DNA from: Tricholoma matsutake
Taxonomy: Eukaryota > Basidiomycota > Agaricomycetes > Agaricales > Tricholomataceae
Assembly (NCBI GenBank): GCA_026075535.2
Contig: AP026550.1
Location: forward strand, 1,612,001 to 1,676,000
Reading direction: 5' to 3'
DNA length: 64,000 nucleotides
The translations under genes and the position numbers were made by a program. Positions 1 to 64,000 of this stretch are shown piece by piece. Within the stretch, counting starts at the first letter, position 1; the number at the start of each line of letters is the position of its first letter. The notes beneath the pieces are model-generated. The model saw nothing but the letters and a program-made list of their open reading frames with translations. It was not told where the DNA came from and did not search any database.

Positions 1-25
1 TAATACCTTTGAAGCTTGATATCGT

Positions 26-3000
26 ATGAACATGGCGCGCGGTTCGCCAGCCTTAGTTTCTCCCTTGCCAATACCTCAATTCGAAAAGGTCGAAGATGAC
101 AGTTCTACTCAGCCATGCGGGCTGCACGACCTTCAAGCCAGATCTTATGGATGTGAGCACCAGTCGAACCAATCAACACGTCTTTTGACCATCCTTCTAG
201 TCAACCCTCCCAACCCGGACTTCAATCGCCCAGAAAGCTATATTCGCCACATCGGTTCGTCATTTTGACGCGTGTAGTCTTTCCTGGAAATTGATAAGGA
301 GGATTATCTAGAGCCGCTGGAGAGCGAGCTTGCAAGGCAGGTGGAGTATGATATGGATGAGCAAGGTGCGACTGGTTTGGCCTTGAATCTATCGGTGGTT
401 AACTCAAACAGTTTTTTTGTTTTGTTATCAGACAAAGCATGGCTCGATGCTGTGAATGCCGAACGTAAGAAGGAGCAGGTGGATGTTGTGTCGTATGAGA
501 CATTTGAAGTCATAATGGATCGTCTGGAGAAGGAGTGGTTTGACCTTGTGTGTTATTGTCATTTCTCTTCGTGTTTATGCTGACCACCCTTCGACAGACA
601 AAGCACATTCCAAAGTCTGACTTTGCACTGCCGTCTGAAGACTCGACGTGTGCTATTTGCGACGATCCTGAGGGCGAGAACAGCAATGCTATCGTCTTCT
701 GTGACGGTTGCAACCTCGCTGTGCATCAAGGTTCGCATCGTCATTCTATTCTGCTCCAAAAGTATGACATTTCTGTAGATTGTTACGGTGTACCATACAT
801 CCCTGAGGGTCAGTGGCTTTGCAGAAAGTGCACTGTATCTCCGGAGAACCCCGTCGTGCGTGCTATCCTTTGCATCAGGATATTCTTTGTCTCAAGCATT
901 TCTTCAGGAATGCATTCTCTGCCCGAATGAGGGGGGTGCTTTCAAGCAAACCGTCCACGGGGACTGGGTTCACCTCCTTTGTGCAATCTGGGTGCCCGAG
1001 ACCAGGGTCGCTAATGATGTTTTCATGGAACCTATCACCGGGGTCGAGAAGATCTCGAAACAACGTTGGAAGCTCGTTCGTATTTTTCCTAGATGAATAT
1101 GCCTTGTTGCTTACATATCATCATACGGATAGAAATGCAGCGTGTGTGAGATACGGGAAGGCGCCTGTATCCAGTGCGCTAAGACGTCCTGTTTCCTTGC
1201 TTTCCACACCACATGCGCACGCAGGGAGAAGCTCCTGCTACCAATGAAGAGCGCGCATGGCTCTGAGCCTGTTACGCTTACGTGCTACTGCGACAAACAT
1301 CTACCTGTCAGTCTTTCTCTTTCCCTCTTGCTGACTTTGACCCTAAACATCTCCCAGAAAGAACAGCAAGACATTCGTCTTGCCGCCCTCGCTGCTGATG
1401 CTCCCGCTAGCAGTCCCTCGCGCAACGTCAATTCCAAACTTTCCAAATCTGCACGCGCCTATGCTAAAACGTACAAGCCTGGGCCGCCGCTCGTCCCACA
1501 TGTCATTGTGGAGCGGATCATGGCATATATCAAGAAGGTGATGATGCGGAAGAAAGAATTTTTCGTGCACATGTTGTGTCGATATTGGAGCCTGAAGCGG
1601 GAAGCACGAAGGGGTGCGCCGCTGCTAAAGAGGCTGCATTTAGAACCGTGGACGGCAAGTGCGGGAGGAAAGATGGTGAGTGAAGAGGAGAGAAGGATGA
1701 GACTCGAGGTCTGTCACGATTTTGGCTGTTTTCCTCTGCTGGTGCTGAAAATCACGACAGCTTCTGTACCGTCTGAGACACGATTTGGAGCGCGTTAAAG
1801 AGATTATATATGAGACTGGGAGGCGCGAAAGAAGGAAACAAATGCAAGTGAAAGTAATTCGATCCGTCCTTGCAGCAGGTTTCTTCTCCCACGAGCCACA
1901 GCTCCGGGCGGCGTTTGAGCGGATCGTCTCGTGCGTATTTCTGAAACGCAATGCGGTTCATATAGCGTTTACGATTCACAGGAAAGACAAAAATCACATT
2001 TTCCGGGACCCGGTTTCGAAAACGGAAGTACCAGATTACTATGATGTTATCAAAAATCCGATGTCGTGGTCTGTAATTGATGCGAAGCTAGAGAATCACG
2101 AGTATTGGAGTCTCCAGGCGTTCAAGGTTTGTGACATCTTACCAGTCGGAGGTTTCTCAATTCATACGCTTATCCCGCCGTTGCAGGACCATATCAATCT
2201 TGTTTTAGACAACGCGATTTTGTACAACAAGCCCGGAACCAAATTTCACCAAGTTGCAGTCAGAATCCAGGCGGCCGCAAAGACTGAGCTCGATGCCTTG
2301 AACGTCCTCGCATTATCCCATCTGGGTTCTGCCGAAGATCTACAACGAACCACAAAATCTGTGGTGGAAGTTGAAAGCAACGGTGGTCTCATTGATGACC
2401 GGGGGCGACGCCCAGCTATCACAGAGGAGGTCGATGGTGATCGAGGCTCATCAGAACCACGAGCGCAAACCCAGCAGATTATCGGTGACCTAGAACCTCC
2501 TCTCGAGGTGCTAAGTCTTCTCGTCTCAGCAGACGCCATCCAAGATGACATGCGGCTCATAGTGGACAAGGACCCTCTTCAGTCACTCCTCAGCTTTGAG
2601 TGGGGGAAGGGGAAGCCGCTCCCGCCTCCGCCACCTCCACCACCCCCAAGGACTAAACAATCCAAAGGAAAGCCTGCGAAAGTTAAACGAGATAGGAAGG
2701 CAGAGAATGAGAGGCGGAAGAGGGAGAAGGAGGAAGCCGCCGCCGCCGCCGCCGCCGCCACTACCCAGCCAGACCAAGTGAAGGGAGAAGGTGAACATGG
2801 AGCGCAAGTCAGCGTCCAAATCGACTTTGTGGTGGGTGGTCCACGGACAAGACGTGCCGTTGCTGCGGCTGCTGAGGCTCAGGCTGAGATGCCACCTCCG
2901 GGAGATGTCGCCGTAGCTGCAGCTGATGCAGTGCCTAAGCGTGGTCCGAGTACAGCAAAGAGACGAATGTCTAATGTGCATGGAGAGGACCCGCCGCTGG

Positions 3001-4530
3001 TGGATGACGTAGGAAGCCAGGAGTCATTCAAGATGTTCCATGAAGGGTGGGTTCTGTCTTCCGGTCAACGTCGCAAAGGAAAACCGCCACCACTGGAGAA
3101 CGAAGTAGTTGCATCAAGGCCGAAGAAAAAGGCGAAGACGGATGCTAGTATGTGTTATACGATATTGATGTGGTGTTAATATATTTATTCATTTCAGCTA
3201 GGGGGACCTCGACACTGTCTTTATTCAGCACGACTGCGGAGGATAATCAAACTTTAAGGCCAGTTTCTACCGCTAAGCAGGAAGAACTGCAAGTCGAAGG
3301 CGAATCTATGGAGCTTGAGGTGGCAGTGCAAGATTCTGTACCAGAGACGGGTGAACTAGATGAGGCTATGGAGGTCGATGTGGTTGACGAGGCCGAAGTA
3401 GACGCGTCTCTTATGAAACCATCTTCCGACATCGCTCCGTCCCCGTCCATCGCTATGCCGTTAGAGGACAATGACATGATCCCACCAGATAATGTTATCA
3501 AGGAAGAAAACGGTAAAATTATCGTGGAGAAGCTCGATTCACCTGCCATTCGGAAACAGAGAGCCCAGCGAAGAAAGAAAGAGAAGCGTCTCGCGGAAGC
3601 CGCTGCACGGCAAGCTCTCCCGAAATCGAATGCGGTTTTGAATTTGGATCTCCAGGGATCTGGTGCAGGCCCGTCACGCCTGTCAGATCAAGGTGGTCCT
3701 AGTGGGGAAATGGATGTGGAAGTCGGAGCGGGGTCGGAGCTGAGCGAACTGAGTGAGATGGCGGGCGAAGAAATTCAAAGTCGTGCACCTCGACGTAAGG
3801 CCCCGGGACGGACTCGTGTACAGCCTTCCCGTGCCTCCCGTTCGCGTGCGGATCTTGTGCAGGAGCCTGGTGCTATTACTCTTCAAGAGGGTAAGATGCT
3901 TGAAGGTGGGACCCTTGGTATGTGTTGGAATTTGCTTTCGTTCCGTGATCGATGTTCAATGTGTTGGGTCTCAGTATGGGCCAAAGCTAGTGAGTGTTTA
4001 AACTCTTTGTTCATGACAACTATGATGCTGAAATTACACCTGTAGGCACTTATCCATGGTGGCCTGCTGTCATATTTGAAGATGATGACCTTCAAATTCC
4101 ACCTAATATCTTGCAACTTTGTCAAGCTGAGCGTCAGAAGTCGAACGAACTTATTCATATCTTACAATTTTTTGATAAATCTAAATCATGGTGTGTCCCT
4201 TCACTACTCTATCAAGTCACCCCGGATATATTTTGTGTTAGGCAGTATCTTGGTTTGGATAAATTGAGGATGCTCGGCGAAAATAACGGTCTGATAATAT
4301 TTCGCGCAGTTAGTCTTATACTGATGGTGACTTGCAGCTTTGGACGACGATCTGGTGGCCACAAAGTCACAAAGGCAGAAGTGGAAATCTAACTCAAGTA
4401 GAGAGGATTGTCGTCAGGCATACAGGTTGGTCGCTTTCGCCATCTGGCTTTCTGTTTCTTTCTCACCCTCCCCTCAAGAAACGCGCGCGCAGAGATGGAG
4501 ACCGCCGAAAGCGAAGGAGGGAATGAGTAG
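26..4530 (+). CDS. NTO1: Nto1/BRPF-type PHD finger, bromodomain and PWWP protein
   Basis: Probable scaffold of a NuA3/MOZ-type histone acetyltransferase complex in the nucleus. Translating the spliced exons shows, in order: an Enhancer-of-polycomb-like N-terminus ([13 protein letters not shown], then VEYDMDEQ), a PHD finger with CAIC, CDGC and CYG (about nt 650-870), an extended PHD with [13 protein letters not shown] and GACIQC (about 905-1310), a bromodomain with [17 protein letters not shown] and an ILYN motif (about 1990-2260), an acidic and basic low-complexity linker, and a PWWP domain (YPWWPAVIF, about 3955-4150). This order is diagnostic of BRPF/Nto1. I infer about 15 introns, for example 255-311 and 1075-1132, because only these restore the motifs. 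The linker holds a run of nine prolines (about 2620) and a GCC-repeat poly-alanine (2735-2759). The start at 26 is the first ATG of the first exon; an upstream exon is possible. The last exon could end at 4526 or 4530. Confidence 0.9.
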
Positions 4531-5248
4531 GATTCACCGCCTTGAAGTTTTGCTTGTTCAAGCTTTCTGCTGATTCGGTACACACACCCATTAATTTCTG
4601 GTATGAAGCTTTCTGGAGCTGAATAATGGCCGCTGCGCCGATGCTGCATTCCCCCTAGTCTTGTTTTCATCATTTCGCTTGTCTGTATACGTAGGCGGAA
4701 TCTATTATCTGTATAGTAATAATAGTATGGAAGAGTTATCGCTAGACGAGAGGCTATAAGAAAATACTAGCACTAAAGCATCTCGACTGACTTCTGGTTT
4801 TTGCCCTTGCTACGCATGTAAATAGAAGTATCATAACCACAACTACAACCACAACCACTTATACTTTCTTTGTTTTATTGCTCATTCTTCTTTTGTATGT
4901 ATTATCTTCATATTTACTTATTCACAGCCTAAATTTCTTTACTTACCAGGAGTCGACGAGGCATACGGCGGCCCATATAATATATTGTATCATATCATCA
5001 GGGTCATTGACATATGTTCGGTGTGGCACGTGTACGCGTCGATTCGGGTCATCAAAATGCGTGGATGCAGCGAGGCAAAGCACCATATAACACGACAGAC
5101 AATGTCTCCGATCTCTTAATAGCTGCTTATTCTCTGCACACTACATTTTTCTGTTGGAACTTTCGTGGTGCTTGTTTCAATTCGTGAGTGTATACCCATC
5201 TGCAATCAGAAGTGTTCAGCTAAGTATCCCTCTGACTCCCGAGTTAGA
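4531..5248. other. Intergenic region between two plus-strand genes
   Basis: AT-rich 3' flank of the chromatin gene followed by the promoter side of the Ran-binding protein gene. I see no convincing coding sequence or repeat; the short open frames lack splice-compatible continuations. Confidence 0.5.
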
Positions 5249-7092
5249 ATGTTACCTGTCGGAGAATTTAAATTTGTAGTCGGAGGGCTCGCAACCTTTG
5301 CTGCCAGCGTTGGCTACGCATTTTCTCGGAGGCTTATTGCTGATCTGTCAGTCACGTTGTCAATCAGGATCGCTCGCTGTGCTCAATGTTCCTGATAGTC
5401 CAAGACGTAATACCGCAGAGGACGGACCCGATCAATCAGAATCTATCATCAAACCCCCACCAAACACTGAGGCTTCTGCTCATTCACCCATTGCTCACGA
5501 AGAACCAGCACTGTCGTCGGAAACCTCCCATCCTACGCCAGCAACGAATGTCGTAGAAGACTCTATGTCCATCCCACCCTTGAGTCGGCGGCCATCGCTC
5601 AAGCGAAAACGTTCACTCGATGACAATGACGATATATCTCCTGTTAGTCATTTCTTATAATGATCCAGTGCCTTCGTTCTCAAGCCCTTTACCAGGATGC
5701 AGGGTACCCTCATGTAAGATAATGACTGCCGACAACCCTCCACAGCTGACGCTAATCCTCAATAAGAATCTTGCGTCAATCTATCCGCCCCCCAAAAAGC
5801 GGAGCCGGACTCCTTCAGCAGATGAGAAAAACGACATTGAAGTTAGTGCAACCGGTTTTCGCCCTGAATTCCTCTTATTAGTTGACCAGAAACCTGCAAA
5901 TGTGGTTGAGGGATCTTGTCCACCTAACACAACCCCTGTTGTGGATGACGCTGTTGAGAACGTTAGTCTGTTGTTCTAGATTATACATGTTTTTACATTG
6001 ATTTTTAGCAGGCGCCGGCAGTACCGAGTCCTGAACCGGGAGTTTCACTTCCTTCTCCCCCCCGCACGCCCAAGCCATCCCCACGGAAAGCCAGTGAACC
6101 GCTTCCGACGACACCAGCCCCAGAAAGTTGTTCATCTGACGCTGATCTTCGTCGTAATTGATCTAAACATTGCTAGGTCTTTGGAACTCCAGTAGCAATG
6201 CCATCCTCACCGAGAACTCTGCCATCAGTAGGCTCCTGTTCGACCACCAGACGATTAGCTGCTTAAGTTCCCCTTGTGTAGCGTACAGCAACCGTGAATG
6301 CGTTCTCTGCGTTCTCAGGAACTGCATCGCCTTTTGCTTCCTTCAGCGCTTCTTCACCATCCAGGACTAGCAAGCCGGTTTGGACGTCGGAGAATACCGC
6401 CTCAGGATCGTCTATTGTGCCCCCGAACCAGGTATCTACCAGTAACGAGGATGATTCTGCCGGCACGATCAACCGTTCGCCTGAAAGCTGCCATGCTCTC
6501 GAGGCTGTCTCGGCTTCAAAATCGACCGTCGAATGTTCGTCACCCGTCGAGGCATGCAGATCACGACTATTGACGATACCCACCGCACTTAGATCTCACT
6601 GGTGAGGAGGATGAAGATGTCGAGTTGGAGCTTAAGGGCGTCAAGTTATTCGTCAAGCGTGGTGACAAGCCGTTCTCCGACGGCGTAGTTGGTCACGTAA
6701 AGCTACTCTCCAGCAAGACAACCTTGGACGAGCGGTTGCGTGAGTATCAATCACCGTTCACTCTTGGGAAGTGCTCATGAAAAAATTGCAGTTTTCCGCC
6801 GTGAGCCACTATGGAAAGTGTCTATGAACGTCCGCATGCACCCTACGATGCGCTGCACTTACGAAGCAGAAGAGCACGTGGTACGCATCATTCTTCAAGA
6901 GCTTGTTGAACAACCAAATGTCGCTCAGGAGGACTGGAAGAGGGAGATTGTTGTATACGCCCTGAGGGTTTGTTTCTTTATTTGAAGGAAGACAGCGATA
7001 ACTAACTTTTTTCGCCTCAGCCCGGGAGGTCATGCTTGAAGCAGGATTTCAAAGACTTTGCTACCTCACTGGTGGAGTGTATCCAGGCTTGA
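5249..7092 (+). CDS. YRB2: RanBP3/Yrb2-like Ran-binding protein with C-terminal RanBD1 domain
   Basis: Likely cofactor of Crm1-dependent nuclear export that binds Ran-GTP. Spliced exons read a short hydrophobic N-terminus (FKFVVGGLATFAASVGYAF), a disordered Ser/Pro-rich region with a basic KRKRSLDD motif, the GYPHNLASIYPPPKKRSRTP segment that I associate with fungal Yrb2 homologues, an FS/FG-like stretch (AFSAFSGTASPFASF), and a RanBD1 domain from about nt 6600 (GVVGHVKLL, LFRREPLWKVSMNVRMHP). About eight introns of 45-55 nt are needed; clear ones are 5349-5398, 6738-6791 and 6969-7020. The start is the ATG opening the hydrophobic stretch. That N-terminus is odd for a nucleoplasmic protein, so either it is a real anchor or the first exon is mis-assigned. 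The C-terminal domain call is firm. Confidence 0.85.
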
Positions 7093-7611
7093 AGCCCCGC
7101 TGACCACGTCTATTATGGGTTGGTCAACGATTGCATGTCAAGCACTTAGATGTCTTCACTTTGATATTAAATGTCCAGCGCCTTGAGCTTCGCATAAATA
7201 GATGTATGTAAGCATTACAATGACATAGTAACTTCCTTCTCTGTAGGGAAAAGAGTTTGTACCCATTCTCTTTCTTGAAACTGCTCTGCTACCTGAAGGG
7301 CGAGCATTATAAGCATGGATTCAAAGTCAAATTTTGAAAAGAGGAATCCGTCGCCGTCCTCAAGGAAACTATAAAGGAGAAAAAGAGCCAAACATCTCAT
7401 GCAAGTCGACGCCAACTCCATTGTCCTTTGGAAAGTTTCCATTCATGATTCAAGCCTCACAGAGAACGCCAACGATTTATTGATGATGATGTATTACCTC
7501 AGGGCTCCATGGCGCACCCAAATACCGAGGAGATACAATCATTATCGCCAGCGCATAACTTGTCAAAGGTTTTCTTGAAGCCTCCTATAACTTAAATGAA
7601 CTAGATAAGTA
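7093..7611. other. Intergenic region 3' of the Ran-binding gene
   Basis: No gene recognised. The stretch leads into the diverged tandem repeat that starts near 7612. Confidence 0.4.
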
Positions 7612-8400
7612 TGTATCTCCTCTAATCCCCCCTTCAGTCGAAACGTCAAAATAGCTGGTGAACGCGGCGTAAATGGAAATGGATTGTTATAGCTACCTTG
7701 GGTATGGATAGGGGACTAAAATAGCTCGCTAATGCACTTGAGAAGGCATATGAAGAACTCACCGAGATATCCAAATGTCTCCTTGTAAAGCCCCTTCAAC
7801 AGAAACATCGAAGTAGCTTGTGAATGAGGCCGTAGTTTACTGTCGTTCCTTTTAGCGTGGATATAGAGCCATAGTAGCTAGTTAACTCGCTTGAGACGAC
7901 GGAGATATATGAAGAACCCACCCGGATAGCCGTATGCCTCCTCCTGACCCCCCCTCAATAGAAACATCCACGTAGCATGTGAACGGGGCAATAGATTGTT
8001 ATCGTAGCTTTTGTTATGAATATAAAACTAGAATAGTTTGCTGAAGCGATTTAGACGAAAGGAATACATCAAAAACTCACCAAGATAGCCTGGCCTAACC
8101 CCCTTGTACCCTAAACAGGAAATAGTTCGTGAACACGGACTCCAATTGACATGGCGACTTTTGGCAAGAATAGAGTTGTATATTCGCTTGTTGGGGCGCT
8201 TCAAACGACAGGAATCAATGCAGAATTCACCCAGATAATGACATGTATCCTCCGACCCGCCCCCCCTCAGCACAGACATCATGCTAGCTCATGAGCACGG
8301 AACCTGATGCTGTAGTGGTCTAATCATGGATATGGTGCTAAACTAGCTTGTCATTGCGATGGGATATATTGCAAAACTCACCAGATGTTTACCCAATCCA
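7612..8400. repeat. Diverged tandem array, about five units of 150-158 bp
   Basis: The same run of motifs recurs about every 155 bp: an ACTCACCnnGATA core (near 7758, 7917, 8075, 8225 and 8376), then TCTCCTCC, a C-run ending in TTCAA or CTCAA, GAAACATC, TAGCTTGTGAACG, TTGTTATnGTAGCTTTT, GGATATAGAACTA, AATAGCTTG and a purine stretch before the next core. Units have diverged by substitutions and small indels. On the minus strand each core reads GGTGAGT, a good 5' splice-site consensus, so the array might be repeated exon-intron units of a lost minus-strand gene. No protein similarity was recognised. Confidence 0.75.
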
Positions 8401-9033
8401 CTCCCAGCAGAAAGATGGGAATTGCCGGACATCGAGGGCATAACGGACATATTGGCACATCCAGCGATGCGGTAGCATGTCACTAGTTTAGCGCCATCCA
8501 ATGGGCTACCCAACCTGGGGAAAGCGGGGAGCACGTCGGTCGCGACTGACGCGAAGTGTGGACGCGCGGTCACGTGCCCCTCGGAATCCCCGGTCCTGCG
8601 GCTTTCCCTCGGAATAGCGAATCTCCTATACCTCTACCTTAATGGAGGTGGGGACATATGCGAGCCAACATTCGAGATTTCAGTGTCTAATAATAAATCA
8701 TAATGGTTTGATAATGGTCGAGTTGCTTTCCATATTGTTTCCATATCATTACAATATCATTAGGATGAGCTATCAGGAAATGAGTGAACACGGCACTTTC
8801 CAAAAGATCGCAATATGAGAATAACGCAGTAAAGAAGAGGAAGTAATACCGTTAACTCACTGCTAACTCACACCTTAACTCATTCATCATCTTTAAAATG
8901 ATTTTTATAGTAGTCTAATGGTACAGCGTGATGATCGGCCTGGACCGTGACATCTCCTTTCCTGGTTTCTGAAACCAGCTGACCCCGTGCGAGCGATCCG
9001 CATTCCCAGACTTGTAGAGTTTCAAGCCTGCGC
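8401..9033. other. Intergenic sequence upstream of the DIRS-like element
   Basis: No coding sequence recognised. The 5' boundary of the transposon must lie here or further left, but I could not find a matching terminal or split direct repeat. Confidence 0.4.
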
Positions 9034-9741
9034 TTGCCTAACTCCCTCACGTCTGCGATCCATCTGTTTTCCTTAAGCTTTACACGAGTGATCCCAAAGG
9101 TGCGAAGTCCGACTTACTCAATCACGGACTGCCCAGAGTTTCCGGATGGGGAGTGGAAGAACATTCTTGCGGGCCGTGCAGTCAACCTTGATAACGTTCT
9201 GTCCGGATACCACTCCACCTCCAACAATGATGATCGCGTCGAAGTCTTGGGCGACCTGGAGTTCAAGATCCCATCCGTTACCCCGAGCAAGATTGTCAGC
9301 ACTACTGGAGATTGGAGTATCGCATGGAACAAGACCGTTCGAGCTGTCATCTTTGCTTTTCCTCACAGAGCAAGGGAGCTCGCTGGGTACAGCAAAACTA
9401 TCATTAATCTCTTCGGGGCAACACATGTCAACTTCCACCAGCGTGTCATCGCTTTCGATCATGCTGTCCGGCGTCGAGTGGGATCCCGTCGTGACATCGA
9501 GCTTACGGACCTACACGAATTCCTCGACCTGCGAACAAGTCATATGGATAACATCGGGGCAGCCATTGTTCATACCAGTGGAATACAAGCACCCAATCCT
9601 TCACGCAAGAAGAGTGAAGCCTGCAATCGATGGAACCAAGGATTGTGCACCCTGGAGGACACCGTGTGTCGCTGGATGCACATATGCAACATCTGTAAGG
9701 AAAAGGGTCACAAGGCGCCTAGCTGCACCTCCAAGACCTAG
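9034..9741 (+). CDS. Gag-like protein with C-terminal CCCH/CCHC-type cysteine motif
   Basis: An uninterrupted reading frame of 235 residues. The core (TDCPEFPDGEW, FPHRARELAGY, RVIAFDHAVRRRVG, IELTDLHEFLDL) matches in layout the gag-like proteins that precede agaricomycete DIRS-type elements. The C-terminus has CNRWNQGLC, CRWMHICNICKEKGHKAPSC, a CCCH-like finger followed by a zinc-knuckle-like motif, suggesting nucleic-acid binding. The true start may be an internal codon closer to TDCPEFPD. It directly precedes the recombinase block on the same strand. The family call rests on remembered resemblance, not a search. Confidence 0.6.
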   Translation: MPNSLTSAIHLFSLSFTRVIPKVRSPTYSITDCPEFPDGEWKNILAGRAVNLDNVLSGYHSTSNNDDRVEVLGDLEFKIPSVTPSKIVSTTGDWSIAWNKTVRAVIFAFPHRARELAGYSKTIINLFGATHVNFHQRVIAFDHAVRRRVGSRRDIELTDLHEFLDLRTSHMDNIGAAIVHTSGIQAPNPSRKKSEACNRWNQGLCTLEDTVCRWMHICNICKEKGHKAPSCTSKT

Positions 9742-9761
9742 CTGTCAGTCTTTCTGCAGCC

Positions 9762-10849
9762 TTGCCTCACGTTTCGACCATTCAGGCCCCAATTCTCAGT
9801 TTCTGTCTTTCTTATCTATACTACCCCCTCGAGGAATGCTGGGGGCCACAAAAAATGATGATTGAGCTTTCAGAGGGGTCTCGACAGCCTCTCCAGGAAC
9901 CTTGGTCAATAGATCATCTCATTCATGAGCGTGCTATTGCGCTGGGTCTCTCTATCGACGAATCATCGAATCTGACTTACACATCTGCGCTCAACTCTTA
10001 CATCACTTTCTGCAGACTACATCATTTTCCCATTGAACCCACTGAAGAAACTCTGAGTTTCTTTGCAGTCTACATGTCAACCTTCATCAAACCTGACTCA
10101 GTCAACTCGTATCTGTCTGGTGTTGCAAACCAGCTAGAACCTTTTTTCCCTAACGTCAGAACTCACCAAAATAGTAACCTCGTCAAACGCACGATGGTGG
10201 GCTGTCGCCGCCGCTTTGGTTCTCCCATCAAACACAAACAACCACTCTCAAAATCTGACCTCAAGGTCGTGATTGAGAAGCTGGGTGTGTCGCACTCACA
10301 TGATGAGAAGCTGTTCCTGACGATCCTTCTCACTGGTTGCCATGGATTGATGCGACTCGGAGAACTCTGCTTTCCCGACAGAATTGCATCCAGAAACTAC
10401 AGGAAGATTTCACTGCATCACACAGTCATCGCTAATGGTTTACACTACTCTTTCTTCCTCCCAGGACATAAAGGAGACCGTTTCTTTGAAGGAAACACCA
10501 TCATCATCCAGCGCACAAATGCTACAACAAATCCCTACCTTCACTTTATCTTGTATCTTGCATCGCGTGATCACCTGCACCCCTTTCAACCTGAATTATG
10601 GCTCCAGGAAGATGGGGAGGTCCCTACTTCATGCGGAAGCTCAGGAAATTTTTCCCAAAGGACATCAGAGGTCAGTCTATGCGTGCTGGGGGGGCCACAT
10701 CTCTCGCTGAGGCTGGTGTGGCTCCTCCTGTCATTCAGGCTATCAGCCGGTGGGCCTCAAACTCCTTCCAGATTTACATCCGAAAGAACCCCATTCTTTT
10801 GCAGGCCCTTCTTTTTGGGTGTCCAGCGCATCAGCCTGCAGCTTTTTAG
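9762..10849 (+). pseudogene. Tyrosine recombinase of a DIRS-like element, frameshifted
   Basis: Would catalyse strand exchange of the element through a tyrosine-DNA intermediate. The N-terminal SAM-like region (LTYTSALNSYITFC, FFAVYMSTFIKP, YLSGVANQLEPFFP) is followed by the catalytic domain with the first arginine in LMRLGEL, then SFFLPGHKGDRFFEGN, then GQSMRAGGATSLAEAG carrying the second arginine box, and the tyrosine in SFQIYIRKNP. The first part reads in the frame of 9762 and the last part in the frame of 10598, so an indel near 10620-10630 breaks the gene. All recognisable catalytic residues survive apart from this frameshift, which suggests fairly recent inactivation. This is not a phage integrase. 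Confidence 0.8.
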
Positions 10850-11460
10850 TTGTTTTTTTCTTTCTTCTTTTGTTGTTCTCCTCCGCTTCTTCTGTGGACT
10901 ATTGACCTGCTTCTGCGCACAGACTTTCCCATGGACTCGGACTATGTATGACTTGGACTATGGACTCCATCTACAGAGATGTTGTGTATTTCTTCGTGTT
11001 CCTGATCACTACATTCAACTTGTATTTTATTTTATTTTTTATATTCACCTGATTAACTCTTTGCTTACTACTTCTATCCCTCCCATCCCTTTCCCACTCT
11101 TGATAGGTTATAGGGATCCACACTTGAATACATGCCTGCAGACCCGTCGGGACGGCTGGTGCTATGCACCGCCTCCTCACGGAGCCGTGCATTACCCTAT
11201 TCAGCCTTGGTCTGCCTCCCACTTCTCACGGTCCATACTCATCAAGGACAATTAGAGACGCTCCTGAGCAACTCCCGAGCCGTGAAGTCGCTGACATCAC
11301 ATGACATGCAAAACGCGTGATCGTTCGACATACGGTAACCTATTTTACCACTTGGTGAGTTCCACCGATATCTGAAGACGCACATTTCAAGCCAGCTCGC
11401 TGCGCAGTGCATCATTTCCAGCGTGATTAAGCACCCGACTTCAACCTTCTCCGCAATGAT
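10850..11460. other. 3' flank of the DIRS-like element
   Basis: Pyrimidine-rich stretch, then AT-rich DNA, then a GC-rich segment near 11130-11220 with small hairpins such as GGTGCTATGCACC. This could belong to the 3' terminal part of the element. No gene recognised. Confidence 0.35.
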
Positions 11461-12228
11461 ATGGGTCAGTATTGGACGGTGGCAAATCTAGACCGAAAGG
11501 AACACATGGATAGTTGGGGGAAGCTCGGAGAGTGTTTGTTCGATTCGTCCCCTTCCATGCTGATCCCTTTCCTGTGCGTTCCAACCTCACCAATACCACC
11601 CGAGCCACCTTTGTTTTCGCCCATAGGTAGTTGGGTGGGAGATCGAATCATCTGCGTTGGCAGTGACGGGGAAGACTACCCGACCGATCTATTTACAGAG
11701 GAGGAGCTGGATGAAGCATTCAGATCCACTGCATCTGATGATCACGCCCTAGACCTAGACGGCATGATCACAGAGGAGTATAGTATCTGCAAGACGAGCT
11801 ATCGGCCGCCGCGCGAGCTTTGCACCGATGATATCTGGGTTCTCAGGAATCTATCAAAGCTCGAATATGTTCGAGCAGACGCACTTATCGTGAACGCGAC
11901 TCAGACGCGGCTTAGCGGACCCTTCATCATCAGCAAAGGCTACTTCGTCTATCCAGGTCTTGGCGAAGTCCTTCTTTCGCGCATCTCGTGGTCTACCAGC
12001 AGTTCTGCAGCTATGAGTTACGAAGGAAATATTACACGTGGTGTTTGGGCGGGTGACCGGTTTGACATTCGGACCATTGACAGCATTGAGGATCCGTGCA
12101 ATGGGGAACATTGGAAAGACGTGAGTGAAGAGGTCGCGAAGGAGATATTTGCGATATGGGAGTCGGAATATGGTCTGAATTGGAAGATGACAACGGAACT
12201 TTCAGAATACGGAGATGTGTATACGTGA
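11461..12228 (+). CDS. Agaricomycete-specific protein of unknown function (MGQYW..NLD family)
   Basis: An open frame of 255 residues beginning MGQYWTVANLDRKEHMDSWGK, followed by a GSWVGDRIICVG motif, a conserved IWVLRNLSKLEYVRAD segment and a C-terminal WESEYGLNW. I remember many agaricomycete hypothetical proteins with this opening and the GSWxGDRIIC motif; I know no function. There is no signal peptide or membrane segment. A stretch near 11576-11630 starts GTGCGT and ends in TAG and could be an intron of about 50 nt, although the frame stays open through it. Neighbours give no functional hint. Confidence 0.7.
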   Translation: MGQYWTVANLDRKEHMDSWGKLGECLFDSSPSMLIPFLCVPTSPIPPEPPLFSPIGSWVGDRIICVGSDGEDYPTDLFTEEELDEAFRSTASDDHALDLDGMITEEYSICKTSYRPPRELCTDDIWVLRNLSKLEYVRADALIVNATQTRLSGPFIISKGYFVYPGLGEVLLSRISWSTSSSAAMSYEGNITRGVWAGDRFDIRTIDSIEDPCNGEHWKDVSEEVAKEIFAIWESEYGLNWKMTTELSEYGDVYT

Positions 12229-13129
12229 TGAGTGAATATGGCCATAGGTAACTATCCACCTAGATTATACGTGCGTGCTTCGCTTATTCCGGATGGTCCT
12301 AATGAGGAACTACCAGTCTATGACACTTTAAGTTTGTACAGATATTGTTTTCCCGCGTGCTTGGAGTTACACGCGCGAGCTACCACAAAACATATTCGCA
12401 CGATATATATCTACATCCTCTCAATGATATTGAAAAAGGGTGCCTGAGGACGACTGCATCGAAAATCATTAGCCATCCCTAGCCATTTCGAGTCGCTTCA
12501 CCTCGAATGAGACGCAACTGTCGATCCTAGTACCAATCCTATTCATTGCGAAGGTCTGAGGGATGGTCTGAGGAGCGAGCGCATCAACAAAAGACTCGCT
12601 TGACCAGGAGTCCTGGTTACAGCCTGAGGCAGGTTTGTTTGGAAAGACTTCTGAATTAAAACTCGGTAGAACGAGTAGTACGATGTAATAGAACATCAGC
12701 TACATCTGCGATATCCCAGGTGACATTGATGTACAAACCATTTAATATCGAGCTGTAAGGTACATAGGAAGCAACGACAGAACCACTAAAGTCCCAGAGA
12801 CTGAGCAACCTTGAAACAGCAACATGACCGATACACCATGAAACGATTAACACGCTGTAGACTAAATCCTGAAGAACAACCAGGGAGAAAATGTTGGCAC
12901 GATAAGAACGATGAGTGAACAGGAGATGACATAGTAATGTCAGCCCCCACGCCCGGCATCGACCATGCATTAGAAGAAAGCTCGCCTCAGCGAACGAAGA
13001 GCAGCGGATTGTGCAGATAGATTCGAGATAGAACGCCCGCAATATAGAGAGAGAGAGAGAAAGAAATGAAACCCAGATAATGTACTTGCACAAACGCATA
13101 CACTAAAGAGACCCTGAGATTAGAAGAAA
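12229..13129. other. Intergenic region, 3' flanks of two convergent genes
   Basis: About 0.9 kb between the stops of the MGQYW-family gene and the GPI-anchored gene. A GA-rich microsatellite lies near 13050-13065. The longest open frame on the minus strand (12656-13099) shows no family resemblance and I treat it as non-coding. Confidence 0.5.
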
Positions 13130-13999
13130 TCACAGCATCGCAGAGAACCCCAATGCAGAAAACGCAAGTACGAGCGCTGCACCCCACACAGTGTTATCCA
13201 CAACAATTGAACCCATTGCGGCACTCTGCTGGTTATTCGTGGTCGTGCTGTTCACGGTTGTTGGGGCTTGCGAAGAGGCTGGAGGCGTGTTGAGTACGAC
13301 CAAGGTTGTTGTTGTGGAGGAGATAGTACTAGACGCGGGCGTTGATGTAGGAATTGACGAGGGCCCCACTGGAACAGTCGCGTTATTTAGAGAAGTTGAA
13401 GAGGCGAGGTAAGCGGGTGGAGGGACGGCGGTGGAGGAATCCTTCAGAGCGCCTACGCCCCATGGAATCTTGGCCCCTGTCACGGGTTGGACAGTGTTTG
13501 CAGGGGGGACAGAACTTCCATCTGTGCCGGCGATCGTGAAGCGGGTAGTCCAAGTTTTGTCGAGGGTGTTGGGGTTGGTGAATTGATAGAAATAGATTGC
13601 GGAGTTGGGAGTAACCTAGGGTAGAAGGTAAGCAGCGAATGAGATGAATTGAAGGGATGTTTATACATCTGGGCATGTGTGGTCGAAGAATCCATTGACG
13701 TTCCCATTCTGTCCCGTTGCAACGGCTGGAATTTACCCTTGAGTATACGAAATTGCGTCTCGCAATATCGTAAGGATCAAAGACTTACTCGTCAAATGTA
13801 TCATGCCGAAGTTGCTACCGGTCATGAGCTCAATGGTTGTGTTCTGCCAGACGTTGGTTGAAACCTGGTCGCCAGTCCACTCGAGGTGACATATGTCGCC
13901 TGTCTTGTAAATTACGCCAGGTCCAGGCACGGAGGGAACGATAATTGCATGAGCAACGAGAGCGGTGAAAAGGACTGTGAGTGCAGAAGTTCCAAACAT
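13130..13999 (-). CDS. Kre9/Knh1-like Ser/Thr-rich GPI-anchored cell-surface protein
   Basis: Predicted secreted, GPI-anchored wall or membrane protein. It starts with a signal peptide (MFGTSALTVLFTALVAHA), followed by a Kre9/Knh1-like N-terminal domain (YKTGDICHLEW, NTTIELMTGSN, FFDHTCPDV, SAIYFYQFTNP, TWTTRFTIAG), a Ser/Thr/Pro-rich stalk (for example STPASSTISSTTTT) and a hydrophobic tail (WGAALVLAFSALGFSAML) typical of a GPI signal. Two introns fit: 13726-13788 (GTAAGT...TTCCAG) and 13616-13666 (GTATAA...CCCTAG). The start at 13999 is chosen because it opens the signal peptide; the frame extends upstream but that part looks non-coding. Length is usual for this basidiomycete family, whose exact molecular role is unknown. 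Confidence 0.85.
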
Positions 14000-14516
14000 C
14001 TGAAAAGTGTTCAGCTGGGGAGAATTTCCAGGAAGAATTGGAGAAGTTGTGGAATAAAAAGAGCGACTTGTTGTAATGAATGTGGAAGACAGAGCTCGAG
14101 TAAGTTGTGTGAGAGAAGAAGGAAGAAAAAATAAAAAACAAACAAATGTCGGACTTGGGCGCGCACTGTCAGTGTCACTCCGGCCTTGTGCCTGGGCGTC
14201 TATCATACACCCCGCGGGGGTGAACTGCTTCATCGGGGTGTTACAAGTTATAGTTGCGCGTCTTTTACATCAAGGGTACTAAGGCGTTCTCATCACTTTA
14301 TTGCAAGTAGCACCTAGTCGCAACATCAAAGTACATAGACCCATCTGAGTGCGATGACCCGGCATAGGCATTACAAGGGGATATCGATCCAGAAGTCTAA
14401 AGATACTTCCTCCCACCCACTGAAAATCTTTGAAACAGCCGGCAGAAAAACTCAAGGAACAATAATAGAGTATGAATCCTTAGTCCTCATATTTATGAAT
14501 CTGTCATGAGAGTGGC
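14000..14516. other. Promoter region of the GPI-anchored gene and 3' flank of RNH203
   Basis: Intergenic sequence between two minus-strand genes. No additional coding sequence or repeat seen. Confidence 0.5.
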
Positions 14517-15365
14517 TCAAGTCAGCTGGATCTTCCAGGACGTGTGGAATTTGATAAGTAATGGGCGCATACGGACCTCATGAGCCAAACGCGTCCACTC
14601 CGTCAATGACCTGAAATATTCATCCCTGCCCTCGTCAACTGGATGATCCGCATGCCAGAGGACGAAGGACGAGAACTGAGAAACAGGGACCAACGTCCGT
14701 ATATTTCCGGGGTCAATGGATTGCTCGTCCACACTCATAGTGTTATCCATATTGTTTTCTTCTTCGGCATCGACATCGATAACACGCGCAGAATTACGCG
14801 TAGATCGTCCTTTCACCTTTGTTTTTACGGCCTTTCCTTTTTTGCCATCCGTCGCTTTTCCACTCGCTTTGCTCGTCTCATCCAACTTGCCGTCTGCCTT
14901 GAGCACAACACCCACGTAACCTGGCGGCAGTTGTACCTTTAGTCCCTGGATCGTTCGTCCTCTAAACGAGGAAATAAAACGCGTCGTCGCGTCTGTGACG
15001 CGCTTCCTGAGCGATAGTCGCGTTGTGTGTGAAGGCTGGGATTCGGTAGCATCCACAAGAGGCAAACCCATTTCAGCTTTATCGGGAGGTAGTTCTTGTG
15101 CCTCAACGACTGCATTATCCTTGGAAGCTTCCATCGTGACAGTTCTGGAACATGATGCTTTCGCGTTTCCGGACTTTTCATCCGTGCTATCATCACCATT
15201 GTACTCCTCAGGTGGAGCGCCTACGGTCTCGCTTGCGGGTTGGACTAGTAGATAAGTCGATATGGGTGCAGGACCTGAGTATTCTATGTTGAATGGCATA
15301 AGATTTGGGCTGCATTCTTTAAGATTGGAAATGTTGGGAATTGGTGCTAGGACGAGAGTAGCCAT
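14517..15365 (-). CDS. RNH203: Ribonuclease H2 subunit C
   Basis: Non-catalytic subunit of the heterotrimeric RNase H2 that removes ribonucleotides from DNA and RNA-DNA hybrids in the nucleus. The family landmarks are present: an N-terminal NLMPFNIEYSGPAPISTYL strand block, the central FRGRTIQGLKVQLPPGYVGVVL, and the C-terminal FVLWHADHPVDEGRDEY followed by LTEWTRLAHE. Between them lie acidic and Lys-rich low-complexity inserts, usual in fungal homologues. The start is MATLVLAPIPN at 15365. Near the 3' end, GTCCGT...CTGGAAG looks like a 44-nt intron; removing it gives a compact LAHEIQLT end that fits the family better than the unspliced tail. The gene is head to head with FOL3, with start codons only 37 bp apart. 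Confidence 0.85.
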   Translation of the reverse strand: MATLVLAPIPNISNLKECSPNLMPFNIEYSGPAPISTYLLVQPASETVGAPPEEYNGDDSTDEKSGNAKASCSRTVTMEASKDNAVVEAQELPPDKAEMGLPLVDATESQPSHTTRLSLRKRVTDATTRFISSFRGRTIQGLKVQLPPGYVGVVLKADGKLDETSKASGKATDGKKGKAVKTKVKGRSTRNSARVIDVDAEEENNMDNTMSVDEQSIDPGNIRTLVPVSQFSSFVLWHADHPVDEGRDEYFRSLTEWTRLAHEVRMRPLLIKFHTSWKIQLT

Positions 15366-15402
15366 CAAGTGACGGTGCAAGTCACGGAATGTGACACAAT
15401 CG
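15366..15402. promoter_or_regulatory. 37-bp divergent spacer between RNH203 and FOL3 start codons
   Basis: The two ATG codons face away from each other with only 37 bp between them, so either each 5' leader overlaps the other gene or transcription starts are extremely close. The spacer contains GTGACGGTGCAAGTCACGGAATGTGACAC-type repeats of a GTGAC/GTCAC motif on both strands. Confidence 0.6.
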
Positions 15403-16854
15403 ATGTCGATTGACCTCAGTCTAGATAGGCTTCAACGCCTGGTCGATTATTTACCAGCTTATACACGTCCTACGTCTCACATTGCTGGCACGAATGGGAA
15501 AGGAAGCGTTTCAGCGCTACTTTCATTCATTCTACGCTCTTCTTCTCCACCGCTCACTGTTGGTCGATATAACAGTCCACACCTTGTCTCCGTCTGTGAC
15601 TGTATAGTAATCAACAATAAGGCTGTCGAGACACAAGTCTACTTGAATGCCAGGGCCGATGTCGAACGTGCCGACAAGGAACATGATACCAATCTCAGCA
15701 GTTTCGAATTGCTGACCTTGACTGCGCTATATATTTTCGAGCAGGCCAAATTGGATGTCGTAGTAGTCGAGGTAGGGATGGGAGGTCGTCTAGATGCGAC
15801 CAACATCATTCCAGATCAGGCCATTTGCGTATCTGCTTTGGCGGCTGTAGATCTGGATCATCAAGCTTTCCTTGGCAACACAGTATCTGACATCGCGAGA
15901 GAGAAAGCGGGGATTGCACGAAAAGGTAAACCCTTTGTATTGGGCCCACAGAAACACCCAGAGGTCGAAAGTGTCGTGAGCAGTGTGGTAGAGCAGATCG
16001 GCGGTGAAGTCGTACCTGCGATCACAGTGGCGAAGCGTAGTTGGGAAGAGGGACTTGATGGGTTGAAAGGACCAGAATTCTCTTTCTCGCCTCTTGGATT
16101 TAAGGAACCTCTCCCTCAGCCGGTGAAATTTTCTTTGCCTGGGTTCGGTGGCGACATCAGTGCGCTGCTCCCTCTGTATGGCGACCATCAGCTCGACAAC
16201 CTTGGGGTTGTGATAACAGCCGTATCTTTGCTTGTAAACCATCCATCAACCGCACATCTAGGATTGAAAAATCGTGTGACACCTGACACGATTGCAAAGG
16301 GCATCAAGTCCACGCGTTGGCCTGGGCGACTTTCGTTTCACACCGTCTCTCTCGGACACCCTGCTCAGCCCTTGGTCGTCCTCACAGACGGCGCTCACAA
16401 TCCTGCATCTTCAGCCACCCTCGGATCGTACCTCACTCGTCTTCTCTCCCTCGTTGAGAGCGACAAGACGATCAATATCACCTATATCCTCGCACTATCT
16501 CATTCCCCTCCAAAGACACCACTTCAGACTTTATCACCCATCCTTCCACCGACATTACCTCAGAACTCCAACCTGAATGTCCAGGTGAATGTCGCTGTTT
16601 TGCGATTTACGCCACCGGAGGGGATGCCATGGGTCAAATCAGTCCCTCCTTCTAGTCTACGGGATGTGATCACTGATCTCGTGCCTACGGCCAAAGTGTG
16701 GGTTGCAGAAGATGAAAAGATCGATTCAAGCCAGTTGGTTCGTGCGCTTGAATGGGCGGCAGAAGGAGGGAGGGAAGGGCTGGTTGTTTTAGCTGGCAGC
16801 CTGTACCTCGTTGCGGACTTTTATCGGGTTTTGGGCAAAGGCGCTGCGGTGTGA
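15403..16854 (+). CDS. FOL3: Dihydrofolate synthase / folylpolyglutamate synthase family
   Basis: Mur-ligase-like ATP-dependent enzyme that adds glutamate to dihydropteroate or folate. The protein has the P-loop HIAGTNGKGSVSALL, the RYNSPHLVSV motif, SSFELLTLTALYIFEQ, VVVEVGMGGRLDATNII and AVDLDHQAFLGNT, all hallmarks of FolC-type enzymes, and a C-terminal DGAHNPAS motif. The short form (about 480 residues) and the SPHL motif fit Fol3-type dihydrofolate synthase better than the longer polyglutamate synthase Met7, though the split cannot be settled by eye. The frame is open from 15391 but the first ATG is at 15403. It has no introns, unlike every neighbour. It shares a 37-bp divergent spacer with RNH203. 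Confidence 0.92.
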   Translation: MSIDLSLDRLQRLVDYLPAYTRPTSHIAGTNGKGSVSALLSFILRSSSPPLTVGRYNSPHLVSVCDCIVINNKAVETQVYLNARADVERADKEHDTNLSSFELLTLTALYIFEQAKLDVVVVEVGMGGRLDATNIIPDQAICVSALAAVDLDHQAFLGNTVSDIAREKAGIARKGKPFVLGPQKHPEVESVVSSVVEQIGGEVVPAITVAKRSWEEGLDGLKGPEFSFSPLGFKEPLPQPVKFSLPGFGGDISALLPLYGDHQLDNLGVVITAVSLLVNHPSTAHLGLKNRVTPDTIAKGIKSTRWPGRLSFHTVSLGHPAQPLVVLTDGAHNPASSATLGSYLTRLLSLVESDKTINITYILALSHSPPKTPLQTLSPILPPTLPQNSNLNVQVNVAVLRFTPPEGMPWVKSVPPSSLRDVITDLVPTAKVWVAEDEKIDSSQLVRALEWAAEGGREGLVVLAGSLYLVADFYRVLGKGAAV

Positions 16855-17217
16855 CAAGGGTCCTTGGTTTTTGGTATTTATTAACGAGACTGTTGTTGTT
16901 TTCGGATCTGACGCCTTGGACGGTAGTAATCTGTATTTCTTACTTTCAGAACATATGAAGAAATTGAAGAGCCTCGTTTTGACTGAATATACTTTGCCCT
17001 ACACCAGAATTGGCTAGCATAGCTCGTTCCATCAGCTATTTCACCCTGAAAAGCAAACATAGCAGTTTTTCTAGTCTGATTTGAACAGGCATGTTTCTGC
17101 TGAACCACTATGATCGGACGATGAGCAGTAAGATAATGAACTACCTGACGAAAATAAACCGGTACAACGATACGCAGATGCACAAACGTAGACAGTACTA
17201 ACGACACCAAAAAAATA
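16855..17217. other. Convergent 3' intergenic region
   Basis: Lies between the stops of FOL3 (+) and LCP5 (-). No gene or repeat seen. Confidence 0.5.
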
Positions 17218-18526
17218 TCAATAATTCGATGTTTTTTTTTTCTTGGACAAGCGCTTCTTCGCTGCCTTGGTATCCAGCTCAAACCGCGTCCGCTTCCTCG
17301 ACCTCGCTGGGCCTTCATCTATTTCCTCGCTCTCGCCTCCTCGTTTCCGCACTCCATCAGACCTCCGACTTCGCTCTAACACATCTGCCTTTTTACCCCT
17401 CTTCCGTAGCTCATCATATCCATCCCCAATGCCCTTCCCACCAACGACACCACCACCACCACCACCACCCCTCTGAATGCTCCTCAGCACATCCCCAAAC
17501 TCATCCTCCAACCCTCCCGCCCTCGGCCTCCTCCCCTTCCCAGCGCCAGCGCCAGCACCAGCACCCAAATCTCCGCCCAACGCCAGATCCTCTTCGTCCC
17601 GTAACCTCCTACGAGCATCGGTCTTCTTCATCACGACGCGTGTGAAGTTGTCCTCTTCGAACTCGTTCAAGCGCTTTAGATAGTTGGCACGTCCTGAGAG
17701 GAGGGCGGGGGTTGAACCCATGCCGGAGGTAGACTCGGCGTGGGGCCGGGAGGGGTCGGAGAGGACGAGGGAGGCTAGAGCACGAGGGGCGGGGGCGTCC
17801 CGGGATTTAGACTTGGATTTGGAGGACTCGGTGTATGGCGCTGGTGCTACGCGGGGTGGACGGTAGATGCTGTCATGAGTCGTGGTATCGTCATTCACTG
17901 AGATTGGATGTTCAGTATCGAAATGTTCTTCCTGGCCATTTGGCTGCATGAAGTTTTTGGGGTTTGGACGGAATGACAGGGGGTCTGTGAGGTGCATGGT
18001 CATTTAGTGTTTTTTTGGTTGGGATGCAAGAAAGATTGGAATTTGCATACCGTCAATAACGTTGGAAGAGCTCTCAGGTTGTTCTGCTAATCTGACGAGT
18101 TTGTCGATCTGGTACCGTAGTTTTGTTTCAAGTATCTTGACTTTTTCGAGTACGATTCGGCTCTCTATCATGGAATCCACGAGATCACCTGCGTTGGAAC
18201 CGCGGGAGGAACGATCTAGTGAACTGAAAGGTTGTGGAGGGGGAGAACGGGAATCCAAAGACTCCCCTAACATGCGCTTTGAAGATAAAAGGAGGAGACA
18301 TTGGAGATATGAGAGAAGGGTATAATTTTTGACGGAGAGGAGTGAAATTCCGTCTTTTGTATCAAGTGCTTCTCGACTAGAGGAATAATAATTAATAAAT
18401 AAATAAGATAAATGGCTGTAAAACTAACTTTTGCCTGAGAGCTTTGATGACTTGACGAACGGATGAGAAACTTGTCGTCAATTCTTCGATAGCAGCACGG
18501 ATTTCCGAGTCGTCGTCGTTGGCCAT
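17218..18526 (-). CDS. LCP5: Neuroguidin/Lcp5, Sas10/Utp3/C1D family U3 snoRNP factor
   Basis: Nucleolar factor of the small-subunit processome. Exon 1 reads MANDDDSEIRAAIEELTTSF; after an intron the Sas10/Utp3-like helical part follows (GISLLSVKNYTLLSYLQCLLL), then LETKLRYQIDKLVRLAEQ, then the Lcp5 signature DPLSFRPNPKNF and YRPPRVAPAPYTE, and a basic C-terminus (KRTRFELDTKAAKKRLSKKKK). Two introns are needed: one just after LRQ (about 18370-18430) and one near 18003-18050 joining VID to DPLSF. A Gly-rich run (GGGGGGGVVGG) and a Gly-Ala repeat lie in the C-terminal half. The start codon at 18526 is 96 bp from that of DNM1 on the other strand. Confidence 0.88.
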
Positions 18527-18622
18527 AAGTCTAAACATAACAAACCCAAACAATCACAGCTACAGCCGACGACGCGTTCCACCGCCGCCGTCTTCCCTCA
18601 TCTCTTTCCAACGTTTTTCATA
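18527..18622. promoter_or_regulatory. 96-bp divergent spacer between LCP5 and DNM1
   Basis: Start codons face apart with 96 bp between them, so the two genes must share a bidirectional promoter or have overlapping leaders. No clear TATA box. Confidence 0.6.
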
Positions 18623-21600
18623 ATGGATCAAGACCTCATCAAGCTTGTGAACAAGCTTCAAGACACGTTCAGCAACTTGGGTCAGGCCCTCACTCAGTTT
18701 CAAATTTCTGTACCTGATGTTTTTCATTCATTTGCAGGAGGAGAGCTGGACATGCCACAGCTTGTCGTGGTATATGTCTCTTCCTACATATGGGTTGAAC
18801 TATAAGCGCCTCATTTTGTCTTGTAGGTCGGTAGTCAATCGTCGGGAAAGTCAAGTGTCTTGGAAACGTAACGTCCATTCACCCATAAGTTATTGTTCAG
18901 AAATAATATGACTTGTCGTTTGATAGGATCGTTGGACGGGACTTCCTACCACGTGGTACAGGCATCGTCACACGACGTCCACTTGTCCTCCAGCTCATAC
19001 ATACACCTTTACCGGAAGAGTCATCATCAAGTGCACCCCCATATACGGAATGGGGCCAATTCCTACATGTCGATAAACGATTCACGAACTTTGATGATAT
19101 TCGAAAGGAGATTGAGCAGGAAACTTTCCGTGTCGCAGGACAGAACAAAGGTGTGAGCAAGTTGCCGATATCCCTCAGGATATATAGCCCCCATGTGCTG
19201 GACCTGACATTGGTGGATTTGCCTGGCCTCACTAAAGTACGTTTCGCTACCTTAATTCTATTCTCTGTTCTTCATCTTAATTCGGTTCCGAAATTCGGCT
19301 AGATCCCAGTAGGCGACCAGCCGAGCGATATCGAACGACAAATCCGCAATCTAGTCTTCGAATATATATCAAAACCTAATAGGTTTGTCCCTCCAACCAT
19401 TTCATCCTAAAAAAAATCACTGATAGATCCTTGACTAGCGTGATCCTCGCAGTATCCCCTGCCAACGCTGATCTTGCCAACTCTGACTCCCTCAAGCTTG
19501 CGCGATCTGTCGACCCGCAGGGGCGGCGCACCATCGGTGTGCTTACCAAACTCGACATCATGGATGCTGGTACGAACGCCTTGGACATCCTCACGGGACG
19601 CGTGTACCCCCTCAAGCTTGGCTTCATTGGTGTGATTAATCGTAGCCAGCAGGATATCAACTCGGAAAAAAGCATGCAGGACGCGCGACACAGCGAAGAG
19701 GAATTCTTCAAGAGTCATGCTGCATATAAAAATATTGCGCATAAAAATGGGACCCGGTATCTAGCAAAGAGTCTGAATCAGGTGTGTGTGTGGGTCCTTG
19801 TTGATATTTGATGAGTTATAATAAATTCAATAGGTTTTAATGAACCATATCCGGGATAAACTCCCAGATATGAAGGCGAGGCTCAATACCCTCATGGGCC
19901 AAGCTCAGCAAGAACTCAACTCATTCGGCGATTCTGCCGTTTTCGGGGACGAAAATCAAGTGTGTTGTCTCCCCTCCTCTCCACAGTTCGTTCTTCACCT
20001 AACACCTGACTCCAACAGCAAGGCTCCCTTATCCTCCGGCTCATGACCCAATTCGCACGGGACTTCATCTCCTCTATAGACGGCACAAAGGTCGATATCA
20101 GCACGAAAGAACTCTCAGGTGGCGCACGCATATACTACATTTTCAATGATGTCTTCGGCTCCGCGCTTGCCTCCATCGATGCCACGCATAATCTAGAAAA
20201 TCAGGATATCCGTACCGCTATTCGCAACTCCACAGGACCAAGACCGAGCCTGTTCGTCCCAGAGATGGCCTTTGACTTGCTGGTGAAGCCCCAGATCAAG
20301 CTCCTTGAAGCCCCCAGCTTGAGATGTGTGGAGTTAGTTTATGAGGAACTCGTGAAGATTTGTCATAATTGTACAAGTACTGTGAGTTGGGTTCTGCCTT
20401 TTTTGCATATATGCTGATGTGATGAGGATATTCCTTTAGGAACTGCAACGCTTCCCCCGATTACACGCACAGCTGATCGACGTCGTGTCAGAGCTCTTGC
20501 GCGAGCGCTTAGGCCCCACCTCCGAGTACGCACAGAGTTTGATTGAGATCCAAGCCGCATACATCAACACGAACCACCCCGCATTCATTTCTGGATCCGC
20601 CCAGTATGGGAATGTACACTCGAATCCAAAACCACAAGTACCTCCGCGGGTGAGCATTTTGCACCGCTTATTTACTTATCCTCAACCAAAGTTTTGCCTC
20701 GTTAGCCATCATCTGTGGAACCTGTCAACGGGCATTTCCTCGGAGCTGATGAGGATGAGGCCGGGTCGTCAGAAGAAGGGATCTTCCCCCCACGTTCCGA
20801 CACCACCCGTTCCGTTTCCTCCACCCTCCACGACCGCGACCGTACCTCACGCTCCAGCCTCCCTATTAGCACCACTACCTCCGCCAATATCCGTGCATCC
20901 TCCCGGCATCGGCCTCCGGACCAAAATCCCAGTCCAAACGCAAAACTTCACTCGCAATCACACCCGTTATCCTCCCAGCGCGTACATTCAAACCCAGGTT
21001 TTGGGCACGGACCGACAGCGAGTGGTTCAGGGTCCTCGCCGCCCAGTGCTAGGGAGACGTTTCTTAACTATTTCTTTGGGCAGAATGGACCTGGCCCGCT
21101 TACAGGTCCGACTACGACGGGCGAGCGTGCCCATGGGCATGCGCTGAGCGGACAGCAGGGTATCGTGCCGGTGGGTCGGGACGTGTCGGGGACGGAGAAC
21201 GTCACGACGAATAATATTGTGATGAGTTCTGGGCTATCGGGGCCGGGGCGTATGGGAGTGGATGCTGCATATGATATGAAAAGTCTTGGGAAGCATATCG
21301 AAGCTGTGAGTCCCGAGTTTTTTCTTTTTCTTTTCTTCTTTCGGTTTAGTCGGACGCTGATGCTTGCTTGCTGCTTTTACTAGATGCCTTTGGACGGTGT
21401 CCACCCAACACATCGTGAAGAGATGGAGACAGCGCTCATTCGCTCACTCATTGCTTCTTACTTTAGTATTGTGCGGCAGACCATTCAAGATCTGGTGCCC
21501 AAGGCTATCATGCACTTCCTTGTGAACCACACTGCGCAGCAGGTCCAGAACCGGCTTGTCGCGGCACTGTATAAGCCGGACTTGTTCGCGGATATGCTGA

Positions 21601-21710
21601 ATGAGGATGAGGCGCTAGTGGCGGAGCGCACAAGGGTCAAAGCGCTATTGGATGCGTATAAAGAGGCGTTCAAGACGCTGTCAGATGTTAATCTTAAAAC
21701 TACTGCATAG
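18623..21710 (+). CDS. DNM1: Dynamin-related GTPase Dnm1/Drp1
   Basis: Large GTPase that self-assembles to divide mitochondria and peroxisomes. Spliced exons give the N-terminus [18 protein letters not shown], the G1 loop [13 protein letters not shown]2 [12 protein letters not shown]3 DLPGLTK, G4 TKLDIMD, then the middle domain, a disordered Ser/Pro-rich variable region (about nt 20600-21300) in the position of the Drp1 B-insert, and a C-terminal GTPase effector domain ([22 protein letters not shown] to LNTTA-like end). Motifs such as [14 protein letters not shown] and [19 protein letters not shown] match Dnm1 more closely than Vps1. About nine introns, for example 18683-18739, 18771-18826 and 21306-21383. 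No pleckstrin domain, as expected. All GTP-binding residues are intact. Confidence 0.93.
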
Positions 21711-22539
21711 ATTTCGTAGATGGAGATGTGAGATGTTGTAGAGGTTCCAAGTTTTCTTGTTGCCTCTTCGCTTACTTATAGTGAACATGGTAATATGAGT
21801 GGGAGACTCGGATATGAAGAATGTTTTTAAGTTTTGCAATTGCTAGAAAATATGTGCAATGGCTATGAAGATTGTTTTTGGAAATCCTAGGCCCTATATC
21901 CGGGCTCATAAATTTTCAAAAGTGCCCAAGTTGTGTGGAACCTCATTTGCTAGATCTCCGAGGCACGGTTGCTTCATCGGGTGACCCCGAGAATGTTATT
22001 AGAAATGGGCATCTACATTCTTGTATGTTTTCATAGAACAAAAAGTCATCAGCCTCACTCATTGATATTCCAAGCGAACAGAGAAGCTGGGTTCTCGATC
22101 TCTATCTCCCCATTGTTCCCTGGTGAGACACGAAATTTGAATGCCTTAGATACCCCTGCGTGGCTCACGACCACAAGGTCTAACATGTTGGACAGTGCGC
22201 AGCCAACGTTATGACTAGGCAATCATCTTCGACATCCCATTTCCGAATCTTGACCGTGACGTTGCCGACTTGTGTCCCCGAAACTTGGCCTTCCTCCGTA
22301 CAGGACCATGCCGCACCACGTGGCTCCAGCTCAATTTCCATCCAGTGCTGTAGCTTCTTTAACATACTCCCATGAAAAGTGAGCCTGAGGTCTGGTCATA
22401 TCGTTATTTTTCGTCTCATGCTGACCCCTTGTTCTCACTGTGCATGATTTAAATGATCAGATGGTCGAAGGACGGAAGGGAAGGAATGATCACGATGGTT
22501 AACAGCGGGTTGAAAAGCCCTACCACCACGAATTCGCCA
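21711..22539. other. Intergenic region 3' of DNM1
   Basis: No recognised gene. A minus-strand open frame at 22180-22365 has no family resemblance. The stretch merges into the phosphoesterase relic downstream of ELP6. Confidence 0.4.
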
Positions 22540-22825
22540 AGAACGCGAGGATAGATGTATCGGCGTAGACGTGTCTGTTGTTCTTCCTGTTGTGCTCAAT
22601 AATACTAACCTACGGCGAGATGAGCAAGGCAGGCACTCGTACACCGAGACGCGTAAAGTCAAACGGGGAAGGGCATGCCGTCGGGTGCGGTCTCGGTGTA
22701 GGGACGCCAATGGGAGAAGGAACGTGATCTGCGAAACCACGGTTCCCGTTAAAGGTTAATATGAACGATATGGTGGGGAGGCGCGGTTCATATACGGTCT
22801 TTACGAATACCTGACCATCATACAT
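22540..22825 (-). pseudogene. C-terminal relic of a phosphoesterase (acid phosphatase / phospholipase C family)
   Basis: The minus strand reads VFVKTVYEPRL..., then ILTFNGNRGFADHVPSP, then FDFTRLGVRVPALLISP, which matches the conserved ILTYDExGGFxDHVPxP and FxFxRLGxRVPAxxISP blocks of the PF04185 phosphoesterase family. A third block in another frame (ADTSILAFLAN) fits the family's next motif after a possible short intron or frameshift. The expected Asp-Glu before the glycines reads Asn-Gly. Only about 90 residues of a 400-500-residue enzyme remain, and the stop of ELP6 lies just 56 bp upstream on the same strand, so this is a truncated remnant. Confidence 0.6.
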
Positions 22826-22881
22826 GCGGTCATGGAACCGATTTTACAATTTGTTGACGATCATTAGAGATCCAAGAACGA

Positions 22882-23782
22882 TCAAAGCACACCCTCGCTC
22901 GTACCACGTTCAAAGAAATTGACCCCTGAATCCGTCAATCGATACTGCAGGGCAGAACTACGAGGAATCAATTTGACTCCACTTGGAGGCGTGCCCAGCC
23001 CCGGATGCAGAGCAACCTTTGGAATCAAACAGATAATTGTTAAGAAAGCAAGGAATCAACAGGAAAGAAAAGCTTGCTTCTCCGCTGATTGACCCACTTC
23101 GCCCACTAGAAAGGGAACGTACGTCCATATGGTATGCGCACAATTGGAGAAGATGTCGGAATAGATCATCTGGTTCGCCAGGTGTGACATTGTGGTGACG
23201 AATGATTAGCGTCGCGTTGACCTTATCTCCGAAGACAAAGGATCAATCACTGAAACGAATACTTTGCCGTGAAAACATACTCGGAGGCACAGTGCACGAA
23301 GCGCTCGAGTAAACCGAGCGATGTCAAAGGAGGAGAAGCCGATCCATTGGAGAGATGTGATGTCGTCCAGAATAATTAATGTAGATGTTGAATCAGACCC
23401 GATCTTCGCTACGACATGATCGAACAAAGGACGAAGGGTAGGTTTGGCTGGATCATCCGACGGCTCTGGAAGTTGGACGTGTGACAAGACATCTACGAAA
23501 TCAAGCGAACCCGAACTTAAATGCTGATCCAGATTTACGTTCTGCACATCAGTGAATATGATATTATAGGTGTGAAGATTCCACGGGTATACGCACGGAT
23601 TTCGCAGCTATAGCTTTCCATCTCGCAATTCCTTCCGAAACCGACAAAATAACGCTCTTCGAGTTTTTCGAACTTTTGATGTGCGAAATTAAGCTCCTAT
23701 GCAAAAGGAAATCTGCCGGTGATAGTAGCTCGTCTGTAATAAGGATGAGGATCCCCTCAGGCAAGTCGAACGGCGATAGCAT
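22882..23782 (-). CDS. ELP6: Elongator complex subunit Elp6-like
   Basis: Probable RecA-fold, catalytically inactive ATPase-like subunit of the Elp456 ring of Elongator, which acts in wobble-uridine tRNA modification. Exon 1 is MLSPFDLPEGILILITDELLS with FLLHRSLISHIKSS; after an intron (starting GTGCGT near 23602) follow NVNLDQHLSSGSLDFVDVLS and SDSTSTLIILDDITSLQWIG; the third part has ATLIIRHHN and the conserved YHMDVRSLSSGRSGSISGE; the last exon has ALHPG and LQYRLTDSGVNFFERGTSEGVL before the stop. The RSLSSGRSG motif is what I rely on most. Three or four introns are required. The region between the RSLSSGRSG exon and the last exon (about 23010-23080) is intronic. Residual uncertainty concerns exon edges. 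Confidence 0.8.
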
Positions 23783-24111
23783 CTTCTGTTCAAAGTTGGG
23801 TTAGTAAGCGGCGCTGCGGTGGTTGACGAATGTTTTCTGCTTTCCAGTCTGCGAATGGCCTAGCAATAATCCATGCCAACTTCACACCAAAGAGCACGGT
23901 ACCAGTCTCCCTTAGACAGGCTATAAACTTGGTAGGCCGACTGATGCTGGAAAGGAACGTAGTACAGCATCCATATGCGTCTTCAACGGGTTGAAGTCCT
24001 GTCACAATGCCTAAGGAGCCATTCAATTGCGGAGCCGACCATTACAACATGGAAATAATATAAGTTCTCATCGCAAAATTGCCAATTGACAATTGGCCAT
24101 TCTTCCTTTCA
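23783..24111. promoter_or_regulatory. Divergent intergenic region between ELP6 and the reductase gene
   Basis: 329 bp between the two opposed start codons. A CAATTGACAATTGGCCAT segment (about 24083-24100) contains two CAATTG motifs and a CCAAT box on the minus strand. Confidence 0.4.
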
Positions 24112-25625
24112 ATGCCCACCATTACACCCGGTGATAAAGTTCTCGTATCTGGCGCAAACGGTTTCATCGCCAGTTGGGTTGTCGGTACACTTCTCGAGCA
24201 AGGTTATGCCGTTCGCGGGACGGTGCGATCACTTGGAAAAGGACGCCATCTCACAGAGTTGTTCCAGAACTATGGGAACAGATTCCAACTCGCTGTCGTT
24301 GAAAACATTATGATGGTTCGTGCTGTTGGCCGCTGTGGATTTTTCTTATGGGATGACATCTTGGCCTGTCTTTCAGGAAGGTGCTTTTGATGAAGCTGTG
24401 AAAGGTGTCGATGCCATTGTCCATACTGCATCGCCTTGTTACACAAATGCCGATGATCCACAAGGTATGCAAGTGCAACTTCTACCTCGAGCGTGTCTAT
24501 TGCTCACATATATTGCACAGAGCTGATTAAACCAGCCTTGAGGGGCACCCTCAGTATTTTGCAGAGTGCACTGAAGCACGGGTACGTCTCAGAAATTACT
24601 GGCATTCATTCATTTGCTCATCATCCACCGTAGATCCACCATTAAGCGTGTCGTCGTGACTTCGTCCACTGCCACCATCCTGGAAACCCTTCCCAGCCCT
24701 CGAGTGTTGTCAAAACTCGATTGGAACAACCAGGCACTCAAGGAGGTTGAGGAGAAAGGTAGGGATGCCGGTCCTGCCATGAAATACCGCGCTTCCAAGA
24801 CGCTCGCGGAGAAAGGTGAGGAGCACATTCGAGTTCAGTAACACGATATTCAACTGATTATACGATAGCTGCATGGGATTTCCTCGAAAAAAACAAAAAT
24901 AAGATCAGTTGGGATTTGACTGTTATCATACCTCCTTACGTACGTTTTCTGCTGCGCTGGAGCATTTCTGATAACATTTCCGCAGGTATTCGGGGTACGC
25001 ATTGATATCCACTTTTTTTTTCTAATCTCAACGACACTCATCGGGTTGCCTCTCCTCCATAGCCAGCGATCCACGAAGTCTCCACGGTTAACGGACTCAA
25101 CGAATCTCTTCTCCAGTGGCACAACAATGTCCTCGTTGACGGCAAAACCGACACTGAACTTAAGCAAGCTTCTTCCTGGGTCGATGTGCGAGACCTCACC
25201 GAGGCGCATGTCCGTGCTCTTAAGGAGGAGAAGGCGGGCGGCGAGAGGATTATTGTCTCTGCTGGTAAGTTTCTATATCGAACACCAAAATCATTACGTT
25301 GTATTTTGTCCGTGCATTCGCAGGTCCCTTCGTTTGGCAACATTGGGGTAAGCAGTTAAACTGTCGAACGTCATTTAGTTGTTGATGCCTGTCTCGTTAA
25401 TATATAGTCAATGTAGCCAGATGTATCAACCCATCGATCCCGCCGGGACATTCTGAAGTGGTACCCAAGTCCGACTCGGATTATATGATACGATACGACA
25501 CGGCGAAGGCGGCGAGGATCCTGAAGATCGCACCGAAGGGTACAGGGGGTGAGATCACGTATTACAAAAGCATGGAGGAGACTGCGAGGGACATCTTGGC
25601 TGATTTTTCGAGGAGGGGATGGTGA
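24112..25625 (+). CDS. NAD(P)-dependent epimerase/reductase, dihydroflavonol-4-reductase/Gre2-like
   Basis: Extended short-chain dehydrogenase/reductase, probably cytosolic, reducing a small carbonyl compound; the physiological substrate cannot be told. The N-terminus has the Rossmann motif VLVSGANGFIASWVV and RGTVRS, then VDAIVHTASP, the catalytic serine region VVVTSSTATI, and the Tyr-x-x-x-Lys pair in KYRASKTLAEKAAWDF. Later blocks are WDLTVIIPPYVFGP, WVDVRDLTEAHVRAL and GERIIVSAGPFVWQHW. About seven introns, for example near 24313-24376, 24463-24521 and 24836-24866. The start at 24112 opens the Rossmann strand with eight preceding residues. Closest named relatives are fungal methylglyoxal reductase (Gre2-like) enzymes. 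Confidence 0.88.
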
Positions 25626-26886
25626 ATCTTTATCCTGGACTTCTGGAGGTTCGTATTCATTGCAGTAGTTATAATTAGGGTATAGTTGTTTCCCATAATT
25701 CGCAATATTTGACACGTTGCAAGGGGATTTATTCCGACGTGAACGAGTCAGTTGGTCTCGTTCATCCTACATAGATGAAGTGCTCACACAAGGGTGTCAT
25801 CTCATGTATCTTCTTCGTGATCTCGTCCGTCTCTCGTCACTTAGGTTATCCTCCGCCTTTGGTTCTCCATCGCTTCCTAAGGTTGGTTCAACTTCAGCCT
25901 TGGGATCTTCAATGATATCGACTTGCTCGTTCACTAGACCATCCAAGTATGAATACTCTGAGGTAGCTGCAACGAGGTGATGCGTTCAAGGCATCCTTTG
26001 CCTTACCCTCCTTATATACCTGCTTTGTCTTCTTCATCCCAGAGATCGCAAGCCTGCATCAAGACGTCGACTCTTCTCCTTCTCCTGAGTTGGGTTTGAG
26101 CCGTCTCATTCCCTACAGGCGATCCCTTGGCTACCTTTCGCACCCTAATTCTGCATTACGCTCTGATGACCAGCTCTCGATCTCTGTCAAGGACCCTCGC
26201 ATGCAGGCATTACTGAAGGCGACGGGGTTATAAATTATAATTGTTCGCTGATGTCCGGCGTCTCCACTATCCACTACACTAAGGGTCGTCTATATTTATG
26301 GTTCTTGCTGCGAAGATGGACTTCGGGAGGTCGTGGTCCTTCGTCCTGTTGTCAGTGTTCTTGATATTGATGGAGATTGCGATGTTCGACTCGGATTATC
26401 GTATCACATCGCTTAAGAGGTATCTTAGTCATATCGAATCGGATTTCGAAGGTCTACATCATGCAAACCGTGTCGTTTTGGGGAAAGAAACCACGTCGAA
26501 AGGGTACTCCACTTGCCACTTGCCATAGAGAGTAGCTATGTACATTCTATGCAACTCATCGACAGTAACACAGAGATTTGAGCAGAACAACCACAGCAAA
26601 GTCCAAGCCATAATATACATACGATGTTCTTGATGAGCCCCGAATGCAATTTCACAGTTGCACATTATAAAGATTCGCAAAGCGGTGTGATTCTGGTCTA
26701 TATTGTAAGTAGAAACACACAGGCACGATAACAACACCCAACTATGCAGGACATATGAGGCGCAGGACAGCAGACAGCAGGCATTGGGCGATTTCGAGCG
26801 GACAGTCCCATGTAACATGCAAACGGAGAACATACGTCAGTAGTACCAACGCTCCGTTTCAAGTTCTCGAGCTTGCCGGTGGGCAA
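25626..26886. other. Intergenic region with an unassigned plus-strand coding-like stretch
   Basis: Mostly non-coding 3' flanks. The plus strand stays open from about 25967 to a TAA at 26231-26233 and reads FFIPEIASLHQDVDSSPSP and SRLIPYRRSLGYLSHPNS; the preceding stretch (25717-25980) in another frame may continue it, through an intron or a frameshift near 25975. I recognise no family, so this may be a decayed or spurious gene. Confidence 0.3.
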
Positions 26887-29883
26887 TTACGTATCATGTT
26901 CGGTAGTTGCAGCCGCAGTCGACGCAGACGTCGACTGACCCTTAACTGCAACCCATTTCTCCTCCTTCGCCTCATCCTTGGAATCTGCCTGCTTGTCAGT
27001 GGCCTCATCCTCAGACGTTAGACTTTCTTCAATGTCACCATCGACGCCAGTGCTGCTTTCGGCTTCCGAGCCCGAGGACGAAGAATCCGTCGACGACGAT
27101 GCCACAACAGATGCTGGTGAAGAATTTTCAGGAGACACGGTGGAGCTTGCGCAGGAGGATTCACTCTTCTCGCGCTGTGCTTTCTTGGCCTTAAGACGTG
27201 CCTCTTTCCTCTCGAGTTTCTGGAAGGTGTTATGAGCGTTGGTCAAATTATACACGCGAGCTAACTCACCTCCTTAGCTTCCTTCTCTTCTTTCTTTAGA
27301 TGCGAAAGGAAATCGGATTAGCGTGTATGAGATGAATGGATAGATGGATATGTACCTCCTTGGCCTCCTTCTCTTCTTTCTAAATTCCAACCACAATCAG
27401 CTTGATCATTGTAATATGGACATAGATCTCTTACCTCTTTTTTCTCCTTTTCTTCGGTTTCCTTTTTCTCCTTGGCCTCACGCTATATTCGCCAAATTCA
27501 TGTAAGCTATCAATAAAACAATGTCCTGCAAGATAAAAAGAGACCTCGGCTTTTTCCTTCTTCAATTTCTCACGGGTTTCACGCTCTTGAATTATCCACT
27601 CATGGACCTCATCGACGCATTCACGCGGGCGGGTCTTGTTCTTGAGCAAATAACCTTGAAGCCCTGCAACCTGAAAGAACTTCATCAGTGATAGTCGTGA
27701 GGGGTGTTGTCGTCAACCCACACTTAATTCATCTTCTGGAATTGCAGCAGCGAAGCGTTTCGCAAGCTCAGAAATCTCATCTTCACTCAAAAGAGGGATG
27801 GCGTGTGTTGACGCTTTGCGCTTCGACCCAGGTAAATTCTTCTGAGATGCATCTTGAGGAACCGCATTTTCAAGAGCGGTAGACGGCTTGTAAGGGAAAA
27901 AACACTTGAAGATTCCCTCTGCCTGCCACTTGGTTGCATGCGTAAAATTCACCCAGACATCCATGCGACCTGGTCGGCTGAGAGCAGGGTCCAGTCGCTC
28001 AATATGATTCGTTGTCGCAAACAGAAGGCTGTGCGAAAATCGAGTCAGCAACACTCTTCACCCGAACAACCGTGGGTGTCGTAAACTCACCGGCCTTCCG
28101 CAGCGGCCACTCCGTCGAGGCTATTCAGAAGCCCACTCAAACTCAATGTAGATCCGTCAGTATTATTCTCAGTTGTGCTAGTTGTAGACGATGTGGAAGC
28201 AGTGGGCGCTCCCGTGGAGTTCGCATCACGGCTGACGGAGCGCGTAAACGCAGCGTCTAAATCTTCCAAAAGCAGTATACATCTGTGAGAAGATATTGAG
28301 CAACATTTTAGCCGAAAGCCATTTCGCAGACATACCTCGAAGGTACATGACCCATTAACGTTGTCAAAGTGTTATCACTCATTCTAGGTATTAAAAAAAA
28401 TCAGCGAGCACACGTGGCGAGGAGGAGCACCCCGTACCCTTTTGAAGATAGTGACACCACATAGATGTCCAGACCCAATTCCCCAGCCAACGAATGAATG
28501 AGCGAAGTCTTGCCACTATACCAAAAGCGACTTAAATTAACCGCTAAAGCCCGAGAAACAAATTGGGAACTAACCTTCCAGGCACACCGTGCAAAAGATA
28601 TCCTCTACGGAACGGGATACCTGCGCGGATGACGTACAAACGTTCAACGAATTGATAAGGCATTCATAATCAAAATGCTAACCACGCTCGGCATACCTGT
28701 CAAAACCGGTAAGCACTCAGTCTAACTCCGAACAACTGGGGATGCATACCATTCCTCTGACTGGAGAAAATCTTTACAGTCAGCGAGAAGCATATCTTTA
28801 ACACCCGGTTGAAGGACTATGGAGCTCATGGGCCTTTTCTGCCTGGCGCCGTTCCATCGCCAACAGCTGTACGTTCTGCGGGATAAGATCAGCCTCATGA
28901 GAACGATTTGCACAAGACGGATCTTACGTGTCACCCAAAAATATATGGACGCGATGTTCCGCGTCTTTCTCATAATCCCGCTTGGCTTCTAACACAAGCT
29001 TCTTCAAAATATCGTTGCTACGAGCAACAACACTGAAGGATCATTTCAGTGTACAGGAAATCCCGGCCGATAGATAAGACACTATACCTAATCTTTAATG
29101 AAAACCCATGGCCGTAATCTGGGTAACGTTTCATTCGCGTTATCTGCCGAAAGGATTAGCATACAATTCTGCGTCGTTTAACCCCGTGTACGCACCCTCA
29201 ACCAGTGGCCACGGTAATAGATAGTATGGGTAGTATCTGTAAGTAGAGTTCGACTCTGCATGGAGCTAGACGACAAGGCACTTACCCAAACTGGGCATGA
29301 ATGCCACCTTCCGCTTTCGCCGCCCATGGACTAAAGTTTCGTCTCCGTCTTCGTCATCTTCCAAATCACCTGTAGTTGATTGGGTAAGACTACCACGGCC
29401 AGCCGAGCGTGTTGTGATCTCGAATTCCCTGCTACGACCCCATGCGGGTTGCTAGACGGGACACGGAAGTGAGCATGGCCACGTAGAGCATGTGGATACC
29501 GCATACCTTGGATAACCAATGCATCAACCTGCGAACTGTATGAGCCAAAATTGGGTGTAACAGGACTCTGGGAAACTTACCAATCATACGGGTAATCATC
29601 TTCACTAAAATGGGCAGTGAGAAAGAAGGCTGAAGATCCCCATTTGAGGACGTGCTGTAACAATAAGGGCGATGCTCTCACAGTCGACGAAGCCGTTCCA
29701 AGCCGACATAGATGCACGACGAGCTGTCTCCACAGTTCCACCAATAACTACCAGTCTCTGAAAAGTGCGACGGTCGGGTCAAAACATGCGGCAATAAGCA
29801 GAGGAATTAAAACTTGCGAGAGTATCTTGCAGAGCCCCGGTGTTCATCGCAAGGGGCGACAGTATAGTCTTGAGCGCGTCCAT
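26887..29883 (-). CDS. BCS1: Bcs1-like mitochondrial AAA ATPase with long charged C-terminal tail
   Basis: AAA ATPase related to Bcs1, the inner-membrane translocase for the Rieske protein. The N-terminus is [20 protein letters not shown], then [18 protein letters not shown], and the BCS1_N block [18 protein letters not shown]. The AAA module has Walker [15 protein letters not shown] (split by an intron), [14 protein letters not shown], Walker [13 protein letters not shown], then [37 protein letters not shown]. The C-terminus is a KE-rich predicted coiled coil and a Ser/Asp/Glu-rich tail, much longer than in yeast Bcs1; such extended paralogues are common in agaricomycetes, so the substrate may not be the Rieske protein. 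About fourteen introns. The first (29758-29817) starts GCAAGT rather than GT and is needed to keep frame. Confidence 0.88.
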
Positions 29884-32556
29884 AACACAATGAACGGACA
29901 CGGGCTAAGAGATAGTAAAAGGAAAGAAGGCGACAGGAAAAGTTACAACGGAGCGGTCTTAAAAGGAATTTATGTGCCTCGTGTAAGCTACAGAAGGCAG
30001 GGTAGCGCCTACAAAAGGAACGAGGGGAACGATTCCGCGGCACCTAATATTATATTCCCCATGAAATTCAGATGCGATGGTTACCACATTGTCACCGGCT
30101 GCGTAATTCAATTGATACTCGTTGACAAGTCCTGGAACAAGCAGCTCCACGCTCTATGATTATAATGTGCAGACGCTCATGTATGCAGTACGGACCCCAG
30201 CTGTTCCTCAATGAGACCCCGCTATTCGTCCCGGCTTTACGTTTTCGCGCACGAGTTAGCTTGAACCTGACGAAAGTGGCGTTGGGCATTCTGAATCTGA
30301 TCAAAATTTGATGATTGAATGGAGCAGCTTGGCCTGACTCGTATCCTGAGCAGCAGGAGTCATAGGGAAGTCGATAAGCGCTAGCGGTGTATGAAAATTT
30401 GCAAGTCGTGATATGATACACCAGAGCTGTTAAATGTCAAAACTTGCTGGAGTTGCGCGCATGGAATCCCACATCAATACAAAATTACATATTTTGATAA
30501 GCTGGACAGGAGTATGTATACGAAATTGCCTCATGTCCGGAGCACATACTTGGCAACTTTCCCAACCCTGGTTCTGCGGGGGAAAGGACAGTTATCCATT
30601 TGTGCTCACCCGTAATCTGTATCCACGTGTGTCTTACTGAATCTTATCCCATTCAGATCCGATATACTTAGGAGTCAGTCTACAATGAAGTCTTCTAAGA
30701 GGATGGTTCAACAGACGTGTAAAGCTCGCCGTTTACATTCAAGAAACTTTCCTCCTATAACTTATTGGCTGAAGCCGCTGGCCATGTTCTAATTCAGGTG
30801 TAATTTATTAACCCTATTACGCACACTCTTGCCCGCTACTTTCTCCGGACCGGATGCACCGTAGTTGCAGAAAGCTGAACGAGGACAGTCGCGTTTATGT
30901 ACTACTCACTATTCGGACGACGCACGTTCTAGAGGTAGCAACAATAGATGTCCCTTCCTGGGTCATTAATATTGACAGCACAATGTTTGCTCTGTGCGGC
31001 GATTCAAGGCGAAAGTTTCGACTGTTAGTGTATCGACAGTCCGGCGCCAATCTCTGGATCGTTGCGCCGGCCACATGTACAGTCACGTCAAAACTTTTGT
31101 TTTCGGATCCGGGCTGCGGATGGCGAACCACCGTATACACAGCTATCTACAGCTATTCATAAGACGCCTCAAAGAGCGAACTCAGCGAACATATATTCAT
31201 TGTGGACACTGAGAGAGAAACAGACCCTCAAAATCTGTTGCGTTGTCTCATACTATGAACAGGAGCTCTTACCTCTTACATATTCTCTAATACAGCCCCG
31301 AAAAGTTATGTCATAAAACATTCTTCCCTTTCGAAAATTTCGTTCTAAAAACTGCCGAGCCCATTATTGACGCGCCGAGTCAAGGTTTGGTTTCCAGAGC
31401 ACTGTGAGCCTACCACACTCTAAACTTGCGTGCTGAGCTGTGCTGAGCGCTGATCGATGATCGACGGAACGTTTTGGGTCTATGTAGCGATCTTCGGCGC
31501 TTATAGTCGAACTGGATCGGATCCCAGCAGACCCCGGAACGGAGATTCTCGTAGTAATGACTCTGACAATATTCAAGTCAAGGTCCAGCGCGGTCCAGAC
31601 GGTGTAGGAGGGCATGGGACATACTTAAGAGGACATTAGCCACAAGCGTCTCGATGCCTGATAGTACTTAAGATGCCTTCGGACCTTTGTTCATCCAGAA
31701 ATATACTGTACGTAAGGATGGGGAATTGTTAGGAGTGTATCCCGATCTATGCGCTAATTATCTCAGCCGCAGGATCGAATATACTAACATTGTATGCTTC
31801 TCCTTCCACGAGATAAAAATTTAAACGACGCATAGACTTCTCGGAAAAGGAGCGGAAGGCCCTATAAAGCGGACATTTGCGCAAAAGATGTATTAGATTC
31901 GGTTGGACTCGTTGGGCCAGGGTCATGAACAAAGGGTACCCGTAACTCGGGCCAGCCGATAGGCCTGTCTCTACTTACATTCAATATCAGAAGCAAGTGT
32001 GGATCCGAATTCAATCCGAATTCGAAAGCTGTGAAAATGTGTGGTGACTTGAACTGAATCCAATCGTTCTCAGAGTGCCCAAGAACAGACAGGGGGAGTG
32101 AACTCAGTTTAAATGGTCCCGTTCAAGATTGGGCTACAACTTAGAACGACTATCTTCACTCATGCTAAGTACAAGCCGGGCTTGCAAGGCTAGTTGTAAC
32201 TATCACATGCAGATGGACGGCACTCGCCGTGATCATTGATCTAGGCCATGAGACTGGAATAAGTAATTTGGGTCTCAAATTATCACCAATTCATTTCCCC
32301 AACATTTCACACCCTCACCCTCTACTCTGGTTATCAATAAACTAGTGTATGTGGCAGAACTGGCAGAATGGCAATTGTCAGAATCTGGCAGAACTCCTGT
32401 GCCTCAAATTTTTGTTCTACACTATTGGCAGTACTATGCAGCTATACCAGGACCCTGGATGATGCATACTGAGGCTGGGTCTGAAAAAAGTCCAATTTTT
32501 GGGGTTTTTGTCTGGATTCAAGGGGTACTCATCACTAGAATTTGTAAGGGTATGTT
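29884..32556. other. 2.7-kb gene-free region
   Basis: No conserved coding sequence, repeat or RNA gene recognised on either strand. Open frames are short, unrelated to each other and lack family motifs. It separates the housekeeping block from the nested transposon cluster. Confidence 0.5.
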
Positions 32557-32591
32557 CAAGGGGGTTGCAGGATTAAAACTCTACATATCGG
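32557..32591 (+). repeat. Left terminal inverted repeat of the candidate transposon
   Basis: Starts CAAGGGGGTTGCAGGATT and ends at ACATATCGG. It pairs, with about 75 percent identity over roughly 38 bp and mostly transition differences, with the reverse complement of 48292-48327. Confidence 0.55.
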
Positions 32592-32795
32592 GTTGAAAAT
32601 TTTTTTAAGGACCTCGGGGAGGGAACTAACTAACAGTGGTGGGAAACAATTCCCAAATAAGGAAATTATATTTTGCCGTAATGTTGCCGCTGCCGTCGAT
32701 GTCTCTGATTGCTCCCACTTGCCTCACATGCCTCACAAGCCCAGCCGCTAATGCGGTACGCCAGTTCAACACATTGGAGGTGGTACTTTAGCATT

Positions 32796-34960
32796 TCAGT
32801 GGTATGTTTGTTCTCGAGGGACATTGCAACTCACCCATCTGGTCTCACATCCTGCAGATTCACATCTGGTGATGCCCTTGCCTGTTGAGATCTCTTCATC
32901 GGTCACAGCTTCACCACATGTGCATACCTCCAAGATCGCATGTAAGTCTCTCACTTTCCACTTCCTGCCTATATGTGTGATGGGACCGTCAAGTGTAAAT
33001 GGGTGGTTGTCTGTCCCTTTGTTGGTTGGTGCTAATATTGGCAGATTGTCAACTGGAACCTTGGGAGAAGCAGGAGTGGGTTCAATGAATGGGCTTTGGG
33101 GTGGTAGTGCTGGGGACCATGGCTCAGGTGAGTGCTGAATATGTTGGCTTGTGTTCCACTCGTCACTGAGCCTCTGTTCTGAGGGTTCATCTCCAGCCTG
33201 ATGTTCTGAATCAGTCTTGTCATCTCCTGGAGAATCACTTCCCCCCCATTCCAGATCAAGTGGATCTTCGAGGCCATCATCGTCATCGCTCAACTTGCCA
33301 TCTTTAGTGACATCCCTGGCCTCCCATGAGTGTTTAGCGGCAAAATTGATCAAAAACACTAACTGTAAGGTGAGGCATGAACTATGCACTTCTGAAATGA
33401 TTAGCAACACTGATTTTCTTTTTTTAGACTGGCGCGCCTTCTTCCTTTTGTGATGATCATCCCAGATCTCCTTTAGCAATCATTTTTCAGTGAACAAGAT
33501 TTTCCATATTTCCTCATGCAGAGTTAAGGAGATGGTGGGGTGTTTTGCTTGCATGTGGTATGGCAAGTTGTATTGCCATACGCAAGGTTTGGCTGCAGGA
33601 CATATGGGACACTGGAGCAGAACATTGGAGGATGGACTTGATGCTGTCGAGATGCTCACAGTTGCATATGAGAAGTTTACCTTTTTTATGCATGTAGACT
33701 TTGCAAAATCCACTTGATCACTCACACCAGCACCTTTCCCCTACTTGAGGTAAAATTTGCAGACATCCATGGGCCAGAGGCACAGTCCACAAGGCTCATC
33801 ACTTTGTTTGATGTGAGGGTCAAAGAGGATGTGTGCAGCCATGTGCTTGAGGACCCTGGGAGCTTGTTTTGGAAGAGCAATTGGAGGACTGCAGTTCATA
33901 CATTCATTCCCAATAGCTGGATTGTGGGTGGCATGTTCATTTTCACAGAGAAAACATGCTTTTCCTGTGAAATACATGAGACAAGAATGGTAGTAGATTG
34001 TGTAGATCACATTACCTGACTTCTCAGGGTAGGGAAACCTGTCTGATGATCTGATCTCCAGTAGTAGATGTCCATGTCCAGATTTGAGTCGCTTGAGAAT
34101 TGTTGCCCTGATAGCTATCAGGACACTACTTTCAAAGAGGTAGAATGGGTTTCCAGGCTCTTGTGTGGAAAGGTTTGGGTTGATCAGTTGGATAAGATGT
34201 CCAGACACTTAATGCAAGGAGCCCCATTTGCAAGACCACTGCCAATCGTGTTTGAGATCGGGGTCATCCTCAACATTTGTTGGAACAATATATAGCATCT
34301 GAAAAGACATGAATACTGTTGGCTCAGTAAGGTACTTGACAGCTATGTGGTCAGTATGCTGGTTGTCAAATGTAATGTCATTGACTTTACTGATGCACAA
34401 GAACACACACCCATTGCATCATACCAATGATGCAATTCCATCTGGACTTGGTTGTCGCCCGATGTTGGGTCACATTCAAGAATAGTGTGAATATTGGGTG
34501 ACTTGATGGAATAGCGTTGAATATTTGCCATGCGCTTCAACCGATCTGTTGATCCTGTCTTCTTGTATTGTTCAAATGCATGGTTTAGGTACTGGGCTTT
34601 GTAGACCTCTGTCCCACAAAGCTCAAAACATGGGTTGTATTTTCCATGGGGCATTTCTTCAGCAATGGCATCTTCCACATCTGGAGCAGGGGAGAGACCA
34701 GCCACTGGATATGTATCTGCTTCAATGCCTTCTAATGTATCATCATAATTGTCTGCATCATGAGGGTCCTTGATGAGATTCTTGCCAAGAGGGGAAAACA
34801 TGTTGAACAAATGCTCTGTTGTGGTGCGTAAGATACCTGTGAGGAAAGGAAAATCACAGGCAGCCAATCTTCCAGCAGGTTTGAAGGACAACCAGACACC
34901 TTCACATGATGCAGGATTTATGTGATCGACGTGTTTGTGGACAGTAGAACCATCTTGCAA
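32796..34960 (-). pseudogene. C-terminal part of the candidate transposase: C2H2 and PHD-like fingers
   Basis: Continues the core segment after HVDHINPASCEG. Near 33480-33725 the minus strand encodes a C2H2-like finger (CPICPAAKPCVWQYNLPYHM with a distal His, then a LHEEIWKILF helix). Further on (33479 to 32796) come a basic stretch, an acidic linker, a Pro-rich region and a cysteine-rich module (LEVCTCGEAVTDEEISTGKG, CESAGCETRW) that resembles a PHD-like treble clef. I know the same finger pair from C-termini of agaricomycete repetitive proteins. The segment is cut by stops and frame changes (for example near 33479 and 34208-34343), some of which may be introns. Probably a DNA- or chromatin-binding tail. 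Confidence 0.55.
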
Positions 34961-36788
34961 TAATGCAGGCAGTTTGAGCTGTCAGGGTGCTTTGTCCCAA
35001 TGAGGATACTTTGCAAGGATTGTTGAGACCTCTGTAGTTCCTGTAAGGCAAAGACTGAGCTGAAGAAGGTCAAGTTGCCAACCATGGTGTGAAGGATGCC
35101 ATACAAGACCTCAAGGCAGTCCATTCCTAGTAGAATTATCCAGAAGCTACCATCTGGATCATCCACCTTGGTCTTAGCAACACAGAAGTATATGTTCTTG
35201 ATCATGATCATGATGTCAACATACAATTGCATAGGCATCAATGCCATTGTGACTTTGTCTTCAGTAAAAAGTCCAAGTAGAAGGTGGCCCACTGCACTAA
35301 GATGTTCCAGCTGTTCTGAAAGTGAAAGGTCAATGCAGATGTATGGAATGAGGATATGACGAAACAGTGCTCCAAGGACTTGGAAACACTTTTGTGCTTG
35401 GTTAAACCCAGGCAATGCATCTGTGGGCAGATTTGGGAGGGACCATACATCTTGGAGCATGTTATATGCTAGCTTCACATCCTGATGATCATTGGGATTG
35501 AGCAGGTAATCAATTCGAGTTGATGTCAAGTTGTTTGAAGCCAAATGAGAATGGATCACAGAAGGCTTGATGTGAACTCCATGAACATGGAGACCTTTAT
35601 CCTGGAGCAACAAGTTCCAAAGCCATTTGAAAACATGTTTGTAGTCTTTGTCCGCAGTAACATCATCACCACCAACTTCCAGATTCATGAGTGGGAGGAC
35701 ATGCAACATGTCATAGATGGGGGAGGTGGCCACAAGTTGACATTTAAATGTTAAGTGTACCAGTGCTTTGCCATGCTGAGATTCACCATCAGATGCAATG
35801 CTAATGGTTCTAAGCCCCAATTTCTGGCTGGATACACACACATGCTGTGTTGATCAGAGCTGCATGTTGAAATCCCATCTCATGTTTGCAAGAACCTGAG
35901 ATCAAGATTGGCCTCACGCCATACAATTGTGTTTCACCACTTAAGACACCAAGTGTGCCAACAGTTGCCTAATTCAACTCATGAGAAATAGAAATCAAAT
36001 GCCAACCATCATTGATGCTTGATTGATGCATCATCACCCACCTCGACAGCAAGATGCACTTCACCTTTGTCGATGCTGCTTATCAAGAGCTCTACTTCCT
36101 TGTCAGAGTTGAACTCTAGGCTTGTCCTGTGCTCATGCTCACAGCAAGCACCCAAGATCTTGTTGGTCTTGTCATCGTGGCATAACCTCTCCTCAGTCTT
36201 GAGTTTGTCGAGCATCAGGATTTGGTGAACTACACAATGGCCTTGGAGGAGGTCATGTATGCTTTCAAAGTTGCTGTCAACATTCATTTCAACTTCGAGC
36301 CTGGTAGGTGAAAGTGAAGAGACCAAGAGCCGAGGGATTAGTGTGCGGTGGTGGAGGGTATCAAGTGATGGGAGATTAAAGGCACAGTGCACAATTCCCA
36401 CAACTTGAGCCCCGCCAAGTCTCCATAATAACAGCCCACACAAGTCATCCTCCTCAGTGTAGTTCCTTGGATGATACACTTGTCGAGCTGCATGATCATA
36501 CAGATCCAGAAGGTTCTGAATCCCACCCTTTCTTGCAAGGTTAACCCTGACTAGACAATCCACCTGCTCTACCTTCCCACTACCAACAGCCATAACCCAT
36601 CTTTTGAAGTCGTCTGCTACAGCCTTCCCTGCAAGTTTTTGGGCATTGTTGAGCCTCCTCAAGCACAATGCATGAACCTCTCCAGTCTTTCTCCTCACTA
36701 TCGTTATGAGACCTCCAACACTGTGGTACATCAAATGTGTGTTTTCATGTACACCTGTTTCAATTTGGTGATAGGTCCACCTGGTCAT
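34918..36788 (-). pseudogene. Core of a candidate P-element/THAP9-like transposase
   Basis: The open segments 36788-36009 and 35841-34918 plus the in-frame stretch between them encode the most conserved part. Three motifs recall the RNase H-like core of P-element/THAP9 transposases: ILMLDKLKTEERL with Asp at 36207-36209, ISIASDGESQHGKAL with Asp at 35788-35790, and LLGMDCLEVLYGIL with Glu at 35110-35112. After the second motif, DKDYKHVFKWLWNLL resembles the DxxHLIKxxRN stretch of that superfamily. The roughly 200 residues that follow, before the Glu motif, would occupy the place of the inserted GTP-binding domain. Catalytic roles are inference; no search was possible. In other copies I remember RxRNLL where this one reads WLWNLL, which fits decay. 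Confidence 0.6.
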
Positions 36789-38155
36789 TCAAGCTTGGAA
36801 AACACATCTACAATTGTTGTCAAAGCTCTACAAACCCATACAAACCCCTCCGAAGCCCTACGAACCTCTATGAACCTCTACAAAATCATGAGAATGCTTC
36901 AAAATTCTTGGCAACACTTCGAAGCTGTTGGCAACACCTTGAAATTCTTTGTATGTCTTCGGCCACCATAATACAATTCCCCCGACCTTTGTACAGCTCA
37001 GGATATACACTTGGAACATCATTGATGAGTTCCGAACCAGTCTCGAGCAATATTGCAGTGATATCGGCCTTCAAACAAGTCTGATATTTCCTTCAAAGAC
37101 TTTGAAAATCATTGAACATTGAAAATTGATATCGGACACTATATTGCTATCCAAATGGTCATCACACACATGCCAGACGTATCCCCTACCATTGTCAAAC
37201 AATATCGCACTGATGTCAGGCCACGAACGAAGTCCAAAGAAACTTTGAAAATCTTTGAAACACATTGAACCTCGAAAAACATCTTTGGACACAGTATTTC
37301 CTATTCGAATGATCTTTGGATGCATGCTGGACACATGGGACACTATCTCGAGTATATTGAACACATTTCGACTGCATGTGTATGCATACAATCCGCTCAA
37401 AGCAGTTTCCGATGTTTTATTCAATTTATAACAAGGACAGTCTGCTTTTAGCTATTCTTTCTTATTATTTCTTCATCATGTGTTATATTCACCCTTTCTA
37501 GTCTTGCTTTATTGTTCTGATATACTTCTATTGTCTTTTGCCTCAAGTTTTCCACATGTTTGCCTCATGTTCTCTAGCCTTTTTAGGTAGTTTCTTTATT
37601 TTATATAAAAAGATGTACTAGATACAAAGAAAAACAAGAAAGTTGTCATCTTCATCCCAGATCACAGTGATTTTAGAGTTCAGTTTAGTCTTATTCAGTC
37701 TGAAGTTTGGTGTTTTACACTAAACTTCCTCAAAATTCCTCAAAATTCCTTGAGATTCCTTGCATTACACTATTTTCGCTCTTGTTTTCCTCAATTCACC
37801 TTTGCTTTGCTTCTACTACTCATCTAGTCCCCTGATCTTGCGTCCAAACATATTTGTGCACTCAAAATTCCTTGAAACTTCTTTGAAAAAACCTTGAAAA
37901 ATATTGCAACACCTCGAAAAATATTGCAACATCTCAAAAATCATTGCAACTCCTTGAAAATCCTCAAAAGTCCTCAAAACACATTCTTTTAGCTTCGAAC
38001 TGCTTTGACAAGCAGTTGTTTTATGACTATTTGATGCTTGGTCTGACAGGTGACATCTAGAGGGCCTTGCATCCTTCCTCTGACTTGTGTTATACCATCC
38101 AAAGCCATTTAGTAGGTTTTGTTTGGGTTTCTGGGTTGAGCATCATCATTGGGTG
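36780..38155. other. About 1.4 kb of unidentified DNA separating two transposase segments
   Basis: The transposase frame stops resembling its family after NLQGVLH (minus strand, near 38150) and resumes at QIETGVHENTHLMYH (near 36770). The DNA between is AT-rich, has no coding potential and contains degenerate repeats of the type CCTTGAAAAATATTGCAACACCTCGAAAA near 36840-36960 and 37720-37980. It could be an inserted element such as a solo LTR. I could not find its exact ends. Confidence 0.5.
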
Positions 38156-38736
38156 GAGGACACCTTGCAGGTTTCCATTTTTAGTGAGTGCCTCACAATT
38201 TTTACAATGTCCAGAAGTGTGTTGGGCCTTTGATGTGCAACCCTTGGCATGTAGTACCATGACCCCACTAATAACGGAGTAATCCCGAGGGTCCCCCAGC
38301 TCATCATGGATGCCATATGGATACAATGAGTAGGTGCTCTTGCCTGGTGGAAGGTCAATTTGGATACCACAGCACATCTTTGATTTGGGATAGCTTTGTG
38401 GTGGTGGGGGGCATGGGGCATGGTCTTGGGCTTCAACATCTATTGGGGGATTGGACAGTGTGGTAATGTGTGCCATGTCAATGTCTTGGTTCTGTGGTTC
38501 AGTTGTGGGTGGTGGGGACCTGAAGCTAATTAGGCAAGGGCACTCTATTCCAATGTCGCTAACTACACTTCATCGATAGCCTGCTCAGCCATTCCAATTT
38601 ACCTTTGAATAAATAAACTGTGACTTGGTGATATGCAACAAGGTATTCCAGAAAATGGCAAAGTCCTATGAGACCTTTCTCTCCCACTTGGACTAGTTAT
38701 TGCAGCTCATTGGGGGGCTTCTGAAGCAAGCCATTC
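38156..38736 (-). pseudogene. N-terminal middle segment of the candidate transposase
   Basis: From the chromovirus target site, the minus strand reads GLLQKPPNELQ, a stop, then LVQVGEKGLIGLCHFLEYLV and, further on, the conserved LPPGKSTYSLYPYGIHDELG and CKNCEALTKNGNLQGVLH blocks. These match the N-terminal half of the same repetitive family. The TAA stop just after the insertion site shows the gene had decayed at least in this copy. Confidence 0.6.
38732..38736. repeat. Left target-site duplication CATTC of the chromovirus
   Basis: The same five bases follow the 3' LTR at 46212-46216. Confidence 0.9.
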
Positions 38737-39451
38737 TGTTACGATTTGTTATCTAGACCCACAAGACCAGGCACTTCATTTTTCCTTTCTGACATGACAC
38801 GACTCACTTCTGATGGAGACACCCCCTTGACCTGACTCCTGTTGATCGACATGCTGCACTGCAGTATTCCATGACGTTGGACTCCGTGACATCGGACTCC
38901 TTGACATCAGACCCTTGATATCAGATCTGTGACATCAGATGCCTCATGCTTGGCATGAGGGTTATTTGCTATTGTTCTTTGACATGCTGTGCCGCAGCAC
39001 TCTGTGACATTGGACGCCTCATGCTAGGCATGAGGCTTACCGTTCTATTGTTCCTTCTATATTTACTTGACAAGGATCTCGTACTCCGATTGGACAATAG
39101 ACATTCTCTGAACCATATATAAGCTACAGTAATACTGCCTGTATTCCTTAGCTTGACCTAATTCAAATAATGGTCTTAGACTCAACCAGAACACTCGACA
39201 GCTTAGGAAGCCCCTAGCTGTGATAACTCGAACTCAACAGTTGGAAAGCCTCCAACTGTGATACACAAACCGACGGTCTACTCAGAAAGCCTCTGAGTAC
39301 GGATAGCTGTGATGACTTGAGGAAGTACCCAAGTGAAGGCAGGAAGCCCGATACACTAGGAAAGTCTCCTAGTGCGATACGAGACAGTTGGAAAGCCTCC
39401 AACTGTAACATACAAAGCCAAGGCTGAGTTAAAGACCTATAGTCTTAACAA
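38737..39451 (+). repeat. 5' LTR of the chromovirus
   Basis: 715 bp, from TGTTACGATTTG to GTCTTAACA. It contains palindromes around GCATGAGG in the U3-like part, a TATATAAGC box near 39113, and a row of hairpins in its last 250 bp. It is 14 bp shorter than the 3' LTR because of one unit fewer in a TGACATCGGACTCC-type short tandem repeat. Confidence 0.95.
39199..39450 (+). repeat. Array of stem-loops with AAGCC-type loops in the LTR
   Basis: Successive perfect or nearly perfect hairpins with different stems and a nearly constant five-base loop: CAGCTtAGG/CCTAGCTG with AAGCC; ACAGTTGGA/TCCAACTGT (39237-39259) with AAGCC; TACTCAGA/TCTGAGTA (39279-39299) with AAGCC; ACTTGaGG/CCCAAGT (39315-39334) with AAGTA; CACTAGGA/TCCTAGTG (39354-39374) with AAGTC; ACAGTTGGA/TCCAACTGT (39384-39406) with AAGCC; and GTTAAaGAC/GTCTTAAC at the LTR end (39429-39450). 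The 3' LTR carries the same set at about 45959-46210. Confidence 0.85.
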
Positions 39452-39832
39452 AAGGTCAAGCTGATCTACGAAGTCCACCTACCTAGGTGCAGACACAACG
39501 TCTTTCAGACAAAGCCCAGACAGACCTCCAACCAGAGCATCATCATCAGGAAGAACCCCATGGTATAGATACCAGGGTTGACTAGTACAATACTCAGAAC
39601 CAGCACAGAAGTGGTTCTCAAAGAGAACCAGTGACAAAGAACCCTGATACCTCGACGAAGAGGACTTTAGATCCCTCAATACAGAAGAAACTCCAGAACG
39701 AGACCCATTCTCCTTATCCAACGACAATGCCAACATGTCCACTGAACCGACCACATCGACCAAGGAGATCAGGATACAAACCCCCTCCAACTTCACAGGG
39801 GACTGAACTAGACTGCAAAGTTCTTACAAGAA

Positions 39833-40540
39833 GTGAAACTCTATTTGAGAGTGAACCATGGAATCTATGACACCGACGAGAAGAAAATCATCTTTGCATT
39901 GTCCTTCATGAACGGAGGAACCGCTGTGCCCTGGGCACAGACATGGGCAGAAAGAGAGGACCTAGGGACTTGGTCAGCCTTTGAATCGGCGCTCAAGACA
40001 GCGTTCACGCCGATCGACGAAGCTGGCAGGGCCAGAACTGAGATGAAGACATTGAAGCAGGGACAGGACCTGGAGGACTACATTGTGCAGTTCCGAATCC
40101 TGTGAGAGAAGGCGGGAATCAATGACGACACCGCCCTCATTGAACTCTTTATGGATGGGTTGAACCCCAAGCTCCTCGAAAGAGTTTTCAACATGGAAAC
40201 GATCCCTACGACCTTGGAAGGAATGATCAACGCCGCCTCCAAGTATGATGGACAGTGGAGAAGAGCAAAGGCCATAGCAGGGAGGCTGCAGGAGACTTTT
40301 ATGAAGAAGCTCCCGGCCTCTAAGGCAAAGGAAACCCCACTTGAGATCAACCGCCTCTCCTACCAGGAGAGGATCAAACACATGAAGAAAGGGTTGTGCT
40401 TTGTGTGCCACCAGCCCAGACACAGAGCAACTGAACACAAGAAAGGGGAAACAAGGACCAAGGACCAGCCTTTCCCAAAGAACAAAGGCAAAGAAGCCTA
40501 CTCGAAGATCCGAGTGATCTTGAATGAACTCAATGGATAA
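39833..40540 (+). pseudogene. Chromovirus gag with one internal stop
   Basis: Encodes the capsid-like block (VNHGIYDTDEKKIIFALSFM, AVPWAQTWAERE, FESALKTAF, LKQGQDLEDYIVQF), then TGA at 40103-40105 (a CGA-to-TGA change would explain it), and the C-terminal part up to a TAA at 40538-40540. The nucleocapsid knuckle reads CFVCHQPRHRATEH, with His instead of the last Cys of the usual CCHC pattern. A true start upstream is likely but not evident. The frame differs from that of pol. Confidence 0.8.
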
Positions 40541-40602
40541 GAGAAAGCAACTGCTGTTGCTGCCATCAGAGATGAGGGTTTTTAAAGGGGTGGCCTGCCT
40601 CG

Positions 40603-43600
40603 ATGCCAGGTACCACCGAACTTTCCATCTGCTCTGTACTACTAGCCACTTTGAAAAATCAATCTATGCGTTTAGATGTCAAAGTGGTAGGGACAGGCAG
40701 AGGAAAAGCCATCGAAACTGAAGCCCTACTCGACTCTGGAGCAGGAGGGATATTCATGAGTCATGAATTTGCAGAGGATGGCGGATTCGAACTGTACCCC
40801 CTGGAGAAGGTGATCAAGGTCAAGAACGTGGACGGAACCCCAAACAAGAAAGGGGAGATTTCCCACTACGCCAAGGGACTCTTGATGATCAATGGAAGAA
40901 CTTTCCCAATGACCTTCCTCATTGCAGGACTGGGAAAGGAATCAGTCATCTTGGGCTTGCCATGGCTCAGGAGAATCAATCCAGTAATCAACTGGAGAAT
41001 TGGAACCTTCCAATTCAGGACGAATGACAAGACCCATCCTGAATTCTCACATGGAAGAGGAAGAACCCTTATCGGTAGGGTACAAACCAAGAAAACTGAC
41101 GATGAACACTTGTCATGGCGTCGGAAGGGAACCGAGCAGAAGAAGAACCCCTTAGACATGACAAAGGAAGAATGACAGGCATGGTGCCGAGGCATCATTG
41201 CTAGAGACCAAGAGAAGCTCGCCCTCAAGAAGAAAGCTGCTGAGGAAGAACAAGCACAGTGGAAAAGGCTGGCCACCAGAGAACTGGAGAAACTGGCCAC
41301 CAGAAAAGAAGAAGGACAACTGGCAGTAGCCCGAATAGTCACAAAAGAGAGGGAAAAAGCAGCCCTGAAAAGCAAGAAAGAAGAGCTGGCAAAAGAAGAA
41401 CACCAAGAGCTATGCTGAAGAGTTGTCGCCAAGGCAAAACTGATGGGAGGAGTCCTCCATGAAGAACCAAGAAGAAGCAAGATGCCCATCGAGACAAGGA
41501 AAGCGACAATCGAAGAAATTGATGATGAAGAGATTGCGATCACGACTCTTCAAGATGTGGAGCCTATTGGGCCACAAGATGAAGAAGAAACTGAGAAGGA
41601 AAACTCAGCACAGGCAAACCACAAACAGGCAACGGAACAGGCAATGGAACAGGCAACAGAACTACCGAAAGAGACGCCTGAACTAAGGATCGAAGATGAT
41701 GAGCTACTGGTCGCCTACATCCAAGGAGAACCCATCATTGGAATATTCAAACCAGCTAGGACACCGCTGACAGAGGAGTATGACGAGCCAAGATACGGAT
41801 ATTCTCTGATGACAAAGACAATCTCTCGGATCGTAAAGGCAAAAGGATCACCGCGATATGCTTATGGACAAAATATCTGGATTAGGGCAAAGACATCGGT
41901 CTCTCAACACCTGACACACAAGAAGGAAGGAGACCCTGAACAGAAGACCCTAGATGAACTACTCCCCGAACAGTACAAGGAGTACCAATGGATATTCGAA
42001 AAGGAAGCATCGGAACGATTCCCAGAATCAAGACCCTGGGATCACGTGATCAAACTGAAACTGGACTTTGTAGCAAAGGATTGCAGGGTTTACCCATTGT
42101 TGCTGGCAGAACAAAAGAAACTCGACGAGTTTCTTGATGAAAGCCTGCAGAAAGGATACATCCGACCATCGAAATCACCCATGGCGTTGCCATTCTTCTT
42201 CATTGCAAAGAAGGACTCGGACGCGCTACAACCCTGCCAAGATTACAGGTACTTGAATAATGGAACAATCAAGAACACCTACCCACTGCCACTGGTAGGA
42301 GACCTGTTGGACAAACTGAGAGGGGCAAAATGGTTTACGAAATTGGACATCCAATGGGGATATCACAATGTCAGAATCAAGGACAGAGATCAATGGAAAG
42401 CAGCCTTCAAGATGAACAGGGGGCTGTTTGAGCCAATGGTGATGTTCTTCGGATTATGCAACTCACTGGCAACCTTCTAGGCAATGATGAACAAGATATT
42501 CCATGACATGATCGGAGAAGGATGGCTCGTGATTTACATGGACGACATCCTGATATTCTCCAAGGATCAGAATGAACACCAGGAAAGGACAAAGAGAGTA
42601 CTGCAAAGGTTGGCAGAGAACGACCTATACCTGAAACCAGAGAAATGCAAGTTTGACATCCACAAAGTGGAATTCTTGGGTCTGATCATCTGACCCAACA
42701 AATTGCCATGGACAACACGAAACTGGCAGGTATACAGGATTGGCCAACCCTGACAGACGTAAAGGCAGTCAGATCTTTCCTGGGATTTGGAAACTTCTAC
42801 AGGAAGTTTATTGGACATTTCGCGGAGACAAGCAGACCACTTAATGAGCTGACGAAGAAGGACAAAATGTTCAACTGGACAACCAAATGTGAACAGGCCT
42901 TTCAGACGCTGAAAAGGAAATTCGCAGAAGCACTGGTACTGCTGATGCCAGACCCAACAAAGCCATTCACAATCGAATCAGACGCCTCAAAACACGCAAC
43001 AGGAGGAGTGCTGAGACAAAGGGATACGAATGGAGACTGGCATCTGTGCGGATACATATCACATGCACTGACACCAACGGAACGGAACTACGAGATATAT
43101 GACAGGGAACTTCTGGCGATAGTACAATCACTGGAAACTTGGAGACACTACTTGCTGGGTTCAGAACACCCGGTAGTAATCCTCTCGGATCACAAGAACC
43201 TAACGTACTTCCAGACGGCACAGAAACTGAACAGATGACAGGCAAGATGGAGCTTATTCCTATCAGAATTCGACTTGCAACTTGTCCATGTACCAGGATC
43301 TCAGATGGTACAGAGCGATGCGCTATCACAGAGAGCGGACCATATACCAGAAGAAGACAATGATAATGAAGATGTCACAATGCTGCCAGAAACAGTATTT
43401 GTGAAATTCATTGACACAGAAATGCATGATCTACTTGCAGATAGTATCATGAAAGACAATCTGGTAAAAAGCACAATCGAGGCACTAAAGACAAAAGGAA
43501 TGCCGCCGATCAAGTCGGCATTGGAAGATTGGAAAATAGAAGATGGCCTTCTATTCTTCCGAGACAGATGCTATGTCCTGGACAATGGAGATCTATGGAA

Positions 43601-44852
43601 GAAGCTGGTGCAAAAGTACCATGAAGGAGTAACCAGTGGACACCCAGGACAATAGCAGACTACCGAAATGATCAGGAGGGACTACTGGTGGCCAGGAATG
43701 ATGACATACATCAAGAACTATGTCGCTGGATGTGCCACATGCCAGCAAATGAAGGTCAATACCCACCCGATGACACCCCCACTGCAACTGATCAAATCCA
43801 AAGCAATGAGACCATTTGTGATGGTGACAACAGATTTTATAACCGACTTCCCAGAGTCCGACAGTTATGATGCACTCATGGTCGTGGTAGACCATGGGCT
43901 TGCAAAGGGGGTAATTTTTATCCCTTGCAGGAAAACAATAGATGCATTGGGAGTGGCCACCCTCTACCTAGACAATGTCTACAAACAATTCGGCCTCCCA
44001 GACAAGATCATCTCCGACAGAGATCCCAGATTTGCCTCGCAGCTGTTCCAGGAGCTAGGGAGACTGCTCAGAATCAAGCTGGCAATGAGCACAGTGTACC
44101 ACCCCCAGACCGACGGGGAGACAGAATGGGTGAACCAGGAAGTGGAAATATACTTACGGATCTTCTGCTCGAACAACCAGGAGAACTGGAAGCACCTCCT
44201 CCTGACTGCGGAGTTCACACACAACCAGAGGATGCACTCTGTACAGAAGAACTCCCCATTCTACCTCATGATGGGCTATGAGCCCAAGGTGATCCCACTC
44301 CCCTACCTGAAGACGAACATACCAGCCATAGAAAAATGAATAGTTGCACTGCAATGGGCCCGAGATGAAGCGAAGGAAACTCACGAGTTGGCCAGACAAA
44401 TGATGGCGGAAAGAACGACAAGGCACTTCACCCCATTCAAAGAAGGAGACAGAGTGTGGCTAGAAGCGAAGAACCTCAGAACGATGCACCAAACAAAGAA
44501 GCTCGCACCAAAAAGAGAAGGACCATTCTCTATCGAGGAGGTCCTGAGCCCACTCTCCTACCGACTGAAGTTGCCAGAACAATGGAAGATACACCCGGTG
44601 TTCCACGTGGCACTCCTTTCCCCATATAAAGAAACCAAGACACATGGACCGAACTTCCCAGAACTGCCGCCCGATCTGATAGAAGGCGAATCGGAATATG
44701 AAGTGGAAGCGATCATCGGACATAAGAAGAAAGGAAGGACCATGCACTTCTTAGTGAAGTGGGTTGGATACCTGACCTCAGAGAACTCATGGGAGCCCAA
44801 GGGAAACCTGAAACATGCCAAGACAATCCTAGGGGCATATAAACAGCGATGA
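40603..44852 (+). pseudogene. Chromovirus pol: protease, RT, RNase H, integrase, chromodomain
   Basis: Protease with LLDSGAGGIF and VILGLPWL (about 40730-40980); a Lys/Glu-rich spacer; RT with RPSKSPMALPFFFIAKKD, WFTKLDIQWGYHNVRI and the intact YMDDILIFSKD box (about 42170-42690); RNase H with [15 protein letters not shown] and [19 protein letters not shown]; integrase with YWWPGM, the zinc-binding CATC motif, TTDFITDFP and STVYHPQTDGETEWVNQ; and a chromodomain (FLVKWVGYLTSENSWEP, about 44700-44840). Stops at 41173, 41416, 42478, 42691, 43236, 43653 and 44337 can each come from a single C-to-T or G-to-A change, most of them CGA to TGA. A one-base deletion near 42700 shifts the frame. The key RT aspartates are intact. 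Confidence 0.92.
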
Positions 44853-45071
44853 CAGCTGTAGAACCCCCAAGACCGAAAACACCCACCGAACCGAAGAAAC
44901 CACAGGATGCTCCCCCCTCCATCGACACTACACCTACCACAAACCCCAGCAAGGACTGGGTGAACAGTCATTGACCAACAACCACTGATGAACATACTCC
45001 CAGGCAGACCCTCATAGGTATGCCCGCATGGGATTCCCTTCTGGATACCAAGGGACGACTGGATAAGAAGG

Positions 45072-45386
45072 ATGTCCTCAACCTGTCCCAAATGCTGCCT
45101 CTTTGCCTGGAGGAGCACAAAGGCGGACTACACCTGGGTGAGGACCCAATATGAAGAGTGGTGTTTTGAGGAAGAGCGAGATGGGGAAGACTACATCTCA
45201 GAGGACTTCTGCGTCGACTGGACAGGGCTTCGCCCTGGTATGAGGCCACTGGTGGGTGTGAGCAGACCCCTATGGATCGACCTGCAGTGGAATACCCACT
45301 ATGATGACGAGAGCGGATATAGCCTGGCGAAGAGGCTCCTGCTCAGAGAACACGGAGAGTTGGGAACACTGCTGCACTCCAACTGA
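45072..45386 (+). CDS. Small accessory ORF between the chromodomain and the 3' LTR
   Basis: An uninterrupted 104-residue frame, although pol next to it holds seven stops. It starts MSSTCPKCCLFAWRS, is rich in Glu, Asp and Trp (WVRTQYEEWCFEEERDGEDY) and ends GELGTLLHSN. I recognise no family. It is set 220 bp downstream of pol and before the purine tract, the place where some Ty3/gypsy lineages carry extra genes. It could also be chance openness in a purine-rich strand. Confidence 0.4.
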   Translation: MSSTCPKCCLFAWRSTKADYTWVRTQYEEWCFEEERDGEDYISEDFCVDWTGLRPGMRPLVGVSRPLWIDLQWNTHYDDESGYSLAKRLLLREHGELGTLLHSN

Positions 45387-45470
45387 TTCCCTCAAACCCC
45401 ACGACCCCACCCCACCTCCTGACTAGGGAGGAGAAAGAGATTTTGATCGAAGTCAGTGACTTTGAAGATA

Positions 45471-45482
45471 GAGAGAGGGTGA
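45471..45482 (+). other. Polypurine tract of the chromovirus
   Basis: GAGAGAGGGTGA lies directly before the TGTTAC start of the 3' LTR and is preceded by further purine-rich sequence, as expected for plus-strand priming. Confidence 0.75.
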
Positions 45483-46211
45483 TGTTACAATTTGTTATCT
45501 AGACCCACAAGACCGGGCACTTCATTTTTCCTTTCTGACACGACACAACTCACTTCTGATGGAGACACCCCCTTGACCTGACTCCTGTTGATTGACATGC
45601 TGCACCACAGTATTCTGTGATGTCAGACTCCATGACATCAGACTCCATGATGTCAGACTCCTTGACATCGGACCCTTGATATCGGATCCGTGACATCGGA
45701 TGCCTCATGCTTGGCATGAGGGTTATTTGCTATTGTTCTTCGACATGCTGCACCGCAGCACTCCGTGACATTGGACGCCTCATGCTAGGCATGAGGCTTA
45801 CCGTTCTATTGTTCCTTCTATATTTACTTGACAAGGATCTCGTACTCCGATTGGACAATAGACATTCTCTGAACCGTATATAAGCTACAGTAATACTGCC
45901 TGTATTCCTTAGCTTGACCTAATTCAAATAATGGTCTTAGACTCAACCAGAACACTCGACAGCTTAGGAAGCCCCTAGCTGTGATAACTCGAACTCGACA
46001 GTTGGAAAGCCTCCAACTGTGATACACAAACCGACGGTCTACTCAGAAAGCCTCTGAGTATGGATAGCCATAATGACTTGAGGAAGTACCCAAGTGAAGG
46101 CAGGAAGCCCAATACACTAGGAAAGTCTCCTAGTGCGATACGAGACAGTTGGAAAGCCTCCAACTGTAACATACAAAGCCAAGGCTGAGTTAAAGACCTA
46201 TAGTCTTAACA
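45483..46211 (+). repeat. 3' LTR of the chromovirus
   Basis: 729 bp, TGTTACAATTTG to GTCTTAACA, followed by the CATTC target duplication at 46212-46216. It carries the same hairpin row as the 5' LTR. Confidence 0.95.
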
Positions 46212-47590
46212 CATTCAGTGGTCCATCAAATTGATCCCATGCATCTTCATTCTCACCAATGCACCCCACAGGGTCTCCAGCAAATGCAGCAAGTGGATGG
46301 TTCTCATTGGCTTCAGTGATGTTGCAAGGAAGTGCCTCAATATGGGCATGAAACTTTTGCAGGAGTGCCATTCCAATGGGGCATCCAGATGGTGGAGGTA
46401 TTACAGGTGTAGAAGTGGAAGTGGTCTTGCCAGTGAGGCTGACACCTGTGGATGCTATTGTGGGGTTGATGAGGGGGGAATGGACAGGAAGTGGGGCAGT
46501 TACAGTTGGTGGCACAGCTGGAGCTAGGGGTCAAAACCACCTCATTGCATTCTGCTTGTTCTTCTCAATGGTTTCTTTGGCTTTTTGCTTCTTTTTGTTG
46601 GCCCTGCATTGGGCAGATCCCTGATGTCATTGGATAAAGTTCTGTACCCCACCATTCCCTGTTTTTATTAGTGTTTAAAGGTCCCATTCAGTCCAGTTTT
46701 TCACCCCATTTGGATGAACCACAACCGCAACTGGTTGCCTGTTATGGCAAGACCCCAAAAAACCAGACTGAATGGCAAAAAACTGGTCCTTTGAACTGCA
46801 GTTCAGTTGTAACCAGTTTGAACTGACTAAAACTGGTCTTCTCATAGAATTTAATACATAAAACCAGTTGTAAACTATAGTATAGAGTGTATAGTAGTTG
46901 ACCATAAAGGTTTTATGGTGATGACATGTTGGAATTTTCCTCAAGCAGAGGCCTCACCAGGAAGCTGCAGACGACCAACTCTAGCAGAGCCTGTTTGTAT
47001 AAGTGCTCGAAGAGCACAACTACTACGATACACAAGCTTTATATACTAATCAGTAAATAATAAACAATATCTATGATACACATCAAGTGAAACTGTAGCA
47101 TAGATACATAGTAACCCATAAATAGAATGTAACATGTAACAAGAAAATATTACTGTGACTGCAGGCAACTGAGGGCTGAGCTCAAAATCTCAACATGACA
47201 ATCCTCTACATCTCAAAAAACACAACTACAAGATGTCATGCAGGTTAGATTTTGCAGTAACATATGGTTTTAGCCATAGCACATGCAATTCTGGACCATT
47301 TCTCTTGACAATATGGTCAAAAGATGTGTATTTATGAGGAGTACACAGTAGTGGTTCAAACTGACTCGAACCAGTTTTTATTAGTTTGATTCGGAGCAGT
47401 TCTTCCATCCTAGGAGGCCTGAACTGCAACTGATGGTCTGGTTTTTTGCAGTTCAGTCCGGTTCAGTTGCAGTCTTTTTCCGATTCGATGAACCAAACCT
47501 TTAAACACTAGTTTTTATGCAAGTTTTGCATTCAGGACACATCACACAACCATCATCTCCAATGATAAGCGCCTTCCCTGGATTGAGCAT
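46212..47590 (-). pseudogene. N-terminal zinc finger and linker of the candidate transposase, split by a hAT-type element
   Basis: The minus strand opens at ATG 47588-47590 with MLNPGKALIIGDDGCVMCPE and the cysteine pair of a finger (CPECKTCIKT), breaks at the hAT-type insertion, and resumes at 46660 with GNGGVQNFIQ and the rest of the finger (HQGSAQCRANKKKQKAKET). A Pro/Thr-rich linker follows, then HPLAAFAGDPVGCIGENED and AWDQFDGPLN up to the chromovirus target site. A stop separates NFIQ from HQGS where a Trp (TGG to TGA) is plausible. The finger is probably the DNA-binding domain that recognises the element ends. Confidence 0.55.
46669..47510. mobile_element. Non-autonomous hAT-type element, 842 bp, TSD GTTTTTAT
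   Basis: Terminal inverted repeats TAGTGTTTAAAGG at both ends and a perfect 8-bp target duplication GTTTTTAT (46661-46668 and 47511-47518), the hallmarks of hAT elements. The interior has many CCAGTTT/AACTGG and GCAGTTCAG motifs in both orientations within the terminal 150-200 bp (subterminal repeats) and no transposase coding capacity. It is inserted in the zinc-finger exon of the candidate P-like transposase. Confidence 0.9.
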
Positions 47591-48291
47591 CCCAATCTAT
47601 TTCAGTTGCATTGTCACACACCTCCATATCACATCCCTGGTGCACCCCCTCCACTCTTCTGGTGCTTCTTTTCCAAAAAGGAAGCTGTCGCGAGATCAAA
47701 TCACAGCCCTGTGGCACTTGATCACATGACATCCAAAAAAAAATTATCGAGTTTAAAGCAAGTTTACACAAGTCCAATGGCAAAGGGTCTGGACACGTCG
47801 TCACTACGATGCTTGCACCACATGCACATCCTTTTGTCTCTTCTACCCTGCATGTGGAGAGATGTTCACGCTGAACTACTGCACCACGTGCATCTCAAGT
47901 CCCGCCGGACTTTTCATGCACACGTCATGTGCCACAACCCCTATTCCTAGGAAGAGGACAAGTTTCAGAGACATTGCCTGTCTCAGGTTCTCTCTGCTAC
48001 TCTCTCTCTCTCCTAGGTAAGGGTTTTTCCTTTAGCATTGTGTCTCTCTGATGTAGCTCACTTTCTCTCAGCGACATCTCCTAGTTTCACTCAGTGTATT
48101 ATTTTTGTGTTCCCACCACTCCCACCACTAGTAACTGGAGGGTGTACCTCGAGGCCCCAAATAAAATTGGACCCTTCTGGCTGACCCAAAGGGTCGCCGA
48201 AAGAGTCGTTTTACCTATTCTTCTTACTCCCGTCCGTGAGAATCTCAGTCCGTCACACCCTTGCACATTGGACTAGGGACTAACTAACCGT
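47591..48291. other. 5' region of the candidate transposase gene
   Basis: Upstream of the possible start codon and inside the right inverted repeat. A CT-rich microsatellite lies near 47995-48015. No further coding block recognised, although upstream exons cannot be excluded. Confidence 0.35.
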
Positions 48292-48327
48292 CCTGATATG
48301 GTAAATTCAAACTCCGCAACCCCCTTG
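48292..48327 (-). repeat. Right terminal inverted repeat of the candidate transposon
   Basis: On the minus strand it starts CAAGGGGGTTGCGGAGTTTG and contains CCATATCAGG, mirroring 32557-32591. Confidence 0.55.
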
Positions 48328-49002
48328 GGTTTGTATATCAAGGGTACATTTTGTGCAAGATATGTTCCAGGCCGATGCATGGGAGATCCAACCTTCCCCA
48401 TCCACCTGCGAGATGTACAGTTCCTGCATAATGAAGAATATTATTTATTCTTCAACACGCTCATTTGATTCGTGCACTCCTGGCCATGGCATGTCACCCA
48501 ACCACATCATACCTTGCCAGATCAGACATTCATTCAGTCCAGGCTGTTGCATCTACACTTTCATCTTATTCAAGAACAAATTTTCTTCCTTGACCCTTTC
48601 AACAATCGCTCAATACACTCACAGATGGCCATACCACCCAGCCACACCATACTGTGCATGTTCAGTCTGGTCCACACTGTTGGGTTGAATGTTTCTGTAC
48701 ACTTTCATTTCACATTCCTTAATCTTTATCTTTATCTTTCATTTCTTAAATGGTTGTCACCAGCCAGTAGCTTTTCCCATAAGGTTTTTGATGCACCCAC
48801 AACTGAGCATTTCTTATCTGCCTTATTTCATACTACCTACCTTATTTTTACTTATATGTTTGTCATCTGAAGAGGCACCCATAATATTGGTCTGTCGAGG
48901 CACGTCCTTAGCTCTAGTCAGCATAGGCAGATATCAAGCAAGTAACAAGTAACAAGGGTATCTCTATCTCTCTATGTTCCCGCGATTGAAACTTGAAAAC
49001 GA
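48328..49002. other. Intergenic region between the transposon cluster and the MFS gene
   Basis: Pyrimidine-rich DNA with open frames lacking any family motif. No feature supported. Confidence 0.4.
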
Positions 49003-50888
49003 TCAACTAGCTTTCTCAGCGGACTTTTCATCCTCATGCTCGGATTTTTCGCCTACCACAACACTCTCCAAACTTTTCTCTATATCTGATGCGGTGGGGA
49101 GTGGCGCCATATTAGTTTCAGCCTTCTTCCTCGCCTCTACCACGGACTTCCGCGCCTCCAGCCCACCTTCGTACCCGAACCAGGTGTACCTCTGGCAATG
49201 CGGCCCTCTGAGCAGGAGCATGACAAACAAGAAGGCGTAGAAGCCCATGCCAAGAGCAGCATCTGCGCGCCAGCCGTATCTAACGAAGATATGAGTACCA
49301 ACAGGTGTCCCGATCGATTGTCCGATAAAATTCTGATTGACAAATATCAGATCCTTGCCATGGCTAACGAAAAAGATGATGCCTTACGGAAAGAATTAAG
49401 ACGGCATTTAATCGTGAACGTGCAGGCGGGTGGATACTACAGATTAGATGATCAAAAACCGCAACGAATCCCAAACTGTGAACTATGGCTCACCCGAAAA
49501 CAGCGGTAGTAAGGGAAACCTGGAGCGTTTGACGGAAAATATCCAAGCCCAACGTGGAGATAATAACAGCGGCGACGCTGATACCACCTGCACCAGTCTG
49601 AATACTCTGAAAAAGTGCCAGCATAGTTGCACCGAACAGTGCTGCATACCATGGGACCAGCTTGTCAATGATACGCCCTCCCAGTGGGCCCAATGAAACC
49701 CCAAACATGCCAATTAAACCAAATAACCCAATCACCAATCTACCAGAAATTAGCAATCGGTGACGACATAGTACAAGGAAACAAAGGTTAATCTTACGTG
49801 GAATAATTATACGGCGGGCCACCAAGGAGGAACGTAAGCGTAACCCAGAAATTGCTGAATTGCGCGCTGGCCGCCATAAGGACAAGACTCGATTGGATCA
49901 GCAGAGGCTCGGTGCATGCAAACTTCCCCATTGACCACAAAATATGGAAATAGGTAAGGTCATCGTTCTTTGACGGGTAATCTGGCAAAATTAGGTAGCT
50001 CCCTATTAGGACCACAGTCTGCATCCCGATCGCCGTGTAGTATACTACGCGCCAGGAGATAAACTGGGCAATCACGCCAGCGAGCACACGGGCGATGAGC
50101 ACCCCGAAAAGGAGCCCGGAGAGGACGATAGAGATGGCGGAGGCGCGACGCTCTGGCGGGGCGAGGTCTGCGGCGAGGGGGATGAGGACTTGCGGAGTGA
50201 CACTCGCGACACCGACGATGAAAGAGAGGGTTTCGAAGGCAACTAGGTTGCTTGTAACTGACAATCCGATCGTTATGCAAGTGGAAAGTGTCACGAGACA
50301 GAGGATCAACTTGCGCCGCCGTACTAGATCGCCAAGTGGTGAGAGTAGGAGGAGACCCGTAGCGTACCTGTGACTGTCATCTTGAGCAAGCCCATAAAGC
50401 ATGATACCAATCAGTATGTCACTCACCCTGCTTGAACTAGAGTAGGTATTCTAAAAACACGTCGGTGACTATCGGAGAGTTGAGTGAAAGCAGAAATACC
50501 TCGCAACCTCACTATATGATACATGGAACGAGTTCGAAAGCTCGACTGTAAACAGTGAGGTTGGTCGTTTCGCAGTCCACGGTATTCAAGAAAAGTGCTT
50601 ACTCAATAGAGGTTGGCAATAGTACAAGTTGGCTACGACTGCATTATTTATGATCAAAAATTTATCTGGACTCTTCAAAACATGGGGAGACTCACTAAAA
50701 GTACTCCCCAGCCCAAATGAGATGTTCAGAAGGACCCCAAACTGGAATGGCCTCTCAGGATTATAGCGAAGCCGACGTGGGATTGGAAGGAAACCAAAAT
50801 CTTTCGCTTTCGTAAATTGGGCCTCTTCTTCTGGTGAGGGCACCTCGCCTCCAGCAAGAACGGAAGATGGAGATTTTGACAATGGCAT
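49003..50888 (-). CDS. Major facilitator superfamily transporter
   Basis: Plasma-membrane or organelle secondary transporter; substrate unknown. The N-terminal cytosolic part is MPLSKSPSSVLAGGEVPSPE. Membrane segments follow across exons: YATGLLLLSPLGDLVRRRKL (the loop 2-3 motif of the superfamily), LILCLVTLSTCITIGLSV, TLSFIVGVASVTPQVLIPLA, ASAISIVLSGLLFGVLIARV, and after a cytosolic loop (YPSKNDDLTYFHILWSM) the second half with LVIGLFGLIGMFGVSLGPLG and LGMGFYAFLFVMLLLRG. The C-terminus is a charged, probably cytosolic tail (GEKSEHEDEKSAEKAS). About eight introns. The layout recalls bacterial-type sugar or drug exporters rather than fungal sugar permeases. The start at 50888 precedes an acidic leader with no earlier in-frame exon in sight. 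Confidence 0.85.
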
Positions 50889-53035
50889 GTAAGGGCGCAG
50901 TGTAGCCTGCTAGATCGGACGACTTCCTGCTAGCGTGAACGACGTCTGTCCACGGACCCATGCTGGCTGATCATTCGGCTATAAAAATGATAATTGGTAA
51001 TAACCGAAATAAGCAGAAATAAGCATTCAAGGTGGGTGGGAGTCATGTGACCATGTCAATTAGGCGGGTGCTTCGAATTCTGGGGTAAAGGCGTATCACC
51101 GTATTTATGAATCATCTAGCGTCATAGCACTATGAGATTATGCTCTGTTCTGCGACAGCGTGGTCAGCTTTGAAGTTTAAGAAAAACCTTCTGTTGGGCG
51201 AGAGATATGGAACTTGTATGGAACTTGCGTTTCTCCGATGCCGAGACCAAGCCGAGACGGTGCACGCCACGGAGCTCCGAATTGATATCTTTAGCTCGCG
51301 CCAGGCTTGAGTGACTCCCTGCCTAGGCCAATGATTTGCTCTCGACTTATTTTTTATAGTATAGGATGTGTACGATTGAATTAATATTGACTGACTGCTA
51401 GTTCTAGAATCTAACCACAGATATGATTCATCGGAATATCCAGATAGGCGAAAAGGTTGCTCGACATTCAGACTACAGCAATGTCCAGTTAGCCACATTT
51501 TGGATTCTATAGGTAACATACTCGTTTCAGGGATAGTTTTGGCACAGACATGTGTACAAGTACCATAACAAGTTAGCTCCTCACGCAAATTCTACATACG
51601 TCTTCCCAACCATGGGTGCGGGTCAAACAATTTGATGAAATATGATGCTACGACAGAGCAAGCGGGAAACCTGAACCGAGGATGGACAAGTGTTGTGTAA
51701 ATGTAATAGGGTACATGGACATCGGATTTTCTTGATGTAGACGTTCATTTAACTTTTCCCGTAGTTTCTTTGTCTGCTGGACACACGGTGCGACCTTCGT
51801 TAAAAAAATTAGGCTCTCCGAGTCATGAAGTCGAACTAGAGCAGTGGAACTGCAAAGGGATGGGAAGGGTAACCGACTGTGGAAGCACTGTTGGCAGGAC
51901 AGCAGCAGGCAGTAGAGTCGTTTTATGTCATCGTATCTACATTAATTTAGACCGAAAATATAGTGGGGTTACTACCATAAATCCAGTGGATGATGCCTAG
52001 TGATTCTATCAAATTTCCCAGCAATAACTGGGACAAAATATGACATGGAGTGACTTAGGGAGGCATAATCGACTCGAATATCGCGAGTCATTCCGCGTCG
52101 CTGACAGCTGTGTGCCGAGCGACTTTTCACCAGGGCTGAGGGCTGAGGGCTGAGGTTTCACATTGACTGAGCTCAAGAAGGCTGGTATCAGGAGGAAAAT
52201 AGCTCGAGACATTGGTGTAGTTGTGAATCATAGGAGAAACTTGAGCATCGAAAAGAATCATCAATTCGGCTGATCAAGAAGATAACGAAACCAAGACATG
52301 TTCATGATACAAGAGCCCCACAGACTAGATAATAGTAGAAAATAAATAAAAATATTGTATAGTGTAGATGAAGAGAGGGGAGGGACTTGACGCGATAGAA
52401 ATGCGCGAGTCAAAAGACAACTCACAGAAGCTATTTTTGGACGGCTCGGCTGCTGAGAGAGCCGCAAGCGGGCCGAGCGGAGCCTTGGCATGCAGAAGCA
52501 TGCAGAATGACATTTTTCACAGAGCTCCGATAGACTTCAACGGATGAGAACGTGACTAGGTTCCTATGGACACATGCTGAAGTTCGAAAGGGTCTTTGTT
52601 TCCTGTGTGCGTGATCGGTAGCATTGCTAGCAATCATTGCAAACTCTTTGTGGTAACTCAATGTCCATAAATTGTTGAGGAACACAAAAGAAATATAGTA
52701 ATAGTAAATTGCTTAGAGGTCCTGAGGAAAATACTCTACTAGTACATATGAGAACTGCATTCAGTTCCTGCGTGTCCAACAGGTACACATGTTGAACTTC
52801 CCTCCGACAGTGTCATTTGCGGATGCCCGGGCTGCCGAAGTCCGTGATTTGATGATAAGAATGTCATCCCTAGGCCTCTAGCTCATCCTTGAACTCGATG
52901 TGAATCGCACGATGCTATGTGAAACTTATTTGCCAATCAGGTTATCAGTATTTAAAGTCAAGTTCTTATCTCTCAAATTCCCGTCGGACTTCCTTCAAGC
53001 TCCTTTTCTTTCCTCCTCGTTTCATTGCCACTATT
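50889..53035. other. 2.1-kb intergenic region
   Basis: No conserved coding sequence recognised. A minus-strand frame at 51130-51588 has no family motif. A small direct repeat (GGGCTGAGGGCTGAGGGCTGAGG) lies at about 52133-52156. Confidence 0.45.
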
Positions 53036-54697
53036 ATGCCCGCCAAGCGAGTTCTTATTGGGTTTGGCGTCGACGTCGACGCAGTCGCAGGATGGTATAT
53101 TATTTTCTGTATTTGACGAATACAAGTCCTGACGTACGTGAAATGAGGCTTGGGTCTTATGGAGGAGAGGATTCGCCACTAGACATATCGAGGGTAAACC
53201 CAACGAGGAATTTTCCTTGATACAGCACTCTTAACGATATTCAGGGAATGTACGCAGGAGAGGTTGGTACTCCTCGGCTCTTGAAGCTTTTCAAGAAATA
53301 CGACATCAAGACGACTTGGTTCATTCCTGGCGAGTTCGATTTGCGGCGTGGACCGTATCATTATGCTTTAGAGCTAAGTGATAAATGATAGGCCACAGTC
53401 TTGAGACATTTCCAAAGGAAATGGCAACAGTTCGCGATGCCGGTCATGAACTGTAGGTTGCAGTACATTGCAGCTTACTACATAGAAATGCATATTGACG
53501 GCGACTCAGGGGTCTCCACGGTTATTCGCATGAGGTCTGCGTTCGCATACGACTTATGCATCCTATTTTCTGATGCAACGAAATAGAACCCATCGGCGAT
53601 GAGTCTTGATCAGCAGAAACACGTTTTGGCTCGCACATTCAAGATGCTTACGACGTTCAACCACGGAGTGCCCCCAAAGGTAATGTTGATTATTTTTTGT
53701 ATGTTATAAAATACTTATTGGAGTCAGGGGAGCGTTGCACCTTGGTGGGAGACTAGCAAGGAAGGAACGCAACTTCTGCTCGAGAACGGTATTGAATACG
53801 GTAAGATAGTGCCCTCCTCAGTTACGGTTGGATCTAACAAGTTATAAAGACCACTCGAGTATGGCACACGAGTGAGTGAATTCAGTTCTAGGTAGGGAGG
53901 CTCACAAATGTCGTAGTTGCCAGGCATATTATATGCGAGACACGGACAGTTGGAGGAAAATAAATTACTCCCATCATGCCGCCGATTGGATGGAGCCTCT
54001 CGTTAGAGGGAACGACACTGGGCTTGTTTGTATTCCGGCAAACTGGTGTGTCTGTCATAGATATTCTATTCAAATATTGTCCAACTCCCTCTACTTTCAG
54101 GTATCTTGACGATCTTCCGCCCATGATGTTCGTCTTACCCATACCTTATATAAATTTCGCTCAAATTTCAAAACTCTTCGCCAGGTTTATCAAATCGAGT
54201 GCGAACTCGCATGGCTGGGTAATGACAAAGCCCAATCACCCGAATTCCATTGAACTGAGTGGTTGCTTCAGGTCAGCCCGCAGGTCGTCGAACAGCTTTG
54301 GAAAGATACTTTCACGTATTGCTACAGGCACGTTTTCAATCCTGCGTTGGTCACAATGTTAATCTTTTCTTTCAGAGAGGAAGAAGAATTCATCTTCCCG
54401 ATTACAATCCACCCAGATGTAAGCGGGTAAGTCGAGCTTCGAAAATTTTGAACTCCCTGTTTGCCTAATCATAAACGAACTTGATAGTCGCCCTCAGGTC
54501 CTGCTCATGCTAGTACGTAAATAGCATTGGTCTTTACCCCAATGCAAAGTTCATTTGTGTCCCAGGAACGCTTCATCGAGTGGGTAAACACTCACGAGAA
54601 TGTCCATTGGGTTCCTATGATCGAAATGGCGCGAGAGTTCAGGGCCAAAAATAAGCCAGCACCTGGCGCAAAGATGCCTAGCGGCTTCAAGGATTAA
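53036..54697 (+). CDS. NodB-type polysaccharide deacetylase family protein
   Basis: Zinc-dependent hydrolase of the carbohydrate esterase 4 fold, in the subgroup that includes bacterial peptidoglycan deacetylase HpPgdA and allantoinase-like PuuE. Spliced exons give [20 protein letters not shown] (with the metal-binding Asp region), [32 protein letters not shown], the His-x-x-x-His motif in [50 protein letters not shown] and [20 protein letters not shown]. There is no signal peptide, so it acts inside the cell and is more likely a small-molecule amidase than a wall enzyme. About ten introns; the one at 53330-53391 starts GC instead of GT. All landmark residues are present. Confidence 0.85.
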
Positions 54698-55140
54698 TAA
54701 TGGAACAAAAAGCACGCCGGCGAGGTTCCTGGGATTCTGTGAGAAGAAAAAAAAGGCAGGGGGCCGAAGAACAGGATAGTTTGTACTAACAACGGAGTCT
54801 GGAAAGTCATGTAAACTTTATTCTCGCTCGTGAATCCAGTTATTATTGAGCTATGACGATATCGATTCAGGAAAGCCTGTGCCTACCCCGCTTATAGTGG
54901 CGAGCTCAACATAACAGAATCTTTTGTAACCCTAATGTTATTGAAAAAGTCTTTGATCATAGAGAATTTTCAATTCTTGGCGTCGTTGGCAACAATGACG
55001 AAGGGTCTCTCGGCGCAAAGGTTGTCAATGAGATATTTTTTTGATGTCTAATAAGCCGATCATGCCTGCACGACTTTCATGGATTTGCCACTCGTTCGAT
55101 CAACAATCACCACAATCTTCACTGTTGGGTTCACAGCGAT
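54698..55140. other. Intergenic region before the crinkler cluster
   Basis: No gene recognised. Confidence 0.4.
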
Positions 55141-55330
55141 GATTCAGGTCGCATCTTTCCAGTCGAGATTGCGGCAACAAAGACTGTTGGGGCTCTCAAA
55201 GACGCGATGAAGGCTGAGGAGCGGCCTGCATTCGATCATATTCCTGCCAAGGCCCTCGTCCTCTGGAAGGTTTCTATCCCATTTGATGCGAATCTCGAAC
55301 GAAATTTTGGACAATCTCGATCTTGATGAT
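55141..55330 (+). pseudogene. Crinkler N-terminal fragment, partial tandem copy
   Basis: Reads RIFPVEIAATKTVGALKDAM, then RPAFDHIPAKALVLWKVSIP, nearly the same as the crinkler N-terminal domain 420 bp downstream, and then loses the frame. It is an incomplete duplicate of the first exon of the neighbouring gene, starting without LNCLVLG and ending before the later motifs. Confidence 0.75.
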
Positions 55331-57799
55331 ATACTGATAGAGGACAGCTATCGCCATGGTTCAAGTTGTCGTCTGTCTTTTCGGACCAACCAACGGATGA
55401 CCGCCTTGATATCGTCATAAGACTCCTCCCCTACTCGTGAGTAAGAATCTGTTTCCGCGTTGATTAATATTTTCTTCAGCAGTCACACGCCGAGGCTTGG
55501 GTTCCGAGCCGCGTCAAATCTTTCAACTCAATTGTTTGGTGCTCGGCGAACCTCGCAGCCACATCTTTCCAGTCAAGATTGCGGCAATAAAGACTGTCGG
55601 GGCTCTCAAAGACGCGATCAAGAACAAAACGCGGCCTGGATTCGATCATATTCCTGCCAAGGCCCTCGTCTGCTGGAAGGTCTCCATCCCCGTCGACAAA
55701 AGCTTCCAGGAGAACCTCGACAAACTCGACTTCGATGAAGGAAAGTCTTTATTGCCTACAGAGGTGCTGGAGGATGTCTTCTTGGAGACGCTTCCTCGAA
55801 AGCACTTACACCTCGTTGTGAAACCGCCGGCTGTTGGTAAGTGCGATTAACGCCTTGTTCGCTGTAAGTGAAGCTAATGGCAGTGCTTCAACCTCCCCTG
55901 CGAACACCCGAACGTCATCTTTCATCTTCTACCTCCTCAATTACTCCCTCGCCACCTACTCCATACGTTCTGCAGTGGAACAAGAGCATGTCCTCCTGAT
56001 CACGCCAGAAAAGGGATTGTCGGACACCGTAACCAGGAGGACAGCTATTGACAACTTCCTTGAGGAGATACACCCCAAGATCAAGGAGTTTCTCACCCGC
56101 CATCGCCTTCCGGTGTGGATACCACCTCAGACGGTCGACGCAAACGCTCGCCAGTTCTATGATAACCTGGCGATTCCGAGGATAATTGACAAGCCCAACC
56201 TCCTGCTGCACAATCTTGGCAGCGAGGCGAATAGCAATAAAGATGCTCTTTTTGAGAACGGCCCACGTCATCGGTAAGAATCCATCATTTTCTGCTTGTC
56301 GGTGGTCTTAACACCGCATAGTATACTCTGTAATATATACTCTGTAATACGTCAGGCGCAGGAAAGACGGCACTTCTCGTCAAAGGGCTCTGCCGCCACT
56401 AGGGCTTCTATTTCGTTGCCGCCCAAGATACCAATCAGATAGGAGTAAAGGATCTGGAGCTTGCGATCGAAATAATGTCCCAGTCTTCAGGGTGGATTCA
56501 GGATGCATTCAAGAACTCTACGTCAAGCGATATAAAAATGGCGAACCTCGATAATGGGAGGATCGCCTTTAAATGGGTATACAAAGTACTGTTAACATAT
56601 TCCGCGCTTTCATCGAGGTGGCAAAGGAACAGAACGCAGGGAAACTACCTCCTGACATCAAACGTGATTGGCTTCTATTTCAGGTACTCCCTGTTGTCCT
56701 CATCCATGACAGGCACCCGTTCCTGGCTTTCATGAACTCTGGCTTGGTCTTCAACTCTGAATGTGATAAGTTCTTCTACGTACTCGACGAAGCTCAGATC
56801 GCTGGCGAGACTCACATGGGCGCCTTCGCCGATGTGAATGGCGAAATTCGCCGGCCGGTCCTCCGTCCAATCATCGGGGCATGGAATAGCACTTCTTCAG
56901 AGTCTATCCGGTTCATTGTGTCGGGCACCGGATTTTCTTTCAGCCTCTTTCAGACGGGTTTGACCTCAGGAGTGGGCAAAGCCACTGGCAGTGCGTCATG
57001 GAAGGAGGTGCACCAGAATGTCCGAAGCAAACCTAATCATTTTCGTGTAGACATCGTTTCACTGCTTCGTTTATCGAACAACTGCTGGTTGGATGGAGGC
57101 CCAAGATCGCCTCAGAGGTTGTTGAATGCGTACATACCAGATTCACCCCGATCGATTGCGACGATGCGCTGTTGGCAGTTGAACCCGAGGTCCCTTCTCC
57201 CAAGTTACAAGGTTTTCTGTGGAAGAAACTTAAGTAAGGTACGGCTTTCCTTCATTCAACTTGCATCACTGCTTCATGTGCGATTGATCATTGTCAAGAT
57301 GTGCAACTGCTACAAGAGCTAGGGATCTGCACGGGTTGACGGGTACGGGTACGGGTCACAGCTAGGGTACCTGTGGACCCGCGCCCAACCCGCCGCCATA
57401 GGTGCAGCAGGATGTTGCTGCAGTAGAATATATTTACAAGTCACATCACCACATTGATTGTGGGACGTGGCCATACATTTACAAGTTGATTATTATACTA
57501 TCATCTATCTACAGTAAGTACCACAAAGGGGGCAGAGCCCCAGGTGAGAGGTGACAAAGGAGTATACCACTTATATATGTTCACTTTGTTGTGACATGTT
57601 TGTGTAAGTAAACGAGACGCGTTGACATGTCACGGTATTGACGTGTCGAACCTACCACTGCACTACCACAACCACCACCACCACCCTCCTCCTTGGCCTC
57701 TACGACAACATCATTTTTTTCTTCTATTCTTTTTTTGTTTTATCTACTAACGATCAGATTTTTTATTCAGGATATTAAACTACATTCATAGAGATACCC

Positions 57800-58283
57800 A
57801 CTGCCGCGAGCAACTGCTCGCGGGGTGGGAATGGGTGCCACTTCAAAACGGCAAGACAATGGCAACGCCGCCACCATACCAAACGGAATGACAACGGAAC
57901 GACGGGCCTGCGGGAGATGACTGAGGGGGAAACAATGAGGAGGAGGCAAAGCAAGGGAAAAAAAGGCCCAAGGGTAAGTTTTTTTTTACTCCTGTTTCAT
58001 TATTTTGATTCTACTGCTAACAATATTTTTTTGGTACTAACTAGGATACTACGACAACGATGACGACAGGACAATGAAGCCGACCAGCACCTGCCACCAC
58101 CGTTGCGAGCCCCTGCTCGCAAGGTGGATCACAGGTGCTCGACGACACGGGGAGAGGACAGGGGACATGCGTCTCCTGGACAGTTTCTTTTTTTCTTTTT
58201 CTTTTTCTTTTTCTTTTTCTTTCTTCGTTTCTCTGGGCCGCGATCCACCCCATGCCTACGAGCGCCTGCTCGTAGGGTGGTTT
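57800..58283. repeat. Three related hairpins inside the second hAT-type element
   Basis: The motif GCGAGCnnCTGCTCGC followed by GGTGG, with CCAC upstream to pair with it, occurs at about 57806-57830, 58107-58130 and 58257-58281 (the last with ACGAGC/GCTCGT). Each forms a stem of six or seven base pairs extended by CCAC/GTGG. Confidence 0.7.
58184..58231 (+). repeat. TTTTTC microsatellite
   Basis: About seven tandem copies of a TTTTTC unit within the second hAT-type element. Confidence 0.9.
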
Positions 58284-59035
58284 GATAATTGTAGTTAAGT
58301 ATATAATTAAATATATGTATTTTTGTTACCTAGACCCCTGACAAAACCTGTACCCGCCGTGACCCCTAGCTCACGACCCGCGGGTTGTGGGTAGGGGTAG
58401 ACGCGGGTACGGTTACGGGTACGCTCAAAAGAACCTGCGGGTTACCCGTGCTATTGCCTAACAAGAGCTCTCGACGAGCCTTTATATGTACATAACCCGA
58501 GGCAAGTATCCAATGTGGTACAAGGACAGGCAAGCCCTCATTGAGTATGGCATTCCCCGATTTATGGATGAAGCCTGAAGGGGAGGAGGTCATCGTTGAA
58601 GAACCTATGGCACTTGTCGGGATTCTGCGCTATTTTGAGGCAGAAGGCTTCACAATCAATGGCGATATTCGAGGGCGCATGCATTCTGCAAATGGATCGG
58701 CGTTCGAAGAAGCGGTTGTGCTATCATGTACACGGCTCTTTCGGGTGGGCACTCACTTGTTTGACGTCTTTTCATTTGGGGGAGATGTGCCAGATTGGGT
58801 GCACCAGAGGGCCTACATTGTGAGCTGGAAGGGGCAAGAACTTGAGTTTTCGGATATTGTCACTGAAAATCCCATCCTACCCTCTGCAGTGGTCGCTTAC
58901 TATGCCGGGCTTGCTGACCTATTTTCAGAAGGTCAAATCTGCGAGGGATGAAACACTGAGTATGCTTGAATGCCCGAGGAATATTTCACTGGGGTGCGGT
59001 ATAATATTTTGTGGGTGGTTGCAGCATTACAAATG

Positions 59036-59182
59036 TGATAGAAAGGGAAATTAGTAATAAAATAAGGAAAAATCATAGAAAATGAAGAATAGAAGGAAAT
59101 AAAGTGAGGAAAAATATAGGACAAATGTAAAAAATAGAAGAAACACAGGGTGCCCCCCCGAGTCCCCCCTAGTCCCCTTACA
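59036..59182. repeat. 147-bp direct repeat, left copy; probable LTR of the minus-strand gypsy element
   Basis: Runs from TGATAGAAAGGG to CCCCTTACA and matches 63854-64000 with a few substitutions and small indels. TG and CA ends and the position on both sides of a gypsy interior suggest LTRs, though it abuts truncated integrase sequence with no purine tract. Confidence 0.6.
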
Positions 59183-59189
59183 GGTGGCA

Positions 59190-61860
59190 CCCAGGGCACT
59201 GACAGTGGTGTGAGTGGGGATTAACTGAGCACATTTTCCTACTGAATCAACTGTGCACATCACCACATCAAACCCATTCAACTCTGGTAACTCCACCACA
59301 AAGTCGATGCTGACAATGTCCCAATGACTCTCTGGAACAAGAAGAGGGTGTAGCTTGCCAATGGGTTTGCAATGAGGAATCTTGGTGCATAAGCAAAGGT
59401 CACAAGTACAACAATACTGACCAATGAGCCATGATATTTGTGGCCACCAATAATTCCATGAGGTGAGCTCCAAGGTCTTCCAGCGTCCAGGATGACTGGC
59501 AATCTGTGAGTCATGGTGTTGGGATATGATGTGCCGGCAAAGGTCTGGGTGGTTGGGAACATAGATGTGATCCCTGAAATACAATAAGTCCTCCTTTTCA
59601 GCCCACTCTGCCATATGCAAGGAAAGGGTGGATCCCTTCCTCAGTTCCTTAACAGCTTGGGCAACAACATCCTTGTGTAAACCACTATGGTTTGCACAAC
59701 AAATGTTGCATAGGATGTCCTGCTCCTCGCCCTGGGGTGCAATGCCTTCCAGTGCCCAAATAGTGAACAGGTCTGGCTGCAACAACACAATGTTTTGATT
59801 GTCATTGCTGCCATCCCCATGGTCTGCACATCAGGAGAGGGCATCAGCCTTCCCCATGCTGTGACCTGGACAGTGGTGCAAGGAGAAGTTGAATCTGGAT
59901 AGATACAGCAACCAATGAGCTTGACAACAGTTCAATTTCTTGGCCATCATAAAGTACTCAAGATTCTTGTGATCTGTCCAAATTTCCATCTTGTGTTGGG
60001 CACCCTTGAGGAAGTGTCACCACTCCTCGAGCACACACATTATCGCCAATGTCATGGATCTCATAGTTTTTCTCTACAGCACTAAGGCTTTTGGAGTAGA
60101 ATACACCAGGATGCCACTTCTGGTCCTCCAGACACTGCTGAGACAACATGGTGCCCATCACAAAAGTCAGAACTGTCAGCTTCTACATGAAAAGGGCATG
60201 AATCGTCAGCAAAGGTAAGAATGGGAGCAGAAGTGACCATCTCCTTAAGCTTTTTGAATGCCTCCTGTTGTGCATTATTCCACCTCCATGCCTCCTTTCC
60301 TGTCAAGTCAAACAGTGGTCATGCATGATGTGAGAAATCCTTGATAAAACACCAATAGAAATTGATGAAGCCCAGGAAAGACTGCACCTCTTTCTTGTTC
60401 ATGGGTGTTGGCCAAGCTGTGACCCCATCCACCTTGATAGGATCCATCTCCACCTGACCCTCCAAGATAATCAGGCCCAGGTACTCAATCTTGGTCTTCT
60501 CAAGCTTGCACTTGTCCTGACAAAGGTAGAGTTTGTACTGTCAAAGTCATTCCAGGATGAGGTGCATAATGCGACTGTGCTCTTCAACTGTGCGAGTGAA
60601 GATGAGGATGTTATTGAGATAGATACAAACAATGCCTTTGAGGATGAGGTCATGGAACATGTCATTCATCATGGTCTGAAAGGTGGCAGGACTATTAGTA
60701 AGGCTAAAGAACATGACAAGTGGTTCAAAAAGACCACAGTTGGTATGAAAGGCTGCCTTTCACTCATCCCCCCCCCTATCCTCACATTATTGTAACCCCA
60801 ATGGACATTGAGCTTGGTGAAGTATTGGGCTCCATGGAACTGGTTCACAAGTTTGGAAATGAGAGGTAATGGGTAGCAATTTTTGACTGTGATGTTATTG
60901 AGCCTTCTGTAGTCTTGAACCGGGTGAAGTGAGCCATCCTTCTTCTTGACAAAGAAAAAGGGACAGGCTATGGGTGACTTTGATGGTCAAATATGTCCAG
61001 AGGCCAGGTGCTCATTGATGACCTGGTCAAGCTGCCACTGTACTTCAGGAGAAAGAGGATAGACCTTGCAGGATGAAGGGGTTGCACCAGGGGTGAGTTC
61101 GATTGCATGATCCCATGGCTTGCCTACAGGGAGAGAGTTGAATGATTCCTTGGAGAACATGTCCCCAAACTCATGGAGATGAGGAAGCAAGAAATCAGTA
61201 GAGGATTTAGCAGCATTGTTTTTGTGGAAGGCCTCGGCAAGGTGTTGGGATATGTTCAATGTAGCACACACCTTGTGTGATGGATGAATCACAGTGTAGA
61301 AAATCTGATCACCTTCCTCCACTTCCTCTGGCTCCTCCTTATCATCATCTGAGTCTGGCATCAGATCAAGAACCCCCTCTAACTCCACCTCAGGCACAGG
61401 CAAGGGTCCAGCCATGATACTTCCGAGTGCATTGTACTGAGGCCCTTTGTCCACAGTGTTCTTGTCTGGCTTCCATGAAACAAGTGCAACAGTGGGATGG
61501 ACACTGGCTCATTGTAACCTGCCCAGTATGCCAGTTGACCTCTGGGTTATGGTCTCAAAGCCATGGATAGCCCAAGATCACCTTCTGCTTTCCTAACTGA
61601 GTGACAGCAAAAAGGGCATGCTCACTATGATCTTTGGAATGGAGGACCAGGTCTATAACCTCTCAGATGGCACCAGCTTTGTTTGGGGACCCATCCAAAT
61701 TATAAACAGGTATTGGATGCAAGAGTGAGTGAGTATTCAGGTGATGTTGTTGTGCGAGATGGGCATTGATGAAGAGACCAGTTGCACCAGAGTCCAGGAG
61801 TGCAGAGACACCTGAGTATCTGTCCAGTGTCAGTAGTCTGTAGTTTGATTGCTAGGTTCA
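59190..61860 (-). pseudogene. Gypsy pol remnant: protease, RT, RNase H, partial integrase
   Basis: Protease LLDSGATGLFINAHL with VILGYPWL (61850-61500); RT with [33 protein letters not shown] and VCIYLNNILIF (about 61000-60590); a RNase H part (APILTFADDSCPFHVEADSS) and integrase with the His-Cys region, NYWWPQISW, CDLCLCTKIPH and IVSIDFVVELPELNGFDVV. Both RT sites that should hold Asp read Asn: KLNV instead of KLDV and YLNN instead of YLDD, each a G-to-A change on the coding strand. Numerous stops occur in the RNase H part. Confidence 0.82.
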
Positions 61861-61956
61861 AGGAATGTGTAGAGGGAGTGGATGCAACAATATATTTGTG
61901 TGGTAGTTTGTGCTCCCATGATTTAATTCTGGGGCAGAGGGAGAGATAGGAAGAGC

Positions 61957-62400
61957 TACTGCTTGAAGGTCCAGTCCTTGGTTATGTACCAGTCTTTTGG
62001 AATTTTGAGATGTAATCTGCTTGTTAAAGCCTTGCAAATTATCCTGGCATTTCAGGACTTTTTGTGCACAATGTCAAGATAGGAATAAAAAGATTTTGTC
62101 CTTATGCCTCAGTGGTGTTTACAGAATTAAACATAGTAAACACAAATCAAATTTTCCAGGTCATACCCTTTTCTCAAAGCCTTGGAAAATGAATAGACTG
62201 GAAAAACCATTTTTATGTTTAATATGTCTAATTCTGTAAAAACCACTGAGGCATAATGTAAAACCTTTTCAATAATATCTTGAGATTGTGTACAAAAAGT
62301 CCTGAAATGCCAGGATAAGTTGTAAGGCTTTAACAAGCAGATTACATCTCAAAATTCCAAAGGACTGTTACATAACCAAGGACTGGACCTTCAAGCACTA
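61957..62400. mobile_element. Fold-back hAT-type element, 444 bp, TSD GGAAGRGC
   Basis: An almost complete palindrome: the left arm (TACTGCTTGAAGGTCCAGTC, then TTGGTTATGTA, TTTTGGAATTTTGAGATG, CCTGGCATTTCAGGACTTTT, TGCCTCAGTGGT) recurs inverted up to 62400. The 8-bp flanks are GGAAGAGC (61949-61956) and GGAAGGGC (62401-62408), differing by one transition. The outer end, TAGTGCTTGAAGGTCC in the right arm, resembles the TAGTGTTTAAAGGTCC end of the element at 46669. Confidence 0.85.
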
Positions 62401-62537
62401 GGAAGGGCAGGTACGTCTTCAGCCAACTTTGAATGGTCAGAGAGGGGTACAGTCATGGAATTAGATTCATCCTCTGAGAATTCAACTGACAAAACTTCAA
62501 AGTGGTTATGGACAGGCACCAAGGGCATATGGTTCAC

Positions 62538-63850
62538 TCATTGTGAATAGAAAAAATCCTGCTCCTCTACAACTTCTGACTTGATCTCCTCTGCAACCTG
62601 GTCCTTTGCTTCCTCAACATCTACAAGCACCAACAGGTCCTGGAGGAGTTCATCTTGCCCCTTAGGGGTGAGCATGCAAATATCCTGACAATGGGGACAT
62701 GGTCTGGCCATGTGTCCAGTTCCCCCACAGTGGTAGCAGAGATCCAACCTATGCATGCAGCTACAGGCTGCATCAACATCCATTGGTACCAGGACATTGA
62801 CAGCTGGTGCAGGAGTCTGATGGACAGGAATGGGATTACACTGGGAAGGGTTCAATTGAAGGTGTAGGGTGCATGAGTGGTAGTTGGAGCATGGAATGCA
62901 ATGTTAAACACCACATTTGTGAGTCAGTTCTCATCACAGAGTGAAGCAGCTTCATACCAAGCATAGATATTATTGTCTGCTGGGCACCCTTCCAACATCT
63001 GTGCAATCTGATCCAGAATCTCTCAATTGAGGCCCCATTGGAACTTCACCACAACTGGTAGCCCACTCCCATAGTCCACCAAATCGTTAAACTTGTCGAT
63101 ATAATTGTCCATGGATCGACATGCCTGATGGTAAGAGGATGACTCAAGCCATGTCACTGCTCAGTGGCGCTTGTTGAGGGGTCACAAGTGGCATACAAAC
63201 TCTGCTCAAAAGTCACCCCAAGTGGAGAAAGGTAGAGAACCAAGCTCTTTAGTTTGGTGCAGAATACAGTATACATAGAGATAGGTGCATTCAGATTTCA
63301 TGTATGTGAAGGCCAAATAAATTTTTGCAGCATCATTGACAAATTGATGTAACTGGAGACTGATGTACAACTCACAGGAATTAAGGAATGCATGCCCCTG
63401 TGCATGTGCACCATTAAATTTGGTGGGGGGGGGGGGGGGGGGACAGTTTGATCTGGGTGCACTCCTTAGTGGGCGCATTAGGCAGTGCATCGTTATTGGG
63501 TGTGCTTGGAGTCACAATGGGGGGAACATTGGTTGTGGAGCTAGTCTGAAGGGTTCTGACAAAGTTTTCAATCATAGATTTAAGCGAATCAATTTGCACA
63601 CACATAGAGTAAAGCATGGGTGCAGGTATAAGGGCAACCTCAGCCTCTAGCAAAGGGAAATCTGAAGAGAAAACTCTAAGGATCCCTTTGCCGATGCCCA
63701 GTATATGTGAAGACGACAAAAATCAAATAATAACCTAAAAATAGAAAAGGCAGAGATAGGCAGATCAAGGCTGCTGAATGACATCATACCAAGGGGTAGA
63801 TGTCGGAAGGGGTGCTCTGCCTCTAAATATAAAACTGTCAACATGCACAA
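62538..63850 (-). pseudogene. Gypsy gag remnant with CCHC zinc knuckle
   Basis: The minus strand encodes FNGAHAQGHAFLNSCELYIS, DAAKIYLAFTYMKSE and ELGSLPFSTWGDFEQSL-like sequence of a retrotransposon capsid (63490 to about 63200), followed after several stops by the knuckle CYHCGGTGHMARPC near 62740 and an acidic tail. The capsid part is preceded by a poly-proline run from the G-run at 63425-63442. Confidence 0.75.
63425..63442 (+). repeat. Homopolymer run of 18 G
   Basis: Eighteen consecutive G on the plus strand, encoding the poly-proline of the minus-strand gag remnant. Its length may be inaccurate in an assembly. Confidence 0.9.
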
Positions 63851-63853
63851 ACA

Positions 63854-64000
63854 TGGTAGAAAGGGAAATTAGTAATAAAATCCAGAAAAATCATAGAAAA
63901 TGAAGAATAGAAGGAAATGAAGTGAGGAAAAATATAGAACGAACATAAAAAATAGAAGAAACACACAGGGCACCCCCCTAGTCCCCCTAGTCCCCTTACA
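63854..64000. repeat. 147-bp direct repeat, right copy, reaching the window end
   Basis: TGGTAGAAAGGG to CCCCTTACA, matching 59036-59182. The match ends exactly at the last base of the window, so the true right boundary is not known. Confidence 0.6.

Follow-up and report, generated by a model that had tools for sequence, protein, structure and literature searches.

A divergent family of predicted P-superfamily transposases and its degenerate transposon copy in the mushroom Tricholoma matsutake

We aim at placing a repetitive minus-strand gene in a stretch of 64,000 nucleotides from Tricholoma matsutake (the window; GCA_026075535.2, contig AP026550.1, positions 1,612,001 to 1,676,000): what kind of element does it belong to? 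An earlier note, made from the letters and open reading frames, had suggested a P-element/THAP9-like transposase of an undescribed transposon lineage. Our analysis indicates that the gene very probably encodes a cut-and-paste transposase of the P superfamily, from a divergent Agaricomycete lineage, with an activity that is predicted. All positions below are those of the window.

The three acidic residues on which the proposal was based are all present on the minus strand, at the named positions and in the named contexts: GAC (Asp, 36207-36209), GAT (Asp, 35788-35790) and GAG (Glu, 35110-35112). The single protein read across 34918-36788 does carry these motifs but is not one frame. More specifically, the codons are held by two minus-strand open frames, one of 259 aa (36009-36788) and one of 311 aa (34918-35853), and reading straight through meets 16 stops. 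The two frames align to consecutive parts of one protein of the family, P0091, with 56% and 61% identity, and the sequence together with the alignment gap reveals what looks like a GT...AG intron at about 35969-36041. Apart from this putative intron, the pieces of the gene are separated by frame changes, which makes the window copy a pseudogene.

The whole degenerate P-like DNA transposon copy spans 32557-48327 on the minus strand, as defined by terminal inverted repeats (TIRs) at both ends and by homology with sister copies. It thus measures 15.8 kb with its nested insertions, rather than the 1.9 kb first assigned to it, and about 6.9 kb without them. In the transposase sense, the 5' TIR CAAGGGGGTTGC (48316-48327, minus strand) is the exact inverse, over 12 bp, of the 3' TIR GCAACCCCCTTG (32557-32568, minus strand); flanking inverted repeats therefore do exist, as the earlier note had claimed, though far outside 34918-36788. 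The 8-bp flanks on either side, TACAAACC upstream (48328-48335) and AACATACC downstream (32549-32556), both given for the minus strand, are identical at 6/8 positions and probably represent a decayed target site duplication.

Remnants of the transposase are found on the minus strand throughout the element. The N-terminal region with a degraded C2HC finger (46213-46689) was located by translation and by tblastn of P0125 residues 18-167 and also of P0124 and P0132, and the next N-terminal segment (CGIQIDLPPGKSTYSLYPYGIHDELGDP..., 38147-38735) by alignment with family proteins. The interval 36039-36770 comprises the coiled-coil/HTH region and the first RNase H strands with the first catalytic Asp (domains transferred from the P0171 model), and 34918-35853 comprises the second catalytic Asp, the DxxH motif, the helical insertion domain and the catalytic Glu (domains from the predicted model). 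These are followed by a post-catalytic region (34343-34981; P0091, 40% identity over 195 columns), a beta-rich and first zinc-binding C-terminal segment (33741-34208; P0094, 45% identity), a C2H2-like segment of the C-terminal region (33480-33740; P0094, 49% identity) and an acidic linker with the C-terminal Cys-rich end (32796-33479), which tblastn reached to about 32814 with P0122 and about 32802 with P0132 and which P0074 matched only weakly (E = 0.003).

Two insertions interrupt the copy. A gypsy LTR retrotransposon is nested on the plus strand at 38737-46211, with LTRs (38737-39450 and 45483-46211) that are 94% identical and a flanking 5-bp duplication, GAATG, read by eye. The other insertion, of about 1.4 kb, interrupts the gene at 36771-38146 (36765-38153 by DNA alignment), its approximate borders being set by alignment breaks. 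With these two interruptions, its frameshifts and its CpG depletion, the window copy is dead. The 1.4-kb insertion contains many TTTTGAGGA-like words and 139 bp that are 94% identical to L059. Elsewhere in the window, we noticed by eye an open frame resembling a tyrosine recombinase/Crypton-type integrase (9723-11255, plus strand) and a fragment resembling an LTR retrotransposon integrase region (59051-59830, minus strand).

Matching parts of the window copy and four sister copies, A to D, share 64.8 to 95.3% nucleotide identity, and their comparison reveals sharp element ends. Copies B, C and D end in CAAGGGGGTGTCA and its inverse; copy A retains the 5' end and has an altered 3' end. Across the 161-Mb genome, the 13-mer CAAGGGGGTGTCA was counted 295 times, versus 7 times for its reversed control. 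The element starts with CA and finishes with TG, and the TIRs of the fly P element likewise begin with CA and end with TG.

Target site duplications were assessed in 24 candidate end pairs, consisting of 18 short-range pairs, two long pairs and the transposase-bearing copies B, C, D and W (the window copy); copy A was omitted for its altered 3' end. The short-range pairs came from a scan of 39 loci in search of a second end nearby, i.e., the 30 first listed CAAGGGGGTGTCA matches and nine with facing ends picked among the 100 matches listed. Flanks of 8 bp were identical in 11 of the 24 pairs, agreed at 7 of 8 bases in four, at 6 of 8 in three and at no more than 3 of 8 in six; at least 6 of 8 bases thus matched in 18 pairs. 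Mean agreement at length 8 was 0.786, compared with 0.248 in mismatched pairs, and ranged from 0.236 to 0.325 at lengths 2 to 7 and 9 to 12. Because agreement rises at length 8 and at no other length from 2 to 12, the duplication is exactly 8 bp, the length reported for P elements (PMC7776569). Among the transposase-bearing copies, the flanks of copy C agreed at 7 of 8 bases and those of the window copy at 6 of 8. Copies B and D fall among the six pairs with 3 of 8 or fewer, which we count against the P reading; recombination or decay may explain their poor flanks.

Used as queries in protein searches, two family members yielded 260 and 155 matches. The relatives listed are named 'hypothetical', 'uncharacterized', 'predicted' or at most 'zinc finger PHD-type', and none of the 233 distinct relatives among the matches listed has a precomputed Pfam domain. 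Many entries lack an organism name, and the organisms that are named among the listed relatives are, we take it, all Agaricomycetes. In a set of 110 relatives, the first catalytic Asp was kept in 101 of the 102 covered at that site, the second in 105 of 106 and the catalytic Glu in 108 of 109. Being conserved in this way, the acidic motifs exceed chance. The residues following the second Asp (D445xxH448, then K451, R454 and N455) are also highly conserved in the 110 sequences, and D445xxH448 aligns with D339xxH342 of P; [C/D](2)H at this place, present in the family, is part of the P superfamily signature string (PMC8230255).

Next, an HHpred-type comparison was made of a profile of 52 family proteins with a profile of 36 P-type transposases. 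The match extends over 363 columns with E = 4.5e-15, and the controls, eight shuffles of the columns and one reversal, gave nothing better than E = 0.17. The P set was gathered with a fly sequence checked against P0234. This alignment pairs each residue of the catalytic triad and of the DxxHxxKxxRN string with its counterpart. An RNase H-like fold is predicted, and its best solved match is the Drosophila P transposase, at 15-16% identity in the structure alignment. The model of P0171 shows a mostly helical segment (446-603) that follows strand 441-444 and precedes the Glu helix (617-630); this segment falls within the range aligned with 6p5a. Fold, acidic conservation and profile match all support the P-superfamily membership that had been proposed. 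Direct searches were negative, which speaks against the P reading: no solved P structure was retrieved by sequence search with a single protein or the 110-member profile, all scored rows for the Pfam P model PF21787 were under its 24.6-bit cut-off, and PF21788 (GTP domain) was found in 0/44 members at E <= 0.1. Neither PF21787 nor PF21788 matched the genome, and the same searches had no match in control genomes either. These missing Pfam P matches are a detection limit of the models and not a biological feature.

The next-best structural families are RAG1 and Transib, and Hermes also matches the model. These matches leave some room for another superfamily with 8-bp duplications, hAT or Kyakuja/Dileera/Zisupton, resembling P only through the shared RNase H fold, which we consider very unlikely. 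It is a point for this alternative that hAT elements likewise make 8-bp duplications. Kyakuja and Zisupton elements have also been reported in Agaricomycetes (PMC12730594). Among the six families that 44 members matched at E <= 0.1, the hAT dimerisation domain PF05699 does not appear.

The 11 pairs whose duplications are exact all measure between 828 and 1448 bp, which is too short for the transposase described here. Terminal sequence is shared with copy B in 10 of 16 short elements (blastn, E <= 1e-4). The other six (L035, L041, L051, L052, L064 and L068) share the 13-bp 5' end and carry exact 8-bp duplications, with no match to copy B at that threshold; they may represent further families on which the same or related transposases act. 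Such elements are also a point for the alternative that a different transposase moves the TIR elements and the P-like gene is a passenger. Against this highly improbable scenario, the family keeps its catalytic signature, 8 bp is the P element length, and four open frames of at least 220 aa in copies A and B resemble, by eye, parts of the transposase gene.

The gene is repetitive, as first described: the genome contains 103 matches, which the choice of merging distance groups into 70 to 73 places. One or more in-frame stops are found in 72 of these matches. In the 51 P0122 matches, TGA accounts for 133 of 173 stops, followed by TAG (25) and TAA (15). The CpG observed/expected ratio is 0.24 in the window element, compared with 0.49 in the gypsy insertion, 0.94 in window 1-32000 and 0.67 in 49000-64000. 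The predominance of TGA stops together with CpG depletion would fit decay via deamination of methylated CpG. An immobile host gene family that arose from a transposase by domestication might likewise be multi-copy and anonymous, carry additional finger domains and have a C-terminal region of unassigned role. This reading is hardly credible and, as a general account for this genome, is contradicted by the TIRs at both ends of copies B, C, D and W, by the stops, by the CpG depletion relative to window 1-32000 and by the exact 8-bp duplications around short copies with the same ends.

Within the P superfamily, the family departs from the fly element. The THAP domain PF05485 was found in 0/44 members at E <= 0.1 and in 0/5 nearly full-length members (four of them among the 44) at E <= 5; for P0346, which passes four other P models, THAP is likewise not listed at E <= 0.001. 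Because no THAP domain was found in the members searched, the element is not THAP9-like in the strict sense, and this part of the original proposal has to be dropped. THAP domains are described as restricted to animals (PMC7776569). Fingers had been proposed at both ends. At the N-terminus this holds, with 31 of the 45 relatives of at least 1400 aa carrying a CxxC...H...C pattern within their first 150 residues (degraded in the window), whereas a strict C-terminal Cys-cluster pattern fits only 2 of these 45. The window C-terminus has a Cys-rich end at about 32800-32950. The C-terminal half of the family proteins contains a well-predicted beta domain and Cys/His clusters, with weak structural matches; the last Cys cluster is termed PHD-type in some database names, and Pfam PHD matches at E = 2 only, in one of five proteins.

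P transposase contacts GTP through D528, K385, K400, V401, S409, F443, D444 and N447 (PMC7776569). D528 and V401 are kept in the family; Asp replaces K400 in 50 of 51 sequences (posterior 0.998), which, like the THAP domain not being found, counts against the P reading, and the other five are unaligned or aligned at posterior 0.41 or less. A rather doubtful extension is a lineage with C2HC in place of THAP and a lost or rebuilt GTP pocket, transposing without the GTP need of the fly enzyme, in which a C-terminal module for reading chromatin (a Tudor-like beta domain and a PHD-like Cys cluster) would steer integration or silencing.

The P catalytic triad and the DxxH motif are found in family members, whose predicted core is of the P type (HTH, split RNase H and mostly helical insertion domain), and elements bounded by these ends have 8-bp duplications on their flanks. 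For transposition, the N-terminal C2HC finger and the HTH would recognise terminal and subterminal sequences, and a long helix (residues 106-152 of P0171) would dimerise the protein. The RNase H core would then excise the element and join it to the target at sites 8 bp apart. At their 5' ends, W, B, C, D and several of the short copies share, as judged by eye, a subterminal stretch resembling ACCATATNNGGNNGGTTAGTTAGTCC, a candidate for a binding site.

Fungal cut-and-paste transposons are reportedly the subject of Muszewska et al., 2017. In rust fungi, P-1_PSt and autonomous and non-autonomous Melampsora elements with 8-bp duplications have been described as 'previously unknown in any Dikarya' (PMC3164196), so the P superfamily is not new to fungi. 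In the literature searched, which left Repbase, Dfam and most subscription papers outside its scope so that an entry may exist, the rust study was the sole fungal P-element report and none concerned Agaricomycetes. The claim of an undescribed lineage may thus hold for Agaricomycetes and does not hold for the superfamily: we describe a new divergent variant of the P superfamily rather than a new superfamily. A large protein family of mushroom-forming fungi, to which databases assign no function, is thereby recast as a family of transposases whose active site is predicted and whose ends are defined, which enables annotators to classify repeats in Agaricomycete genomes. It also extends the P superfamily past THAP-bearing elements and provides sequences for asking when GTP dependence and THAP domains arose.

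Compared with known systems, the family resembles the Drosophila P transposase (6p5a, 6pe2) in its HTH, split RNase H core and D/D/E triad, in the helical insertion domain before the Glu, in the DxxHxxKxxRN string and in the 8-bp duplications. It differs in having a C2HC-type pattern with no THAP found, an Asp at the K400 equivalent, a long C-terminal beta-rich and Cys-rich region, a protein length of 1403 to 1896 aa (45 listed members) versus 751 aa, and TIRs of 12-13 bp versus 31. Vertebrate THAP9 has the same triad (human D304, D374 and E613; PMC8230255), and zebrafish P-like elements have 13-bp TIRs, 8-bp duplications and internally deleted copies (PMC7776569); unlike in both, the THAP domain was not found in the mushroom family. 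The rust P elements (Repbase P-1_PSt, P-1_MLP and P-2_MLP), likened here by description, are also Basidiomycota members of the P superfamily with 8-bp duplications (PMC3164196). Finally, RAG1 and Transib share with the family an RNase H core with a helical insertion domain.
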